DNA of 64,000 nt from Runella sp. SP2 (GTDB taxonomy: Bacteria > Bacteroidota > Bacteroidia > Cytophagales > Spirosomataceae): contig NZ_CP031030.1 in NCBI RefSeq assembly GCF_003711225.1, forward strand, positions 7,368,531 to 7,432,530, read 5' to 3'. The stretch's first letter is position 1. Each line of letters begins with the position of its first letter. Both the position numbers and the translations under genes were made by a program. The notes beneath the pieces were generated by a model, which made no database searches, was not told the origin of the DNA, and saw only the letters and a list, made by a program, of their open reading frames with translations. Of the stretch, positions 1 through 64,000 are shown piece by piece.

Positions 1-486
1 AGGACTGAGCGTCGGTGTTGGATTTTCCTGATAAAAACCCATGCGCTTGCCTGCTTGCCCATCAAGTCGCCACGTCAAAAAGTAGGCAGTAGTGTCTGAA
101 TAAAGATTGTATAGTTTGTGAGGTTGTGCGCTGTGGGGAAGATAGAGAAGCGAATCTTGCGTTCCGTCGTTGCCTTCCCCGTAAAACTCAAGATAATCGC
201 CCTCGTCCAATCGATTATCGCTTTCACCTTGAATAAAAATAGCCTGTTCTTGCCCCCTGAAAAACAACTGAATGCTGGTAGGGTTGAGGGTCGAAACGGG
301 AACGCCCGCTTGCCGAAGTTCATTGGTAGAAATACGATAAAGCCCTTTTTGCGCAACAGGAATTTTAAAATACGTTTGCTGAAAATTTATCCACTCGTTG
401 CCGTAGCGCTGGGCGTTGGTTGAGAAAGCAACAATAAAAAAGAGAAACGTAGCAATTTTCGCCTCTACCTCAAATCTAAGTTTCAT
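1..486 (-). CDS. PorU-like type IX secretion sortase, N-terminal part (runs off left edge)
   Basis: Reading the minus strand from ATG at 486 gives 162 open codons to the window edge, so the gene is 3'-truncated by the window. Residues 1-26 are a signal peptide (hydrophobic TFLFFIVAFS, then TNAQ). The mature part begins RYGNEWINFQQTYFKIPV and continues with GLYRIST, QLFFRGQEQ, YLEFYGEGNDG and YNLYSDTTAYFLTW. This resembles the N-terminal region of PorU/PorU2-type C25 (gingipain-fold) proteases in Cytophagales, which cleave the sorting domain from T9SS cargo at the cell surface. The catalytic His/Cys region lies outside the window, so the assignment rests on N-terminal similarity recalled from the family. 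It fits the T9SS cargo encoded at 27.7 kb. It is divergent from the thiolase gene across 164 bp. Confidence 0.72.
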   Translation of the reverse strand, partial: MKLRFEVEAKIATFLFFIVAFSTNAQRYGNEWINFQQTYFKIPVAQKGLYRISTNELRQAGVPVSTLNPTSIQLFFRGQEQAIFIQGESDNRLDEGDYLEFYGEGNDGTQDSLLYLPHSAQPHKLYNLYSDTTAYFLTWRLDGQAGKRMGFYQENPTPTLSP

Positions 487-650
487 GGGTTTTACTCGCT
501 GATATTGAAGATGCAAGTTAACGACTCAGCGAAGAAATGGCAAGTATTTAAAAATATGTTATGCTTGCAGAGTATTTTTTACAAAAAAAATGGTTGTTTT
601 GTGGTAAGGAATCTAAAACGTTAAACAATAAGACGAAACAACCTTAAAAC

Positions 651-1829
651 ATGAACGCATACATTGTAGCAGGATACCGCACCGCCGTGGGAAAAGCCCC
701 GAAAGGTGTTTTTCGTTTTACCCGCCCCGACGACCTTGGCGCAGAAGTAATCAAACACATGATGGCGCAGTTGCCGCAGCTTGACCCTGCTCGGGTGGAT
801 GACCTCATTGTAGGAAACGCCGTGCCCGAAGCCGAACAAGGAATGCAAATTGCGCGTTTTATTTCGCTGCTTGCTTTGCCTAAAAGCGTCCCTGGTTTTA
901 CGATTAACCGTTACTGCGGGTCGGGAGTAGAGGCGATTGCGATTGCAGCGGCTAAAATCAACGCGGGTATTGCGGATTGTATCGTGGCAGGAGGCGTAGA
1001 GTCGATGTCGATGGTGCCAACAACGGGTTGGAAAACAGCCCTTAACTACGAAATCGCCAAAGACCACGCTGATTATTACATTGGAATGGGGCTAACAGCC
1101 GAGCAAGTAGCTAACCAATTTAAAATTGGCCGTGAGGAGCAAGATGCGTTTTCGTTGGCATCGCATCAGAAAGCCTTAGCTGCGCAAGCTGCGGGTAAAT
1201 TTGACGGAGAAATTGTGCCTATTACGGTAAAAGAAACGTTTTTCGACGCCAACTCAGGAAAGAAGAAAACAAAAGAATACGTAGTAAACAAGGACGAAGG
1301 CCCACGCGCTGACACTACCCTCGAAGCTCTAGGGCGTTTGAAACCTGTATTTGCGGCAGGTGGAAGTGTGACAGCGGGGAACTCGTCACAAACTTCGGAC
1401 GGAGCGGCGTTTGTGGTGGTGATGTCTGAAAGAATGGTGAATGAGCTAAACCTCAAACCAATTGCGCGCATGATGTCGTACGCATCGGCTGGGGTGGAGC
1501 CGCGCATTATGGGTATCGGCCCCGTGGCGGCAATTCCGATTGCGCTTAAACAAGCGGGGCTTACCCTCAATGACATTGACCAAATTGAATTGAATGAAGC
1601 TTTTGCAGCTCAGTCGTTGGCAGTAATAAAAGAATTAGGAATTGACCCGACTAAACTTAACCCTAACGGAGGTGCTATTGCGCTTGGACACGCCCTTGGC
1701 TCAACGGGTGCGCGTTTGTCGGTGCAGCTTTTCAACGAAATGCGTCGTCGCGAGCAGAAATACGGCATGGTAACGGCCTGTGTTGGCGGTGGGCAAGGTG
1801 TCGCAGGAGTTTATGAGTTTTTGAACTAA
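651..1829 (+). CDS. acetyl-CoA acyltransferase (thiolase)
   Basis: This 392-residue protein is full length for a type II thiolase and begins MNAYIVAGYRTAVGKAPKG. The nucleophile is Cys89 in NRYCGSGVEAI. The C-terminal active-site blocks are GGAIALGHALGSTGAR (His) and TACVGGGQGVAG (second Cys). Thiolases cleave 3-ketoacyl-CoA with CoA in fatty-acid beta-oxidation, or run the reverse condensation of acetyl-CoA. The sequence alone does not separate the degradative (FadA-like) from the biosynthetic type, although Bacteroidota enzymes of this length are often annotated as acetyl-CoA C-acyltransferase. No 3-hydroxyacyl-CoA dehydrogenase or FadB partner is adjacent, so it stands alone here, followed by a low-complexity spacer. 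Confidence 0.93.
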   Translation: MNAYIVAGYRTAVGKAPKGVFRFTRPDDLGAEVIKHMMAQLPQLDPARVDDLIVGNAVPEAEQGMQIARFISLLALPKSVPGFTINRYCGSGVEAIAIAAAKINAGIADCIVAGGVESMSMVPTTGWKTALNYEIAKDHADYYIGMGLTAEQVANQFKIGREEQDAFSLASHQKALAAQAAGKFDGEIVPITVKETFFDANSGKKKTKEYVVNKDEGPRADTTLEALGRLKPVFAAGGSVTAGNSSQTSDGAAFVVVMSERMVNELNLKPIARMMSYASAGVEPRIMGIGPVAAIPIALKQAGLTLNDIDQIELNEAFAAQSLAVIKELGIDPTKLNPNGGAIALGHALGSTGARLSVQLFNEMRRREQKYGMVTACVGGGQGVAGVYEFLN

Positions 1830-1835
1830 TACTGT

Positions 1836-1980
1836 GCAAGTTTGCAAAGAGCAGTTTGCAAAAGGCAAGTTGGCAAGGAGCAAAAGGCAGAATACCAACT
1901 TTGCCTTTTGCTTTTTTGCAAACTTGCCCTTTATTTTTACCCTTTGCCTATTTGCTTTTTTGCCTCTTGCCTTTTTGCCC
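1836..1980. repeat. low-complexity TTGCC/GGCAA intergenic tract
   Basis: The spacer between the thiolase and ridA genes is built from short units such as GGCAAG and GCAAAAGGCA on the first half. TTGCCTTTTGC and TTGCCTCTTGCC units fill the second half, so the two halves are roughly complementary and could fold as a long imperfect hairpin. It may end transcription from both convergent genes. The same type of tract occurs inside a coding region at 40,610-40,665. Confidence 0.6.
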
Positions 1981-2364
1981 TTAATCTTTCACCGCAATTA
2001 CTGAAATCTCAACGTTGACATCCTTTGGTAGGCGCGAAACTTCCACTGTTTCACGGGCTGGGTAGTGTCCCGAGAAAAAGTGTCCATACACTTCATTTAC
2101 TTTTCCAAAATTATTCATGTCCTTCAAAAAAATGGACGTTTTGATGATGTTGTGGTAGTGCAGTCCTGCTTCTTTGAGGATTGCTCCAATGTTTAACATC
2201 ACCTGACGCGCTTCGTTTTCGATATTGCCCGTGACGAGGTCGCCGTTGTCAGGGTCAATGGGAATTTGTCCTGATACATACAACGTATCGCCAACCATCA
2301 CAGCTTGCGAATAAGGGCCAATGGGCGAGGGAGCCGCAGTGGTGAAAATGATTTTCTTCGACAT
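1981..2364 (-). CDS. ridA: RidA family reactive enamine/imine deaminase
   Basis: This 127-residue protein has the normal Rid (YjgF/YER057c/UK114) length. Signatures are GPYSQAV near the start, LYVSGQIP, and PARETVEVSRLPKDV, which carries the Arg that binds the substrate carboxylate in RidA. RidA hydrolyses 2-aminoacrylate and related enamines released by PLP enzymes, protecting PLP-dependent enzymes from damage in the cytosol. The gene lies 96 bp downstream of pdxJ on the same strand. The link between PLP synthesis and clearing a PLP-enzyme by-product makes co-expression sensible, though it is not proven. Confidence 0.93.
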   Translation of the reverse strand: MSKKIIFTTAAPSPIGPYSQAVMVGDTLYVSGQIPIDPDNGDLVTGNIENEARQVMLNIGAILKEAGLHYHNIIKTSIFLKDMNNFGKVNEVYGHFFSGHYPARETVEVSRLPKDVNVEISVIAVKD

Positions 2365-2460
2365 AACTATAAAATTATAAGGTTAATTTGGTCACTTCGC
2401 CTCCGAATTATCATTCTTAGGCTGGCTGGTACTATTGACTGTGGACAGTCAACTGTGGAC

Positions 2461-3177
2461 TTACTCCAATTCGCGTAAATACATCTGGATGGTGTTTTCT
2501 AGGCCGTAGTAGAGCGCGTCGCAGATGAGCGCGTGGCCGATAGATACTTCGTCTAAGTGCGGTATTTGTTGTTTCAAAAATCGCAGGTTATCGAGGCTCA
2601 AATCGTGTCCCGCATTCAACCCCAAACCTACTTCTTTGGCAACGTTCGCCGCTCGTATATAGGATTCCACGGCTGCCTCACGGTTGTCAAAATACTCAGC
2701 GGCGTAGGGTTCGGTATAAAGCTCTACTCGGTCGGCGCCGCAAATTTTGGCACCTTCAACCATGGCTTCGATGGGGTCAACGAACACCGAAACCCGAATC
2801 CCTGCCGATTTGAAGGTCTGTACCAAATCCGTCAGGCGATCGCGGTGCGAAATCGTGTCCCAGCCTGCGTTTGAGGTAATCGCCCCCAAAGCATCAGGAA
2901 CGAGCGTTACTTGAGCGGGCTGCGTTTTCAAGACCAACTCAACAAATTTCTTTTCGGTAGGATTTCCCTCAATGTTAAACTCAGTGGTGACGACTTCCTT
3001 GAGTTCAAGAACGTCTTGGTAACGAATATGACGCTCGTCGGGACGGGGATGAACCGTGATGCCCTGCGCTCCAAATCGCTCGCAATCAAGCGCAGTTCTC
3101 ACGACATTTGGATTATCGCCGCCCCGCGAGTTGCGGAGGGTAGCAATTTTGTTGATGTTTACACTAAGACGAGTCAT
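2461..3177 (-). CDS. pdxJ: pyridoxine 5'-phosphate synthase PdxJ
   Basis: The 238-residue TIM-barrel protein begins [20 protein letters not shown], the usual PdxJ start. It contains [21 protein letters not shown], the phosphate-side [31 protein letters not shown] and [12 protein letters not shown]. PdxJ condenses 3-amino-1-hydroxyacetone phosphate with deoxyxylulose 5-phosphate to form pyridoxine 5'-phosphate, the last ring-forming step of the DXP-dependent vitamin B6 pathway. The [12 protein letters not shown] stretch differs from the PEKREELTTEGG found in proteobacterial enzymes; I believe this is the Bacteroidota form. It is transcribed toward ridA and is divergent from the esterase gene at 3324. 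Confidence 0.96.
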
Positions 3178-3258
3178 AAGCGGTAGTTAATTAATGGTCG
3201 AATAGACACACCCAAAGGTATTCGGAAAACGACTTTTTGACAATTTTTAGTTCAGAAA

Positions 3259-3288
3259 CTTGATATTCTGAGTTTTTATCTATATTTC
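3259..3288 (+). promoter_or_regulatory. weak candidate promoter of esterase gene
   Basis: CTTG at 3259-3262 and TATATTTC at 3281-3288 sit 18 nt apart and 35 nt before the ATG at 3324. They resemble the Bacteroidota sigma-ABfr consensus (TTTG / TAnnTTTG) with one mismatch in each box. Confidence 0.35.
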
Positions 3289-3323
3289 GTCAAAATATTT
3301 ATTCATCAAACACTTTATCAACC

Positions 3324-4034
3324 TTGAAAGAAACCTATCACAAATGGTATTCCCCCACCTTGGGGCGCGACATTGAGATGCAGGTATTTGGGCATTGGGG
3401 GTATCCTATTTTGCTCTTTCCGACGTCGATGGGGCGTTATCACCAAAACAAAGATTTTGGACTGATTGAATCGGCGCGATGGTTGGTTGAATCAGGCAAA
3501 GTAAAGCTCTATTCGGTTGATAGCATCGACCGAGACAGTTGGTACGCCAAACACCTTCATCCTTCGGTACGCGTACACAATCACAGTATTTACGATAGCT
3601 TTTTGACCAACGAACTCGTGCCTACGATTCGCCACGAATGTAACGTTGACAAAATTGGGGTAGCAGGTTGTAGTTTTGGCGGGTACCACGCCCTCAATTT
3701 CGCCCTGAAACATCCCGAAAAAGTAGCGTATTTATTCAGCATGAGCGGAGCATTTGACATCCGTAGCTTTTTGGAGGGCTACAGCGACGAAACGGTCTAT
3801 TACAACAATCCTGTCGATTTTATGCTCAACGAGGAAGGCTGGAAATACAACCACATGAAAATCGTGCTAGGGACGTCCGAATGGGATATTTGCCTCAACG
3901 ATAACGTGCGGATGTCGCAAATCCTGAATTCAAAAGGCATTAATCATTGGCTTGACATTCGTGGATGGGAGAGCCACGATTGGCCACTTTGGAACAAAAT
4001 GTTTCCGCATTATCTCTCATTAATGGGTTTATAA
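3324..4034 (+). CDS. esterase-D family alpha/beta hydrolase
   Basis: This 236-residue cytoplasmic protein lacks a signal peptide. The nucleophile elbow is GCSFGG with Ser117. A probable acid lies in EWDICLND and the catalytic His in WESHDWPLW near the C-terminus, giving the order of a pfam00756 (esterase D / mycolyltransferase-like) fold. The substrate is unknown. It is followed on the same strand by an ATP-grasp enzyme and a GCS2-type ligase, and the three may act on one small amide- or ester-linked metabolite. A palindromic repeat lies between it and the next gene. Confidence 0.82.
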   Translation: MKETYHKWYSPTLGRDIEMQVFGHWGYPILLFPTSMGRYHQNKDFGLIESARWLVESGKVKLYSVDSIDRDSWYAKHLHPSVRVHNHSIYDSFLTNELVPTIRHECNVDKIGVAGCSFGGYHALNFALKHPEKVAYLFSMSGAFDIRSFLEGYSDETVYYNNPVDFMLNEEGWKYNHMKIVLGTSEWDICLNDNVRMSQILNSKGINHWLDIRGWESHDWPLWNKMFPHYLSLMGL

Positions 4035-4103
4035 AAAAGCCCCCCTACCCCCGATGGGGGCTTAAAAAAATAACTAGACTCCCCCATTGGGGGTGGGGGG
4101 CTC
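4034..4103. repeat. palindromic intergenic element (C/G-tract REP-like), copy 1
   Basis: Two arms, AAGCCCCCCTACCCCCGATG and the inverse of a CCCCCATTGGGGGTGGGGGG run, are separated by an A/T-rich spacer (AAAAAATAACTAGA). Each arm is itself a small palindrome (CCCCCGATGGGGG; CCCCCATTGGGGG). A related element occurs at 10,911-10,977, so this is a dispersed repeat. Its position after the esterase gene suggests it also acts as a terminator or processing stem-loop. Confidence 0.75.
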
Positions 4104-4110
4104 AAACATC

Positions 4111-5178
4111 ATGAAAAAAATAGGAATCTTACACGGAATGGAAAATACGTTTCCGCAGGCATTTGTGGAGCGTGTCAATCAATTGGACGGAAAAAATATT
4201 GTAGCTGAACCCGTACTCATCGACCGCGTAGTACAAGGTGAAGCCACGGATTATGCCGTCATCATCGACCGTATTTCGCAAGATGTACCGTTTTATCGGG
4301 CTTTTTTGAAAAATGCCGCTTTGTGCGGAACGGCCGTTATCAATAACCCTTTTTGGTGGAGTGCTGATGAGAAGTTTTTTAACAACGCCTTGGCCGTAAA
4401 ATTGGGTGTTCCTGTGCCAAACACGGTGTTAATGCCTTCCAAAGAACGCCCTGACGACACGACAGAAATGTCGTTCCGTAACTTAAAAATGCCGATGGCT
4501 TGGGGAGAAATGTTTGACTATGTAGGTTTCCCCGCGTACATGAAGCCACACGCAGGTGGTGGTTGGAAGAGCGTTTATAAAATCAATGACATGGACGACC
4601 TTTGGCACAAACACGCCGAAACCGAGCAGTTGGTGATGCTTCTCCAAAGCGAAGTGACGTTTGAAGATTATTACCGTTGCTACTGCCTAGGTGGTAAATA
4701 CGTTCACATCATGCCTTACGAACCACGCAATCCGCACCATCTGCGGTACGCGACGCAGCCAAAAACAACGGGCGAGGCACACAAAAAATTGATTGCAACC
4801 ATTACCGATTACGTACTTCGTTTGAACAAAGCCTTAGGCTACGATTTTAACACGGTAGAATTTGCGGTACACAACGGCATTCCGTACGCGATTGACTTCT
4901 GTAACCCTGCTCCTGACGCTGATATCCATTCGGTAGGACAAGAAAACTTTGATTGGATTGTCGATAACGCCGCTAAAATGGCGATTGAAAAAGCCCAAGC
5001 CCACAAAGACGGCCAAACCAATTTGACATGGGGCTCGTTTGTGCGCACTTCGGCGATGAACTTGCCGATTAGCCATTTGGCCAAAGGCGACGTAGAAGCC
5101 ACCGAAGAAAAGCCTAAAAAAGCAGCACCTAAAGCGAAAGCCGAAGCTCCTGCAAAAAAAGCGCCGAAAAAGAAATAA
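4111..5178 (+). CDS. ATP-grasp domain protein with Lys/Ala-rich tail
   Basis: I place the start at ATG 4111 (MKKIGILHGMENTFPQAFV), because an upstream in-frame ATG at 4087 lies inside the palindromic repeat. The 355 residues contain the ATP-grasp features PAYMKPHAGGGWKSVYKI (nucleotide-binding Lys and Gly loop), EVTFEDYYRCYCLGGKYVHI, and the metal-binding EFAVHNGIPYAIDFCNPAPD. The fold belongs to the glutathione-synthetase/RimK-like carboxylate-amine ligases. The last ~27 residues are a histone-H1-like tail (EEKPKKAAPKAKAEAP, then AKKAPKKK), which is odd for a small metabolic ligase. It lies 88 bp before the GCS2 ligase gene; the two are likely co-expressed and may ligate amino acids in succession. 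The substrate is unknown. Confidence 0.82.
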   Translation: MKKIGILHGMENTFPQAFVERVNQLDGKNIVAEPVLIDRVVQGEATDYAVIIDRISQDVPFYRAFLKNAALCGTAVINNPFWWSADEKFFNNALAVKLGVPVPNTVLMPSKERPDDTTEMSFRNLKMPMAWGEMFDYVGFPAYMKPHAGGGWKSVYKINDMDDLWHKHAETEQLVMLLQSEVTFEDYYRCYCLGGKYVHIMPYEPRNPHHLRYATQPKTTGEAHKKLIATITDYVLRLNKALGYDFNTVEFAVHNGIPYAIDFCNPAPDADIHSVGQENFDWIVDNAAKMAIEKAQAHKDGQTNLTWGSFVRTSAMNLPISHLAKGDVEATEEKPKKAAPKAKAEAPAKKAPKKK

Positions 5179-5266
5179 GTAAAAGATAGTCCGTAAGCGA
5201 CGCCGTCATTTCGGCAGTTGCTTGCGGACTAGCCTAAACTGCAACCTGTAAACTATTCCAATACCT

Positions 5267-6364
5267 ATGCACAAGTTTACTATCGGCATTGAAGAAGAAT
5301 TTCAAACAATAGACCCCGAAACCCGTGCCCTTCGCTCGCACATGTCAAAGATTGTTGAGGATGGAAAAATCATTCTCAAAGAACGTGTGACGGCCGAAAT
5401 GCACCAGTCGGTGGTGGAGGTAGGAACCAATATTTGTACCAATATTCAGGAAGCGCGCCAAGAAGTTACGTACCTGCGCAAGATGATTATTGACCTTGCA
5501 AAACAGCAAAACTTACGGATTGCTGCCGCAGGAACGCACCCGTTTTCGGATTGGCAAGACGAATTAATTACGCCCAACGAACGCTACGACAAGCTCATCG
5601 AAGAAATGCGCGACGTGGCTCGGGGAAATTTGATTTTTGGTTTGCACGTTCACATCGGGATTCCTGACCGCGATACAGGGGTGAAGTTGCTCAACTCGCT
5701 GACGTATTTTTTACCGCACATCTATGCCCTTTCGACCAATTCGCCTTTTTGGTGTGGGCGCAACACAGGCTTTAAATCGTATCGGTCGAAGGTGTTTGAT
5801 AAGTTTCCACGAACGGGCATTCCTGAATACTTCGAAACGGCGCACGATTACGACGACTACGTCAATTTGCTCATCAAAACGGGCTGTATCGACAACGGTA
5901 AGAAGATTTGGTGGGATATGCGTTTGCACCCGTTCTACAATACCATCGAATACCGCGTGTGTGACATTCCGATGCGTGCCGACGAGACCATTTGTTTGGC
6001 GGCATTAATGCAGGCATTGGTAGTGAAGATTTACAAATTGATGAGCAAAAACCTCAATTTTCAACACTACCGTAAAATCCTCATTAATGAAAATAAGTGG
6101 CGCGCCGCTCGGTATGGTATTCACGGAAAACTGATTGATTTTGGGCGCAAAGAAGAAGTGCCTTATTTCAAATTGGCGGAAGAACTCCTTGAGTTTGTCG
6201 ATGATGTCTTGGATGAACTAGGAAGCCGTAAAGAAGTAGAGTACATCCACAAAATCTTAGAAATGGGCACAGGTGCCGACCGACAGTTAGCCGTCTGGGA
6301 AGCCACCCACGATTTGAGTCGCGTGGTCGATTACATTGTCGAAGAGACATCTTATGGATTGTGA
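5267..6364 (+). CDS. carboxylate-amine ligase, GCS2 (YbdK-like) family
   Basis: The 365-residue protein begins MHKFTIGIEEEFQTIDPETR, the IGIEEEF motif that opens glutamate-cysteine ligase type 2 enzymes. Other blocks are FGLHVHIGIPD, NSPFWCGRNTGFKSYR and IEYRVCDIPM. The family forms gamma-glutamyl or related amide bonds with ATP. YbdK of E. coli has weak glutamate-cysteine ligase activity, but the true substrate of these stand-alone homologues is often unknown. A GCS2 enzyme next to an ATP-grasp enzyme looks like the gamma-glutamylcysteine/glutathione synthetase pair, so a glutathione-like thiol or another short peptide is a reasonable inference. A strong hairpin follows the gene. Confidence 0.88.
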   Translation: MHKFTIGIEEEFQTIDPETRALRSHMSKIVEDGKIILKERVTAEMHQSVVEVGTNICTNIQEARQEVTYLRKMIIDLAKQQNLRIAAAGTHPFSDWQDELITPNERYDKLIEEMRDVARGNLIFGLHVHIGIPDRDTGVKLLNSLTYFLPHIYALSTNSPFWCGRNTGFKSYRSKVFDKFPRTGIPEYFETAHDYDDYVNLLIKTGCIDNGKKIWWDMRLHPFYNTIEYRVCDIPMRADETICLAALMQALVVKIYKLMSKNLNFQHYRKILINENKWRAARYGIHGKLIDFGRKEEVPYFKLAEELLEFVDDVLDELGSRKEVEYIHKILEMGTGADRQLAVWEATHDLSRVVDYIVEETSYGL

Positions 6365-6377
6365 AAAAGTGTCAAAC

Positions 6378-6414
6378 AAGTTGAAGAATTACATTTTTTG
6401 TAGTTCTTCAACTT
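6378..6414 (+). terminator. hairpin terminator after GCS2 ligase gene
   Basis: AAGTTGAAGAATTACA at 6378-6393 pairs with TGTAGTTCTTCAACTT at 6399-6414 over 16 bp with one G-T wobble and a 5-nt loop. AATTATTT follows. It sits 13 bp after the stop codon. Confidence 0.7.
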
Positions 6415-6511
6415 AATTATTTCCCTGCCTAACTAAAAAAACTCAACAAAAAGGAGCGAATTTGCTCGTATGTATCGTTAACAATAGACGGTACAACAAT
6501 TCATCCATTTC

Positions 6512-7318
6512 ATGAAAAAAACGATTCTTTTCTTCTCTTTGCTCTTTGCTCTTTCCTGCAAAAAAAATGATGTTCCCACACCCGTTACAACTCCTGTTTG
6601 CAATATCAGCAGTGAAACTGGTAGAGACAATGCCTACCGACTCGACTACGTATATGCTCCCAATGGCGTGCCTGAAGGTGTCAATATTTCGGTAAAAGAC
6701 AATGCAACTGGGCAATTAAAAGCTACTGGCAAAGCCGTATATACTTACGCAGACAACCGATTGGTAAAAGTAGTGGACGGAGACGTAGAAGAGACTATCG
6801 AATACAACGCCAATGGCTCCATTGCTCGATTAACTGTGGTAAAAACCCCCGAGGCGAATTACGTCAATTACGTACTGAACTTCACCACCGATGCCAATCA
6901 GCGCATTACGAAAGTCACTGACTCAAAGGGTATGGAAGCAACCATTACGCGTGACGCACAAGGCAATATTCTGGAAACCATCACCAAAGATACCCGTACC
7001 AATCAGGAAGTTTTTCGGGTTGTACTAATGGGTTATGATAACAAAAAGTCGATGTTTGATGCTTTTAAGGGCTGGCAATTTAGCGTATTAGGCTACTATG
7101 CCGATTATATCAAATTTCCACTTTTTACCACAAAAGCGGGAGGAAATGCCACCAAACGTACTGAATACGAATCAGGCAAGGCTGTGAGAGAAACGACTTA
7201 CACATTTACTTATACCACCGATGGGTTTCCGTTGACGGAACAAACCCTTACACGGTTTTTGGATGGTTCGGGGATTTCAACCTACAGCAAAACATTTACC
7301 TATACCGATTGTAAATAA
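6512..7318 (+). CDS. hypothetical lipoprotein with YD/RHS-like repeats
   Basis: A 268-residue protein starts MKKTILFFSLLFALSC, a signal peptide with Cys16 as the likely lipid-modified residue (lipobox FALSC followed by KKND). The rest is beta-rich, with recurring blocks such as AVYTYADNRLVKVVDG, IEYNANGSIARLTV, ITRDAQGNILETI and YTFTYTTDGFPLTEQ. These resemble the Y-x-Y-D-x-x-G-N pattern of RHS/YD repeats in small Bacteroidota lipoproteins. KK after the Cys fits outer-membrane sorting in this phylum but does not prove it. I cannot assign a function. It is convergent with the HIT gene, and the two share one terminator. Confidence 0.7.
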   Translation: MKKTILFFSLLFALSCKKNDVPTPVTTPVCNISSETGRDNAYRLDYVYAPNGVPEGVNISVKDNATGQLKATGKAVYTYADNRLVKVVDGDVEETIEYNANGSIARLTVVKTPEANYVNYVLNFTTDANQRITKVTDSKGMEATITRDAQGNILETITKDTRTNQEVFRVVLMGYDNKKSMFDAFKGWQFSVLGYYADYIKFPLFTTKAGGNATKRTEYESGKAVRETTYTFTYTTDGFPLTEQTLTRFLDGSGISTYSKTFTYTDCK

Positions 7319-7324
7319 GTCAAA

Positions 7325-7352
7325 AAAGGAACTGCCCTAGAGCAGTTCCTTT
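7325..7352. terminator. bidirectional terminator overlapping the HIT gene 3' end
   Basis: AAAGGAACTGC (7325-7335) pairs with GCAGTTCCTTT (7342-7352) around a 6-nt loop. Upstream A-runs supply a U-tract in the minus direction. The right arm and loop lie within the last codons of the HIT gene (KELL-stop), so the terminator is partly coding. Confidence 0.75.
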
Positions 7353-7729
7353 CTGATCTTCGTGGCAATTTCTGCCAGTTCTTCTTGGCTCATTTTGAGC
7401 TTGTTATTAAAGTTCATGTCTGCCATGCTGTTGAGCGGGATAAGGTGTACGTGGGCGTGAGGGACTTCAAGCCCTACCACCGCAACACCAATTCGCTTGC
7501 ACGGAACCGCTTTTTCTACGGCGGCCGCCACTGCTTTTGAAAACTGCATCAATCCCGTGTAAAGGGCATTGTCTAAATCAAAAATATAATCGACTTCTTG
7601 TTTTGGAATGACGAGGGTATGTCCAGGTGCGCAAGGGAAAACGTCAAGAAAGGCTAAAAAATCGTCAGTTTCAGCGATTTTGTGGCACGGAATTTCTCCA
7701 TTAACGATACGAGTGAAAATAGAAGGCAT
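7337..7729 (-). CDS. HIT family nucleotide-binding protein
   Basis: The start is taken at ATG 7729 (MPSIFTRIVNGEIPCHKI), the conserved HIT beginning; an in-frame ATG at 7792 would add 21 unrelated residues. The 130-residue protein has the histidine triad as HAHVHLIP. Other blocks are FLDVFPCAPGHTLVIPK and a C-terminal helix ending IRKELL. HIT (Hint-type) proteins hydrolyse nucleoside phosphoramidates or related nucleotide conjugates in the cytosol. The last four codons double as an arm of a terminator. The DUF6089-like gene lies 56 bp upstream on the same strand. Confidence 0.92.
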   Translation of the reverse strand: MPSIFTRIVNGEIPCHKIAETDDFLAFLDVFPCAPGHTLVIPKQEVDYIFDLDNALYTGLMQFSKAVAAAVEKAVPCKRIGVAVVGLEVPHAHVHLIPLNSMADMNFNNKLKMSQEELAEIATKIRKELL

Positions 7730-7785
7730 AACGGTAATTGTTAAATTTGGGGAGCAATATACAAACAAAAATAGCTCCTTTGTGG

Positions 7786-8526
7786 CTACCATCGGCGACG
7801 AATTCGCATTTTGTATAACCCTAATCGACGGGTAATGTTGAAGGTAGCGACTTGATACGCGTCGTTTTTCTTGGCATTGCCAGCATAACTAACCCCGTCT
7901 AAATAATCAGAAGTTGAAAGCCTAAAAGACGCTTCAAGCCCTACAATCCACTCGGGAGAAACATCGTATTTGATACCCAACCCAACGGGGAAGGACAAAT
8001 GAAAAGCACTGTAGTTGGCGGCGCGGTCGATGGCAATGCCTTCACGTATCCAAGTGTAGGGAGTTTGGCTTTCGTCGAAGTTGATTTGAGGTTTGGCATA
8101 AACTACCGATATGCCCGAAAAGAAATAAGGCGAAAAGAAGGATTGAAATCCATTTTGTTGACGATAAAAAATCGGGTTCATGTTGTAGAAATCCCATTCG
8201 AGCAAGAGCGAGTTTTCAACAAAATTGGTTTCCAAGGTCAAATTGCGAGAAAGGCGAGTGGGGTAGTGCTTATCGCGCCCCCAAAATTGCCCTCCTTGAA
8301 CGTTGTAGCGAAGTGCTACCACGTCTCCAATGTACTTTCTTGCATAAAGATTGACGGAGGGACGAAATTCTCTTGGCCATAAATCGTGCCGATTGAGGTC
8401 GCCTAAATAACCTACTGTGCCCGTGCCGATACCTACTTCCCAGCGGTGCATCGACTGGCAAAATGCTGCACGGGCTGATAACAATAATAGTGCCGAAATA
8501 ACGAATGAACCCAATAATCGCGTCAT
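7786..8526 (-). CDS. DUF6089-like outer-membrane beta-barrel protein
   Basis: I start at ATG 8526 (MTRLLGSFVISALLLLSARA, cleavage after CQS or nearby); an in-frame ATG at 8607 adds a tail without signal character. The 246-residue product is rich in alternating aromatic/polar strands: WEVGIGTGTVGYLGDLNRHD, RPSVNLYARKYIGD, SPYFFSGISVVYAKP, SFPVGLGIKYDVS. It ends in basic residues (MRIRRRW) rather than a terminal Phe strand. This pattern matches the DUF6089 barrels common in Bacteroidota, often single copy and of unknown role. It is divergent from fusA, 277 bp away. Confidence 0.7.
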   Translation of the reverse strand: MTRLLGSFVISALLLLSARAAFCQSMHRWEVGIGTGTVGYLGDLNRHDLWPREFRPSVNLYARKYIGDVVALRYNVQGGQFWGRDKHYPTRLSRNLTLETNFVENSLLLEWDFYNMNPIFYRQQNGFQSFFSPYFFSGISVVYAKPQINFDESQTPYTWIREGIAIDRAANYSAFHLSFPVGLGIKYDVSPEWIVGLEASFRLSTSDYLDGVSYAGNAKKNDAYQVATFNITRRLGLYKMRIRRRW

Positions 8527-8683
8527 TAGGGGGATTTTGAGGGTTATGTGATTGAATGAATAGGGTAAGTTCTGAGAACGATAAATAGTAAGCAAAAATA
8601 GTACCAACGTCTATTAATTAAGTAGAGAAAATAAAAAAGAGGGCACTTTGAAGGGGTAGTTTTTAAATTTGTAAAAAACGACT

Positions 8684-8715
8684 TTTGGTTTTTCAGGACA
8701 AAACTTCTAATTTTG
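8684..8715 (+). promoter_or_regulatory. Bacteroidota-type promoter of fusA
   Basis: TTTG at 8684-8687 and TAATTTTG at 8708-8715 are separated by 20 nt, an exact match to the phylum consensus TTTG-N(19-20)-TAnnTTTG. Transcription would begin near 8722, giving a leader of about 80 nt before the fusA ATG at 8804. Confidence 0.75.
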
Positions 8716-8803
8716 CGCTCTGATTTTCAGGGGTGTGTCAGAATAGACACATTTTTTTTGTCAAGAAACAGACTTAACAGATTCAATAACAATCACAAAA
8801 ACC

Positions 8804-10912
8804 ATGGCACGTGATTTAAAATTCACAAGAAACATTGGGATTGCTGCTCACATTGATGCGGGTAAAACCACCACAACGGAGCGTATTCTTTATTATGCAG
8901 GGGTAAGCCACAAAATCGGTGAAGTACACGACGGTGCAGCGACGATGGACTGGATGGCGCAAGAGCAAGAGCGCGGTATCACCATTACGTCTGCGGCTAC
9001 AACAGTAGATTGGAAATGGAGAGACAACAGTTACCACATCAACATCATTGACACTCCAGGTCACGTTGACTTTACGGTAGAGGTAAACCGTTCACTTCGC
9101 GTATTAGATGGTCTTGTGTTTTTGTTTAGTGCGGTAGATGGTGTTGAGCCTCAATCTGAAACTAACTGGCGTTTGGCCAACAACTATAACGTTGCTCGTT
9201 TGGGCTTCGTGAACAAAATGGACCGTTCGGGTGCTGATTTCTTGAACGTGTGCAAGCAAGTAAAAGAAATGTTGGGTAGCTACGCAGTACCTTTGCAGTT
9301 GCCTATCGGTGCAGAAGACCAATTCAAAGGGGTGGTTGATTTGATCAACAACCGTGGTATGATTTGGAATGAGCACGATAAAGGAATGACGTATGAAGTT
9401 GTGCCTATTCCTGACGATATGAAGGAAGAAGCGGCTGAGTGGCGTGAAAAACTCCTCGAAGCAGTAGCAGAATACGATGAGTCGTTGATGGAGAAATTCT
9501 TCGATGATCCAGATTCAATCACGGAAGACGAAATCTTGACTGCTTTGCGTGCAGCGGTGATTGACATGAAAATCGTTCCAATGCTTTGTGGCTCTTCGTT
9601 CAAAAACAAAGGAGTACAAACCATGCTTGACTACGTGATGGCGTTGTTGCCTTCACCACTTGACAAAGAAAGCATCAAAGGTACAAACCCAGACACAGGC
9701 GCTGAGATTTCTCGCAAGCCAAGTGTTGATGAGCCTTTTGCTGCTTTAGGATTTAAAATTGCAACTGACCCTTACGTAGGTCGTTTGTGTTTTATCCGTG
9801 CTTATTCAGGGGTGTTGGAAGCAGGTTCTTATGTGTTGAACAACCGTTCGGGCAACAAAGAGCGTATTTCTCGTATCTTCCAAATGCACGCCAACAAGCA
9901 AAACTCAATCGAGCGCTTAGAGGCAGGTGACATTGGTGCGGTGGTAGGTTTTAAAGACATCAAAACGGGAGATACCCTTTCTGATGAGAAAAACCCAATT
10001 GTTCTTGAATCAATGGTATTCCCTGATCCAGTTATCGGGTATGCAATTGAGCCTAAGAAAACAGCTGACCAAGATAACTTCTCGAAAGCAATTGGTAAGT
10101 TGATTGAAGAGGATCCAACGCTTCAAGTAGAATCAAACGAGGAAACAGGCCAAACCATCATCAAAGGGATGGGTGAGCTTCACTTAGAAATCATCATCGA
10201 CCGTATGCGTCGTGAGTTTAAAGTAGAAGTAAACCAAGGTGCTCCTCAAGTAGCTTACAAAGAGGCGCTTACGAAAAACTTTGAACACCGCGAAGTATAT
10301 AAGAAGCAGTCGGGTGGTCGTGGTAAATTTGCCGACATCGTGTTCGAAATCGGGCCACGTGATGACCAGAAAGAAGGAGAAGAAGTTAAAACTGGTTTGT
10401 TGTTCGTCAACGAAATCGTGGGTGGTGCTATTCCTCGCGAATTTATCCCTGCGGTACAGAAAGGTTTCACTGACTCTATGAAGAACGGCGCATTGGCTGG
10501 TTACCCAATCGATTCAATGAAAGTTCGTCTCTTCCACGGTTCGTACCACGATGTTGACTCTGACTCATTGTCGTTTGAATTGGCAGCTCGTATGGGCTTC
10601 AAAGAAGCGGCTCGTCAGGCAGGTCCAAAATTGTTGGAACCAATCATGTCAGTAGAAGTAGTATCGCCAGACGAATACACTGGTCCTATCACAGGTGACT
10701 TGAACCGTCGTCGTGGTATGATGAAAGGAATGGATACAAAAGCAGGTTCGCAAGTAATCAAAGCGGATGTACCATTGTCAGAATTGTTTGGTTACGTAAC
10801 TGACCTTCGTACGATTTCATCGGGTCGTGCAACTGCTAACTTGACGTTCTCGCACTATGAATTCTTGCCAAACAACTTGGCGGAAACCGTAATCGCTAAG
10901 TCGAAAGGATAA
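8804..10912 (+). CDS. fusA: translation elongation factor G
   Basis: The 702-residue GTPase has normal EF-G length. The P-loop is AHIDAGKTT, followed by switch [20 protein letters not shown] (G3) and NKMD (G4). Domain IV includes GRGKFADI and domain V ends with [20 protein letters not shown] moves tRNA-mRNA through the ribosome after peptide transfer and helps recycle ribosomes with RRF. The common Bacteroidota order is rpsL-rpsG-fusA-rpsJ-rplC. Here fusA has its own promoter and only rpsJ follows, across a palindromic repeat. Intact motifs argue for a functional housekeeping copy. Confidence 0.98.
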
Positions 10913-10977
10913 GCCCCTAAATCCCCAATGGGGACTTCAATAAAATAAATAGCTCCCCATTGGGGCAGGGGGGCTAT
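10911..10977. repeat. palindromic intergenic element (REP-like), copy 2
   Basis: AAGCCCCTAAATCCCCAATG followed by GGGACTTC, then an A/T spacer, then AGCTCCCCATTGGGGCAGGG and GGGCTA. The two halves are inverted copies, and the plan is the same as the element at 4034-4103. It lies between fusA and rpsJ and may lower read-through or stabilise the fusA mRNA end. Confidence 0.72.
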
Positions 10978-11043
10978 TTCCTATCGGAGTTAATGGCTCT
11001 TTCGATGGGGAAATTAATAATCAATCAGAGCCAACCAATTATA

Positions 11044-11349
11044 ATGAACCAGAAGATTCGTATCAAATTGAAGTCATTTGACCACAACTTGGTGGACAAA
11101 TCGGCCGATCGTATCGTGAAAGCGGTAAAATCAACGGGAGCTGTGGTAAGCGGACCTATTCCATTGCCTACAGAGAAGCAAATCTACACAGTTTTGCGTT
11201 CACCTCACGTAAACAAAAAATCACGCGAGCAGTTCCAACTTTGCACTTACAAGCGCCTTATCGACATCCACTCGTCAAGCGCTAAAACTGTAGATGCCTT
11301 GATGAAACTTGAGTTGCCAAGTGGTGTTGATGTCGAAATTAAAGTTTAA
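11044..11349 (+). CDS. rpsJ: 30S ribosomal protein S10
   Basis: The start is ATG 11044 ([20 protein letters not shown]), which gives the normal 101 residues. A longer frame from 10,960 would run through the repeat and is rejected. Diagnostic stretches are [35 protein letters not shown] and [12 protein letters not shown]10 is part of the 30S head and, with NusB, takes part in antitermination. In many bacteria rpsJ begins the S10 operon with rplC next, but here a terminator follows directly. Confidence 0.97.
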
Positions 11350-11367
11350 TGACATTTGGTTTCAAAT

Positions 11368-11398
11368 AAAAAGCCGACGCTGCAAAGTGTCGGCTTTT
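11368..11398 (+). terminator. rho-independent terminator after rpsJ
   Basis: AAAAGCCGACGCT pairs with AGTGTCGGCTTTT around a GCAA loop (one wobble pair) and is followed by GTTGTTTTTTG. It lies about 20 bp after the rpsJ stop and ends the fusA-rpsJ unit. Confidence 0.85.
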
Positions 11399-11461
11399 GT
11401 TGTTTTTTGGGACTCAAAGATTTTTAGTATGTTCGAGGTTTATAGTAAACTTTGTCAAGTT

Positions 11462-12241
11462 ATGGAAGACAAGCTACTCGAACTGCTACGGAATTTCTAC
11501 CCAACTGAAACATTCAATGGTAGAAATGACCCTACTACTCAACGTATTCAAGAATTGATTCGAAAAGGATATAAAGAGGGCAAGCATAGCGCTTTTCTTG
11601 ACGAAATTGAAAACAAATACGGCGAAAAATACCGAATCAATACCTTTAGGGAGTCTTCTTGGGCGCCGAGTTTTGGGTTTGTAATGGAATGTTCTAATGA
11701 AACAACCACACATCAAGTAAGCTTTTATGCCAGCATTTTGGCATCTCAGTACTGCTATTTTGTTAAATCTTACCAAAAAATCGGGAAGCCTGCCCCACCA
11801 AAAGATGAAAATGAAAAAGCTTTTTATACAAAGTTGGGAGGACTCCTTGACCAAGAACGCCGATAAGTCTTCCAGCACCTCTACTTGGACGAACACTTAG
11901 CGGCTAAACTTGACACATTGACCGAATGGCTGGCGAAAAATACCAACGTGCTTTCTATGTGGCATTCGACGAGTATGTATCAATGGCTGCGACAACACGC
12001 CGATTCTTACCAAGCGTATAGTCCACGAATTTATATCAATGAGACTCCCAACGATTTAACACAGGAGTTAAACTTCATTCTATGGCTGCAAGAGAAGTTT
12101 CTCAATTTTTCGCTTTTTTCTGCCTATTTGTTCGAGAAAAAAGTACATGGACTTGTCCACCATTATGACTCGGGCATTCCTACGTTTGGAAAGCTTCTGT
12201 TTGGACACAGCGCGCCCGACCAGAGAATAAAATTGCTGTAG
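11462..12241 (+). pseudogene. orphan gene of unknown function interrupted by one in-frame stop
   Basis: The frame from ATG 11462 (MEDKLLELLRNFYPTETFNG) stops at TAA 11864-11866, then continues open in the same frame to 12,241 (VFQHLYLDEHLAAKLDTLTE onwards). Changing the TAA to CAA would give one protein of about 259 residues. The sequence across the stop (DQERR-stop-VFQHLY) reads like one continuous helix, so a single C-to-T nonsense change is likely. The protein is soluble, charged and aromatic-rich, with no motif I recognise. ATG 11429 is another possible start. The second part could be made separately from TTG 11885, but I see no initiation signal. It could also be a sequencing error. Confidence 0.62.
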
Positions 12242-12253
12242 GAACGTCGTTAA

Positions 12254-12862
12254 TTATCCACCAATCGTTCCCGTTTTGACTTCTCCTGTTCGCTTATAAT
12301 TAGCAAAAATGACCCCGTTGGAAGTAACTAGACTTTCGACCATCGTAAATGAAGTAGGAATAATCCCTTCTCCAAACAGCCGCTTACCTGTTCCGAGAAT
12401 GACTGGAAAAATCATGAGCCAAAGTTCATCCACTAACTCGTGTTGAAATAAGGTTTGAGCAAAATTTCCACTGCCAATCACTTTCAAAATTGAGCCATCT
12501 CCCGCTTTAAGTTCTTTGAGGCGAGTCACGACATCCCCGCTGATTTGCTCAGAGTTTACCCAAGTAAGTTCCAGCGGATTGTTTGATACAACGTATTTGG
12601 TGACTTCATTAATACCAGGCCATCCGTCGGCACGTTCGGGCCAATAGGCAGCAAAAAGCTCATACGTGTTGCGCCCTAAAAGAAGATCGGTAGGGCTGAG
12701 GTTGTTTTGCATGAAGGCATCGGCTTCCTCGTCAGCCTTGTAGAAGAATGGAGCCGTCCAACCACCGTATTTGAACCCGTTGGATGGGTCTTCTTCGGGG
12801 GCTCCAGGAGCTTGGATTATTCCGTCCAATGAAATAAATTCTTGGATGATGATTCGTCGCAT
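12254..12862 (-). CDS. dihydrofolate reductase-fold (RibD C-terminal) family protein
   Basis: The 202-residue protein begins MRRIIIQEFISLDGIIQAPG, the usual start of YwjB/YyaP-like proteins. It contains LLLGRNTYELFAAYWPERAD, KYVVSNNPLELTWVNSE, ILKVIGSGNFAQTLFQHELV and DELWLMIFPVILGTGKRLFG, all typical of the RibD_C/DHFR superfamily fold with an NADPH site. Members are reductases of unknown substrate and are not the essential folate enzyme. It is convergent with the interrupted orphan gene, with only 12 bp between stops. Confidence 0.88.
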   Translation of the reverse strand: MRRIIIQEFISLDGIIQAPGAPEEDPSNGFKYGGWTAPFFYKADEEADAFMQNNLSPTDLLLGRNTYELFAAYWPERADGWPGINEVTKYVVSNNPLELTWVNSEQISGDVVTRLKELKAGDGSILKVIGSGNFAQTLFQHELVDELWLMIFPVILGTGKRLFGEGIIPTSFTMVESLVTSNGVIFANYKRTGEVKTGTIGG

Positions 12863-12982
12863 TTTCGTCAGATTTTAGTAAGACAAAGGTGGCTAACAAA
12901 GCTGACAAGAACGGAGTGTAAATGCGACAATCTCAGCGGCTAAATGCGACAGATGTTGAAAAGGGAAGCTCATTTGCACAAA

Positions 12983-13020
12983 AATCACTAGCACAGGCTA
13001 AACGACCCGTGCTAGTGATT
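12983..13020 (-). terminator. hairpin terminator after the DUF4153-like gene
   Basis: AATCACTAGCAC (12983-12994) pairs perfectly with GTGCTAGTGATT (13009-13020). On the minus strand the stem is followed by TTTTGTGC. It lies 20 bp beyond the stop of the membrane protein ending at 13041. Confidence 0.75.
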
Positions 13021-13040
13021 AAAGAGGAACCCCGTAGTGC

Positions 13041-14282
13041 TTACTTAAACCCAAACAAAAAGGGAAACAAGAACGTCACGACGATGGTCCAGAGGCTGTA
13101 AATAGGTAAATAAATCGCAATTGTTTTTCCCACGTTGGCGAGAGTAGCCTTTTGGGTCAGTACTTTGGAAAGCTGTATCATTACGAGCAATAAATTCACC
13201 AAAATAAGCAAGTTTCCGCCCAATACGGCCGTACGGTTGGGGGTAATGCCCCATTCCGAAATCCGAAACAAAATCGCCGAGAGTGCCACGCCATTGACCA
13301 CAATTGTCAGCGCCGAGAGCAGAAACAGTACCCATACTTGGGCGCGGTGGTGAGAAGTTTTGGAGGTTTCGGCAATCGAAAAGAAAATGAGCGCCATCAC
13401 TCCAATGAGCAGGGCATTAAATACCATCAAAAACTCACGGTTGTTGTACGGGTCTTTGCCCGAATAAATGATGGCACCGAGGTACACCACTAGCATCACC
13501 AACACCAACGGACTGAAAATTTTGGCAATAACGGGTGATACTTTGCCTACCAAATGCGGATTGGTTTGGGTAAGGTAAGTGCCTACCAAAGGCGCGGCGG
13601 CAAGTCCAAAAACACCGATGTTTTCAAAATAAAACTTACCGATGTCAAGATTTATCAACGAAAACAGACCGACAGTAATCATACTTAATATGCCGCCCGA
13701 AATGACAATCAGCGTGGTCATCACCACCAAGTCGCCGTTGTATTTGAGATAGCCCAACCGTTTTTCGGGGTGGTTGGAGTCACCCACAAAGGCAAACCCA
13801 AGAATAGACCACGAAAACAAAATAAGGTGAATGCAGGATAGCGTCAGGGTATCGCTTGTGGGTTGGTCGGGAAGACTGTTAATAAAGACAACTGCCACAA
13901 CAAATGCTCCTGCAAGTAGGGCCATTGTCTTTGTCGAAACGTTGTTTTTCCAACCAAAATAGGCGGTCAGAAGCGGGAAAATGATAAATCCGATGTTGCG
14001 GGTATAAAAAAACTCTTCGTTGAGCTGGGCAAAAGCAGGGAGTTTGGCAATGAGACCCGCCACCAAAGATGCCCCCACCAGAAGGGCAAGGTCTTGGCTT
14101 GTACCCCATTGAATATCGTCGCTGTCGTAGCTTAATCGTTCATGCCAAACGTCGGCGATGGAGTTCCCTTTCAGTTCGGGATAAACGGAGTTAAAAGTAC
14201 GTTTGAATAATGCTTTATTGGAGCGGTACAGCTTCTCAAGCTGCTGCGGCTCGTTGATATGCGCTGTGATTAGGTCTTTCAT
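13041..14282 (-). CDS. polytopic membrane protein, DUF4153-like
   Basis: The 413-residue protein starts with a soluble ~85-residue region (MKDLITAHINEPQQLEKLYR). About ten hydrophobic helices follow, for example LALLVGASLVAGLIA, IGFIIFPLLTAYF, MALLAGAFVVAVVFI, LVVMTTLIVISGGILSMITV and LVLVMLVVYLGAIIY. It ends with IYSLWTIVVTFLFPFLFGFK. The layout resembles DUF4153 proteins, which have no known function. It is transcribed just after a 112-residue membrane protein gene, across a repeat-rich spacer. Confidence 0.65.
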   Translation of the reverse strand: MKDLITAHINEPQQLEKLYRSNKALFKRTFNSVYPELKGNSIADVWHERLSYDSDDIQWGTSQDLALLVGASLVAGLIAKLPAFAQLNEEFFYTRNIGFIIFPLLTAYFGWKNNVSTKTMALLAGAFVVAVVFINSLPDQPTSDTLTLSCIHLILFSWSILGFAFVGDSNHPEKRLGYLKYNGDLVVMTTLIVISGGILSMITVGLFSLINLDIGKFYFENIGVFGLAAAPLVGTYLTQTNPHLVGKVSPVIAKIFSPLVLVMLVVYLGAIIYSGKDPYNNREFLMVFNALLIGVMALIFFSIAETSKTSHHRAQVWVLFLLSALTIVVNGVALSAILFRISEWGITPNRTAVLGGNLLILVNLLLVMIQLSKVLTQKATLANVGKTIAIYLPIYSLWTIVVTFLFPFLFGFK

Positions 14283-14293
14283 AGGAGATGGAG

Positions 14294-14366
14294 GTTATTG
14301 GTGTATCTGATAACTGTTATTGGTGTATCTGTTATCGAGTACACTGATAACCGATAACGAATAACA
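14294..14366. repeat. short direct and inverted repeats (GTTATTGGTGTATCTG units)
   Basis: GTTATTGGTGTATCTG occurs at 14294-14309 and 14316-14331, a 22-bp period. The spacer then carries GATAACCGATAACGAATAAC, which is complementary in character to the GTTAT units, so the region can fold. Similar TAAC-rich words precede the sulfatase at 46.5 kb. Confidence 0.6.
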
Positions 14367-14376
14367 GTTACACGAA

Positions 14377-14715
14377 TTAATTCCACAAAGTACCGTTGAG
14401 ACCTAGTACAATTCCTAACCAGAGGGCGATAATGTACCCTACCACACTCACGAGAATAGCAAGTGCTTTTTGCCAGCCGTTTTGTGTACCTAACAGACTT
14501 ACCAAGTAAGTAGCTCCACCGCCCGCTGCTCCAGCCAAAGGGGTAATAATGAGTGGTTTTACCATCCAGAAAGTACCCCATTCTGGTCTTGGCGTATTGA
14601 CACTAAAAACAAAAAAAGCAATGATGGCGAGCGCAATACTCGCTCCGATGACAGAGCGCTTGATAAAAGGTGCAGGCTGAAAGGGCTGCGGGGCGAAAGC
14701 GTTGGTTGGTGTCAT
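14377..14715 (-). CDS. small three-helix membrane protein
   Basis: This 112-residue protein has a Pro-rich N-terminus (MTPTNAFAPQPFQPAPFIKR). Three hydrophobic segments follow: SVIGASIALAIIAFFVFSV, PLIITPLAGAAGGGATYLV and ALAILVSVVGYIIALWLGIV. It ends LGLNGTLWN. Similar short proteins in Cytophagales are sometimes labelled as a potassium transporter KefB, a label this sequence does not support because it is far too short and lacks antiporter or RCK regions. The function is unknown. Confidence 0.68.
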   Translation of the reverse strand: MTPTNAFAPQPFQPAPFIKRSVIGASIALAIIAFFVFSVNTPRPEWGTFWMVKPLIITPLAGAAGGGATYLVSLLGTQNGWQKALAILVSVVGYIIALWLGIVLGLNGTLWN

Positions 14716-14885
14716 AAAAATGAGGTGTTGACGGATGATAAAATGACTGTGATTGAGATAATCAAAAGTACTTTGTATTGCAAAGTAAATAGGTTCACAA
14801 ACTATAATCCAAACAAAATCTCAAAATTATTTTTTTGAAGACTTTCTATGCTTTCGATAGGTAGTTGAATCCGACTTTTCAAGTT

Positions 14886-16058
14886 TCATTCAGCCTGCTT
14901 TATGGTCGCGCTTTTCTTGGGCTTTTGGAACAAATAACTTTCTTCCCTAGGAAGAAAACGTTCGAGCCAAGGTGCTTCGGCGGTGGTAAGGCTTTTAGCG
15001 TTGATTTTGAGGGAGTCGAACGACGCGCTAGGTTGACGGATGAGGATTTCGCGACTGGCCAAAGGTTCTCCCAAGTGGCTGTCGCTGAAATTGTAAGAAG
15101 TACAAATGCAACTTAGGGTGTCAGCGTGCATCCAATCGTTGTTTTCTCCCCAAATTCCGCAGTTGAAATGCCGATACCCCACGGGGTTTTTGTAACCACT
15201 GCCATTGGGATAGACGTTCAAGAAAAAATGAAGTTGCGGCGAACTGCCTCCAATAAACTCTGTCCAGCCGTCAAATTCAATGGCCTTCCAATAGCGTTTT
15301 AAGCTCAAAAAACCGTGTTTCTCCACCGAAATTTGCCACGCAATGCGGTTAAATGTATAGCCATCATTTTTGCCGCGGGCCTCGTAGTTTCGGTTGTAAC
15401 TGTACCAATTGCCTACAATGCCTTTGGCTAAAGTTGAAGTGTCGGCTACTGAGCGAATGATTTTGCCTGCTGTATTTTGCCTCGTAAAGAACAAATTCCA
15501 CAAAGTCATAGCTACTAAGCCCGCACAGGCAACGGCAGTAGCTATTTTCCAGCGTTGTTCGGAAGATTGGGGGGCTTTGGTTTCTTCCGACGGAGAAGAT
15601 TCTGCGGAAGGTTTATTGATATTGGTTCGTACGGTGGTGGGCTCAAAACCATTGGCTTGTCGGTATTCGTCGAGGGTAGCATATCCGAGGGTGCGAACCA
15701 AGGCCAACATAAAATGGTCGGTGGTGCCAATAAATGCTTTTGTCGATTTTAGGAGGTCATCGTGGCGGTCGCGGAAGGTACTGCCGCCAAATTTATAGGT
15801 TTCGGGGCCAATGCCTTTTTCGTGTAGTTCGAGGCTTTTTTGGTGGGTGGCGTTGCCAACAAAAGCGGGTAGTTGTCGCTTATGTTGTTTTTCGTAATTA
15901 CTGCTTTTCGACCAATTGGCGTTGCCCAACACCTGATTCATCGAGTGCGGAGGGGTTCGGAAATCGGTATAGGGCAAGCCCAGTTCTTCTTGAAAATACC
16001 GTTCGAGGACTTGGTTCCAAAGCTTTTCAAACAAAGGGCGGGCTACTTCAATGTTCAT
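14886..16058 (-). CDS. hypothetical single-span membrane protein
   Basis: The 390-residue protein has three parts. Residues 1-140 are soluble and charged, including LPAFVGNATHQKSLELHEKG. A Ser/Glu-rich linker with one transmembrane helix follows near residues 172-190 (IATAVACAGLVAMTLWNLFF). Residues 200-390 are rich in Trp, Tyr and Asn (NWYSYNRNYEARGKNDGYTF, HFNCGIWGENNDWMHAD). I do not recognise a family. It is divergent from the GRDP-like gene, separated by a repeat-rich 258-bp spacer, and the two may share regulation. Confidence 0.6.
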   Translation of the reverse strand: MNIEVARPLFEKLWNQVLERYFQEELGLPYTDFRTPPHSMNQVLGNANWSKSSNYEKQHKRQLPAFVGNATHQKSLELHEKGIGPETYKFGGSTFRDRHDDLLKSTKAFIGTTDHFMLALVRTLGYATLDEYRQANGFEPTTVRTNINKPSAESSPSEETKAPQSSEQRWKIATAVACAGLVAMTLWNLFFTRQNTAGKIIRSVADTSTLAKGIVGNWYSYNRNYEARGKNDGYTFNRIAWQISVEKHGFLSLKRYWKAIEFDGWTEFIGGSSPQLHFFLNVYPNGSGYKNPVGYRHFNCGIWGENNDWMHADTLSCICTSYNFSDSHLGEPLASREILIRQPSASFDSLKINAKSLTTAEAPWLERFLPREESYLFQKPKKSATIKQAE

Positions 16059-16078
16059 GGTGATGATGGTTTACAACG

Positions 16079-16173
16079 GTCAGACGGTAGTCAGACCGTT
16101 TTGCCGTAACCTCCGTCGTACGACGGTCAGACGGTAGTCAGACCGACTCCGTCTGACTATCGTCTGACGGAGT
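16079..16173. repeat. three copies of an 18-bp unit GTCAGACGGTAGTCAGAC (two direct, one inverted)
   Basis: Exact copies lie at 16079-16096 and 16126-16143. An inverted copy with one change lies at 16151-16168 and is framed by ACTCCGTC/GACGGAGT arms (16146-16173). Each unit contains a GTCAGAC direct repeat. The cluster sits between two divergent genes and could be a stem-loop, a regulator-binding array or a dispersed repeat. Confidence 0.75.
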
Positions 16174-16316
16174 TGCAAGTTATCTTTTTTTTAGAAAAAG
16201 CTGTGTAATCCCGCTGTAACTACCCCTTACACAGCGAGTCACTAGCGGTTACCCTTGACTTTTGGGTAGGAAAACCTCCAATTTTCGGTCATAAACATAA
16301 ACCGAACTCTTATCCG

Positions 16317-17669
16317 ATGAACACCCAACTTTCCCAACCCTCGCTCTGGCAAAAATTGAGCGATTTTCAATTAGACGATTCTCCAGAGGCCGCTGTGCAG
16401 TTTTCTGACAAGTTAATCAACGAACAAAAATGGTCGCCTGAGTTTGCCAAACGGGCGATGGCCGAGTATAAAAAGTTTTTGTATCTCTGTCTTACGATGC
16501 CCCAAGGAGCGTCGCCCTCGGAGGTGGTCGATGAAGTCTGGCATTTGCACCTGACCTACACACAAAGTTACTGGCAAAAACTCTGCGGAGAAGTACTCCA
16601 ACGACAACTGCACCACTACCCCAACAAAGGAGGCTCTTCCGAAAACCAACGCCACCGAGATTGGTACGCTGATACCCTAATTGCTTACGTCAAAGAATTT
16701 CAAGAACTGCCTCCTGTCGATTGCTGGCCTTTGCCCAAAGGACTAGAACTGGAAAGCTATCTGGCACCGAACTCACCCTTCCGAACACCAACTTTGCAAG
16801 TGACACCTCAGTGGGAAGGCCACAAGTATTGGCCAGTTGGAGCGGTTGTCATTGGGCTATGCGCGCTCGGAATGTTTATGCTGTCGGGGCCTCAGTTTTT
16901 GTTGACTTTTCCACTTTTGATGGCTTGGGCTTGGTGGGGAACGTATCAGAAAATCCAGTATAAAAAACGGGTTATGGGAGAGGCTGCAAGGCAATTACAC
17001 CCGTATCATTTTGCGGCTTTGTTTAAAGATACAGAAACCCTATTCCGAACCCTCGTGGCTGATTTTGCCGAAAGGGGGTGGATTCGCTACCAAGACGAAG
17101 GAAAATTTGGGTGGGATGAGCAAGCACAACAACCGATGATGTATTCGTTGCAAGCCCAAGATAAAAAGGAACTGCAAGCGGGACTTCTGAGGGCGTTTTT
17201 GTATCCGTTTGCCGAAATAATGTCGAAAAAATCCATGGCCCTGAGAAATGAGCTTGCCAAAGATGTGGCGGTTGGCTTGTTTCAATGGTGGGTAATCATG
17301 GTTGGACTGGCGCGCGTGGCGCAAGGGATAGTGAATGGCAAGCCCGTGATTTTTTTGCTATTACTGTTGATTATTTATGTGTTGGTTTGGATAGTGTTGG
17401 GGCAGTTGCCGTTGATGGACAATGAAATGAAAAAAACGTACCAATCGAAGGCTTGGGAAGGGTATATTACAGCGGGAGCGCTCACTTTTCTATTATTTGA
17501 TTCTTCATATAGTTTGGGTAGTAATCAAACCCTTCAGCGCGTGTTTGATAAACCCACCAAAAATAGTGGTGGAGGAGAAGGGGGGGCAGGATGCAGTAGC
17601 GGCGGTGATGGTGGCGGAGGTGGCTGTGGAGGCGGATGCGGTGGCTGTGGGGGGTGCGGAGGAAGTTAG
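16317..17669 (+). CDS. GRDP-like membrane protein with Gly/Cys-rich C-terminus
   Basis: The 450-residue protein begins with a soluble ~150-residue domain carrying SEVVDEVWHLHLTYTQSYW, the W-H-x-H signature of glycine-rich-domain (GRDP-like, pfam07173) proteins. Hydrophobic helices lie near 178-212 (VGAVVIGLCALGMFMLSG, FLLTFPLLMAWAWWG) and 335-365 (VIFLLLLLIIYVLVWIVLG). This layout is close to the TIGR04222 membrane family. The last ~33 residues are almost only Gly and Cys (GGGGCGGGCGGCGGCGGS). Their role is unknown; a flexible metal- or disulfide-forming tail is possible. It is followed 76 bp later by a beta-lactamase-fold hydrolase. Confidence 0.75.
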   Translation: MNTQLSQPSLWQKLSDFQLDDSPEAAVQFSDKLINEQKWSPEFAKRAMAEYKKFLYLCLTMPQGASPSEVVDEVWHLHLTYTQSYWQKLCGEVLQRQLHHYPNKGGSSENQRHRDWYADTLIAYVKEFQELPPVDCWPLPKGLELESYLAPNSPFRTPTLQVTPQWEGHKYWPVGAVVIGLCALGMFMLSGPQFLLTFPLLMAWAWWGTYQKIQYKKRVMGEAARQLHPYHFAALFKDTETLFRTLVADFAERGWIRYQDEGKFGWDEQAQQPMMYSLQAQDKKELQAGLLRAFLYPFAEIMSKKSMALRNELAKDVAVGLFQWWVIMVGLARVAQGIVNGKPVIFLLLLLIIYVLVWIVLGQLPLMDNEMKKTYQSKAWEGYITAGALTFLLFDSSYSLGSNQTLQRVFDKPTKNSGGGEGGAGCSSGGDGGGGGCGGGCGGCGGCGGS

Positions 17670-17745
17670 AAATAAGTTTTTACAAACACTTCAACTTAAT
17701 GTATCTTCGTGCAAAAGCTATTATAACACCTTGATTGTTGTCTGA

Positions 17746-18957
17746 ATGAAACCCGCCCTTTTTCTTTTTTTATTCGCTGTTCAAATCGTTTTTGCCCAAA
17801 AGAACGCCTCTCAATTATTGGACAGTGAGGTTAGCACTGTCGTTGAGAAATACATTGCCGAAAATAAAATTCCAGGGGCGGTAGTAGCCATCAAAAAGGG
17901 AAATAAGGTGTTGCTCAAAAAAGCGTTTGGATACGCAAAACTGAAGGAATTTGACGGCTCAGTGTCGGACCATCCCGAAACGATGACGGTAAATCACTTG
18001 TTTGATATTGCTTCATTGACCAAAGTGATTGGGACAACCACGGCCATCATGAAGCTACACGACGAAGGAAAACTCAACGTGGACGACCCCGCATCAAAAT
18101 ACGTCAAAGGCTTAGACGAAGGAGACAAAGCCAAAATTACCCTCCGTCATTTGTTGACGCACACGTCGGGGATGTACGAGTGGTATCCGTTGTACTATTT
18201 TTCGCAACAACGCGCTACTACTTATGAGTTTATCAAACAATTACCGCTGAAATATCCCGTGGGTGAAGGGCGTCATTATTCGGATTTGGGCTTTACGATT
18301 TTGGGCGAAATTATCGAAAAGGTGTCGGGGAAATCGTTGGATGTTTACGTTAAAACGGACATTTTTACCCCGCTCAAAATGACTAAAACGACCTATAAGC
18401 CTGATAAAAAGGCAAATATCATCGCAGCGACGTCATTGGGAAATCCCTACGAAAAACGGATGGTGGAAGACCCTTCTTTGGGATTTGTGCTCAAAGACCT
18501 TGACCCGAAAAGCTGGAACGGCTGGCGACAGTACGTTTTGCAAGGAGAAGTAAACGACGGTAATGCGTGGTACGCCAACGAAGGAATTTCGGGCGCGGCG
18601 GGGCTATTCTCGACCGTAGATGACCTGCAAAAATTGGTAGATATGCTCAAAAACAACGGCAAAGTCAGAGGGAAATCGTTTATTTCAGAAAAAACTGTAG
18701 CACTTTTTTTGACCCAAGATACCTTCAAGAACGGCTTTGGCTGGATGATGGATCCGATAAATTCCTTCATGAAAAATGGCCCAGTGGGTACGTTTGGTCA
18801 CACGGGCTTTACGGGAACGAGCATTTCGGTAGTTCCTGAAAAAAAACTCTCCGTGATTATTCTCATCAACCGTCAAAACATGGGTTTACAAGCCACCAAA
18901 GACTATTTTAACCCAAACCCAATTCGCGACGCCATCTTTAAAGCCGCAATGAAGTAA
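17746..18957 (+). CDS. serine hydrolase, class C beta-lactamase/DD-peptidase fold
   Basis: A 403-residue secreted protein has signal peptide MKPALFLFLFAVQIVFAQ. The catalytic SxxK is in FDIASLTKVIG, the YxN-equivalent motif is HYSDLGF, and the third box is FGHTGFTGTS (HTG). This is the AmpC/EstB superfamily (pfam00144). Members can be beta-lactamases, D-aminopeptidases or esterases, and the sequence does not fix the substrate. HYSD rather than YAN argues against a classical AmpC. It probably acts in the periplasm. Confidence 0.9.
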   Translation: MKPALFLFLFAVQIVFAQKNASQLLDSEVSTVVEKYIAENKIPGAVVAIKKGNKVLLKKAFGYAKLKEFDGSVSDHPETMTVNHLFDIASLTKVIGTTTAIMKLHDEGKLNVDDPASKYVKGLDEGDKAKITLRHLLTHTSGMYEWYPLYYFSQQRATTYEFIKQLPLKYPVGEGRHYSDLGFTILGEIIEKVSGKSLDVYVKTDIFTPLKMTKTTYKPDKKANIIAATSLGNPYEKRMVEDPSLGFVLKDLDPKSWNGWRQYVLQGEVNDGNAWYANEGISGAAGLFSTVDDLQKLVDMLKNNGKVRGKSFISEKTVALFLTQDTFKNGFGWMMDPINSFMKNGPVGTFGHTGFTGTSISVVPEKKLSVIILINRQNMGLQATKDYFNPNPIRDAIFKAAMK

Positions 18958-19007
18958 CAGAAAAATTTAAAGAACAGTTTTAACTACTAAACACACCTTT
19001 TCAAACC

Positions 19008-19388
19008 ATGAAAACTTCTCAAAAGTACCTCATTTTTAGCCTAATGTTACTCACTGGTTCCTTGGTTGGTTGCAAAGAAAATTTCAGCTATCAAGTGCTT
19101 GAATCAAATTATTTTATCGGCAGTTGGGAGTGGAGCAATGCGTTCACACCTACCGTTATAATCAAACGTAAGCTTATTTTTGATGCCAATGGAACAGGAA
19201 AAATAGCTTCTCCCGATGGTCTTGTTCAAAGTGCCGACGGTCGCCTAAGTAATTTTGAATGGGTGTTTGACAAAACAGACAGCACGCTACTTGTCAACCA
19301 AGAGACATACAAGATAATAGAGCACGGAAAAGATTATTTTGTGTGGACAAAAGGAGGGGGAAATAGTCAGAAAGTTGTGCGAAAATAA
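19008..19388 (+). CDS. small lipoprotein, lipocalin-like
   Basis: The 126-residue protein has signal peptide and lipobox SLMLLTGSLVGC (Cys22). The mature part is beta-rich: SNYFIGSWEWSN, RKLIFDANGTGKI, FEWVFDKTDSTLLV, YKIIEHGKDYFVWTK. The G-S-W-x-W start and the strand pattern resemble the small lipocalin-like (DUF5004/DUF4923-type) lipoproteins of Bacteroidota. Its function is unknown. A strong terminator separates it from the convergent sulfatase. Confidence 0.65.
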   Translation: MKTSQKYLIFSLMLLTGSLVGCKENFSYQVLESNYFIGSWEWSNAFTPTVIIKRKLIFDANGTGKIASPDGLVQSADGRLSNFEWVFDKTDSTLLVNQETYKIIEHGKDYFVWTKGGGNSQKVVRK

Positions 19389-19458
19389 TGTAGCAGTAGT
19401 ATCTTGCTCACAAATTTTTATCAAAAAACAACAACCGCGTCAGAGACGCAATGTCTTA

Positions 19459-19488
19459 TTTCGCCCCGAACTACGATTCGGGGCGAAA
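19459..19488. terminator. bidirectional hairpin terminator
   Basis: TTTCGCCCCGAA (19459-19470) and TTCGGGGCGAAA (19477-19488) form a perfect 12-bp stem with a 6-nt loop, flanked by T/A runs. It lies between the converging lipoprotein and sulfatase genes, 5 bp from the sulfatase stop. Confidence 0.85.
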
Positions 19489-19492
19489 AAGG

Positions 19493-20995
19493 TTATTTCT
19501 TCAACTCCTTGACACTTTTTAGCAATTCCTCCAACTCTTTCAGCTTTGTAGGGTTAGCCTCGGCTAGGTTATTTTTTTCTCCCAAATCCGTTTTTAGGTT
19601 ATACAACTGAGGTTTTGTATCGTTCCCTAATTCTGTATTCGTTTCAACGCTCATTTTAGCGCGGTTGCTGGGTTCAATGTACTTCCAATCGCCTTGAATG
19701 ACCGAAAACGTCCCCGCGTGTTCAATCACGTGGTCGCGGCCTTTTTGGTCTTTGCCCAACAGCGCAGGCAAGTAATTGCGCGTGTCGGGGGCAGTAGTGG
19801 CATCAAACGTTTGCCCTGTCAAACTAGCAAACGAAGCCAACAAGTCGATTTGACTCACCAGCGCGGGAGAAACCCCCGCCTTGATTTTTTGTGGCCAACT
19901 CACAATAAACGGCACGCGCGTTCCTGCGTCAAACGCGCTGTATTTGCCGCCCCGCAGCGGTCCCGCAGGCGTATGCCCATTGAGCAGTTCGACGGCTTGG
20001 TCTTGGTAGCCATCGTCCACCACAGGGCCATTGTCGCTCGAAAAGACAATCATTGTATTTTGGGTGATGCCCAGTCGGTCGAGCGTTTCTAGCACCTTGC
20101 CTACTGCCCAGTCCAGTTGCAGAATCACGTCACCGCGTGGTCCCATGCCACTTTTCCCCGCAAACCGTTCGTGAGGTACGCGTGGTACGTGGATGTCTTG
20201 GGTGGCGAAATACAAGAAAAAGGGCTGTTTGGCGTGGTTTTCGATGAACGAAACGGCTTTTTGAGTAAAAATGTCGGCCATGTCTTCGTCTTTCCAACGG
20301 GCACTTTTCCCTCCCGTCATGTAGCCAATGCGCCCAATTCCGTTGATGATGGTAAAGTCATGCCCGTGCGAATGTTTCATTTTGAGCAGTTCGGGGTTGG
20401 CACGGCCCGTCGGCTCGTTGCCAATAGGTTCTTTAAAACTCACCTTGATGGGGTCGTTGGGGTCGAGGTTAACCACACGGCGATTATCGACATACACACA
20501 GGGTACGCGGTCGCCCGTAGCTGCCATGATAAATGACTCATGGAAGCCAATGTCCAGCGGGCTTGGTTTAACTTCGCCATTCCAATCGGGGCCACCTTGC
20601 GGCCCTAAGCCCAAATGCCATTTCCCAACAACTCCCGTTTGGTAGCCTGCTTGTTGGAAAACCTGTGGCAACGTACTACGACCTGGCAAAATCAGGGCGG
20701 CGGCATCGCCAGTGGCCACCCCCGTCCCAGGCTTTCGCCAAGCATACTCGCCCGTCAGCAACGAGTAGCGCGAAGGCGTACAAGTAGCAGCAGTGGTGTG
20801 GGCGTTGGTAAATCGGATTCCTTTTTTAGCCAGTCGGTCGATGTTGGGCGTAGCGACTTTTTTTGCACCGTAACAACTTACATCCCCGTAGCCGAGGTCG
20901 TCGGCATAAATGATAATGACGTTGGGTTTGGAGGCTTGGCCATGCGCCAACAAGCAAAGGCAAAACAAGGCAAAAGACCAGAAAATTTTTCTCAT
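19493..20995 (-). CDS. family S1 sulfatase (arylsulfatase-like)
   Basis: The start is set at ATG 20995 (MRKIFWSFALFCLCLLAHGQ, a signal peptide). The 500-residue enzyme has metal site IIIYADDLGYGD and the formylglycine motif CTPSRYSLLTG with Cys72. VVGKWHLGLG, FFLYFATQDIHVP and MIVFSSDNGPV complete the active site. The Cys must be oxidised to formylglycine, presumably by an anaerobic sulfatase-maturing enzyme encoded elsewhere. It hydrolyses sulfate esters in the periplasm or at the cell surface; the sugar is unknown. It lies 48 bp downstream of the FG-GAP lipoprotein gene, probably in the same transcript. Confidence 0.93.
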   Translation of the reverse strand: MRKIFWSFALFCLCLLAHGQASKPNVIIIYADDLGYGDVSCYGAKKVATPNIDRLAKKGIRFTNAHTTAATCTPSRYSLLTGEYAWRKPGTGVATGDAAALILPGRSTLPQVFQQAGYQTGVVGKWHLGLGPQGGPDWNGEVKPSPLDIGFHESFIMAATGDRVPCVYVDNRRVVNLDPNDPIKVSFKEPIGNEPTGRANPELLKMKHSHGHDFTIINGIGRIGYMTGGKSARWKDEDMADIFTQKAVSFIENHAKQPFFLYFATQDIHVPRVPHERFAGKSGMGPRGDVILQLDWAVGKVLETLDRLGITQNTMIVFSSDNGPVVDDGYQDQAVELLNGHTPAGPLRGGKYSAFDAGTRVPFIVSWPQKIKAGVSPALVSQIDLLASFASLTGQTFDATTAPDTRNYLPALLGKDQKGRDHVIEHAGTFSVIQGDWKYIEPSNRAKMSVETNTELGNDTKPQLYNLKTDLGEKNNLAEANPTKLKELEELLKSVKELKK

Positions 20996-21043
20996 AAAAA
21001 GGTTGGGATAACTAGGTTTAGGAGGAGGCAAAAATAGGCCTGC

Positions 21044-24000
21044 TTACTGCATTATCTCGCCCCGTCCGTTGTTTTTTAGAAAAAAATAAAAAAACTGATT
21101 TTCTACTACTTTCAACCTAATAACCCTTCTATAATCTCCATCAAGATACAACCCAGAACGGTGGGCAGGAACGGGCGTAAAGTGTCCTTTTCCGTTACCC
21201 AATAAAAGTATCCCAGAAGACGCATCTTGCCGCCCCGAATCAATGTCGCTTCCGTACTCATTTCCGCAAAGCAGCACATCGGCGCGTTTGTCGGCATTGA
21301 AGTCACCCACCAATAGGCTTTGCACTGTCGAAAATTGCGCTTCAACGGGAAGAGGAGTGAGGCGAAACGTCAGGTTTCCATTGTTTTGGAGGTAAGAACT
21401 AGAAAAAGTATGGGTGAGTCGTACTTCAGTAGCATTGGTTTCTTTGGTGCCAATTACCTGCTCAATGCTTGCATTGGAATAGGTGGCGTACCGAGTCATT
21501 TTCTTTTTAATCAACGGAATTTGGTTCGCCAACTCATCCAAGCTGTGTTTGGGATACGCGCGCCCATCTTTAAAGTAGTAGCACGGAATGGCATCCAAGC
21601 GACCATTTTGGTCGTAATCTCCCGCGTACAAACGCGCAGGCTGAGCGGGGTTTGCTTTGAAAAACGAATTTTCTCCTCGATTTCCTACCACAAAGTCAAT
21701 GTCTCCATCTTGGTCAAAATCAGCTCCTTCGATGCAATTCCACCAACCATTCGATTGAGTCAATTGCGTTTTGGAAGTAATATCTAAAAATTGACGCGAC
21801 GAATTTTTGAGCACGGTAATGGGCATCCATTCGCCTACAACCACTAAATCAGGAAAACGGTCGTTATCTAAATCGGTCCAAAGCGCGTCGTTGACAATGC
21901 CTAATTTGCCACCATCGGGCAGCAAATGAGAGGCGTCTCGAAACCGTCCTTGGTCATTGAGAAGTAGCAAGCTTTTTTCACACAATGGATACGAATGAGG
22001 TGTAACTCCCCCGCCAATGAAGAGGTCTTGATCGCCGTCTAAATCCAAATCTTGTGCCTTCACACAAGTAGCATTGGAAGCAAACGGCTGTGGAACGAGC
22101 ACGAACTGTCCTTTTCCATCGTTGAGATAAAGACGGTGGCGGTAAAGTGGCGAAGAATGTTCGTGTTGATAGCCTCCGCTGTTGACCCATAAATCCAAAT
22201 CTTTATCCCCATCAGCGTCAAAAAAGAGTGCTCCCGCGTCTTCATATTCCGCATCTTTTTCAAACGCAGGCTGTACCGATTTTTTAAAACCACCCTTTTG
22301 TTGTTGTAGAAAAAGCGTGCCCGATTGCCCTGCCGCTCCTCCAATAAAGAGATCTTCCAATCCATCTTGGTTGACATCGGCCTGTGCCGTGTAGGGGCCT
22401 TTATTGGAATAAAGATGTTCCAGCAAGGGCTCATCCTTAAAATCGATATAGTTGTTTTCGAGCTGCGTATAGGTGTCAAGCTGCGTTAAAGATGCTTTTT
22501 TAAAAATGAATTTTGGCGAAAAACTGCGAGGGGCGGCGGGTTGGGTATCTTTCTGGGCAAGAACCATCAATTGATCCGCGGGCGGTTTTGAAATCGACTG
22601 CATCGTCCCATCTGGCCACGTCACTTTCAGTTCTTTTATCATCGTAGTTGTTCCTAAACCAAAATGAAGGGGCGTACTCGTAGAAGACAGAAATCCGCGA
22701 GTTGATGCTACCACTTGGGTTTGTTGGCCTGCGTCGGTGACTAACGTTACTTGAGCACCAATCCCCGTTGGATTCGGCGGTGTACCTTTCAATTTTACCT
22801 GTAAATAGTGATTTGCGTTGTGCGAACGACTGTTATTTTGGTATAAAAAAGCCTCACTGTTGTAATTATTTACCACTAAATCTAAGTCTCCGTCGGCATC
22901 TAAGTCGGCATAAGCGGCGCCGTTAGAAAACGAGGGAAGGTTGATTCCCCACTCCGCTGACTTATTTTCAAAACGCAAATCATGGGTGTTGCGAAATACA
23001 TAATTGGTTAAGGGCGTACTTGTCATCGATTTCAATAACTCCAACGGGTTGATATTTTTTGCGTTTCCCGCTTTTTGCAGGGCTTCCACCGAACGGTATC
23101 GAAAATAGTCCAGATCAGTGACGTCACGCGCGTAGCCGTTGGTCACAAAAAGGTCTTTCCAGCCGTCGTTGTCAAAATCCGCAAAAAGCGGCGACCAACT
23201 CCAATCGGTATGCGATACCCCCGCCAGTTGGGCTATTTCACTGAATACAGGGAGACCATCTGCGTTGAGTCCATTGTTTAGTTGAAGCGTATTGCGTACT
23301 ACTTGGTGGTGTAGCCCCAGCCCCACGGCTAAGAAATACTTATCGTAAGGGCTGTTGCCTTTGAGTTGCTTTTGGCGGTAATTGTCTTCGGCTACCATAT
23401 CGAGATTAATTAAGTCCAGCAAACCGTCGTTGTTAAAATCAGCGATGTCATTTCCCATGGCATTTTTGCTAATGTGCCTAAACATACGGTTGAGTTGATC
23501 CGAAAAACCGCCTTTTTGGTTGTTGATATAGAAGAAATCCTTGTCACCGTAGTCGTTGGCTACGTAGATGTCAGGCCAACCGTCGATGTTAATATCAGCC
23601 ACCGAAAAACTCAACCCAAACGTACTCTTAGCAATCCCCGCTTGGGCTGATACGTCCGTAAATGAGCCGTTTCCGTTGTTTCGGTAGAGCTTGCTATGGG
23701 TCGCAGGATTGCTTAGGGGAGTCACCAACGTTTTTTTACCCGACGCATTAGTAGCGGTGTAAAGCGTCAAGGCCGATTCGAAATCGACGCGGTGATTGAG
23801 CAAAAACAAATCCAAATCGCCGTCTCGGTCATAGTCAAAAAAATTGGCATGATTGGAATAGCCCGTGTCAGCCAATCCGTATTCTTTGGCCCGTTCGGTA
23901 AAGGTATTGTCGCGATTGTTGATGAGTAGCAAGTTGGCCCTATTTTCAGGGTGTAAGTCTAACGAGCGACACAAATAGATGTCGAGCCAACCATCTTGAT

Positions 24001-24373
24001 TGACGTCAACCATGGTCACTCCCGTCGTAAATCCCCCATAAAAGACGTTGGCTTTCTCCGAAATCTGTTCAAATTTCATGTTTCCTTTATTCAGGAATAG
24101 CCTTCCGCCAAAGAGGTTTCCCGTCAAAAACACATCGGGTAAACCATCATTGTTGATATCCCCAATGGCTACCCCTCCGCCATTGTACAGGTACTCATAG
24201 GTGAGAATATTGATTTTTTCGGTCTCATTCACTTCGTTGATAAAATAAAGCCCGCTTTCTTTGGGAGATAAAAGCGTGAAAAGGGAGGTGGGCGAAGAAT
24301 GGGTCGTTTCGGACGACTGGCATCCTACCATAAACAGCATCCAACAAATAGCAATAAGGGAGCGTAAAAACAT
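21044..24373 (-). CDS. FG-GAP/VCBS repeat lipoprotein with ASPIC/UnbV domain
   Basis: A 1,109-residue lipoprotein (lipobox FMVGC, Cys18) carries many Ca-binding FG-GAP repeats of the form DxNxDGxxD, for example GDINNDGLPDVFLTG, DVNQDGWLDIYL, DYDRDGDLDLFLL and DLDADGDLDLVVNNY. An ASPIC/UnbV segment near residues 540-600 includes GIGAQVTLVTDAGQQTQV and STPLHFGLG. Such CRTAC1-like beta-propeller proteins are common beside SusC/D systems in Bacteroidota and probably sit on the outer surface to bind polymer or protein. It is the first gene of a pair with the sulfatase. Its exact role is not known. Confidence 0.88.
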   Translation of the reverse strand: MFLRSLIAICWMLFMVGCQSSETTHSSPTSLFTLLSPKESGLYFINEVNETEKINILTYEYLYNGGGVAIGDINNDGLPDVFLTGNLFGGRLFLNKGNMKFEQISEKANVFYGGFTTGVTMVDVNQDGWLDIYLCRSLDLHPENRANLLLINNRDNTFTERAKEYGLADTGYSNHANFFDYDRDGDLDLFLLNHRVDFESALTLYTATNASGKKTLVTPLSNPATHSKLYRNNGNGSFTDVSAQAGIAKSTFGLSFSVADINIDGWPDIYVANDYGDKDFFYINNQKGGFSDQLNRMFRHISKNAMGNDIADFNNDGLLDLINLDMVAEDNYRQKQLKGNSPYDKYFLAVGLGLHHQVVRNTLQLNNGLNADGLPVFSEIAQLAGVSHTDWSWSPLFADFDNDGWKDLFVTNGYARDVTDLDYFRYRSVEALQKAGNAKNINPLELLKSMTSTPLTNYVFRNTHDLRFENKSAEWGINLPSFSNGAAYADLDADGDLDLVVNNYNSEAFLYQNNSRSHNANHYLQVKLKGTPPNPTGIGAQVTLVTDAGQQTQVVASTRGFLSSTSTPLHFGLGTTTMIKELKVTWPDGTMQSISKPPADQLMVLAQKDTQPAAPRSFSPKFIFKKASLTQLDTYTQLENNYIDFKDEPLLEHLYSNKGPYTAQADVNQDGLEDLFIGGAAGQSGTLFLQQQKGGFKKSVQPAFEKDAEYEDAGALFFDADGDKDLDLWVNSGGYQHEHSSPLYRHRLYLNDGKGQFVLVPQPFASNATCVKAQDLDLDGDQDLFIGGGVTPHSYPLCEKSLLLLNDQGRFRDASHLLPDGGKLGIVNDALWTDLDNDRFPDLVVVGEWMPITVLKNSSRQFLDITSKTQLTQSNGWWNCIEGADFDQDGDIDFVVGNRGENSFFKANPAQPARLYAGDYDQNGRLDAIPCYYFKDGRAYPKHSLDELANQIPLIKKKMTRYATYSNASIEQVIGTKETNATEVRLTHTFSSSYLQNNGNLTFRLTPLPVEAQFSTVQSLLVGDFNADKRADVLLCGNEYGSDIDSGRQDASSGILLLGNGKGHFTPVPAHRSGLYLDGDYRRVIRLKVVENQFFYFFLKNNGRGEIMQ

Positions 24374-24726
24374 GGGGAAAACTAGATTTAGGACGATTAT
24401 AAATCAGGTTAATGGTCTAAATCTACATTGCCTCTTGATGGATTAAAAACCTGATGCTTATTCGCAATGGTTTAATAGTCAACATTTTTGGATTTTTGAA
24501 GGGTTGTTTTGCAACAGTTGTTCTCAAAAAACAAACAGTTGTTTATTAAAAGATGACATTTATAAAAAAATGAGAGTTTGTCGGCCTCTACTAGCGTTAA
24601 TTTGAAAAATGGATGCCATTACTACGTTGAAAAATTAGTTTGACTTCTTGGTTTTAACATCTTACTTTTATCGTCTGTGGGTTTCGTCCTGAAAAGGTAA
24701 AATTCAACATCAACGGTATAAAACTT
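24374..24726. other. 353-bp divergent intergenic region
   Basis: The region separates the FG-GAP lipoprotein gene (minus) from the TPR kinase gene (plus). It is A/T-rich, with no open frame of note. The only supported element is a candidate promoter for the kinase at 24639-24670. CAACAGTTGTT at 24517-24527 is a short palindrome that might bind a regulator. Confidence 0.5.
24639..24670 (+). promoter_or_regulatory. candidate promoter of TPR-kinase operon
   Basis: TTTG at 24639-24642 and TACTTTTA at 24663-24670 lie 20 nt apart, with one mismatch to TAnnTTTG. The ATG at 24727 follows about 50 nt after the expected start point. Confidence 0.5.
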
Positions 24727-26796
24727 ATGCTTTTTCGGAAAATCACCCTACTCGTTATTTTAAGTGTTTCCCATGTTGCCTTACGGGGGCAAACCGTTGA
24801 AGAACCCAGAGCGTTACTTCAAAAGTTTTACGCCAATTCCAACCCCAATGCCCGAGGCGAGGCGTTGGTGCAGTTGTGTGACCTGTTTAGTGCAGCCAAC
24901 CAAATCGACTCGATTCGGAAGTACGCCCAATGGGCTGGGCCGTTGCTTCCCAACATGACAGATGCGCCTACCAAAGCGTGGTTGGAGCACTACGTGGCTA
25001 ACGCCATCGTACGTACTTATCCCGATAGTTCACTCCAATTAAATACCAGAAGCCTTCAATATTTTACCAAGACTAACGACCTCAAGGGATTGTTGAAAGT
25101 CAACCACGCTTTAGGCATTTACCAATCGTACCACGGCAAACCTGCCAAAGAGCGCGCTTATTATTACGAAGCGCTCAAGTACAACGAACTTTACAACAAA
25201 ATCTATGAACCCAAACGCTACGCTCGTTTTCGAGCTGCGATGCACAATAATCTGTCGATTAGTTACGCCGCTGAAAACGATTATGAGAAATCGCTGGAGT
25301 CGATTCATGAAGTGGAAAAGGTGGCAAGAGAGAGCCAATCTGACGAGTTGAGTTATTTGGCTGCCCAAGGATATGGGAGTATTTATAGCAAAACAAAGCA
25401 ATGGGACAAGTGTGAGTTTTATTACCGAGAGGCGTTGGCGTATGCCGAAAAATTAAATAGGATGCCCTACATTGCTGTGTGCCTGAATAACTTGGGGACG
25501 TATTATACTTTCACCAATAAGTACGATGACGCCATTAAAATGTACAAGCGTGCGCTCGATATTGCTTACCAAAGTAAAGATTGGTTAGGGGCTGCCAACC
25601 GCCTCAACAACCTGGGGAGCATCGAATCGGTGCGGGATAAGTTGAAAGCAGCGGAGCAGTATTTCCTTCAAAGTATTGAGTATGCCGATAAAATCAAGGC
25701 AAAAAAACCGCGTTTGAATGCAATGTCCAATTTGGCGCGTATTTATTTACAGCTGGACCGAATTCCCGAAGCGCAAAAAATGGCCCAAGAAGCCATTGTC
25801 TTGGCCGAAGAACTCAATGACCGCGAAGTCCTCAGTAAGTTGTACAATACGTTGACCAAAAGTTACGAAAAGCAGAATGATTTTGCGAAAGCGCTGGTTT
25901 ATCAGCGGCAAAAAGCCAAAATGCAAGACAGTATTTTGAACGAAAAGAGTTTGGCTAAGATTCAGGAACTGCAAGTAAAGTATGATACAGAACGCAAAGA
26001 GTTTGAAATTAGGGAGTTAAATCGCCTTAATCAAATCCAAACCCTGGAGTTACAGGAGCGGAACTTATGGTTTGCACTTTTGGGAGTTACCCTGTTTGCG
26101 GTGGTTGTATTCATGGCTTTTTTTGCGCGACATCAGATTTTGAAAAAACAAAACCAAGTCCTCGACATCAACCAAAAGCTGCTGCGTACCCAAATCAACC
26201 CTCATTTTTTCTTTAATGTTTTGTCCTCAATTCAAACCTTTTTGCTTGAACAAAAAGAGCCGGTGCAAGCAATTTCGTATTTGTCAAAATTTGCGAAGCT
26301 GATGCGTTCAGTACTGGAAACAAGTCGAGTAGAGTTCATTTCGGTAGAAGAAGAGGGGGCGATGATTAAAAATTACCTTGATATTCAAAAGATTCGTTTT
26401 GGTAATCAGTTTGACTATGAAGTGATGGTGGAGGATAATCTACGTGCCGACGGAATGGGGGTGCCGCCGATGCTCGCCCAGCCATTTTTGGAAAATGCCC
26501 TCGAACATGGTATCCGAACATTGAATAAAAAGGGGAAAATTGAGGTGCTTTTTCAACGCGAAGCCAAAGGAATACGCTTGATTATTAAAGACAACGGCAT
26601 TGGACGCCAGAAAGCAGCAGAATTTACGGTCAATGCTGAAAAACAGTCGTTGGCGACCCAGATTACGCAGGAACGGGTGGCTATCTTGAACAAACAAGTG
26701 CGGGGAAAAATAGATTTTAACGTCGAAGACCTTTTGGATAATCAAGAAGTAATAGGCACCCAAGTAACTTTCCATTTACCCCTAATCGAGGTATGA
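24727..26796 (+). CDS. TPR-containing sensor histidine kinase, LytS/YehU type
   Basis: The 689-residue kinase has a signal peptide (ITLLVILSVSHVALRGQT) and about seven tetratricopeptide repeats (residues ~100-400, for example CLNNLGTYYTFTNKYDDAIK and RLNNLGSIESVRDKLKAAEQ). A coiled linker and one membrane helix follow (LWFALLGVTLFAVVVFMAFF). The His_kinase domain has the phosphoacceptor QINPHFFFNVLSSI and the ATP lid PPMLAQPFLENALEHG...DNGIGRQKA. The TPR part is therefore periplasmic and the kinase cytoplasmic. Its stop overlaps the ATG of the LytTR regulator by 4 bp, so the two form one translation-coupled two-component system. Confidence 0.93.
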   Translation: MLFRKITLLVILSVSHVALRGQTVEEPRALLQKFYANSNPNARGEALVQLCDLFSAANQIDSIRKYAQWAGPLLPNMTDAPTKAWLEHYVANAIVRTYPDSSLQLNTRSLQYFTKTNDLKGLLKVNHALGIYQSYHGKPAKERAYYYEALKYNELYNKIYEPKRYARFRAAMHNNLSISYAAENDYEKSLESIHEVEKVARESQSDELSYLAAQGYGSIYSKTKQWDKCEFYYREALAYAEKLNRMPYIAVCLNNLGTYYTFTNKYDDAIKMYKRALDIAYQSKDWLGAANRLNNLGSIESVRDKLKAAEQYFLQSIEYADKIKAKKPRLNAMSNLARIYLQLDRIPEAQKMAQEAIVLAEELNDREVLSKLYNTLTKSYEKQNDFAKALVYQRQKAKMQDSILNEKSLAKIQELQVKYDTERKEFEIRELNRLNQIQTLELQERNLWFALLGVTLFAVVVFMAFFARHQILKKQNQVLDINQKLLRTQINPHFFFNVLSSIQTFLLEQKEPVQAISYLSKFAKLMRSVLETSRVEFISVEEEGAMIKNYLDIQKIRFGNQFDYEVMVEDNLRADGMGVPPMLAQPFLENALEHGIRTLNKKGKIEVLFQREAKGIRLIIKDNGIGRQKAAEFTVNAEKQSLATQITQERVAILNKQVRGKIDFNVEDLLDNQEVIGTQVTFHLPLIEV

Positions 26797-27545
26797 AATG
26801 TTTTCTGATTGACGATGAAGAAACGCATCGGCGAGGGTTGAGGCAACTATTGACGTTGTTTTTTTCCGAAATAGAAATTGTGGGAGAGGCAAGTTCATTG
26901 TCGGAGGCCAGAGAATGGCTGAATTACAACGAGACGGACATTGTTTTTTTGGATGTCATGCTGGGTGACGGAACGGGGTTAGACCTCCTAAAAACGATGC
27001 CTTTTCGTTCGTTTCAAGTGGTACTCGTGTCGGCACACAATGAATTTGCGGTGGAAGCTTTTCGGCTTTCGGCTTTGGACTATTTGTTAAAACCCATTGA
27101 TACCGATGAACTTAGAGAGGCTATTCGACGAGCAAAACAGCAAATTCAACTCAGTCAAACGCACCTTCAACTTGAAATTTTACGCGAAAACCTTGAAAAA
27201 CTAACCCACCAAAATCGAAAGATGGTGCTGCGAGATGCTGATACGATTTACGTCGTGACGCTTTCGGAAATAGTTTATTGCCGCGCGGAAGGTAGTTATA
27301 CGATTTTCAAACTGACGGACGAGCGCGAGATTTTGGTTTCTAAAAACCTAGGAGAATACGAGAAACTACTTGAAAGCGCGCACTTTGTTCGATCTCACCA
27401 TTCATACATTGTGAACCTCAATCAAATTAAAAAGTTTGATAAAACGGACGGAGGACAACTCATTATGAATACAGGGACAGTCGTTCCCGTGGCCGTTCGC
27501 CGAAAAGAAGGGCTATTAAAAGCCATGAGCGAATTTTTACAATAA
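26793..27545 (+). CDS. LytTR family response regulator
   Basis: A 250-residue regulator has a receiver domain with phosphoacceptor Asp in DIVFLDVMLGDGTGLDLL, acidic DDEE at residues 8-11, switch Ser in VVLVSAHNE and Lys in YLLKPID. The C-terminal LytTR DNA-binding domain includes IVYCRAEGSYTIFKL, FVRSHHSYIVNLNQI and VPVAVRRKE. It is coupled to the kinase upstream. The giant repeat-protein gene begins 120 bp downstream on the same strand and is the natural candidate target, by position only. Confidence 0.94.
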   Translation: MKCFLIDDEETHRRGLRQLLTLFFSEIEIVGEASSLSEAREWLNYNETDIVFLDVMLGDGTGLDLLKTMPFRSFQVVLVSAHNEFAVEAFRLSALDYLLKPIDTDELREAIRRAKQQIQLSQTHLQLEILRENLEKLTHQNRKMVLRDADTIYVVTLSEIVYCRAEGSYTIFKLTDEREILVSKNLGEYEKLLESAHFVRSHHSYIVNLNQIKKFDKTDGGQLIMNTGTVVPVAVRRKEGLLKAMSEFLQ

Positions 27546-27665
27546 CAAGTCATACAGTTATTGGATTTTTGAGGGCACTTACCTACTTGCTCTAAGCAAC
27601 TATCAATCTCCCCAATTCTGCTAAAGACGGGCATCTATTTTCGTAGAAACCTTTTTGCTTCGTCT

Positions 27666-30600
27666 ATGAAAAACTATGTACTGGGGGTATTTTTTATACT
27701 TTTAGGGCTACTGCAAAGCCATGCCCAATGTCCCAAAGGAACACAAACTTTTGTTAGCCCTAATTTTACTACCCCCGATGGCCTAACTGTGGGAACGCGG
27801 GCAGAGTTAGCCAATAGCATGTGGCCAGGAGAGTATGTGGAGGTCAACCTCACTGCGGGGAATAGCTACCGATTTGACGGTTGTGAAAACGTGGGAGAGG
27901 ATACTTACTTGACAATCCGAAATCCGTCAGATGTGGTAGTAGCTTGGAATGATAACACCTGTAATAATAACCCACAAATCAACTATACACCTACTGTATC
28001 GGGGAAATACTCCTTCTCAATCCACAGAAACGGATGTGGTACTACAATCAATCCAACCCCCCCAATGTTTTATATCCACGCTACGTTGGTGTCAGTGGCG
28101 GGTGGTGGAGCGGCCACCGTCTCGTCCATTGTGCGGGCATCTCCTAGTCCTTCCAATTCGAGTGTCGTGAATTATACCGTCACTTTTTCAGGAAGTGTAA
28201 CTGGGGTGTCTGCTAGTAATTTTTCGCTCACCACCACAGGTAGTGTTACGGGAGCGAGTGTAGGGACACCCTCTGGTTCAGGTACTACCTGGACGGTGCC
28301 TGTCAATACAGGTACGGGCGACGGTACGATTCGATTGGACATGGTAAATGCAACGGGGGTAAACCCAACGGTCACGGTTCCTTACAACTCAGGAGAGGTC
28401 TATACAATTGATAAATCACCTCCGACAGTAAGTATTGGCGCTCCAAGTTCAACGGCCGTCGCCTGTGGTTCAGTCAATTACACCGTTACTTACACGGGAG
28501 CTTCCAACGTTACTTTAGCCGCCTCCAACATCACACTTAATACCACGGGCTCGGCTACTGCCACCGTAGGGATTTCAGGAGCAGGAACAACAACTCGAAC
28601 GGTAACTTTGAGTGGAATTACAGGGGCAGGAACAATAGGGATTAGTATAAACGCGAATACGGCTACCGATGGAGTCGGCAATAGTGCGGCGGCGGCGGGG
28701 CCAAGCGGTACTTTTACAGTTTCGCCCCCAACCGCCTCCATCACAGCAAACAATAGCCCCGTTTGTTCCAACAACACTGCCACCTTTACCTTAGGCGGCA
28801 CCAGCGGCGCGACGGTGACTTACAAAATAAACGGCGGCAGCAACCAAACGACTACTTTGACGGGCGGAACGGCAACGGTCAGCGTACCAAGCGCGACGGC
28901 GAATCAAACACTGACGCTGGTCTCAGTAACTGATGGAAGTTGTAGCCAAAACCTCACAGGGGCTTCGACGGTGACGGTCAACAATTTACCCACGGCGTCC
29001 ATTACAGCAAACAACAGTCCCATTTGTGCCAATAGTACCGCCACCTTTACCTTAGGCGGCACCAGCGGCGCGACTGTCACGTACACAATAAACGGCGGTA
29101 GCAGCCAAACCTCTACTTTGACAGGCGGAACGGCAACGGTCAGCGTACCGAGTGCGACGGCGAATCAAACTTTGACGCTGGTCTCAGTAACTGATGGAAG
29201 TTGCAGTCAAAACCTCACAGGAACTTCAACGGTGACGGTCAACAATTCCCCTACGGCCTCCATTACAGCAAACAACAGTCCCATTTGTTCCAATAGTACC
29301 GCCACCTTTAGTTTGAATGGCACCAGCGGCGCGACCGTCACGTACATAATAAATGGCGGTAGCAACCAAACCACGACTTTGACAGGTGGAACGGCAACGG
29401 TCAGCGTACCAAGCGCGACGGCGAATCAAACTTTGACGCTGGTCTCAGTAACTGATGGAAGTTGCAGTCAAAACCTCACAGGGACTTCGACGGTGACGGT
29501 CAACAATTTACCAACTGCCTCTATTTCAGCAAACAACAGTCCCATTTGTGCCAACAGTACCGCCACCTTTACTTTGAGTGGCACCAGCGGCGCGACGGTC
29601 ACCTACACAATAAATGGCGGTAGCAACCAAACTACTACTTTGACAGGCGGAACGGCAACGGTCAGCGTACCGAGTGCGACGGCGAATCAAACTTTGACGC
29701 TGGTCTCAGTAACTGATGGAAGTTGCAGTCAAAACCTCACAGGGACTTCGACGGTGACGGTCAACAATTTACCAACCGCCTCCATTTCAGCAAACAACAG
29801 TCCCGTTTGTGCCAACAACACCGCCACCTTTACCTTGAGCGGCACCAGCGGCGCAACTGTCACGTACACCCTCAACGGCGGCAGCAACCAAACAACTACT
29901 TTGACGGGCGGAACGGCAACGGTCAGCGTACCAAGCGTGACGGCGAATCAAACCTTGACATTGGTCTCGGTAAGCGACGGAAGTTGCAGCCAAAACCTCA
30001 CAGGAACTTCAACGGTGACGGTCAATAGTTTACCCACGGCTTCCATTTCAGTAAACAACAGTCCCATTTGTGCCAATAGTACCGCCACCTTTACCCTGAG
30101 CGGCACCAGCGGCGCGACGGTCACGTACACAATAAACGGCGGTAGCAGCCAAACCTCTACTTTGACAGGCGGAACGGCAACGGTCAGCGTACCGAGTGCG
30201 ACGGCGAATCAAACCTTAACTTTGGTTTCCGTAAGCGACGGAAGTTGCAGCCAAAACCTCACAGGAACTTCGACGGTGACGGTCAATAATTTACCCACGG
30301 CTTCCATTACAGCAAACAATAGTCCCATTTGTTCCAACAACACCGCCACATTTACCCTGAGCGGCACCAGCGGCGCGACGGTGACTTACACAATAAATGG
30401 CGGTAGCAACCAAACGACCACTTTGACAGGTGGAACAGCAACGGTCAGCGTCCCGAGCGCGACGGCGAATCAAACCTTGACGTTAGTCTCTGTAAGCGAC
30501 GGCAGTTGTAGCCAAAATCTAACGGGAACTTCGACGGTGACGGTCAACAATTCCCCAACCGCCTCCATTACAGCAAACAACAGCCCCATTTGTGCAAACA

Positions 30601-33600
30601 ACACCGCTACCTTTACCCTGAGCGGCACCAGCGGCGCGACGGTCACGTACACAATAAACGGTGGCAGCAACCAAACGACCACTTTGACAGGTGGAACGGC
30701 AACGGTTAGCGTACCAAGTGTGACGGCGAATCAAACTTTGACGTTAGTCTCAGTAACTGATGGAAGTTGCAGCCAAAACCTGACGGGAACTTCAACGGTG
30801 ACGGTCAACAATTCCCCAACCGCCTCCATTTCAGCAAACAACAGTCCCGTTTGTGCCAACAGTACCGCCACCTTTACCTTGAGCGGCACCAGCGGCGCTA
30901 CGGTCACGTACACGATAAACGGTGGCAGCAACCAAACGACCACTTTGACAGGCGGAACGGCAACGGTCAGCGTACCGAGTGCGACGGCGAATCAAACTTT
31001 GACGCTGGTCTCAGTAACTGATGGAAGTTGCAGTCAAAACCTCACAGGGACTTCGACGGTGACGGTCAACAATTTGCCTACCGCCTCTATTTCAGCAAAC
31101 AACAGTCCCATTTGTTCCAACAACACCGCCACCTTTACCCTGAGCGGCACCAGCGGCGCGACGGTCACGTACACAATAAACGGTGGCAGCAACCAAACGA
31201 CCACTTTGACAGGTGGAACGGCAACGGTTAGCGTACCAAGTGTGACGGCGAATCAAACTTTGACGTTAGTCTCAGTAACTGATGGAAGTTGCAGCCAAAA
31301 CCTGACGGGAACTTCAACGGTGACGGTCAACAATTCCCCAACGGCCTCCATTACAGCAAACAACAGTCCCGTTTGTGCCAACAGTCCCGCCACCTTTACC
31401 TTGAGCGGCACCAGCGGCGCTACGGTCACGTACACGATAAACGGTGGCAGCAACCAAACGACCACTTTGACAGGCGGAACGGCAACGGTCAGCGTACCGA
31501 GTGCGACGGCGAATCAAACTTTGACGCTGGTCTCAGTAACTGATGGAAGTTGCAGTCAAAACCTCACAGGGACTTCGACGGTGACGGTCAACAATTTGCC
31601 TACCGCCTCTATTTCAGCAAACAACAGTCCCATTTGTTCCAACAACACCGCCACCTTTACCCTGAGCGGCACCAGCGGCGCGACGGTCACGTACACAATA
31701 AATGGCGGTAGCAACCAAACCACGACTTTGACAGGCGGAACAGCAACGGTTAGTGTCTCGAGTGCTACGGCGAATCAAACTTTGACGCTGGTCTCAGTAA
31801 CTGATGGAAGTTGTAGCCAAAATCTAACGGGAACTTCGACGGTGACGGCCAACAATTTACCAACCGCCTCCATTACAGCAAACAACAGTCCCGTTTGTGC
31901 CAACAGCACCGCCACCTTTACCCTGAGCGGCACCAGCGGCGCGACGGTGATTTACACAATAAACGGCGGCAGCAACCAAGCGACCACTTTGACGGGCGGA
32001 ACAGCAACGGTCAGTGTCCCGAGTGCAACGGCGAATCAAACCTTGACATTGGTCTCGGTAACTGATGGAAGTTGTAGCCAAAACCTGACGGGAACTTCGA
32101 CGGTGACGGTCAACAATTCCCCAACCGCCTCCATCACAGCAAACAACAGCCCCGTTTGTTCCAACAACACCGCCACCTTTACCCTGAGCGGCACCAGCGG
32201 CGCGACGGTCACGTACACAATAAACGGCGGTAGCAGCCAAACCTCTACTTTGACAGGCGGAACGGCAACGGTTAGTGTCTCGAGTGCGACGGCGAATCAA
32301 ACCTTGACGCTAGTCTCGGTAAGCGATGGAAGTTGCAACCAAAACCTGACGGGAACTTCAACGGTGACGGTCAACAATTTACCAACCGCCTCCATTACAG
32401 CAAACAACAGCCCTGTTTGTTCCAACAGCCCCGCCACATTTACCCTGAGCGGCACCAGCGGCGCGACTGTCACGTACACAATAAATGGCGGTAGTAACCA
32501 AACGACCACTTTGACAGGCGGAACGGCAACGGTCAGCGTACCAAGCGCGACGGCGAATCAAACTTTGACGCTAGTCTCGGTAAGCGATGGAAGTTGCAAC
32601 CAAAACCTGACGGGAACTTCAACGGTGACGGTCAACAATTTACCAACCGCCTCCATTACAGCAAACAACAGCCCTGTTTGTTCCAACAGCCCCGCCACAT
32701 TTACCCTGAGCGGCACCAGCGGCGCGACTGTCACGTACACAATAAATGGCGGTAGTAACCAAACGACCACTTTGACAGGCGGAACGGCAACGGTCAGCGT
32801 ACCAAGCGCGACGGCGAATCAAACTTTGACGCTGGTCTCAGTAACTGATGGAAGTTGCAGTCAAAACCTGACGGGGACTTCGACGGTGACGGTCAATAAT
32901 TTACCAACCGCCTCCATTTCAGCAAACAACAGCCCCGTTTGTTCCAACAACACTGCCACCTTTACCTTGAGCGGCACCAGCGGCGCGACCGTCACGTACA
33001 CAATAAATGGCGGTAGCAACCAAACCACGACTTTGACGGGCGGAACGGCAACGGTCAGTGTCCCGAGCGCGACGGCGAATCAAACACTGACGCTGGTCTC
33101 AGTAACTGATGGAAGTTGTAGCCAAAACCTGACGGGGACTTCGACGGTGACGGTCAACAATTTACCAACTGCCTCCATTTCAGGAAACAATAGCCCCATT
33201 TGTGCCAACAGCACCGCCACATTTACCCTGAGCGGTACCAGCGGTGCGACGGTCACGTACACGATAAACGGCGGTAGTAACCAAACAGTCGTATTAACGG
33301 GCGGAACGGCAACGGTCAGCGTACCGAGTGCGACGGCGAATCAAACTTTGACGTTAGTCTCCGTAAGCGACGGAAGTTGTAGCCAAAACCTGACGGGGAC
33401 TTCGACGGTGACGGTCAACAATTTACCAACCGCCTCCATCACAGCAAACAACAGCCCCATTTGTGCCAACAGCACCGCTACCTTTACTTTGAGCGGCACC
33501 AGCGGCGCGACGGTCACGTACACAATAAATGGCGGTAGCAACCAAACCACGACTTTGACGGGCGGAACTGCAACGGTCAGCGTCCCGAGCGCGACGGCGA

Positions 33601-34418
33601 ATAAAACTTTGACACTGGTCTCAGTAACTGATGGAAGTTGTAGCCAAAACCTGACGGGGACTTCGACGGTGACGGTCAACAATTTACCAACTGCCTCTAT
33701 TTCAGCAAACAACAGTCCCATTTGTGCCAACAACACCGCCACCTTTACTTTGAGCGGCACCAGCGGCGCGACGGTGACTTACACCCTCAATGGCGGTAGT
33801 AACCAAACCACGACTTTGACGGGCGGAACAGCAACGGTCAGCGTACCAAGCGCGACGGCGAATCAAATCTTGACGTTGGTGTCGGTAAGCGATGGGAATG
33901 GGTGTTCGCAACCATTGGTGGGAGTGGCGACAATTACTATCCAAACAAAACCCTCCATTGCGTTACAAGTTCAAAGCCAAGTACTAAACGAAGGCAATAA
34001 CCAGGTATTCTGCGACACAGACGCTAATCCTGTCAATAGTTTACAGTTTAGTATTTCGGGTTCGTGCGTCTCGGTTTCTCCCGTTTGGCGAGTGCAGGTA
34101 GGCAGTGGTGCATGGAGTAATTGGTCCACCAGTCCACCAATTTCCCAATCCTCCAATAACCAACTCCACCGTTACCAAGCAGCTTGCGACGCCAATTGCC
34201 CCGCTACTTATTCGGGGGTGATTGAGGTCACTATCAATTATCGGGCTTCTGTTCCCCAAAATGTATCACTGACAGCAGATGGCGTAGTGGTGTCAGTTGG
34301 CGAAACAAAGGAAGTTTGTGTCCTATCAACGACTACGCTTTCATTCACAGCAACTTGTGGGGCGGGAGAAATCATTGTTTACTCCGTTGATGGTATTGAA
34401 TTTATTCGAAATTTCTGA
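27666..34418 (+). CDS. giant repeat surface protein, 5' part (T9SS cargo cut by inversion)
   Basis: The 2,250-residue frame has signal peptide MKNYVLGVFFILLGLLQSHA and a CUB/pre-peptidase-like domain (residues ~20-145: EYVEVNLTAGNSYRFDGCEN, YSFSIHRNGC). Two Ig-like domains (~150-350) follow, then 20 tandem 87-residue Ig-like repeats (28,728-33,947) and the start of a further Cys-containing domain. The native sequence stops at VYSVDG (34,393). The final residues IEFIRNF come from antisense SusC. The continuation GEYTTAVPVALADNQYHNYR lies at 41,844-40,293 on the other strand and carries the T9SS sorting domain. The joined gene would encode 2,759 residues in frame. In this orientation the protein lacks its outer-surface export tail. 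Its probable role is a surface adhesin or gliding-type filament. Confidence 0.88.
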   Translation: MKNYVLGVFFILLGLLQSHAQCPKGTQTFVSPNFTTPDGLTVGTRAELANSMWPGEYVEVNLTAGNSYRFDGCENVGEDTYLTIRNPSDVVVAWNDNTCNNNPQINYTPTVSGKYSFSIHRNGCGTTINPTPPMFYIHATLVSVAGGGAATVSSIVRASPSPSNSSVVNYTVTFSGSVTGVSASNFSLTTTGSVTGASVGTPSGSGTTWTVPVNTGTGDGTIRLDMVNATGVNPTVTVPYNSGEVYTIDKSPPTVSIGAPSSTAVACGSVNYTVTYTGASNVTLAASNITLNTTGSATATVGISGAGTTTRTVTLSGITGAGTIGISINANTATDGVGNSAAAAGPSGTFTVSPPTASITANNSPVCSNNTATFTLGGTSGATVTYKINGGSNQTTTLTGGTATVSVPSATANQTLTLVSVTDGSCSQNLTGASTVTVNNLPTASITANNSPICANSTATFTLGGTSGATVTYTINGGSSQTSTLTGGTATVSVPSATANQTLTLVSVTDGSCSQNLTGTSTVTVNNSPTASITANNSPICSNSTATFSLNGTSGATVTYIINGGSNQTTTLTGGTATVSVPSATANQTLTLVSVTDGSCSQNLTGTSTVTVNNLPTASISANNSPICANSTATFTLSGTSGATVTYTINGGSNQTTTLTGGTATVSVPSATANQTLTLVSVTDGSCSQNLTGTSTVTVNNLPTASISANNSPVCANNTATFTLSGTSGATVTYTLNGGSNQTTTLTGGTATVSVPSVTANQTLTLVSVSDGSCSQNLTGTSTVTVNSLPTASISVNNSPICANSTATFTLSGTSGATVTYTINGGSSQTSTLTGGTATVSVPSATANQTLTLVSVSDGSCSQNLTGTSTVTVNNLPTASITANNSPICSNNTATFTLSGTSGATVTYTINGGSNQTTTLTGGTATVSVPSATANQTLTLVSVSDGSCSQNLTGTSTVTVNNSPTASITANNSPICANNTATFTLSGTSGATVTYTINGGSNQTTTLTGGTATVSVPSVTANQTLTLVSVTDGSCSQNLTGTSTVTVNNSPTASISANNSPVCANSTATFTLSGTSGATVTYTINGGSNQTTTLTGGTATVSVPSATANQTLTLVSVTDGSCSQNLTGTSTVTVNNLPTASISANNSPICSNNTATFTLSGTSGATVTYTINGGSNQTTTLTGGTATVSVPSVTANQTLTLVSVTDGSCSQNLTGTSTVTVNNSPTASITANNSPVCANSPATFTLSGTSGATVTYTINGGSNQTTTLTGGTATVSVPSATANQTLTLVSVTDGSCSQNLTGTSTVTVNNLPTASISANNSPICSNNTATFTLSGTSGATVTYTINGGSNQTTTLTGGTATVSVSSATANQTLTLVSVTDGSCSQNLTGTSTVTANNLPTASITANNSPVCANSTATFTLSGTSGATVIYTINGGSNQATTLTGGTATVSVPSATANQTLTLVSVTDGSCSQNLTGTSTVTVNNSPTASITANNSPVCSNNTATFTLSGTSGATVTYTINGGSSQTSTLTGGTATVSVSSATANQTLTLVSVSDGSCNQNLTGTSTVTVNNLPTASITANNSPVCSNSPATFTLSGTSGATVTYTINGGSNQTTTLTGGTATVSVPSATANQTLTLVSVSDGSCNQNLTGTSTVTVNNLPTASITANNSPVCSNSPATFTLSGTSGATVTYTINGGSNQTTTLTGGTATVSVPSATANQTLTLVSVTDGSCSQNLTGTSTVTVNNLPTASISANNSPVCSNNTATFTLSGTSGATVTYTINGGSNQTTTLTGGTATVSVPSATANQTLTLVSVTDGSCSQNLTGTSTVTVNNLPTASISGNNSPICANSTATFTLSGTSGATVTYTINGGSNQTVVLTGGTATVSVPSATANQTLTLVSVSDGSCSQNLTGTSTVTVNNLPTASITANNSPICANSTATFTLSGTSGATVTYTINGGSNQTTTLTGGTATVSVPSATANKTLTLVSVTDGSCSQNLTGTSTVTVNNLPTASISANNSPICANNTATFTLSGTSGATVTYTLNGGSNQTTTLTGGTATVSVPSATANQILTLVSVSDGNGCSQPLVGVATITIQTKPSIALQVQSQVLNEGNNQVFCDTDANPVNSLQFSISGSCVSVSPVWRVQVGSGAWSNWSTSPPISQSSNNQLHRYQAACDANCPATYSGVIEVTINYRASVPQNVSLTADGVVVSVGETKEVCVLSTTTLSFTATCGAGEIIVYSVDGIEFIRNF
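28728..33947 (+). repeat. 20 tandem copies of a 261-bp coding repeat
   Basis: Units begin at PTASI at 28,728 and then every 261 bp to 33,687 (19 exact steps), with no length change. The consensus reads PTASITANNSPICANSTATF, then a TLSGTSGATVTYTINGGSNQ block, TTTLTGGTATVSVPSATANQ, TLTLVSVTDGSCSQNLTGTS and TVTVNN. Each unit has two Cys (SPxC and GSC), as in Ig-like repeats. Copies 15 and 16 (from 32,382) are nearly identical. Copies 9-10 resemble 11-12 at a 522-bp offset, showing recent duplications. The copy number may vary or be misassembled. Confidence 0.95.
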
Positions 34419-36398
34419 GTACCCTACCAATGCTTTCACTTCGTGCCGGCCAAACGTGTTGCTGTACCCTAACAAATTATTGAGGGTCGTTTCGCGCGTC
34501 ACGCTGCGGATTTCGGTCAAACTACTGCGAGGAATGGTTTTTCTGACCAACGATGGGTTGTAATAATCCAAGACCGTATAAGCATTGGTGTAGTTTTTGT
34601 TTTGCTCTGCTGTATAACGAATCGCGTATTGGCTGCTAAATTTCAGGTTCGGAATGATTTCCCATTCTACTTTTCCACTTCCAAACAAATAGTCCTGCAC
34701 ATTGCGCGAAAGCCCTGCGATTTCGGCATACATCAAGGGGTTATTGCCTTGGGCACTCACGCCATAAGTACCGTCGGGATACTTTGGAACAGCCCACAGT
34801 GACCCGTGAAACATGGTATTAAATACGTTGAACTCACTGATGGGCGTTTGCCAGTTGTTGTTGCGGTAATTGATATCCACGCTTGCGCTCAACCGATTGG
34901 ACACTTTAAAATCGGTATTGGCGCGAATTTCTTTCACATCGCTATCAAAATTAGGAGCAATTCCGCCTTGTTTTTGGTAACGTACCCCTACACGGCCGCG
35001 AAAAAACTCATTTCCCCCGCTAACCGACACGTTCTGACTAAACTGCGGCGCTGCCCGTAACACGGTTTTAAACCACGTATTAGGCAGAGGAAATTTAAGA
35101 CGGTCGGTGGCATTGACGTAATCAGAAATTTGGGTTTCACTATAGCGCGCCGCTGCACCCGAGTTGATAAGCGCCACGTTCTGCAAGCGCATGTAAGGCT
35201 CCAAGTCCATCATTTCGGGTTTGTTAATGGCATTTTGAACGGCATAAAAACCGCTGTAATCCACCACTGCTTTCCCTGACTTGGCGCGTTTGGTGGTCAC
35301 GAGCACAACCCCGTTGGCCGCCCGCGACCCGTAAATCGCCGTCGATGAGGCGTCTTTTAGCACCGAAATACTTTCGATATCATCAAGATTGATGGTGTTA
35401 AAAGGTTGTTCTACTCCATCTACAATAAACAAAGGGTCGTTTGAACTCAACGTAGTGATACCACGTACCCGCACTGTAGCACGAGAGTTAGGGCCTGGCG
35501 AACCACCACGGTCAAGAATCGTCACCCCAGGTGCAATCCCTTGCAAGACTTGGTTAGCGTTCGACACGGGGCGGCGCGTTAGTTGTTCGCTTTTTACCTC
35601 GGCAACGGCACTCGTCAAGCTTGTTTTTTTCTGAACGCCGTAACCGACAACAACCACTTCACCGAGTGCTTTGGTGTCGGCGACCAGCGTGATATTGAGG
35701 GCCGTGCGACCACCTACCACCACTTCTTGGGGTAAATAGCCCACGTAGCTAAACACCAGCACCGCTTTTTCGTCGGGGACGGCAAGTTGAAATCCACCAT
35801 TGACGTCGGTGGTTGTACCACGGTTAGTGCCCTTGAGCAAAATACTTACACCAGGCAAACCTTGACCGTTTTCTTCTGCCACTTTTCCCGCAATTTTTAT
35901 GTCCTCCAACACTACAGCACGGGCCGCTGAGGTTGGAAATTGAAGTTGCGAAGGCACCGTCCGAAGACTTGAGAAATCATTAGAAATCGTTCTAGTGCTG
36001 GGCAACGCTTCTGGACTTGGCTCGCTAGGTGTGAGAATTTCCTTACCCGAAGTTTTTACTTTTTGGGTTTTAATAATGTAGGTATTTCTCACTTTTTTGT
36101 AGGTCAAACCCGCAGGGTTGAGGAGGTTCTCCAACACCTGTTCGAGTTTGCCACTGAGGGCGTCGGCTGCAATCAACCGATTCGGAATTTCGTCGGTTTT
36201 ATACACCAAATGAATCCCAAATCGCGTTTCGGCATCGCGTAGCGCTTCTTTCAAAGGAATAGACGCTTTGCGGTCGGGTTGGGTCTTATTTTGCTGTGAA
36301 ATGGTTGTGTAATTGGCGGCAAACACTTGCGCATTTGCTTTTTGAACAAAACCTGTTATCCCACAGACCAAAAAGGATAATAGTAATGGTTTGTACAT
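34341..36398 (-). CDS. SusC-type TonB-dependent transporter, N-terminal part (cut by inversion)
   Basis: The frame opens with signal peptide MYKPLLLSFLVCGITGFVQK-ANAQ. It continues with an STN domain (residues ~45-110, IPLKEALRDAETRFGIHLVY), a carboxypeptidase-D regulatory-like domain (~165-245, IAGKVAEENGQGLPGVSILL), the plug with EVVVVGYGVQKK, and the first part of the barrel. Native codons end at KFNTIN (34,385). The last residues GVNNDFSRPTSCCE are antisense giant-protein sequence. The continuation AYREDFYNNDVQSIGSG is at 41,854 on the plus strand. The STN domain matches signalling through FecR and ECF sigma, whose genes lie directly upstream (21 bp from fecR). It should import glycan fragments across the outer membrane, but the truncated barrel cannot work. 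Confidence 0.92.
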   Translation of the reverse strand: MYKPLLLSFLVCGITGFVQKANAQVFAANYTTISQQNKTQPDRKASIPLKEALRDAETRFGIHLVYKTDEIPNRLIAADALSGKLEQVLENLLNPAGLTYKKVRNTYIIKTQKVKTSGKEILTPSEPSPEALPSTRTISNDFSSLRTVPSQLQFPTSAARAVVLEDIKIAGKVAEENGQGLPGVSILLKGTNRGTTTDVNGGFQLAVPDEKAVLVFSYVGYLPQEVVVGGRTALNITLVADTKALGEVVVVGYGVQKKTSLTSAVAEVKSEQLTRRPVSNANQVLQGIAPGVTILDRGGSPGPNSRATVRVRGITTLSSNDPLFIVDGVEQPFNTINLDDIESISVLKDASSTAIYGSRAANGVVLVTTKRAKSGKAVVDYSGFYAVQNAINKPEMMDLEPYMRLQNVALINSGAAARYSETQISDYVNATDRLKFPLPNTWFKTVLRAAPQFSQNVSVSGGNEFFRGRVGVRYQKQGGIAPNFDSDVKEIRANTDFKVSNRLSASVDINYRNNNWQTPISEFNVFNTMFHGSLWAVPKYPDGTYGVSAQGNNPLMYAEIAGLSRNVQDYLFGSGKVEWEIIPNLKFSSQYAIRYTAEQNKNYTNAYTVLDYYNPSLVRKTIPRSSLTEIRSVTRETTLNNLLGYSNTFGRHEVKALVGYSEISNKFNTINGVNNDFSRPTSCCE
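34385..34393 (+). repeat. left inversion junction, inverted repeat CGTTGATGG
   Basis: CGTTGATGG here is the reverse complement of CCATCAACG at 41,845-41,853. The match extends imperfectly inward: CGTTGATGGTATTGAATTTA versus CGTTGATGGCGGTGAATATA, 16 of 20 bases. Sequence to the left belongs to the giant gene and sequence to the right to antisense SusC. Confidence 0.9.
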
Positions 36399-36419
36399 GG
36401 TTTATCTCAAAAGTTAGGT

Positions 36420-37439
36420 TTATTTAATCGTTAGTTTTTTTTCTGATAGTTGGCAGTCCGCTTTTAGAAGATCGGCCAAAATGTCTCGTACTTCTTCGGC
36501 ACTGCCCGAAGGAATAGTTCCCGAGATTTTTTCGTTGGCAAGGGCAGGGTTTTCAAAACTTACTTCAATCCCGAAGTTATCCTCGATGCGCTGGGCTACA
36601 TCACTCATTGCTTCGCCGTCCAAAATCCAGATGTTTTGTTGCCACGAACTGTACAACTCGGTTCTTACTTTGCGCTGCGTCAAGCTACGCGTATCGGCCC
36701 GAAATTCCACCATGTCACCAGGCCGCAAGACCGCCGATTGTTGGGCAGCTTTGATTTGAACTTTTCCCGACTGAAGCACCACTTGGGTTGTTTTGCGGCG
36801 GTCTGAGACGTTGAACTCCGTCCCGAGTACTTCCACCACGAGGTCGTTGGTATGTACCCGAAACTTCGCATCGGTTGGCGTATGTTTCACGTCGAAAAAC
36901 GCTTCTCCTTGCAACCACACTTCCCGAATGGCCTTGTCTTTTAAATCTTCGGAAAACGACAAGGTGGTGTTGGCGTTCAAATTAACCACCGAACCGTCGG
37001 GCAACTCAACTTTGCGGGTTTCTCCGTAAGAAGTGGCGTACGACACCGTGGAGGGTTGCGACGTGTACCAAGCGGCTACCACACCACCAACCAGTAGCAC
37101 CACCGCGGCGGCTACCCAACTCAATCGTTTCACAAACGAGCGGCGCAAAGGCACGACGGGAGCGTCTTGCGGCGATAATGGCAAGCCAATGGTTTGCTCA
37201 AGTCGGGTTTTGAGGGCCTGAACCTTCGCTTCTGGCATGTGAGGTAACCGAACATCGAGTCGTTGTACCAGCTGTCGGGCTTCTTCCATCGTCGTTTGGC
37301 GTTCAGGATAGGTGTGGAGAAATCCGTTCCAAAATTGGTCTGCATCTCCCGAAGGATTTCGTACCCAATCTTGGAAAAAGTCATCGGCTGCGAGTTGTAC
37401 AGCGTCGAACGAGGCGTATTTTGTTAAGGGTTCAGGCAT
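36420..37439 (-). CDS. FecR-type anti-sigma factor
   Basis: I start at ATG 37439 (MPEPLTKYASFDAVQLAADD), giving 339 residues; ATG 37463 would add eight. The cytoplasmic sigma-binding region (~1-100) has DFFQDWVRNPSGDADQFWNG. One membrane helix lies near 103-127 (LSWVAAAVVLLVGGVVAAWY). The periplasmic FecR domain has YATSYGETRKVELPDGSVVN, LNANTTLSF and GEAFFDVKHTPTDAKFRVHT, with a C-terminal STN-interacting DUF4974-like part ending KKLTIK. It should hold the ECF sigma until substrate-loaded SusC signals through its STN domain. It sits between the sigma gene (59 bp upstream) and susC (21 bp downstream). Confidence 0.9.
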   Translation of the reverse strand: MPEPLTKYASFDAVQLAADDFFQDWVRNPSGDADQFWNGFLHTYPERQTTMEEARQLVQRLDVRLPHMPEAKVQALKTRLEQTIGLPLSPQDAPVVPLRRSFVKRLSWVAAAVVLLVGGVVAAWYTSQPSTVSYATSYGETRKVELPDGSVVNLNANTTLSFSEDLKDKAIREVWLQGEAFFDVKHTPTDAKFRVHTNDLVVEVLGTEFNVSDRRKTTQVVLQSGKVQIKAAQQSAVLRPGDMVEFRADTRSLTQRKVRTELYSSWQQNIWILDGEAMSDVAQRIEDNFGIEVSFENPALANEKISGTIPSGSAEEVRDILADLLKADCQLSEKKLTIK

Positions 37440-37498
37440 TCTCTCAGAGGCATTATACCCCATAGAGAAACGAAGTGTGAAGATTACCTCTTTCTTTT

Positions 37499-38104
37499 TT
37501 AAAAATTTTTATAAAAAAATTTCAACAGCCCAAAAACCGCTAAAAATATCCAATTATCGCGCAGTTGACCAAGGGCTTTGTAGATAAGATTATAGACCGA
37601 ATGACGCGTGAGCGACATCATTTCGGCGATTTCGTCGTAGCTTAAATTATCGTAAAAACGAAGCAGAAGTGCTTCTTGTTGGCGCTTAGGAAGTTGAGCA
37701 ATGTGTTTTTCGAGCTGATGTTTTTGGAGGGATTCAGTTTCTTGATTGACAAACCAGGTGTCAACAGACTCTATGTAGTCATCGCTTATTTCCTCAAATT
37801 CAGAAAGTTGCGTATGTCTCGACTGCCGATTGAGGTACTTGAGCAATTTGGTTTTTAGGGATTTGCACAAATAAAATTGAATGTTATTTGCCTCAACTTC
37901 ACTCAACGACGCTCGGTATTTCCAAATATCCTCAAATACATCATGAATAGCGTCCGTTAGTAATTCTTCATCATTGCAAAGTCGGCGACCAAATTTGTAC
38001 AAGATTTGTATATACCCATCGTATAATTCGCCCAAAGCATAGTTATCACCTGCCCTGAGTCGATTCCAACTTGTCAAATGTGTATCCTTTTGGTCAGAAT
38101 TCAT
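37499..38104 (-). CDS. ECF-type RNA polymerase sigma factor
   Basis: A 201-residue sigma-70 family ECF protein. Region 2 spans ~20-95 (ALGELYDGYIQILYKFGRRL, DAIHDVFEDIWKYRASL). Region 4 spans ~130-185 (LEKHIAQLPKRQQEALLLRF, YDNLSYDEIAEMMSLTRHSV, YNLIYKALGQLR). With FecR and an STN-bearing SusC this is the usual Bacteroidota trans-envelope switch that turns on a glycan locus when substrate arrives. The tail WIFLAVFGLLKFFYKNF is hydrophobic, which is common in these factors. The gene is first in the sigma-fecR-susC unit and now points away from susD because of the inversion. Confidence 0.94.
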   Translation of the reverse strand: MNSDQKDTHLTSWNRLRAGDNYALGELYDGYIQILYKFGRRLCNDEELLTDAIHDVFEDIWKYRASLSEVEANNIQFYLCKSLKTKLLKYLNRQSRHTQLSEFEEISDDYIESVDTWFVNQETESLQKHQLEKHIAQLPKRQQEALLLRFYDNLSYDEIAEMMSLTRHSVYNLIYKALGQLRDNWIFLAVFGLLKFFYKNF

Positions 38105-38136
38105 ACCTGCATAAAATGAAAGCCGAGTTTTTCAAG

Positions 38137-38144
38137 GCAAAAAT
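38137..38144 (-). promoter_or_regulatory. candidate -7 box of the sigma-fecR-susC unit
   Basis: TATTTTTG on the minus strand matches TAnnTTTG exactly and lies about 33 nt before the sigma-factor ATG. A clear TTTG at -33 is missing, so recognition by another sigma factor or an activator is possible. Confidence 0.4.
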
Positions 38145-38231
38145 AGAATACATAAACAATAGGTTATATAAATTTCTTTTAAATCTTTTAAAATCGTGGA
38201 AAAGTACAAAACAACATAAACAAATAAAAAC

Positions 38232-38263
38232 AAAAGAGGCTGTTTGGTGAAACAGCCTCTTTT
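38232..38263 (-). terminator. rho-independent terminator after the actin-like gene
   Basis: AAAAGAGGCTGTTT (38232-38245) pairs perfectly with AAACAGCCTCTTTT (38250-38263), loop GGTG. The minus-strand product is followed by GTTTTTATTTG. It separates the coiled-coil/actin-like pair from the sigma-factor unit downstream. Confidence 0.85.
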
Positions 38264-38281
38264 AAAAGAAAAAACGAACAG

Positions 38282-39313
38282 TTACTTCAAGCCCAACAAG
38301 AAGCCAATGGTAAAGTTGGCATCCCAGTCAAAAACAAAGGTTTTGCAACCCGTGGCATCAGCAACGGCTTTGTAGATATTTCCTCCTGCTTTTGATTTGG
38401 CTTTGTCGAGTTTGTACGCCTCGGCGGCCTTCAAAACGGTATATCTTTCTTTGCCATTTCGTACCTCTTTGGCCAAATCAAACGGCACACCGCCAATGAT
38501 GAAGCATATTTCTCGCTTGCTCTTTGGCACTTGCTTCGACATTGCCCCTACTTCTTCATATACCTTGTCGTCGGCTACTCCCTTTTCGTAGTACTTAGCG
38601 CCGTACGTTTCAAGGGTTTTGATACTTCCACCTTCTGTCCACGCGATTTTGGTATTTCCTGAACCAATGTCGGTAAAGAAGCCTTTATCGCTAAACGACG
38701 CAGGAAGCGCGCACTTTAAGCCCAGCGAACCTTCTTGGTCGGGCGTTACGGTATTGACCATGTACCCCATGTCTTTCAATACTTTGATAATTTTACCCGT
38801 TACTTCGGCCTTCAATGCGCCCGAGCTTACCACAAAATGAATGTCTTTACCACTTACGCCGTGGTCCATCATGTTACCGATGTAGCGTTTTAGGCCAATG
38901 CGAATGTCATAATCAGAAGCCATGTTTTCGATAACCATGCTATTACCAAACTCAGCGTGTTCGAGCTTCCAATTTTTGTCTTTGTCGATGTTCACCACAA
39001 ACGAGTTAAACCCACTTGCTCCCAATTCGACGACACCTTTGAGCTTCCCATCCACGGGCTCAGGAGCGGTATAAGAAAAAGCGCCAGCCGTCGAAGTAGC
39101 CTCTGCCGATGACTCGCTGCTGGCCAAGGAAGACCCTTCGTCCGAGGCCGTCGATTCGGTTGTGGTACTTGCCGACGGGCCACCTTCGGGCGATTTGGTC
39201 GTCAGTTCTGTTATGGCTTTTTTAGGATCGGGGCCCAAGAAATAATACCCTGCGCCCAATAACCCCGCGATGAATAAAATCAAAAGGACTTTGCCTGCAC
39301 CAGTTAGATTCAT
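38282..39313 (-). CDS. membrane-anchored protein with possible actin-like (ASKHA) ATPase motif
   Basis: The 343-residue protein begins with a hydrophobic anchor (VLLILFIAGLLGAGYYFL, residues ~9-26) and a Ser/Thr/Glu-rich linker to ~80. A globular domain of ~260 residues follows. FFTDIGSGNTKIAWTEGG looks like the phosphate-binding DxGSGxTK loop of actin/Hsp70/Ppx proteins. KLKGVVELGASGFNSFVVNI and KREICFIIGGVPFDLAKEV could be the other ATP-site strands. I do not recognise a named family. If the helix is a normal signal anchor, the domain would be periplasmic, where ATP is absent, so topology or nucleotide use is unusual. It is preceded 18 bp upstream by a coiled-coil protein gene, and the pair probably works together. 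Confidence 0.6.
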   Translation of the reverse strand: MNLTGAGKVLLILFIAGLLGAGYYFLGPDPKKAITELTTKSPEGGPSASTTTESTASDEGSSLASSESSAEATSTAGAFSYTAPEPVDGKLKGVVELGASGFNSFVVNIDKDKNWKLEHAEFGNSMVIENMASDYDIRIGLKRYIGNMMDHGVSGKDIHFVVSSGALKAEVTGKIIKVLKDMGYMVNTVTPDQEGSLGLKCALPASFSDKGFFTDIGSGNTKIAWTEGGSIKTLETYGAKYYEKGVADDKVYEEVGAMSKQVPKSKREICFIIGGVPFDLAKEVRNGKERYTVLKAAEAYKLDKAKSKAGGNIYKAVADATGCKTFVFDWDANFTIGFLLGLK

Positions 39314-39331
39314 AGTAGTTGTGGTTAAATT

Positions 39332-40054
39332 TTACGAAATATACTGTTTTATGCCGTTTTCAATCAAGCTAATTTCACTGGCAACGCCTTCTTTGGCCGT
39401 CACGGTAGCCTGAATTTTTTGTTCAATTTCGGCAAACTTGTCCGTAAACTTACTATCTATTCCGTTGAGCGCCGCTAATTTCTCGGTTTGTATTTTTTCC
39501 AAATTGGCAATTTTCTGTTTCAAATCCGCCAACTGTTGCTCAATGCCGTTCACTTCGGTATTAAGCTGCTGTTGTTCTTTGGCTTTTTCAGTGGTGAGGG
39601 CGTTTTTCTTTTGTTCACCCGCCGCAATTGTCGCTTCAAACGCTTTTTGTAATTCTGTTTTATAGAAGGCCGCCGACTCCAACAAAAACTGTTGATTACA
39701 ATTAGGGTTCAGGAGTTTAGCGCCTTCATAGGCCGTCTTAAAATGCTCTACGCTGGGGTTAGTGCTCGTCCGCAACAACATTTGCGAAAACTCATAAAAA
39801 TCGAAACCAGGCTGATTTTTTTCTTCCAAAATCTTCCGAAAACGGTTTCGTAGGTCTTCCACAAAATCGTTGGAAGCGGGAGCCACAAACACAGGCGCAC
39901 TCACGGGCGTGCTTTTGGGCGGCGCGGAAGGAGCGGGTGCGGACGCAGGTGCGGCTGGTTTTTCTTCGGTTTTTGGGTCGTCTAGTACCACAAAAACTCC
40001 TGCTAAATCGCGAAGCCAACCGCTCATTTTACTTTTTTGGGGTTCGTCTGCCAC
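39332..40054 (-). CDS. coiled-coil protein of unknown function
   Basis: A 240-residue soluble protein. A short N-terminal region (MSGWLRDLAGVFVVLDD) is followed by a Pro/Ala-rich linker (~32-60) and a helical domain (~63-135, FVEDLRNRFRKILEEKNQPG, FDFYEFSQMLLRTS). A long coiled coil occupies ~140-225 (QLNTEVNGIEQQLADLKQKI). There is no signal peptide. It lies directly before the actin-like gene on the same strand, so a cytoplasmic adaptor or scaffold for that partner is a reasonable guess. Both genes are intact inside the inverted segment. Confidence 0.62.
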   Translation of the reverse strand: MADEPQKSKMSGWLRDLAGVFVVLDDPKTEEKPAAPASAPAPSAPPKSTPVSAPVFVAPASNDFVEDLRNRFRKILEEKNQPGFDFYEFSQMLLRTSTNPSVEHFKTAYEGAKLLNPNCNQQFLLESAAFYKTELQKAFEATIAAGEQKKNALTTEKAKEQQQLNTEVNGIEQQLADLKQKIANLEKIQTEKLAALNGIDSKFTDKFAEIEQKIQATVTAKEGVASEISLIENGIKQYIS

Positions 40055-40242
40055 TGTTGTAAAGGTTTGATGTTTTCAATGATTGTTTCGATGCGAATGC
40101 GTATTACCACGAAAGTTATAAAAACCTTCGTATAAGGCCGATAAAGGTAGAAAAGATTTTATTGGGAGGGCATTGGTAAGTAGAAGAGTGGTTGAAAACG
40201 GGGCTAATTTTAGGATTTTTGAGGATGAAATGTGTACAAAAA

Positions 40243-40269
40243 AACCGCCACCTTCAAAAGGTGACGGTT
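40243..40269 (-). terminator. terminator of the giant surface-protein gene
   Basis: AACCGCCACCTT (40243-40254) pairs with AGGTGACGGTT (40259-40269) around CAAA. In the minus direction the stem is followed by a run of seven T. It lies 24 bp beyond the stop at 40293 and so marks the true 3' end of the giant gene, now inverted away from its 5' part. Confidence 0.85.
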
Positions 40270-40609
40270 GAGCACTACCTGTATGAAAAACCCTACTCTA
40301 TTTTTAAAACTTTCAACGTACGAACCAATTGCGCTGTGTTTACGCTCAAAAAATACACGCCAGGTGCTAATTTATCCACTGAGATTTCTTCCGTATGTGC
40401 ATCAGTATCAGCGGTAAATGCTCGGCTTAACACCTGACGTCCCGAAGCATCCATCAACGAAGTCTGTACTACTTGCCCCTTACTGCCCTGGACCTTCAAA
40501 CGGAGAATGTTAGTGACAGGATTGGGCAGAACGGTGGCGAAAGACCCGTTATCGGTGGATTTTAGACCCTTCCAGGGTGACAAATTAGTTGCCGTGCGAC
40601 GGTCCGACC

Positions 40610-40665
40610 CTTGCTCTTTGCCATTTGCCCCTTGCCCACTGCCCTTTGCCTCTTCTCTTGCTGCA
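40610..40665. repeat. TTGCC simple-sequence tract inside coding DNA
   Basis: CTTGCTCTTTGCCATTTGCC, CCTTGCCCACTGCCC and TTTGCCTCTTC form an imperfect TTGCC array like that at 1836-1980. In the giant-protein frame it encodes the linker EEAKGSGQGANGKEQGSDRR, just before the sorting domain, in frame. Confidence 0.6.
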
Positions 40666-41844
40666 CCCACACCTACCCCGTCTCGCGATTGGATTCGGAA
40701 CCAATATTCCTGATAAGCCAAGACATTGCCTTGCGCTTGGCGGGTGGAAGGATAAATACTGCCCCAGCCTTTTTGGTCCCAGTAACGAATACTCAATTTG
40801 TATAAACCTTTCGGTAACCCTGAATCATAGGCATTTCCTCCCGCCCCGTTATCGGCGTAGAAACCATAGGCTGGGTGATTTTGGGCGTATAGCTCCGTCC
40901 AGCCTTCACGATTGGCATACATAAAATAGGGGGCGTTGTTTTCATGAGTATTAAAGGAACGAACCACACCCATTTCGGGGGTTGCCAACATATCAAAAGT
41001 CAGCGAACCGCTTGTTCCCAAAGCACAGGCATCAGCATTGATTGTCCAAAAACGAGGAGCTATTTTGTTGGGATTTTCCACAAAAAAGAGCGTTGGGTTT
41101 TGCTGCGTGCTTTGTTCTAACGTAGGACCACCGTCGCGCGTAATGAATTGGCTAGACCACGCCGCTCGGTCGTTGGTTTTTACCGACGACCTTGATTCGC
41201 CAATGTTAATCAACGTAACCACGAAGGCGTTCCAATAGACCTCTTTACGGTTACTTTCTTGACTTTGGCAACCTCCGTCAAAAAGACATTTGGCCCAGTA
41301 GGTCTGTTTGGTTACGTTGCTGAATGCCACTTCAAAACTTGTCGCGGTGATACCTGTATTCCAGTACGTTCGACTTCCTGCGGGGCAATTGGCCGCGACA
41401 ACAACGGTCGTTCCTGTACATACAATTTCTTGCGAAACAGTCACGACGGGCGCTTGAACAGTCGTTTGCAGCGTAAAAGTCACGACTTGGCTTTTTTCGC
41501 TTAGGCAACCCGTTTCTGTCTGACAACGAGCGTAGTAAGAAGTCGTTTCGGTAGGAATAGTAGAAGGTAGGTTAGGCAAAACCACGTTGGTAGTGGCATT
41601 GTACCAAACCGTTTTTAGGGAACTGCAAGATGATTGGCCGCTAAAACTTGCGGTTGGGTTGCAACTGGTTTCGGGAAAAAGGGACACTTGAGGAGCCGCG
41701 GGAATTGGAACTAATTTTAACCGCATCACTCCAGACTCACTTTCTACGCAAGACAGAATACCACTTGCCTCTCGACAGCGCACACGGTAGTTGTGGTACT
41801 GATTATCTGCCAATGCCACTGGTACTGCTGTCGTATATTCACCG

Positions 41845-41853
41845 CCATCAACG
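41845..41853 (-). repeat. right inversion junction, inverted repeat CCATCAACG
   Basis: CCATCAACG on the plus strand is the inverted partner of 34,385-34,393. To the left lies the giant-gene 3' part (antisense); to the right SusC resumes (GCT TAT CGG, residues AYR). The bases are shared, so the exact crossover within the 9 bp cannot be placed. Confidence 0.9.
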
Positions 41854-43283
41854 CTTATCGGGAAGATTTTTACAACAACGACGTACAATCGATTGGCTCA
41901 GGTTCTGACAACAACAAAAATAGCGGTGGGGTAGATTCTCAATGGGGACTTCGCTCGTTTTTTGGGCGGGTAAACTACGCTTTGGCCGACAAGTATTTGT
42001 TTGAAGCCAATGCGCGCTACGACGGCTCATCGCGTTTTACGGGCGACAAAGTGTATAGCTTTTTCCCGTCGTTTTCGGCAGGCTGGCGTTTGTCAGAGGA
42101 GAAGTTTTTTGAGCCACTCCGCGCCGTGGTGGGTGAGCTGAAAGTACGTGGTTCGTGGGGGAGAACTGGAAATCAAGCAGTAGGCTTGTATAGTTATTTT
42201 CAAACCCTTAACTCTTCTACCTATACGTTTGGCGGCTCGGTGGTGCAAGGCTACGTTCAGTCGAACTTGGCCAACCCGAACTTGACGTGGGAAACGACCG
42301 CTCAAACCGACATCGGACTGGATGCGCAGCTTTGGAACAACCGCTTGAGCTTTACCTTTGATTATTACGACAAATTGACCGACGGTATTTTGCTGAACTT
42401 GCCTATTCCAACAACCGTAGGCTTGAATGCCCCTCCGCAAAACGCAGGAAAAGTGGGGAACAAAGGAATCGAATTGGGCTTGACGTATCGCAACAAAACC
42501 AAGAGTGGTTTCTCGTACGAAATTGGTGGAAACTTTGCCCAAAACAACAATAAAGTAATTGATTTGGCTAAAACAGGGCCTTATATTTCAGGCTCGGACA
42601 TTGACCCGCGCTACATCATCAAAGAAGGTTTGCCTTACAATGCCCACTGGGGCTACAAAACCGATGGGTTGTTCCAAACGGCGGACGAAATCAAAGCCTA
42701 TCCTACGTTGGTGACTAACATGAAACCTGGCGATGTGAAGTACGTGGATTTGAACAACGACGGAAAAATCAACAGCGATGACATGACGTTTATTGGCCTA
42801 ACGTTCCCGCGTTATACCTTTGGACTAAACACCAATTTTAGCTACAAAAACTTTACGCTCTTCACGCAGTGGCAAGGTGCGGCAGATGTGGACACGCGCT
42901 TGTCGGGGGCATTGGCCGAAATGGGGAACTACGAAGGTTTTACCCACAAAATTTATACTGATAACTACTGGACGCCCGAGCGCCCCAATGCGCGCTTCCC
43001 TCGTCCTGTAAAACTGGATTTGCGCAACGTAGCCACGTCCGACCGTATGATTATCGACGGGTCATACTTCCGAATGAAAACCATTCAGCTTTCGTACAGC
43101 TTGCCAAAAGGCTTGTTGGAGCGTGTCAAAGCAGGACGGGCTACGGTCTATGTGAGCGGCACTAATTTGCTCACGTTCTCGAAGTTGAATGAATGGAACC
43201 TCGACCCCGAAGCTGACTCAGGACGCGCGACCTATTATCCTCAAACGTCGCTGACCACGGTTGGTCTTAATGTACAATTTTAA
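41845..43283 (+). pseudogene. SusC-type transporter, C-terminal barrel part (orphaned by inversion)
   Basis: The open frame starts upstream at 41,793, but its first 20 or so residues are antisense giant-protein sequence. Native SusC resumes at the CCATCAACG junction with INAYREDFYNNDVQSIGSGS. Barrel strands follow: NYALADKYLFEANARYDGSS, FPSFSAGWRLSEEKFF, VRGSWGRTGNQAVG, NPNLTWETTAQTDIGLDAQL, DVKYVDLNNDGKINSDDMTF, and the C-terminal TTVGLNVQF ending in Phe. Joined to the N-terminal part it makes a normal 1,147-residue SusC. It has no start or promoter here and lies 22 bp before susD. Confidence 0.93.
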
Positions 43284-43305
43284 CCTTTAAGAAAAGCTTA
43301 AAACA

Positions 43306-44877
43306 ATGAAAATCAGATATATTTTCCCTCTTGTCGTAGGCTTAGGTGTATTGTCAGGTTGCGAACAAAGCCTGCTTGACACCGTACCCAACGACCGTAT
43401 TTCTTCGGATATTTTCTGGAAAACCGAAAGAGACGCAATTCTTGCCTCAAACGGCCTTTATCCTGCTTTGGACGGTGTCAATATTTTTGCCATTGAAGGT
43501 GTCACCGACATTTCGCACGTCAACCAAGTATTTCAAGTAGAGTCGAACATTGAGAAAGGCATTCACGACGCCCTCAATTCGCGTCCTCAAACCGAATGGA
43601 CGGCGGCTTACCGTGGGATTCGCCTTGCCAACGATTTTTTGGCCAACATTGACAAAGTCCAAACTACCAATACTGCCCTCATTGCCCGCCTCAAAGGAGA
43701 AGCGCGTACGCTTAGAGCCTATCAGTACATCAAGCTTGTGGGGCTTTTTGGAGATGTACCTTTGGTAACGACGACCATTGGTATTGAAGAAGGACGGACG
43801 CTCAAGCGGACATCGTCAACCCAAATTTGGGATTTTGTGCTCAAAGAACTTACCGAAGCGGCCAACGATTTGCCCGCTACCCAAACCGACAAAGGGCGTA
43901 TCACCAAAGGGGCTGCTTTGGCCTTGAAAGCACGGGCTGCGCTGTGGGCGGGGCGTTATCAAGACGCGGCGGATGCGGCCAAAGCGGTGATTGATTCAAA
44001 AACCTACACTTTGTATTCGAGTTATGCCAACCTTTTCTCGTACGCGGCTGAAAATAATTCGGAAGTGATTTTGGACAAACAGTTTATCAAAGACACCTAT
44101 TCCAATAACGTGTTTGCCAGCATGGGGCCGTATAGCCAACGTACGGCCAACAATACCTACGTGCCTACCAAAGCGCTGGTGGATGCGTATCCGATGGCAA
44201 ACGGCAAGGACATTACCGACCCTACCAGCGGTTTTGATCCTAAAAATCCGTATGCCAACCGCGACCCGCGTTTGAGGGCCTCGATTTTTGTACAAGGCGA
44301 CGATTTGCCCGATGGGAAGAAATTCGACCCGCGTCCAACAAGCGGTACGGCCGATGCCATCGGCAATACGTACTTAGCCACTTCGACGGGTTTTGTGTTG
44401 AAAAAATACATCAACAAAGAAGACTTAACCACGGGCGGAAACTGCGGAATCAACATCGTTTTGTTGCGGTATGCCGAAGTTTTACTTACGTATGCCGAAG
44501 CCAAAATTGAACTTAACCAGATAGATGCCACCGTTTACGACGCCATTAATCAGATTCGTCAGCGCGCCGATGTGAAGTTGCCTGCTTTGACGACGGGGCT
44601 ATCGCAAGCACAGTTGCGCGAGGCTGTCCGTAAAGAGCGCTTGCTTGAATTGGCGTTTGAAGGACTTCGTTTGTTTGACATTCGCCGCTGGAAAACTGCC
44701 GAAAAAGCAATGGTAGGAGATGTGTACGGAATGACGTACGTGGATGGTACCGATTTGAAAACCATTCAGATTGCCTCATTTACCCGCGTTTTTGATCCTG
44801 CCAAGCACTACCTCTGGCCTATTCCACAGAAAGAACGCGAACTCAACCCCGAGCTTACCCAAAATTCGGGCTGGTAA
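43306..44877 (+). CDS. SusD/RagB family glycan-binding lipoprotein
   Basis: A 523-residue lipoprotein (signal peptide, lipobox VLSGC, Cys19). N-terminal SusD-like features are DRISSDIFWKTERDAILASN and GEARTLRAYQYIKLVGLFGD. The RagB/SusD C-terminal domain has LLTYAEAKIELNQIDATVYD, RKERLLELAFEGLRLFDIRR, and LWPIPQKERELNPELTQN at the end. SusD forms a lid over SusC and captures the glycan. In the intact arrangement it would be co-transcribed with susC, but here the sigma-side promoter points the other way. The gene itself looks undamaged. Confidence 0.95.
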   Translation: MKIRYIFPLVVGLGVLSGCEQSLLDTVPNDRISSDIFWKTERDAILASNGLYPALDGVNIFAIEGVTDISHVNQVFQVESNIEKGIHDALNSRPQTEWTAAYRGIRLANDFLANIDKVQTTNTALIARLKGEARTLRAYQYIKLVGLFGDVPLVTTTIGIEEGRTLKRTSSTQIWDFVLKELTEAANDLPATQTDKGRITKGAALALKARAALWAGRYQDAADAAKAVIDSKTYTLYSSYANLFSYAAENNSEVILDKQFIKDTYSNNVFASMGPYSQRTANNTYVPTKALVDAYPMANGKDITDPTSGFDPKNPYANRDPRLRASIFVQGDDLPDGKKFDPRPTSGTADAIGNTYLATSTGFVLKKYINKEDLTTGGNCGINIVLLRYAEVLLTYAEAKIELNQIDATVYDAINQIRQRADVKLPALTTGLSQAQLREAVRKERLLELAFEGLRLFDIRRWKTAEKAMVGDVYGMTYVDGTDLKTIQIASFTRVFDPAKHYLWPIPQKERELNPELTQNSGW

Positions 44878-44988
44878 TTTAACCTGACACATCAGTAGTA
44901 TCCAACTCCATTTCTATTTTAAAACAAACAAGCAGCGGTAGGACGTCAAGTGCGTTCCTACCGCTGGTTTAATCAACCTAAGCAGAAT

Positions 44989-46464
44989 ATGAAACGAATA
45001 CTTTTGTTGTTTTTCCTTTGTTGGGGAACAATGGCATTGGCCCAGAAATCGACCTCCAAACCCAACGTCATCTATATTTTTGCCGACGACCTTGGGTACG
45101 GTGAAGTAGGTGCTTATGGACAAAAGAAAATCAAAACCCCTAATCTCGACCGACTCGCGGCGGGAGGAATGCGTTTTACGCAGCATTATTCGTCGGCGCC
45201 CGTGTGTGCGCCTTCGCGTTGCGGATTAATGACAGGACGCCACACAGGTCATACGTACATTCGCGGAAATTACGAACTCGGTGGTTTTGAGGACGAAAAA
45301 GAAGGTGGACAGATGCCTTTGAACGAAGGTGCATTTACCGTTGGGCATTTGTTCCAAAAAGCGGGCTACAAAACGGGCGCGGTTGGAAAATGGGGGATGG
45401 GGATGGCCAATACCACAGGAAACCCCAACCAACAAGGCTTTGACTTCTTCTACGGGTTGCTTTGCCAAAAACAATCGCACAATTTTTACCCAACCCACTT
45501 GTGGAAAAATGGGGAAAAAGTGGCATTAAATAACCCCTACATCAAAGTCCACCGCCCCATGCCCGAGGGAGACGAAAACTACGAATATTACGTAGGGAAA
45601 GACTACGCCATCGACAAAATGACGGAAGAGGCGACGGGCTTTATCACCGACAACAAAAGCCGTCCTTTCTTCCTGTATTTGCCTTATACCTTGCCTCACT
45701 TGTCGCTGCAAGCCCCCGAAGAAGCGGTCAAAGAATACATCGGGAAGTTTGACGAAAAGCCCTATCGTGGCCAAACGGGCTATGCTTCAACGCGTTATCC
45801 GTACTCGACCTACGCGGCCATGATTTCGTATTTGGACAAGCAAGTAGGGCAGATTTGGGAGTTGGTGAAAAAACTAGGGATAGAAGATAACACCATCATT
45901 ATGTTTTCGAGCGACAATGGAGCGACGTTTGTGAAGCACGTTGATGCGGCGTTTTTTGAAAGTGCTGGTCCGTTTCGTGGGCTAAAAATGGACGTGTATG
46001 AGGGCGGAATCCGAGTGCCAATGATTGCGTATTGGAAAGGAAAAATTAAGCCTGGACAAGTCACTGACCATGTTTCGACGCAGTACGACGTGCTGGCAAC
46101 TTGTGCCGATTTGTTGGGAACAAAACCCGCCCTTCCGACTGATGGAGTTTCGTTTTTGCCTACGCTTTTGGGCAAATCTACGCAGGCTCAACACCCTTAT
46201 TTGTATTTTGAATACCCCGAAAACGGCGGGCAGCTGGCGATTCGGAAAGGAGATTGGAAGGGTGTAAAACGAAACGTAAAAGCAAACCGCAACGGCGCAT
46301 GGGAGATTTATAACCTAAAAGCCGACATCGGCGAACGAACCAACGTGGCTGCCGCTCATCCTGAGTTGGCCAAGGAATTTGACGAAATCGTACAGCGCGA
46401 ACACCGCCCCGCGCACGTTCATGAATGGGAATTTGTGGATCCCAAATTTGAAGTGAAGAAGTAG
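44989..46464 (+). CDS. family S1 sulfatase (first of the SusCD locus)
   Basis: The start is ATG 44989 (MKRILLLFFLCWGTMALAQK, signal peptide); an in-frame ATG at 44950 lacks signal character. The 491-residue enzyme shows VIYIFADDLGYGEVGAYG (metal site), CAPSRCGLMTGRHTG with formylglycine Cys73, GAVGKWGMGM, FFLYLPYTLPH and IIMFSSDNGAT. It removes sulfate esters from a polysaccharide or glycan after import or at the surface. It is 111 bp after susD and belongs to the same locus. The nearby sulfatases suggest a sulfated polymer as substrate; the sugar cannot be told. Confidence 0.94.
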   Translation: MKRILLLFFLCWGTMALAQKSTSKPNVIYIFADDLGYGEVGAYGQKKIKTPNLDRLAAGGMRFTQHYSSAPVCAPSRCGLMTGRHTGHTYIRGNYELGGFEDEKEGGQMPLNEGAFTVGHLFQKAGYKTGAVGKWGMGMANTTGNPNQQGFDFFYGLLCQKQSHNFYPTHLWKNGEKVALNNPYIKVHRPMPEGDENYEYYVGKDYAIDKMTEEATGFITDNKSRPFFLYLPYTLPHLSLQAPEEAVKEYIGKFDEKPYRGQTGYASTRYPYSTYAAMISYLDKQVGQIWELVKKLGIEDNTIIMFSSDNGATFVKHVDAAFFESAGPFRGLKMDVYEGGIRVPMIAYWKGKIKPGQVTDHVSTQYDVLATCADLLGTKPALPTDGVSFLPTLLGKSTQAQHPYLYFEYPENGGQLAIRKGDWKGVKRNVKANRNGAWEIYNLKADIGERTNVAAAHPELAKEFDEIVQREHRPAHVHEWEFVDPKFEVKK

Positions 46465-46504
46465 TGAATAGTAGTCATATTTACTTTTGTATAGTTGTAT
46501 AATT

Positions 46505-46562
46505 ATTTGATATACTGTGATTTACAATTAACGGTTAACAAATAACGATTAACAGATAACAG
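46505..46562. repeat. TAAC-rich intergenic tract
   Basis: TTAACGGTTAACAAATAACG followed by ATTAACAGATAACAGT: repeated TTAAC/ATAAC words and a GTTAAC palindrome between the two sulfatase genes. It resembles the TAAC/GTTAT tract at 14.3 kb and may be a dispersed simple repeat. Confidence 0.45.
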
Positions 46563-46581
46563 TGGCTTGCCACTTAAAATT

Positions 46582-48054
46582 ATGAAAAAGCTTTCAACTG
46601 TTTTTTTTGCAATGTGTGCCGTAGTCGGCATTTCGGCCTTTACCATTTTTTCAACCGAACAAGCCCCCAAATCCACTTCGCCCAACATCATTTTGATTTT
46701 TATGGATGATTTGGGCTACGGCGATTTGAGTTGTTATGGGGCACTTCAATACCGTACGCCTAACCTCGATAAATTGGCGGGTGAAGGGGTGCGTTTTACC
46801 AATTTTTTGGCTGCCCAAGCGGTATGTAGCGCCTCGCGGGCAGCATTGATGACGGGCTGTTATCCCAATCGTGTCGGTATTTCGGGTGCGTTGTTTCCCA
46901 ATGCAAAAGTGGGACTCAACCCCGATGAAACGACGATTGCCGAGTTGTTGAAGGAAAAAGGCTACGCCACGGGCATGTTTGGAAAATGGCATTTGGGCGA
47001 TAAACCTGAGTTCTTACCAACCAAACAAGGGTTTGATGAGTACGTTGGTTTGCCTTACTCCAACGATATGTGGCCTGTGCATTACGACGGAAAACCGATT
47101 AGCAACGAGTCTGATAACCGCAAAAAGAGTTTTCCGTATTTGCCTTTGTTGAGCAACAACGACACGATTCAAGAAATAAAAACCCTCGATGACCAAGCCA
47201 AATTGACGGGGATTTATACCGAACGTGCCGTTAATTTTATTAAAAAGAACAAAAAAGCCCCATTTTTTATCTATTTACCCCACTCAATGCCCCACGTACC
47301 GATTGCGGCATCAGCCAAGTTTAAGGGGAAAAGTAACCAAGGAACTTACGGCGACGTGCTGCTCGAAATCGACTGGTCGGTGGGAGAAATCATGAAAGCC
47401 TTGAAAGAAAATGGGTTGGATAAAAATACAATGGTAATTTTTACGAGCGACAACGGCCCTTGGCTCAACTACGGAAACCACGCAGGCTCATCGGGCGGCT
47501 TGCGCGAAGGAAAAGGCAATAGTTTTGAAGGCGGCCAGCGCGTCCCTTGCATCGTTCGCTGGAAAGGCGTCACGCCCGAAGGAGTCGTTTGTAACAAACT
47601 TACTTCGACCATTGATTTGCTGCCTACCATCGCCAACATCTGCGGGGCGAAACTTCCTACGAAAAAAATTGATGGGGTGGATATTTTACCGCTGCTCAAA
47701 GGCAACATGGACGCCACGCCTCGGAAGTATTTTTACTACTATTACCGTCGCAACAACTTAGAAGCCGTGCGTCGCGATGACTGGAAACTTGTACTGCCGC
47801 ACGAAGGTCGCACCTACGAAGGGCAACAGCCAGGTAACGACGGTTTCCCAGGAAAAGCCCCCGAAAATCATCCATTTCCGTTGGCATTGTACGACCTTCG
47901 CCGCGACCCGTCGGAGCGCTATGACGTGAAAGAGCTTTATCCTGAGATTGTGACCGAGCTTCAAAAAGTAGCCGACGAAGCCCGCGACGACTTAGGCGAT
48001 GACCTCACCAAACGCGAAGGTAAGAATGTACGGCCTAGTGGCAGGGTGAAGTGA
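46582..48054 (+). CDS. family S1 sulfatase (second of the SusCD locus)
   Basis: The start is ATG 46582 (MKKLSTVFFAMCAVVGISAF, signal peptide/anchor); the ATG at 46567 adds five residues. The 490-residue enzyme has IILIFMDDLGYGDLSCYG, the formylglycine motif CSASRAALMTG with Cys82 (Ala in place of Pro, an accepted C-x-A-x-R form), MFGKWHLGDKP, FFIYLPHSMPH and VIFTSDNGPW. It should act with the first sulfatase, removing a sulfate at another position or from another unit. The gene is intact and lies 117 bp downstream of the first. Confidence 0.93.
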   Translation: MKKLSTVFFAMCAVVGISAFTIFSTEQAPKSTSPNIILIFMDDLGYGDLSCYGALQYRTPNLDKLAGEGVRFTNFLAAQAVCSASRAALMTGCYPNRVGISGALFPNAKVGLNPDETTIAELLKEKGYATGMFGKWHLGDKPEFLPTKQGFDEYVGLPYSNDMWPVHYDGKPISNESDNRKKSFPYLPLLSNNDTIQEIKTLDDQAKLTGIYTERAVNFIKKNKKAPFFIYLPHSMPHVPIAASAKFKGKSNQGTYGDVLLEIDWSVGEIMKALKENGLDKNTMVIFTSDNGPWLNYGNHAGSSGGLREGKGNSFEGGQRVPCIVRWKGVTPEGVVCNKLTSTIDLLPTIANICGAKLPTKKIDGVDILPLLKGNMDATPRKYFYYYYRRNNLEAVRRDDWKLVLPHEGRTYEGQQPGNDGFPGKAPENHPFPLALYDLRRDPSERYDVKELYPEIVTELQKVADEARDDLGDDLTKREGKNVRPSGRVK

Positions 48055-48092
48055 AATTTGTAATTTCAAAAACTTTGCAATAGCTACTACCT

Positions 48093-48145
48093 GCAGATTT
48101 CGCAGAATAATGGCTTCATTAAGCCCTTTTTCTGCGAAAATCTGC
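48093..48145 (+). repeat. CTGCAGATTTCGCAGAA-type inverted repeat
   Basis: GCAGATTTCGCAGAA (48093-48107) pairs with TTCTGCGAAAATCTGC (48130-48145). Further TCTGCG words continue to 48178. ATCTGCG words of this kind recur between genes in many Bacteroidota and look like a mobile intergenic repeat. It follows the second sulfatase gene and could also act as its terminator. Confidence 0.6.
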
Positions 48146-48208
48146 GCTTGTATTCTTCTGCGTGCATCTGCGGGAAAAACATTGAAATTATTTACTTAAC
48201 AATGCAAT

Positions 48209-48244
48209 AAAAAGTCGCTCCCCAGCTAGGTGGAACGACTTTTT
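48209..48244 (+). terminator. hairpin terminator before the L,D-transpeptidase gene
   Basis: AAAAAGTCGCTCC (48209-48221) and GGAACGACTTTTT (48232-48244) pair with one mismatch and end in a T-run. A GTG-initiated extension of the next gene from 48,230 would begin inside this hairpin, which argues for the later ATG. Confidence 0.7.
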
Positions 48245-48277
48245 TATGTTTTCTTCCGACACTATTTCTGGAATCCT

Positions 48278-49954
48278 ATGCCTCCTATGAATAAAAACGA
48301 ACGTTATATCGCCATCGCCGTTGGGGTGTTGCTCCTGATTGGAGCCGCTGTCTATTACCAATTTCGCCAAAAAGCACCCGTTAAACAAGCATTTGCCCCC
48401 GACTCAACGGTCTATTCCAAACAAGATTATACCACTTTGGTACTCGATAGTACCGTGTTGGCGTCGTTTTTTGCGTCGCGCTCACTGGCCGATAGCCTTC
48501 AATCGGATGTGAGCTCGTTTTATCAGCGACGCGGCTATCAGTATGCGTGGTTTAGTGAAAACCGTCTAGCCAACGCCGCCAACAACTTCAATAACTTACG
48601 GCAAAGTTACATCAGCGATTTTGCCGATAGCAGCTTGTACAACGCCGAAATCGACCGATTGGTGAACGAGGCCGAAGCCCAAGGAACGAAGTTTTTGGCC
48701 AATAAAGTAGAAGTACAAACCCTCGAATTGCTGTTGACCACGGCGTTTTTTCAGTATGCCGATAAAGCCTACGCGGGTACAGTCAAAGATTTGTTGGATT
48801 TGGAGTGGTTTATTCCTCGTAAAAAGAAAAATTTTCAAGCCTTGTTAGACACGCTCGTTCTCGCCAAAGGCCAGCCTATTCGCGAGCCTGTCAATCGTTA
48901 TTATACGTTGTTGAAAGAAAAACTGCGGCAGTATCGTATCATCCAGCAACAGGGTGGGTGGCCTAAATTGGAATTTGAAGGGAAAGCGCCCAAAAAAGGC
49001 GATGAAGATTCGACGGTTTTGGTGTTGAAACAAAACTTACACCGCTGGGGCGACTTAAAAACACTGGATTCGACGAGCATATTTGATGACTCGGTAGCCG
49101 TGGCCTTAAAACGCTTTCAGCACCGAATGGGTCTTACTGAAACGGGTAAATTGGACGAAAAGACGTTGGTGGAAATGAACCGCCCCGTGGAAGAACGCAT
49201 CCGCCAAATGATGCTCAACATGGAACGCTTGCGGTGGGTACCCGATGAATTGGAACCGAATATGTTGTTGGTGAATATTCCCGAGTATCGCTTACACGTG
49301 TTTGAAAACGGCGTTCAATCGTGGATGAGCAAAGTGGTGGTGGGAAAAGAAGCGACTAAGACAAGTATTTTTAAGGGAAATCTCTCGTACGTGGTGTTAA
49401 ACCCGTATTGGGTGGTGACCAACAACATCATCAACAACGAAATTTTGCCCAAACTGAAACGCAACCCAGGGTATTTGGCACGCAACAACATGGAAGTGGT
49501 GTCGGGCAACAAAGTCGTAAATCCGTACTCTGTCAAGTGGAGCTCTTACACCAAAAACATTCCATATACCATTCGACAAAAACCTGGCAAGGGAAATTCG
49601 TTGGGAAAAGTCAAGTTTTTATTCCCTAATAGTTACAGCATTTATTTACACGATACTCCTTCCAAAAGCCTCTTTGGCGAGACGGCGCGTGCCTTTAGCC
49701 ACGGCTGTATCAGGGTGTCAGAACCCGAAAAATTGGCACTGCACGTATTAAAAAGTGTCCCAGAATGGAACGAAGAGAAGCTAAATGCCGTTTGGAAAAC
49801 ACAAAACGAGAAATGGATAACCGTTCGTCCTTCGCTTCCAGTGTATATTGTCTATTTTACAACTTGGGTGGATAATACGGGTCAGCTCAACTTCCGCCGT
49901 GACTTATACGGGCTGGATAGTGCGTTGGCAAAAGAAGTTTTTGGAGAACAATAA
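48278..49954 (+). CDS. L,D-transpeptidase (YcbB-like) with peptidoglycan-binding domain
   Basis: Start ATG 48278 (or 48287) precedes an N-terminal anchor (YIAIAVGVLLLIGAAVYYQF). The ~558-residue protein has a scaffold region (~60-230, YQRRGYQYAWFSENRLANAA). A PG-binding domain lies at ~250-310 (VALKRFQHRMGLTETGKLDE) and the YkuD catalytic domain at ~330-500 (LLVNIPEYRLHVFENGVQSW; SHGCIRVSEPEKLA with the nucleophile Cys). YcbB/LdtD-type enzymes form 3-3 cross-links in peptidoglycan in the periplasm and can give beta-lactam tolerance. The Hsp70-like gene follows after 9 bp, so the two are probably co-transcribed. Confidence 0.92.
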   Translation: MPPMNKNERYIAIAVGVLLLIGAAVYYQFRQKAPVKQAFAPDSTVYSKQDYTTLVLDSTVLASFFASRSLADSLQSDVSSFYQRRGYQYAWFSENRLANAANNFNNLRQSYISDFADSSLYNAEIDRLVNEAEAQGTKFLANKVEVQTLELLLTTAFFQYADKAYAGTVKDLLDLEWFIPRKKKNFQALLDTLVLAKGQPIREPVNRYYTLLKEKLRQYRIIQQQGGWPKLEFEGKAPKKGDEDSTVLVLKQNLHRWGDLKTLDSTSIFDDSVAVALKRFQHRMGLTETGKLDEKTLVEMNRPVEERIRQMMLNMERLRWVPDELEPNMLLVNIPEYRLHVFENGVQSWMSKVVVGKEATKTSIFKGNLSYVVLNPYWVVTNNIINNEILPKLKRNPGYLARNNMEVVSGNKVVNPYSVKWSSYTKNIPYTIRQKPGKGNSLGKVKFLFPNSYSIYLHDTPSKSLFGETARAFSHGCIRVSEPEKLALHVLKSVPEWNEEKLNAVWKTQNEKWITVRPSLPVYIVYFTTWVDNTGQLNFRRDLYGLDSALAKEVFGEQ

Positions 49955-49963
49955 CAAGCACAA

Positions 49964-51226
49964 ATGTCGGAAATTTCATGCGGCGTTGATTTCGGAACGT
50001 CAAACTCTACCATTGCATTTTACCGAGATAACCAACTTACGTTGGTGCCCGTCGAAGGGACAAACACCACCATTCCTAGTGCAATATTCTTTGAACGCAT
50101 CGACAACACGCCCCATTACGGACGTGATGCCGTGCAGCTGTTTTTGGGACGGAACAAAGGCCGTTTTATGCGCAGTTTGAAGCGGATATTGGGAACAACG
50201 ATTATGAAACAAGGAACGCTCGTCAATGGCAGTCCGATGTATTTTAGTCGAATCATTGGCCAGTTTGTTAAAAACCTTAAAGACAAAGCCGAACTGGAAG
50301 CGGGTCAAGAAATCGACAGTGTGGTGATGGGTCGGCCTGTTCATTTTATTGATAACGACCCCGTAGGCGATAAAAATGCCCAAGAAGAGCTACGGAAAAT
50401 TGCGCAACAAGTAGGATTCAAACACATTGAGTTTCAGTTTGAACCCATTGCCGCCGCTTTTGCCCACGAAAAAAACGTATCGGGTGAAAAACTGGCGTTG
50501 GTGGTGGACATCGGCGGGGGTACTTCCGATTTTACGGTGATTCGCCTTTCGCAGCATTTTTTGAATAGAACCAACCGCGCCAACGATATTTTGGCCAACA
50601 CAGGGGTGCGAATTGGCGGAAATGATTTTGACAAAGACTTGAGTTTGGTTTCGTTTATGCCCGAGTTGGGTTTTCGTAGCACGTACGGTGACAAACACTT
50701 GCCCGTACCGCTCAAGTATTACTACGACTTGGCCGAATGGAGTAAAGTTAACTCGCTTTACACGCCAAAAAACCGAATGCAGATTTACCAGTATTTGGGC
50801 CAATCGCACGACCCTGAGCGACTTTCACGCTTGTTGAATGTTATCGACCAAGAAAGTGGGCACGTGTTATTAGGCGCTGTGGAAGAGGCAAAAATTGCTT
50901 TGACTTACCACGATGTCAATAGCTCGTCGCTTGATTTTTTGGCGGAAGGGTGTACCGTTGAGACATCCAAAGCCGTTTTTGAAGAATCCATTGCTGCAGA
51001 AATTGAGCAAGTGACCGTGGCCGCAACGGCCTGCGTACAAGAAGCGGGTGTACGACTCCAAGACATTGAGTTGATTATCTTAACGGGAGGTTCTACCGAG
51101 ATTCCCGCAGTTCAACTTGCCTTTAGAGAATTGTTTTCTCATGCCGAAGTATCGGATACCAACAAACTGGACAGTGTAGGCGTGGGATTGGCTTATGATA
51201 GCCAACGGAAGTTTCAAATGGGGTAA
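49964..51226 (+). CDS. Hsp70-family (YegD-like) actin-fold ATPase
   Basis: The 420-residue protein has the Hsp70 nucleotide-binding core: phosphate 1 CGVDFGTSNSTIAFYRDN, phosphate 2 LALVVDIGGGTSDFTVIRL, and adenosine loop LIILTGGSTEIPAVQLAF. It lacks the substrate-binding and lid domains of DnaK, as in YegD, so it is not a general chaperone in the usual sense. FEPIAAAFAHEKN matches the connecting motif. Its partner is unknown. It lies 9 bp after the L,D-transpeptidase gene and ends in a long perfect hairpin shared with the convergent efflux operon. Confidence 0.92.
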   Translation: MSEISCGVDFGTSNSTIAFYRDNQLTLVPVEGTNTTIPSAIFFERIDNTPHYGRDAVQLFLGRNKGRFMRSLKRILGTTIMKQGTLVNGSPMYFSRIIGQFVKNLKDKAELEAGQEIDSVVMGRPVHFIDNDPVGDKNAQEELRKIAQQVGFKHIEFQFEPIAAAFAHEKNVSGEKLALVVDIGGGTSDFTVIRLSQHFLNRTNRANDILANTGVRIGGNDFDKDLSLVSFMPELGFRSTYGDKHLPVPLKYYYDLAEWSKVNSLYTPKNRMQIYQYLGQSHDPERLSRLLNVIDQESGHVLLGAVEEAKIALTYHDVNSSSLDFLAEGCTVETSKAVFEESIAAEIEQVTVAATACVQEAGVRLQDIELIILTGGSTEIPAVQLAFRELFSHAEVSDTNKLDSVGVGLAYDSQRKFQMG

Positions 51227-51289
51227 ATGTTGTGGTTGGGGTGTGTTGGGGTTTCTCAAAACCCCCAACACACCCCAACCACAACATTT
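51225..51289. terminator. 27-bp perfect stem, bidirectional terminator
   Basis: Bases 51225-51251 (AAATGTTGTGGTTGGGGTGT, then GTTGGGG) pair perfectly with 51263-51289 around an 11-nt loop. The stem starts in the Hsp70-like stop codon and ends in that of the convergent TolC-like gene, so it fills the whole intergenic space. Confidence 0.85.
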
Positions 51290-52581
51290 TATTTTAAGTC
51301 ATTGGCCAAACGAAGCAATTCGATTTCGGCTGCTTTGGCGGCAAAACTGTAATTGACAAACGCGTACCCGATGGTTTCAAAACTCTGTTGGGCTTGGCGT
51401 ACCTCTACAATCGTCGCTTGGCGAAGCTGATAACGTTGGAGTGTCAAATCGAGTAGTTTTTTTGAAAGCTCTACGTTCTTCTTTTGCTCTTCCAACTGCT
51501 GCAAATTCATCGTATAAGTTTGGTATGCTTTCACGACGTTGTTGCTCAATGTCCGTTGGAGAATCTCTTTGCGTAAGCCTGCATTTTTGGTATTGATGGC
51601 AGCGATTTGTTCTTGGCGTTTGAAGATACCTCCGTTGTAAATAGGAATGGTTAATCCTACGCCTAAAAACGGCCCACTACTTTGGTTGAGGAGTAGCTGC
51701 CCAGCGGTTTGTTGGTTACGGTTGTAGTTGAAACCCATGTTTGCCCGCAGCGTTGGATAGCGTTGTGCCTGAACTTCTTTGGCTGCCCATTCTGCAATTT
51801 TGATTTGGTTGTCGGCCGCCATCACGTCGGCGTTGCGGTTAGCATTGCGCAAAATATCGTCCATTTGAAGGCTTTTATCAACCATAATCGTGTCTTGGAT
51901 GGTAATTAGCGTGTCAGGGCGAAGGTTTAACAAAAGTAATAAATCAGTTTTGGCTTGGTTCACAATCAGTTGCTGCGACTGTTTGGTTTGAAGTAAAGCG
52001 TTCAAATCAAGCTGAGACTGAAACAAGTCAGCGTTGTTGGCCAATCCTACATTTTGTTGAACTTTTACCAACTCCAGGCGGCGCTCTGCTACATCAATCG
52101 ACTGGTCGATGGTACGAATATACGCTTGCTGACGAATGACGTCATAATAACCCGCCATTACACCCGCAATCGTGTTTTGCACTTGGGCGTTGAGCAACTG
52201 CTTGCTTTGGATTTCGAGTTGCTCAAGGCGTTTTTTTGTCGATTTAACGCGGTTACCATTGTAAAGCAAAATACTCCCAGTGACGTTGGAGTTCAGCTGA
52301 TTGGCTGCCGCGCCGTTTCGCTTGATTTCTACCCCTGTATTTAGCCTCTGATTGACGTTGGTGTATTGCTCGTTGTCGTTGATGGTAGCCGTTACGGTTG
52401 GCAAGGCACCAGCGATACTTTTGTCGTTGTTGATATGGGCTACCTGAACGTTGTTTTTCAACACCTCAATATCAAGGTTATTTTTGAGGGCAATGCCGAT
52501 GGCATCGTTCAGGGTCAAGTTTTGAGAAAAGGCGATTTGACCAGAAATGGCCAAACCTAATACGATCAAAAATTTCCTCAT
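51289..52581 (-). CDS. TolC family outer-membrane efflux protein
   Basis: The start is ATG 52581 (MRKFLIVLGLAISGQIAFSQ, signal peptide); ATG 52617 would extend it without sense. The 430-residue protein has the two-fold helical OEP pattern: LTLNDAIGIALKNNLDIEVL, YDVIRQQAYIRTIDQSIDVA, GLANNADLFQSQLDLNALLQ, LGVGLTIPIYNGGIFKRQEQ and ATIVEVRQAQQSFETIGYAF. It should form the outer-membrane channel of the RND pump encoded upstream. It is the last gene of the adaptor-pump-channel operon, 67 bp after the pump gene, and ends in the shared hairpin. Confidence 0.93.
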   Translation of the reverse strand: MRKFLIVLGLAISGQIAFSQNLTLNDAIGIALKNNLDIEVLKNNVQVAHINNDKSIAGALPTVTATINDNEQYTNVNQRLNTGVEIKRNGAAANQLNSNVTGSILLYNGNRVKSTKKRLEQLEIQSKQLLNAQVQNTIAGVMAGYYDVIRQQAYIRTIDQSIDVAERRLELVKVQQNVGLANNADLFQSQLDLNALLQTKQSQQLIVNQAKTDLLLLLNLRPDTLITIQDTIMVDKSLQMDDILRNANRNADVMAADNQIKIAEWAAKEVQAQRYPTLRANMGFNYNRNQQTAGQLLLNQSSGPFLGVGLTIPIYNGGIFKRQEQIAAINTKNAGLRKEILQRTLSNNVVKAYQTYTMNLQQLEEQKKNVELSKKLLDLTLQRYQLRQATIVEVRQAQQSFETIGYAFVNYSFAAKAAEIELLRLANDLK

Positions 52582-52648
52582 TGTGATGAGATTACGTGCT
52601 AAAGCACAGTTAATCATTATTGGTTAATTGTAGATAAAATGGTGGAAG

Positions 52649-55600
52649 TTAGGCATTGCTAACTTCCACTGTCTTTTCTTCTACTTTATCGGCGTTTTTG
52701 TGTTTTCCCGAAACAAACGTATATACCGCTGGAACGACAAACAATGTAAGAACAAGGGAGAACATAATACCGCATACAACCACAATTCCGAGCGGAATAC
52801 GGCTGGTACTGGCAGCTCCCAAGCTCAACGCAATCGGCAAAGCTCCCAAAGAAGTAGCAAGGCTGGTCATCAAGATAGGACGCAAACGTTGCGTTGAAGC
52901 GTCGATAACGGCTTCTACTTTCTTGAGGCCATGTTCGCGCCGTTGGTTGGCAAATTCCACAATCAAGATTCCGTTTTTGGTTACTAGACCAATCAACATA
53001 ATCATTCCGATTTGGGAGAAAATATTGAGGGTTTGGTCAAAAGCCCACAAGCTTAGCAACGCCCCTGCTAAGGCCAATGGCACCGTAATCATGATGGTGA
53101 ACGGGTCAATGAAACTCTCAAACTGAGCCGCTAAGACCAAATAAATAAGTACCAAGGCCAACATAAAGGCAAAAAGGATGTTTGACGAGCTCTCTGAGAA
53201 GTCACGCGAAGGGCCTGATAGCGCCGTTTGGTAGCTTTCGTCGAGAAGTTTGTTGGCAATACTTTCCATGGCTTTGATACCGTCGCCGATGGTGTAGCCT
53301 TCGGCCAAAGATGCCGAAATCGTCGCTGCTTTGTAACGGTTATAGTGGTAAATCGTCGTAGGGGTCGTACTTTCTTCCCAACGGATGACAGAGCTCAACG
53401 GAATGTTTTCGCCGCGAGAGTTGCGTACGTACAAGCGGCCAATGTCTTCGGGCTTGTTACGGTCGGTACGTTCTACCTGAGCTATGACAGAATATTGGTA
53501 ACCATTTTGGATAAAATACGCCAAGCGACCACCACTAAACGCGGCCTGAATGGTGGCGACTACGTCTTGAGTAGTGAGTCCTAAGTCTCTGATTTTCATA
53601 CGGTCAACTGAAAGTTTTAACTCAGGACGGTTAAATTTCAAGTTGACATCGACGTTGGCAAAAGTTTTGTCTGAACGAGCCGCGTCCAAAAATTTCGGGA
53701 TAATATTGCGGAGCTTATCAAGGTCTTGGTTTTGAAGAATAAACTGTACTGGCAAACTACCGCGTGAGCCAAACCCTACCGAAATCGTTTGTTCTTGAAC
53801 GGCAAACACCCGTGCTTGATTAAAGCGGCTGAGCTTTTTCTGCAAATCGTTCACAATATCGCTTTGGCTACGGGTTCGCTCGGTGGGTGCAACCAAGGCC
53901 AAACGAGGTGCTGCGCTGTTGGTAGCACCACCTCCGCCAGGGCCTCCGCCTGGCGTACGAACAAAGATAAAGTCGCGTTCAGGAATCGAATCGTACAAAA
54001 ACTTGCCTAAATCATCCGCGATTTTGGACATAGCACTGTAACTTGTTCCTTCAGGAGCTGTTACGTTGAAACGAATGCTACTGCGGTCTTCCAACGGTGC
54101 AAGCTCGCTTTTCAACGTACCCATGCAATACCAAATAATCCCTCCACAGGCCAATACAATGACCCATGCCATCCAGCGAACTTTCAAAAAGCCCGTAAGC
54201 ATTGCCTTGTAGCCATCTTCCATACCACGGAAGAAAGGTTCAGTTTTTTGGTAAAACCAACCATGTCCTGCGTTTTTGCGTGAAAGATAAACGTTCAATA
54301 CAGGCGTGATTGTGAGCGATACGAAGGCCGAGACGAGTACAGCGGCAGCCAGCGTTACCCCAAATTCTCGGAAAAGACTACCAATAAACCCTTCCAAGAA
54401 AATAACGGGTAAGAACACAATCGCCAACGTAATGGAGGTCGAAATAACGGCAAAGAAGATTTCTTTACTTCCTTCGATGGCGGCCTTACGAATCGGGAAG
54501 CCTTGTTCGAGCTTTTTAAAGATATTTTCGGTGACTACGATACCGTCATCAACTACCAGACCCGTGGCAAGTACAATCGCTAACATGGTAAGGATGTTGA
54601 CCGAGAAGCCCGCTAGGTACATTATGAAGAATGTCGCCACGAGCGAAATCGGAATATCAATCAATGGACGAATCGCAATGAGCCAATCGCGGAAGAAAAG
54701 GAAGATAACGATAACCACCAAGATAAACGAAATGATGAGCGTTTCTTCTACTTCGGCGAGTGAGTTCCGAATGTTTTTGGTGTTGTCGCTCAATACTTTG
54801 ATTTGGACGTCGCTTCGGCTGCTTTTCTGAATCTGCGCAACGCGTTTGTAGATTTCGTCCGCAATTTTGATGTTGTTGGCACCAGGTTGGGGGATGATGG
54901 CCAAGCCCACCGCGTGTAAACCGTTGTATTTCCAGCTTTGTTCGAGCTGCTCTGGGCCTAGTTCTACTTTGGCCACATCGCTCAAGCGAACGATTCCAGT
55001 CGCATCTTCACGAATGATGAGGTCTTGGAATTGTTTCTCGGTGGTCATACGACCCAAGACTCGGATGGTTAAATCTGTGTTGTTACCGTAGATTTTTCCA
55101 GGAGGTAGCTCAATGTTTTCGTTGTTCAATGCCGAACGAATGTCAGAAAAGGCAACGTTATAAGCACTCATTTTGTCGGGGTTAAGCCAAATACGCATGG
55201 CGTAGCTTTTTTGCCCAAAAATGTTGATAGCACTTACCTCGTCAACGGTTTGAAGCTGTTGTTGGAGGACGTTTTCGGCGTAGTCGCTCAATTCGAGCAA
55301 ACTTTTACTTTCACTCTGAATGGCCAAAATCATAATAAAGTCGCCGTTGGCATCGGCTTTCGATACTACTGGCGGGGCGTTGATGTCTTGCGGAAGACTA
55401 CGCAAGGCTTGACTTACTTTGTCGCGCACGTCGCTGGCCGCCGCTTCGAGATCCACGCCAAGGTTAAACTCTACGCTGATTTGACTGCTTCCTTGCGAGC
55501 TTGACGAAGTAATGGTGCGGATACCCTGAATCCCGTTGATTTGTTTTTCAAGAGGTTCGGTGATTTGGCTCTCAATGATGTCGGGGTTAGCACCTGTATA

Positions 55601-55750
55601 TGAAGTGCTCACCGAAATCTGCGGAGGGTCAATGGCGGGATAATCCCTCACCGCCAAAAACGAAAGCCCCACGACTCCAAAAATAATGATTGCCAAGTTC
55701 ATCACTGTGGCAAGCACGGGGCGGTTTATGGATAATTCTGAAATGTTCAT
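52649..55750 (-). CDS. RND efflux pump permease (HAE1/AcrB-like)
   Basis: This 1,033-residue permease has normal AcrB length, with 12 helices and two large periplasmic loops. It opens MNISELSINRPVLATVMNLA. TM4 contains AIVLATGLVVDDGIVVTENI with the proton-relay Asp pair (LVVDD). A second-half motif is LIGLVTKNGILIVEFANQRR. A Gly-rich stretch TPGGGPGGGGATNS in the first-half porter region is unusual. It exports drugs, detergents or metabolites by proton antiport. Its start overlaps the adaptor stop by 4 bp (ATGA), indicating translational coupling. Confidence 0.96.
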   Translation of the reverse strand: MNISELSINRPVLATVMNLAIIIFGVVGLSFLAVRDYPAIDPPQISVSTSYTGANPDIIESQITEPLEKQINGIQGIRTITSSSSQGSSQISVEFNLGVDLEAAASDVRDKVSQALRSLPQDINAPPVVSKADANGDFIMILAIQSESKSLLELSDYAENVLQQQLQTVDEVSAINIFGQKSYAMRIWLNPDKMSAYNVAFSDIRSALNNENIELPPGKIYGNNTDLTIRVLGRMTTEKQFQDLIIREDATGIVRLSDVAKVELGPEQLEQSWKYNGLHAVGLAIIPQPGANNIKIADEIYKRVAQIQKSSRSDVQIKVLSDNTKNIRNSLAEVEETLIISFILVVIVIFLFFRDWLIAIRPLIDIPISLVATFFIMYLAGFSVNILTMLAIVLATGLVVDDGIVVTENIFKKLEQGFPIRKAAIEGSKEIFFAVISTSITLAIVFLPVIFLEGFIGSLFREFGVTLAAAVLVSAFVSLTITPVLNVYLSRKNAGHGWFYQKTEPFFRGMEDGYKAMLTGFLKVRWMAWVIVLACGGIIWYCMGTLKSELAPLEDRSSIRFNVTAPEGTSYSAMSKIADDLGKFLYDSIPERDFIFVRTPGGGPGGGGATNSAAPRLALVAPTERTRSQSDIVNDLQKKLSRFNQARVFAVQEQTISVGFGSRGSLPVQFILQNQDLDKLRNIIPKFLDAARSDKTFANVDVNLKFNRPELKLSVDRMKIRDLGLTTQDVVATIQAAFSGGRLAYFIQNGYQYSVIAQVERTDRNKPEDIGRLYVRNSRGENIPLSSVIRWEESTTPTTIYHYNRYKAATISASLAEGYTIGDGIKAMESIANKLLDESYQTALSGPSRDFSESSSNILFAFMLALVLIYLVLAAQFESFIDPFTIMITVPLALAGALLSLWAFDQTLNIFSQIGMIMLIGLVTKNGILIVEFANQRREHGLKKVEAVIDASTQRLRPILMTSLATSLGALPIALSLGAASTSRIPLGIVVVCGIMFSLVLTLFVVPAVYTFVSGKHKNADKVEEKTVEVSNA

Positions 55751-56820
55751 TTCTTTGCTTTTCTTACTTTGAGAACGGCGTCAGGTTTGGCAAACAATAC
55801 CCCTGTTACGACCACAGAGTCGCCCACGTTAAGACCTTGGGTAATTTCTACGTTGTTGGAACTACGGACTCCCGTTTGTACATTGACAAACGCCGCCTTT
55901 CCGTTTTTGACCAGAATAACTTGGTTGTTTCGGTCGTCGGGAATGATGGCATTGGTCGGAATCATGATGGCTTTTTTGTTGTTGCCATTGCCAATAATTA
56001 CTTTGGCAAAAGCCCCAGGATTGGCGCGAGAATCGTCCATGAGTGCGCGCACGACCAAGCTACGGGTGAGTCGGTTGGCTTGCGGTTCAAGGGCAATCAC
56101 GGTTGCTCTGGTCAAAACCGAATCACGCCCGTCCACGCGTACCTTCACTGTCGAACCAATCCGAACCAATTCGCTGTATTCTTCGGGAAGGGTAAAATCA
56201 ATTTTCTTTTTACCTAACTGCTGAATCGTTGCAATGATAGACGTAGGGGTTACGTACGAACCTGGGCTGATTTGACGAAGACCAATCGTGCCCGTAAAAG
56301 GTGCCCGAAGTACCGTCTTGTCAATCAACGTTTGGGTATAGGCCATGTCGGCTTTGAGGGTGTTGACGGTATTCAAAGCGGCGTCGTAGTCACTTTGGTT
56401 GATGCCGTTTACGTCAAGAAGTTTTTTGAAACGCTCCTCGGTGCGCACGGCGTTGTCCAATTGCACTTTGGTTCGTTGCATTTGGGCTTCGAGGTCGGCG
56501 CTGTTGATGCGGGCTAAAACCGCTCCTTGCGTAACCGTTTTTCCTTCGGGAACGTTGAGATAGGTTAAGCGTCCGCTTACTTCGGGGCGTAGCTCGGTCG
56601 ATTCGCTCGGAATAATCGTTCCGTTGACTTCTACTACGTTGGTGAGGGGTTGGGGGGTTGCTACCATCACATCTACGAGGGTAGGTTTATCTTTTTTTTC
56701 ATCGCGACCGCCGCCACCTCCTTCTTTTCCCTTTTTTTCTTTACAAGCAGACAGCGACAAACAAACCAATACTGTCGATAAACTTATGTAAAAAGAATGC
56801 GCGGGTTTGGAATAATTCAT
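55747..56820 (-). CDS. RND periplasmic adaptor lipoprotein (AcrA/MFP)
   Basis: A 357-residue lipoprotein has lipobox LSLSAC (Cys26) followed by a Gly/Lys spacer (GKEGGGGGRDEKKDK). Adaptor features are VEVNGTIIPSESTELRPEVS, GRLTYLNVPEGKTVTQGAVL (lipoyl-like half), an alpha hairpin (~110-160), TVLRAPFTGTIGLRQISPGS and the beta-barrel VIALEPQANRLTRSLVVRAL. It joins the RND pump to the TolC-like channel. It is the first gene of the three-gene efflux operon. Confidence 0.95.
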   Translation of the reverse strand: MNYSKPAHSFYISLSTVLVCLSLSACKEKKGKEGGGGGRDEKKDKPTLVDVMVATPQPLTNVVEVNGTIIPSESTELRPEVSGRLTYLNVPEGKTVTQGAVLARINSADLEAQMQRTKVQLDNAVRTEERFKKLLDVNGINQSDYDAALNTVNTLKADMAYTQTLIDKTVLRAPFTGTIGLRQISPGSYVTPTSIIATIQQLGKKKIDFTLPEEYSELVRIGSTVKVRVDGRDSVLTRATVIALEPQANRLTRSLVVRALMDDSRANPGAFAKVIIGNGNNKKAIMIPTNAIIPDDRNNQVILVKNGKAAFVNVQTGVRSSNNVEITQGLNVGDSVVVTGVLFAKPDAVLKVRKAKK

Positions 56821-56876
56821 TCAAAATAAGATTTAGAGAGCTCTGTAGTTCGTTTAGTGAGGTATTAACAAGTAAA

Positions 56877-56884
56877 CAAATGTA
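56877..56884 (-). promoter_or_regulatory. candidate -7 box of the efflux operon
   Basis: TACATTTG on the minus strand matches TAnnTTTG exactly, 56 nt before the adaptor ATG at 56820. A TTTG about 9 nt upstream is too close to be the -33 box, so the assignment is weak. Confidence 0.35.
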
Positions 56885-56990
56885 AGTGTTATGCAAAAAT
56901 GGTGTTTAGGTATCGTACCGAAAGCCCCTAAAAATGAGAGCAAACGGCTTTTTGACGCTACAATCCCTTTTGTAAGTTTATTACGATAAA

Positions 56991-57032
56991 AAAGGGCTTT
57001 CGTCCTACTGTAAAAGTGGATTGAAGCCCTTA
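56991..57032 (-). terminator. terminator of the LytS/LytTR operon
   Basis: AAGGGCTT (56992-56999) and AAGCCCTT (57024-57031) pair around a 24-nt loop. In the minus direction the stem is followed by TTTTTT. It lies about 70 bp beyond the response-regulator stop. Confidence 0.6.
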
Positions 57033-57098
57033 ATTTACCTAGTAAAATGTACAAATCACCCCTATCGCTCGACGGAATGATTGATTTTGTCGATATTT

Positions 57099-57857
57099 TT
57101 AAAATTCCATCAGGCGTTTTACATTTTCTTGGTAGGCGCTGCCCGACTCGATTTTGCTTTGTTTTTGATCAAGCATTACAATCATGTATTTGCCCGTAAA
57201 ATACCGCTCCATCTCCCTGATTTTGGCGCTATTTACAATCGTTGAGCGGCTTACTCTGACAAAATTTGACGGTAGTTTTTCTTCTAAACTGGCAATGGTA
57301 TAGCTCATCAAATATTGTTTATTATCGACGGTATTGAGTAGCACGTACTTGTCTTCGGCCTGAAAAAAACTAATGTCCGACAGCGGGACAAACAAGATTT
57401 TATCGCCGCTTTTGACCGAAATAGAGTGCATTTCTTTCTTCGGTACCATGCTTCCGATGAGTTGCCTGAGGCTTTCTTGGCTGAGTGTTGGTTCTTGTTC
57501 GGGACGTAGGTTTCGGAGTTTGTCCATCGTTTTGGCCAAACGTTCTTTTTCAACGGGCTTGAGCAAATAATCAATGGAATTTTCTTCAAAGGCTTTGATA
57601 GCGTACTGGTCGTAGGCGGTCACGAAAACGACCATAGGCATATACGACAGCCGTGATAGCATCTCAAAACCCGTCATTTGGGGCATTTCGATGTCCAGAA
57701 AAAGTAAATTGGGGCGTAGCGTTTCAATTTTTTGAATGCCTTCGAGGCCGTTTAGGGCTTCGTCAACCACCTCAATGAGGTCGTCAAACTGTGCCAATAA
57801 ACGTTTGAGACGCCCTAAGGCAATGGGTTCGTCGTCGATAAGAAGGGTAGTAAACAT
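57099..57857 (-). CDS. LytTR family response regulator
   Basis: The 252-residue regulator starts MFTTLLIDDEPIALGRLKRL. Receiver residues are the DDEP acidic pair, phosphoacceptor Asp in NLLFLDIEMPQMTGFEML, MVVFVTAYDQYAIKAFEENS and YLLKPVEKE. The C-terminal LytTR DNA-binding domain has ISFFQAEDKYVLLNT, LPSNFVRVSRSTIVNSAKIR and SGSAYQENVKRLMEF. It is 26 bp downstream of its kinase and is surely its partner. The targets are unknown; the efflux operon next downstream on the same strand is one candidate. Confidence 0.95.
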   Translation of the reverse strand: MFTTLLIDDEPIALGRLKRLLAQFDDLIEVVDEALNGLEGIQKIETLRPNLLFLDIEMPQMTGFEMLSRLSYMPMVVFVTAYDQYAIKAFEENSIDYLLKPVEKERLAKTMDKLRNLRPEQEPTLSQESLRQLIGSMVPKKEMHSISVKSGDKILFVPLSDISFFQAEDKYVLLNTVDNKQYLMSYTIASLEEKLPSNFVRVSRSTIVNSAKIREMERYFTGKYMIVMLDQKQSKIESGSAYQENVKRLMEF

Positions 57858-57883
57858 AGCTAAAAGTCGTTAGAGGCAATGGT

Positions 57884-60100
57884 TTATTTCCAGTCAGTCC
57901 ACTCGTGGTCACGCGGAAGGCTGATAATCACTGCTTTGTGGTCGTTGTTTTGAATTTGTAAAGTGGCCTTGTCGCCATATACCAATTGAAGCTTTTCCCG
58001 AATACTTCGTAAACCATACCCACTGGCCACTTCTTCCTTAAAGGCTGGGCCATTGTCGTGAATCGTAAACAAAACATGGTTGGAGGTGCGTTCGATGCAA
58101 ATTTCGATAATTCCGTGGTCAAGCAACTGCGAAATACCGTGTTTGATGGCGTTTTCGACCAATGGTTGCAGCAAAAAACGCGGGATTTTTACGTCCAACA
58201 ACGAAGGTTGTACTTCTACCTTAAACTGTAGCCGATTCCCAAACCGCATTTGTTCAATGGCCAAATACGATTTTACTACTTCCAATTCTTCAGCAATGCT
58301 GTGGCTGTATGCCTCAGAACGGCCCGTCGTAGAGCGAAACAATTTCGATAACTGAATTGTCATTTCTTCGGCTTTGTCGGGGTCTTGGTGGACAAGCCCC
58401 GCGATGCTGTTGAGTGAATTGTATAGAAAATGAGGATTGATGCGCGCTTCGAGGGCATTGAGTTGGGCCTTGGTTTTTAATTTTTCGAGGTTGAGCAATT
58501 GGTATTCTTGTTCCGAAATCTTGCGGGTAATCTGCCGCGTGCGTTGCCAATAATACAAATAAGCACAACTCACTATTTGGGGTAAAATCAAGTAAAAAAT
58601 AGTGGTTGACTTCACGTTGCTGGGCCAAGATGCAACGGGGATTTTGCTCCAATAAAAAATGCCAATGACGGTCTGGAACGAAAGAACAAATAGAAAGGTA
58701 AGTCCAATGACCGTGAGGTACTTGGCCCAAGGGAAATGAACTTTTGAATCGAGAAAATGAATAAAAATTTGCAGCGCTAACCAGGCTCCGAGGCTATTGG
58801 CAATATTGGAAAAAAAGATGCCCGTGGATAAAATGTTATGGGAACGAAAAAACTCCAATGAAAAATACACAACCCCACTCAGTCCATATCCCAAAAACAA
58901 GCAGAACAAAAATGCAATCAGCATTCCTTCAAGCGAAAAAGGTGAAGGTGTTCGCTCGTGATTGTTGGAAACTGCGGGGGGAGGCGTTGACGGAGTGGGT
59001 GACGGAGGCGCGGGCGTATTTGGCTCAGTAAACGGGTGACGCGGATAGTCAGTAGGGACATACGAATAAGGCGCAGGGGCAGGCGAGCCAGACTGATACG
59101 GTGACAGGGTAACCCTTCCTCCAAAACTCCGAATGGTAACGTTAGGGCCGCCGCCGTTGAGTTTTCCTCGTAAATTGCTTCGGGACGAATAGCCGTTAAA
59201 GTCTTGAAAACGAGGATGTATTACGCGTCCTGCTACCACTTCCAAGTCCAGCCCTTGGTGAAGCGGGAGTGCCACTTTGATGTTTCCGCCTGAGGTGTCA
59301 AACCACGAATATTGGTGAATCGACGTTACTTCGGCGTTGATGTTTCCCCCACGGGTGCTGGCGCCGATATTGCCGTTGAGGTGACGAAGCCGCACGTTTC
59401 CCCCCGAGGTGCTACATTCCAAGTCGCCAGTGATATTGGTGGCCTCGATGTTGCCTCCCCACGTACTTCCGTTGATTTTGCCTTTGTGGTTATGTATGAC
59501 TACATTACCCCCTTTGGTATCGGCGCGGATAGATCCTTCATTGTCGCTAACAGTAACTTTTCCTCCAAACGTACTCAGTTCAATATTACCTTGACAATGA
59601 GCTACCTCGATGTTGCCGCCCATGGTTTTGCCAAGATAATTACCCTGCGAGTGAAGCAAGAGCAAATGCCCGCCCCAGGTATCAAACTTGTGGTTTCCTG
59701 AAAGGTGCTGGAGCCGAACGTGCCCACCGTACGTTTTGATGAACGAATGCAGCGAGGGAGGTAAAAAAATGCGAAACGACGTGCGGTGAAAATGAACCCA
59801 ATTGTAAGGGTTAAAGTAATTGGGGCGCGCCGTGATTTTCAAGGATTCGCCCACGATGGTCATCACCAAGGGATTGATGTCGGGTGGGAATTCGGTAACG
59901 GGTTCTTGGTACAAAAAAAGCGACAACAAGCTGCGTACCGAAGCAAAAACCTCTACCCGAATGGCGTTTTCGTCGTGGCCAATCAATTCTATGTTGCCCG
60001 ATAATGTCTCCAATTGAAGGTATTTTAGCCCTTCGGCGGGATAAGTCACCACTTTAGACGGTGTCCCTAATTGTTGGTCAGGAGTGATTACAGTGCTCAT
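57884..60100 (-). CDS. LytS-type histidine kinase with N-terminal beta-helix (DUF4097-like) domain
   Basis: The 738-residue protein has an unusual domain order. Residues ~25-320 form a DUF4097-like beta-helix of repeated G-x-h rungs (LSGNIELIGHDENAIRVEVF, TFGGKVTVSDNEGSIRADTK, GGNVVIHNHKGKINGSTWGG). A Pro-rich linker (~330-375) and four membrane helices (~385-520, LIAFLFCLFLGYGLSGVVYF and others) follow. The kinase domain has ARINPHFLYNSLNSIAGL and RFLLQPLVENAIKHGISQ with HDNGPAF. There is no signal peptide and an even number of helices, so the beta-helix is predicted on the cytoplasmic side with the kinase. The gene overlaps the membrane-protein gene upstream by 4 bp and precedes its regulator by 26 bp. 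Confidence 0.9.
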   Translation of the reverse strand: MSTVITPDQQLGTPSKVVTYPAEGLKYLQLETLSGNIELIGHDENAIRVEVFASVRSLLSLFLYQEPVTEFPPDINPLVMTIVGESLKITARPNYFNPYNWVHFHRTSFRIFLPPSLHSFIKTYGGHVRLQHLSGNHKFDTWGGHLLLLHSQGNYLGKTMGGNIEVAHCQGNIELSTFGGKVTVSDNEGSIRADTKGGNVVIHNHKGKINGSTWGGNIEATNITGDLECSTSGGNVRLRHLNGNIGASTRGGNINAEVTSIHQYSWFDTSGGNIKVALPLHQGLDLEVVAGRVIHPRFQDFNGYSSRSNLRGKLNGGGPNVTIRSFGGRVTLSPYQSGSPAPAPYSYVPTDYPRHPFTEPNTPAPPSPTPSTPPPAVSNNHERTPSPFSLEGMLIAFLFCLFLGYGLSGVVYFSLEFFRSHNILSTGIFFSNIANSLGAWLALQIFIHFLDSKVHFPWAKYLTVIGLTFLFVLSFQTVIGIFYWSKIPVASWPSNVKSTTIFYLILPQIVSCAYLYYWQRTRQITRKISEQEYQLLNLEKLKTKAQLNALEARINPHFLYNSLNSIAGLVHQDPDKAEEMTIQLSKLFRSTTGRSEAYSHSIAEELEVVKSYLAIEQMRFGNRLQFKVEVQPSLLDVKIPRFLLQPLVENAIKHGISQLLDHGIIEICIERTSNHVLFTIHDNGPAFKEEVASGYGLRSIREKLQLVYGDKATLQIQNNDHKAVIISLPRDHEWTDWK

Positions 60101-60708
60101 CGTTGTTCAGGTTTACGTACCAAAAACATCCCTACTAATACCATAAAAACCACCGTAAAAGGCGTAATGCTGAGGTTTCCTAAAAACTGAATAACTCCCC
60201 ACGCGGTGGTTTTTGGGTCAATAAACTGATGCGATTTGAGCCAGTTGAAGAAGAACAGGTGCGTAAAAAGTTGGATGCTCAAATTGGTAACGGTGCCAAT
60301 AATCATGATGACGATGAAGTTGACCGAAAATGCAATTTTGTTCCAAAAAACGTTCAGTTTGAGTTGTTTCCAAAGAAGTCCCCCTTCGGTAGTCATGCGT
60401 TTTGGGAAAAGAACAATTTGTTTAACTCCCGCTTGCCAAGAGCCTTGTCCCAAAACAAGGACAATCAATCCGAGACGAGCGACGACGACAAGGACATCAA
60501 TGAGAGCAAAAAGCCAAGGAGAAATAATCCCAAAACCACCCTCTTGGGTCAACCGCCCAAAAGCTGCGATGAGGTTGAGGGCACCCACTTTGATCCAATG
60601 TTGGTTGATAAACCGTTGTGTTTCTGAAATGAGTTCGGCGAAGCCGAGGTGAATGGCTCTGAGTTCCATGGCGGAAGTTTGGGGGCTGTTGGGTGATGAA
60701 ACAATCAT
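60097..60708 (-). CDS. membrane protein encoded with the beta-helix kinase
   Basis: I start at ATG 60708 (MIVSSPNSPQTSAMELRAIH), 203 residues; ATG 60669 (MELRAIHLGF) is also possible and the longer frame to 60795 is unlikely. It has about three hydrophobic segments: SPWLFALIDVLVVVARLGLI, IAFSVNFIVIMIIGTVTNLS and ITPFTVVFMVLVGMFLV. I know no family for it. It overlaps the kinase gene by 4 bp (ATGA), so the three genes are translationally coupled. It may be the sensor partner of the kinase or its target. Confidence 0.7.
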   Translation of the reverse strand: MIVSSPNSPQTSAMELRAIHLGFAELISETQRFINQHWIKVGALNLIAAFGRLTQEGGFGIISPWLFALIDVLVVVARLGLIVLVLGQGSWQAGVKQIVLFPKRMTTEGGLLWKQLKLNVFWNKIAFSVNFIVIMIIGTVTNLSIQLFTHLFFFNWLKSHQFIDPKTTAWGVIQFLGNLSITPFTVVFMVLVGMFLVRKPEQR

Positions 60709-60864
60709 ACGAGGTAAAAATAGCTGTTTTGATAACGGATACAAAGCTATTTTGCCAGTGTGGATTCTACAGAGCAATTCTGACAAACCCCTCAAAAACG
60801 GGAGTAAAAGGGGCGAAAAGAAGAGTAAAAGAAACTAGAAGTGAAGAGTGTATTTGGAGGAGTA

Positions 60865-61293
60865 TTACGATAACTCTGATAAAATTTGAATAAAATTTTC
60901 TGCATTAATCAAATTGACAGGCGGGAAACGAGTAGTTTTTAAAATATTGAAATGCTTATCATTAGAGACTAAATAGTCGGATTGAGATGCGACGCATACA
61001 TCTACAAATTTGTTGTCGTCAGGGTCGTTGGGGATTAAACCCCACTGATAATAAACCTCCTGTCGGTAGATGTTGTCTAAGTGTAGAATGAGCTCTAATA
61101 CATCGCTAACAGTTTCCTTATCGTATCGTTTTCCAATTACTTCTTCATATTCAGTAATGATTTCATTATGAACAGTTAGCTCAAACTTTCCTTCAAGAAG
61201 TGCATCAAAAATGATAGAATAGGGTGATTATTCTGCCAAAGAGACGAGAAACACATTTGTGTCTAATACAACGCGTAATCTATTGGTTTTCAT
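60865..61293 (-). pseudogene. PIN-domain toxin (COG1569-like), nonsense-interrupted
   Basis: Reading from ATG 61293 gives MKTNRLRVVLDTNVFLVSLA, E, then TAA at codon 22 (61228-61230). The same frame continues SPYSIIFDALLEGKFELTVH to a stop at 60865. All 143 codons are otherwise intact. PIN features are LDTNVF (first Asp), EIITEYEEV (Glu), NDPDDNKFVDVCVAS (Asp pair) and YLVSNDKHF. PIN toxins cleave RNA with these acidic residues. CAA to TAA would explain the break. No ATG near the stop can rescue the first Asp, so the toxin is inactive unless the stop is a sequencing error. It overlaps the antitoxin gene by 14 bp. Confidence 0.85.
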
Positions 61294-61483
61294 CGTTTAA
61301 CCAATCTTGCATTGTTTGAGGAGTGTATCCTTTTTCTTCCCAAAGGCGAGACGTACGCTGACGTATGCGTTTAGCAAAAAAAGCAACTAGCACCTTCTTG
61401 AGTTCCGTCAATTCTTCTTCGGAAAGTTCATAGGCAAACGTCCTCAGAAGTTCAATTTGTACGTTGGTGAGTTTAGCTGTCAT
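61280..61483 (-). CDS. antitoxin-like partner of the PIN toxin
   Basis: The start is ATG 61483 (MTAKLTNVQIELLRTFAYEL), 67 residues; ATG 61525 gives an unlikely hydrophobic extension. It is charged and helical, with ELSEEELTELKKVLVAFFAK and a C-terminal SRLWEEKGYTPQTMQDWLND. This matches the short cofactor-like antitoxins found before COG1569 PIN toxins in Bacteroidota and Cyanobacteria. The 14-bp overlap with the toxin frame is typical of a toxin-antitoxin operon. It has stayed intact while the toxin is broken. Confidence 0.8.
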   Translation of the reverse strand: MTAKLTNVQIELLRTFAYELSEEELTELKKVLVAFFAKRIRQRTSRLWEEKGYTPQTMQDWLNDENQ

Positions 61484-61619
61484 GACTATGAATGATTGTA
61501 AGGTACAAATATAATAAAATAACAAGGGAAGTGCCTAACTTGGGTGTCATACCACATAATAGAGTAATAACAGTACTGTTACTTCTTTTATGCACAACTT
61601 ACAGCCTTTTAAAAAACAG

Positions 61620-62831
61620 ATGAACACTACCCTTACTTCACGTGTCCCGCTTATCGACGGGCTTCGGGGCTTTGCCCTTTTAGGTATCATTTTGGCTCAT
61701 TATATAGGATGGCACGGCGGCTGGTCGCTGCCCCAGGAAGTGAGCAAACCATATCAATCGGACATACTTTCTCAAATTATCTGGACATTTGACGGAATAT
61801 TAGTGACGGGGAAGTTCTTCGCCTTTTTTTCGTTTTTGTTTGGGGTGAGTTTTGGACTCATGCTCCTCCGAACCAGCGACCGCAAAGCGGCATTTTTAGC
61901 TCGTTTTGCGTGGAGAATCACTCTGTTAGGGGGGATTGGATTGCTGCATCACTTACATTGGCGGGGCGATATTCTGAGCATTTATGCCGTGGTGGGTTTC
62001 GGACTTTTGCTTTTTGTCAATGTCCCTGATAAGGTGTTGCTATGGGTCGCTATTGGCCTGATTGTCAATGTACCTGCACGTATTCAGGATGCGTACATGT
62101 CTTTTCAACACATAGATACAGGGGCGATATGGGGAAAGATTTTTGACGAACCAGGCAACAAACGCTACCTAAGCCTGATTCGAGCGGGGGAGTATTTCCC
62201 ATTTTTGGAAGATAACTGGGCCGCGTTTCCCAAAAAGATGAAATTCCAAGTCCTCAGCGGACGTCTCTATATCACTTTTGGCTTCTTTTTGTTGGGTTTT
62301 TGGTTTGCACGTAAGCAACTTCTCCAGCAGTTCGATGAGCACCGTGTTTTCTTTCGGAAGTTACTCATTTACACTATTTCGGTGGTAGGCGTATTGCTTC
62401 TGATTGGGATAGGTTTGCAATTGAGCGGCGTTTTTAACCAAACTATCCCGATGTGGTTATCGGCGTTGTTGTCGATGCTCTACGACCTGATGAATGCCTG
62501 CATGGTGCTGTTTTACGTGGCAGGGGTGAGTTTTTTACTGTCTAAAAAAAGCTGGAACAAGGTGCTTTCGTCACTGGCAGCCATCGGTAAAATGGCCCTG
62601 ACGAGTTACCTTACCCAAACCCTTTTGGGCTGGTTTATTTTCTTCGGATTTGGGCTCGATTTGCTGGGGAAGGTATCGCCAGCCGTCGGATATTTGATTG
62701 GAATTATGGTGTTTTTCGCCCAAATTGCGTTTAGTCAATGGTGGCTTGAGCGCTTCCGTTATGGCCCCGTCGAATGGCTTTGGCGCTCGTTGACCTACCT
62801 AAAAATCCAACCCTTTCTGAAATCTCGCTAA
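61620..62831 (+). CDS. DUF418 family membrane protein
   Basis: The start is ATG 61620 (MNTTLTSRVPLIDGLRGFAL), 403 residues; the ATG at 61590 adds ten. IDGLRGFALLGIILAHYIGW is the family opening. LLHHLHWRGDILSIYAVVGF carries the conserved HxxGDIL motif. The C-terminal DUF418 domain includes LAAIGKMALTSYLTQTLLGW and AQIAFSQWWLERFRYGPVEW. There are about ten membrane helices. DUF418/YeiB proteins have no proven function, and transport or acyl transfer has been proposed. It is 38 bp before the M13 peptidase gene on the same strand. Confidence 0.92.
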   Translation: MNTTLTSRVPLIDGLRGFALLGIILAHYIGWHGGWSLPQEVSKPYQSDILSQIIWTFDGILVTGKFFAFFSFLFGVSFGLMLLRTSDRKAAFLARFAWRITLLGGIGLLHHLHWRGDILSIYAVVGFGLLLFVNVPDKVLLWVAIGLIVNVPARIQDAYMSFQHIDTGAIWGKIFDEPGNKRYLSLIRAGEYFPFLEDNWAAFPKKMKFQVLSGRLYITFGFFLLGFWFARKQLLQQFDEHRVFFRKLLIYTISVVGVLLLIGIGLQLSGVFNQTIPMWLSALLSMLYDLMNACMVLFYVAGVSFLLSKKSWNKVLSSLAAIGKMALTSYLTQTLLGWFIFFGFGLDLLGKVSPAVGYLIGIMVFFAQIAFSQWWLERFRYGPVEWLWRSLTYLKIQPFLKSR

Positions 62832-62869
62832 TGTTCAATTTTTGTACCTCGAAATAAACAACCTTTCCT

Positions 62870-64000
62870 ATGAACAATTCCTTGAAAATCCTCTCGGCAA
62901 TGGCCGTAGGTGCTTTTTTGGTGAGCTGCAAGTCGGAGTCTGACCAGCCGAAGCGAACGTCGTTTTTTGACGTAAAGGGCATGGATTCAACGGCCAAACC
63001 GACCGATGACTTTTTTCAATACGCCAACGGTGGCTGGATGAAAAATACCAAAATCCCTGACGACCAGACGGGCTGGGGGTCGTTTTATACCTTGTACGAA
63101 GAAAATTTGGCCAAACTCCATACCATTTTGGAAGAAACGGCCAAGGGTTCGCATACCAAAGGGAGTTTGGAACAAAAAATTGGCGACTTGTATAAATCGG
63201 GCATGGATACCGTCACGATTGAGAAGAAAGGCTACGAACCCATCAAAGCCGATTTGGCCAAAGTCGATGGATTGAAGAGCAAACAAGACGTCATCGACTA
63301 CGCAGCCAGCCTTCCGTCCGACCCAGGTAGTGTGTGGTTTGGTTTGTACGTGGGCAGCGATGAGAAAAATCCAGGCTATAATGCGCTGCAATTTACCCAA
63401 ACGGGGTTGACGCTCCCCGAAAAAGATTACTACTTTCGCACGGATGACGAAACAAAAAAAGTACGCGATGCTTTCAAAAAATACGTGACTACGCTTTTTA
63501 CCTTGAGCGGAACCGATGCGGCCACGGCGCAGAAAAAAGCCGAAGGTATTCTCCAACTCGAAACCGAGATTGCGAAATCGCACCGTAGTCCTGTGGAGTT
63601 GCGGAATCCCGAGAAAAACTACAACAAGTTTGCCACCAAAGACCTTACAAAGTTGACACCTGGCATGGATTGGGTGAAGTTGGTGCAAAAAATGGGCGTA
63701 AAAACGGATACGGTTATCATTGGCCAGCCCGACTATTACCGTGGCCTTGACCAGTTATTGAGCAAACAGCCTATCGACGTCATCAAAGACAAAATTCGCT
63801 TTTACATTTTGACAGGTGCAGCTTCTTCGTTGAGCAAAGGCTTTCGGGATGCGCAGTTTGAGTTTTACGGAAAAACCCTCAACGGTCAGCAAGTGCAAGA
63901 GGCTCGTTGGAAACAAATTACCAACGCCGTTGATGGCGGATTGGGCGATTTGTTGGGGCAATTGTTCGTAAAAAAACACTTTCCACCCGCAGCCAAAACG
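62870..64000 (+). CDS. M13 family metallopeptidase (neprilysin/PepO-like), 5' part
   Basis: Reading from ATG 62870 gives 377 open codons to the window edge, so the 3' end is missing. Signal peptide and lipobox are LSAMAVGAFLVSC (Cys20), so it is a lipoprotein. The N-terminal M13 domain is clear: PTDDFFQYANGGWMKNTKIP, DQTGWGSFYTLYEENLAKLH, LGLTLPEKDYYF-type GLTLPEKDYYFRTDDE, and LETEIAKSHRSPVELRNPEK. The zinc site HExxH lies beyond the edge. M13 enzymes cleave small peptides outside the cytoplasm. Confidence 0.93.
   Translation, partial: MNNSLKILSAMAVGAFLVSCKSESDQPKRTSFFDVKGMDSTAKPTDDFFQYANGGWMKNTKIPDDQTGWGSFYTLYEENLAKLHTILEETAKGSHTKGSLEQKIGDLYKSGMDTVTIEKKGYEPIKADLAKVDGLKSKQDVIDYAASLPSDPGSVWFGLYVGSDEKNPGYNALQFTQTGLTLPEKDYYFRTDDETKKVRDAFKKYVTTLFTLSGTDAATAQKKAEGILQLETEIAKSHRSPVELRNPEKNYNKFATKDLTKLTPGMDWVKLVQKMGVKTDTVIIGQPDYYRGLDQLLSKQPIDVIKDKIRFYILTGAASSLSKGFRDAQFEFYGKTLNGQQVQEARWKQITNAVDGGLGDLLGQLFVKKHFPPAAKT

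Follow-up and report, generated by a model that had tools for sequence, protein, structure and literature searches.

Gene-intersecting invertons were reportedly described by Chanin et al. in 2024. Invertons, as presented in the accessible part of PMC11892184, are flanked by repeats of 10 to 40 nt that are recognized by an invertase (phase variation in general is covered in the part of PMC11868660 available to us), and in Bacteroidales, inversions touching SusC/SusD and inversions within genes are known from the portions of PMC10939037 and PMC12632263 at hand. Spontaneous inversions at short inverted repeats have been reported for Salmonella (Sun et al. 2012, PMC3411829); in the available text of that study, inversions with 12 to 18 bp of microhomology were confirmed in 5 of 5 cases, and those with 7 and 9 bp in 0 of 2. 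A literature search combining Runella and phase variation returned no paper, and one for intragenic invertons likewise none.

The locus described here lies in Runella sp. SP2, in a window of 64,000 nucleotides (the whole stretch of DNA that was analyzed) forming the end of contig C1 (7,432,530 bases; the genome comprises 7.61 Mb in four contigs). It consists of a segment inverted between 9-bp arms, with one end inside a gene for a giant repeat protein and the other inside susC (Table 1). Like the invertons outlined in PMC11892184, it is a segment between inverted repeats that occurs in opposite orientation and involves surface genes, but its repeat of 9 bp falls below their 10-to-40-nt range, is not kept in related genomes (it is inexact in two relatives), and has no PF00589 or PF00239 match nearby. 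With the inversions of gut Bacteroidales, it shares an affected susC locus; those inversions are, in the parts of PMC12632263 and PMC10939037 consulted, described as reversible, whereas in this Runella genome, susC is paired with a giant surface gene unrelated to it, and the order observed simply breaks the two. The spontaneous Salmonella inversions are alike in having a short inverted repeat at their ends and in that no dedicated enzyme is invoked; as far as the available text of PMC3411829 goes, the confirmed cases have 12 to 18 bp and are rare culture variants, whereas the Runella repeat has 9 bp and the inversion is found in the assembled chromosome. A short inverted match is present at both of its ends, and no sequence has been lost. 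The locus is a clear case of an inversion at a 9-bp match without loss of sequence, for which the relatives establish the ancestral order and locate both breakpoints to the base.

Table 1. Features of the inverted segment and its surroundings (window positions; segment shown in the orientation of the assembly)
Feature	Position	Strand	Remarks
Giant repeat gene, 5' part, severed	27666..34384	+	Frame as given extends to 34418; Ig-like matches; NCBIfam Ca_tandemer above cut-off
Left 9-bp arm, CGTTGATGG	34385..34393	+	Encodes part of SVDG in the intact giant gene
Inverted segment, 7,469 bp including arms	34385..41853	-	Matches the relatives' order when flipped
susC, 5' part (carboxypeptidase-like, plug, barrel start), severed	34394..36398	-	Given frame extends to 34341; PF07715, PF13715
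FecR-type anti-sigma factor, intact	36420..37463	-	PF04773 above cut-off
ECF-type sigma factor, intact	37499..38104	-	PF08281 and TIGR02937 above cut-off
343-aa protein, intact	38282..39313	-	Pfam and NCBIfam searched: no match
240-aa protein, intact	39332..40054	-	
Giant gene, 3' part, severed, T9SS type A sorting tail	40293..41853	-	PF18962 and TIGR04183 above cut-off
Right 9-bp arm, plus strand reads CCATCAACG	41845..41853	-	Encodes part of TINA in intact SusC
susC, 3' part (barrel), severed from start	41854..43283	+	Open frame listed from 41793; PF00593
susD, intact, upstream genes now parted	43306..44877	+	PF07980
Sulfatase 1, intact	44950..46464	+	PF00884
Sulfatase 2, intact	46567..48054	+	PF00884

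The inversion had been proposed in a first-pass annotation of the window, and both 9-bp arms were found exactly where that annotation had placed them. Flipping 34385-41853 gave the frames that it had predicted, 2,759 aa (8,280 nt) for the giant gene and 1,147 aa (3,444 nt) for susC, both open, and the junction residues that it had named, VYSVDG+GEYTT and KFNTIN+AYREDF, were recovered in them. It had further called the event conservative to the base. The restored junctions fit those of the relatives R. limosa and R. defluvii ungapped over 71 bases with 9 to 13 mismatches, so that, within that comparison, the breakpoints show neither gain nor loss of a base. The relatives also agree with the proposed severing of both genes, in which the giant protein loses its T9SS tail and SusC its barrel, and the alignments with R. 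limosa and R. defluvii match the collinear order sigma-fecR-susC-susD-sulfatases expected for the flipped segment. The statement that every gene inside the segment is on the minus strand is correct for the six assigned genes and gene parts but not for one plus-strand frame of 111 aa at 40589-40924. Unflipped, the gene order is a two-component pair (24727-27545), the giant gene, the genes for the 240-aa and 343-aa proteins, the sigma factor, FecR, SusC, SusD, and the two sulfatases.

Among named relatives, R. defluvii DSM 17976 and R. limosa DSM 17973 are the closest, and both have the giant gene at this locus. In the gene-order comparison with related genomes that had been suggested as a check, both run unflipped through both junctions. 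The R. limosa locus (L012) formed one block at 33729-46464 with the flipped sequence and three blocks, meeting at the repeat, with the given sequence; the R. defluvii locus (L016) formed a single block at 30814-48052 with the flipped sequence. SusC was surveyed in 13 genomes of the genus, including the source genome, where it is split by the inversion, with 56 candidates scored per genome. At an E value of ≤1e-200, it was found as a single frame in 6 of the 12 other Runella genomes and split over contig ends in 1 (G008), with no match in the remaining 5. No giant-gene match of at least 600 bases was detected in the stretch analyzed upstream of SusC in MFBS21 (L013), R. aurantiaca (L014), CRIBMP (L019), or the HJF.20 MAG (L015, L020), and four of these loci (L013, L014, L019, and L015) aligned as one block across the SusC junction in the flipped order. 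These alignments suggest that the giant gene (27666-40293) was gained or lost in one piece. None of the other genus genomes in which the locus is resolved shows the given order. Since the relatives are unflipped and SusC is one frame in half of the 12 other genomes, the given order is derived; it is confined to one lineage among the genomes compared, the number of close relatives being small.

A wider comparison of 0.80 Mb of R. defluvii with 0.85 Mb of this chromosome around the joined contig ends (blocks of at least 150 bases, best-hit rule) gave 644,028 aligned bases, 636,557 of them in the same direction and 7,471 inverted, the latter being this block alone; the count of a single inversion holds for the roughly 9% of the chromosome that was aligned. 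The identity of the inverted block to R. defluvii (94.8%) is similar to that of the other runs (92.6 to 94.3%), and both of its sides are collinear with R. defluvii for hundreds of kilobases, past the joined chromosome ends. Because the alignment leads directly from the end of C1 back to its beginning, that comparison makes the contig a closed circle.

A 9-bp inverted repeat between two genes of such size is ordinary, at about chance level: between the giant gene and susC, 115 maximal inverted repeats of at least 9 bp were counted, 17 of them longer than 9 bp, compared with approximately 94 in each codon-shuffled pair. Chance does not account, as judged by alignment with the relatives, for breakpoints that lie exactly on the repeat or for the match of both halves of both genes across it. 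The arms are exact over 9 bp and agree at 16 of 20 bases when extended with mismatches. Conservation of such a repeat in relatives distinguishes a programmed-looking switch from a chance event. R. limosa and R. defluvii both read CGTTGACGG at the left (giant-gene) arm; at the position of the right (SusC) arm, R. limosa has CCATCAGCG and R. defluvii CCATCAATG. The repeat is thus inexact in both relatives that carry the two genes (CGTTGACGG versus CGCTGATGG in R. limosa and CGTTGACGG versus CATTGATGG in R. defluvii, 7 of 9 bases each), with longest consecutive matches of at most 3 and 4 in the two. The giant-side arm is changed at a third codon position; in the SusC-side arm, the codon position affected is the second in R. 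limosa and the third in R. defluvii. Where relatives lack the giant gene, their SusC site is one base off the 9-mer (L014, L019, and L015) or two bases off (L013).

In their flanks, the two sites have 23 of 60 bases in common, a value reached by 2 of 113 control repeats, this site being among the 113. At the same places, 22 of 60 bases agree in R. limosa and 19 of 60 in R. defluvii; because the agreement is also seen in the relatives, some of the similarity predates the event and may have helped it. When the two sites were searched for inner palindromes of the kind found at recombinase sites, no center exceeded 7 of 13. The 9-mer CGTTGATGG is somewhat enriched, with 38 copies in 847,531 bases of this genome, above all expectations (6 from base composition and 10, 18, 19, 23, and 28 from Markov models of orders 2, 3, 4, 5, and 7, respectively); R. 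defluvii has 30 copies in the 800 kb searched. A flanking consensus common to the genomic copies was not found. We considered the 9-mer as a genome-wide recombination site and rejected this: some of the copies in this genome are inside the tandem repeats of a giant paralog, four lie 258 bases apart (C1:389,620-390,394), and from this spacing, we read the enrichment as the product of composition and coding repeats rather than as the mark of a site.

Recombinases were sought with Pfam among 20 proteins of the window, and none was found; the two recombinase families searched for, PF00589 and PF00239, had no match in the window. Genome-wide, there are 14 PF00589 and 2 PF00239 matches. The nearest PF00589 matches lie about 253 kb away across the joined ends and about 399 kb away on the other side, and the PF00239 matches are farther than the nearest PF00589 match or on another contig. 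No protein of the inverted form was seen in a database clustered at 90% identity, which could hide one: the 3 matches were all of intact length (1,144 to 1,147 aa). A second search for inverted-form proteins gave 7 matches, none covering more than 73% of the 60 residues, again in a database clustered at 90% identity. The best SusC cluster, of 1,147 aa, has 47 member sequences (among the best 120 of 1,811 matches). The severed parts are read through without stops. By simple pairwise counts on three genomes, their own-branch dN/dS values are 0.060 and 0.083 for the giant-gene parts and 0.060 and 0.028 for the SusC parts, inside the range of seven intact neighbors (0.024 to 0.096). Judged by these counts, the low dN/dS values and the open broken parts fit a recent event as well as they fit a reversible switch.

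Tandem repeats of 261 bp occur in the 5' part of the giant gene, upstream of the left inversion end. The severed 3' part of this gene scores 39.1 bits with TIGR04183 (cut-off, 23) and thereby has the C-terminal sorting domain of T9SS type A cargo; a counterpart with 97% identity is found in R. defluvii within a frame of 2,113 aa, and the R. limosa copy at the corresponding locus has a frame of 735 aa because its contig stops inside the repeats. The protein belongs to a family of giant proteins with a common conserved tail of about 520 aa, for which the genome has 41 uninterrupted tail frames, the severed one included. The family is located mostly at C1 3.33 to 3.98 Mb (loci L083 to L086), with 27 of the 41 tail frames on one strand of a single 0.65-Mb stretch. 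The tails of the other 40 paralogs are in frames of 1,194 to 4,873 aa, and none is severed like the copy at the inverted locus. At an E value of ≤1e-180, tail matches numbered 37 in this genome, 42 in R. defluvii, 32 in R. limosa, 1 in G008, and 0 in the other nine genomes of the genus; by this distribution, the family is a clade-specific expansion. Among these 112 matches in four genomes, three tail frames are shorter than 735 aa, namely, the severed copy (534 aa) and two in the R. limosa draft (528 aa and 471 aa), with the match of the 528-aa frame beginning at base 80 of its contig. An exact copy of the intact giant-gene junction was not found elsewhere in the genome; three paralogs have it with 1 to 3 mismatches, and it is uncut at the 11 distinct paralog places compared in the genome (15 to 26 mismatches per 71 bases). 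A degenerate tail copy with two TGA codons and one TAG codon is present at C1:3535658-3536208. On the 77-kb contig C3 (L088:2873-16563), a serine resolvase gene comes after a 4,250-aa protein that has a T9SS tail and 42 SprB-repeat stretches.

In the other broken gene, TIGR04056 matches the susC 5' part at positions 1 to 514 of 981, placing the cut behind the plug domain and the initial portion of the barrel. susD begins 22 bp behind the end of SusC, and by family matches, the locus has susC beside susD together with carbohydrate-acting enzymes, as in a glycan locus; susC is whole only when the segment is unflipped. An annotation of this genome would show four fragments, two of them with original starts, in place of two whole genes.

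Taken with the order in the relatives, these data argue for a single, recent inversion mediated by microhomology, and not for a programmed switch, with a probability of roughly three in four. As the close relatives examined are unflipped, the given order is likely a recent chance rearrangement and not an evolved on/off switch. A one-off rearrangement had been the fallback of the first-pass annotation, and it best fits the relatives' order, the short and inexact repeat, and the lack of any searched recombinase family nearby. Two breaks, or a template switch, would have occurred in the giant gene and susC, with crosswise joining at a short stretch matching by chance in this lineage. The giant protein, deprived of its T9SS sorting tail, would escape T9SS sorting and anchoring, and the tail part would be left without the original start of the gene. 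SusC, lacking most of its barrel, would be lost as a transporter, and susD and the two sulfatase genes, cut off from the sigma-fecR-susC leader and from whatever promoter drives them, would probably be poorly expressed. The 40 other uninterrupted giant paralogs may make the loss of one tolerable. Counting against the one-off inversion, the flank agreement (23/60) is unusual, and a 9-bp arm is short even for a spontaneous process, since the 7- and 9-bp inversions were unconfirmed in the available text of PMC3411829. A reversible phase-variation switch, in which a site-specific recombinase flips the segment at the 9-bp sites and toggles the giant protein together with the SusC/SusD/sulfatase locus, would account for the balanced, loss-free ends, for the lack of decay in the severed parts, and for site flanks that agree somewhat more than those of control repeats; surface genes and SusC/SusD are also typical inversion targets in Bacteroidales, according to the parts of PMC10939037 and PMC12632263 at hand, and the 14 PF00589 and 2 PF00239 matches in the genome could act from a distance. 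We nevertheless regard such a switch as unlikely. The dual on/off switch that the first-pass annotation had favored finds a very short repeat, below the 10-to-40-nt range given for invertons in the accessible part of PMC11892184 and inexact in both R. limosa and R. defluvii, the relatives with both genes; no PF00589 or PF00239 match in the window; a single order in the genus genomes with SusC resolved, none of which has the given one; and no inverted-form protein among the 3 and 7 database matches, although the 90% identity clusters could hide one. That a distant recombinase acting on a 9-bp core flips the segment and so switches a giant adhesin-like protein and a sulfated-glycan uptake locus by cutting coding regions rather than a promoter is, by the same evidence, quite unlikely.

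It is also improbable that the chromosome is intact and that the given order is an assembler error or a minor culture variant. The order is known from one assembly only, and the 261-bp repeats of the giant gene make the region hard to assemble, but the two junctions are reciprocal and fall on the same 9 bp with no base added or missing, collinearity extends over hundreds of kilobases of the flanks, and the contig ends join by the R. defluvii comparison. A chimeric read would yield a single junction, and a match as short as 9 bp would not mislead an assembler. Highly improbable is an inversion caused by pairing among the giant paralogs or their tandem repeats: the right end is inside susC, the similarity between the two sites is limited to the 9 bp and 23 of 60 flanking bases, and the other 40 tails, whose frames measure 1,194 aa or more, show no such severing, despite the 41 uninterrupted tail frames in the genome and the 261-bp tandem repeats upstream of the left end that would favor it.

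Within the inverted segment, the 343-aa protein (38282-39313) is present in 31 of the 59 genomes searched, including all 13 Runella genomes. Terminator-like hairpins were seen at 40269-40243, after the end of the giant gene, and at 38264-38231, after the gene for the 343-aa protein; the 12 terminator-like matches across the region are not above the number in shuffled sequences (mean, 15.7). In three loci of relatives without the giant gene (L014, L019, and L020), the 240-aa gene has a relative of the sulfatase at 19493-21031 nearby. In R. limosa, about 1.1 kb of extra sequence is found between sulfatase 2 and an L,D-transpeptidase gene (L012:14648-15903).
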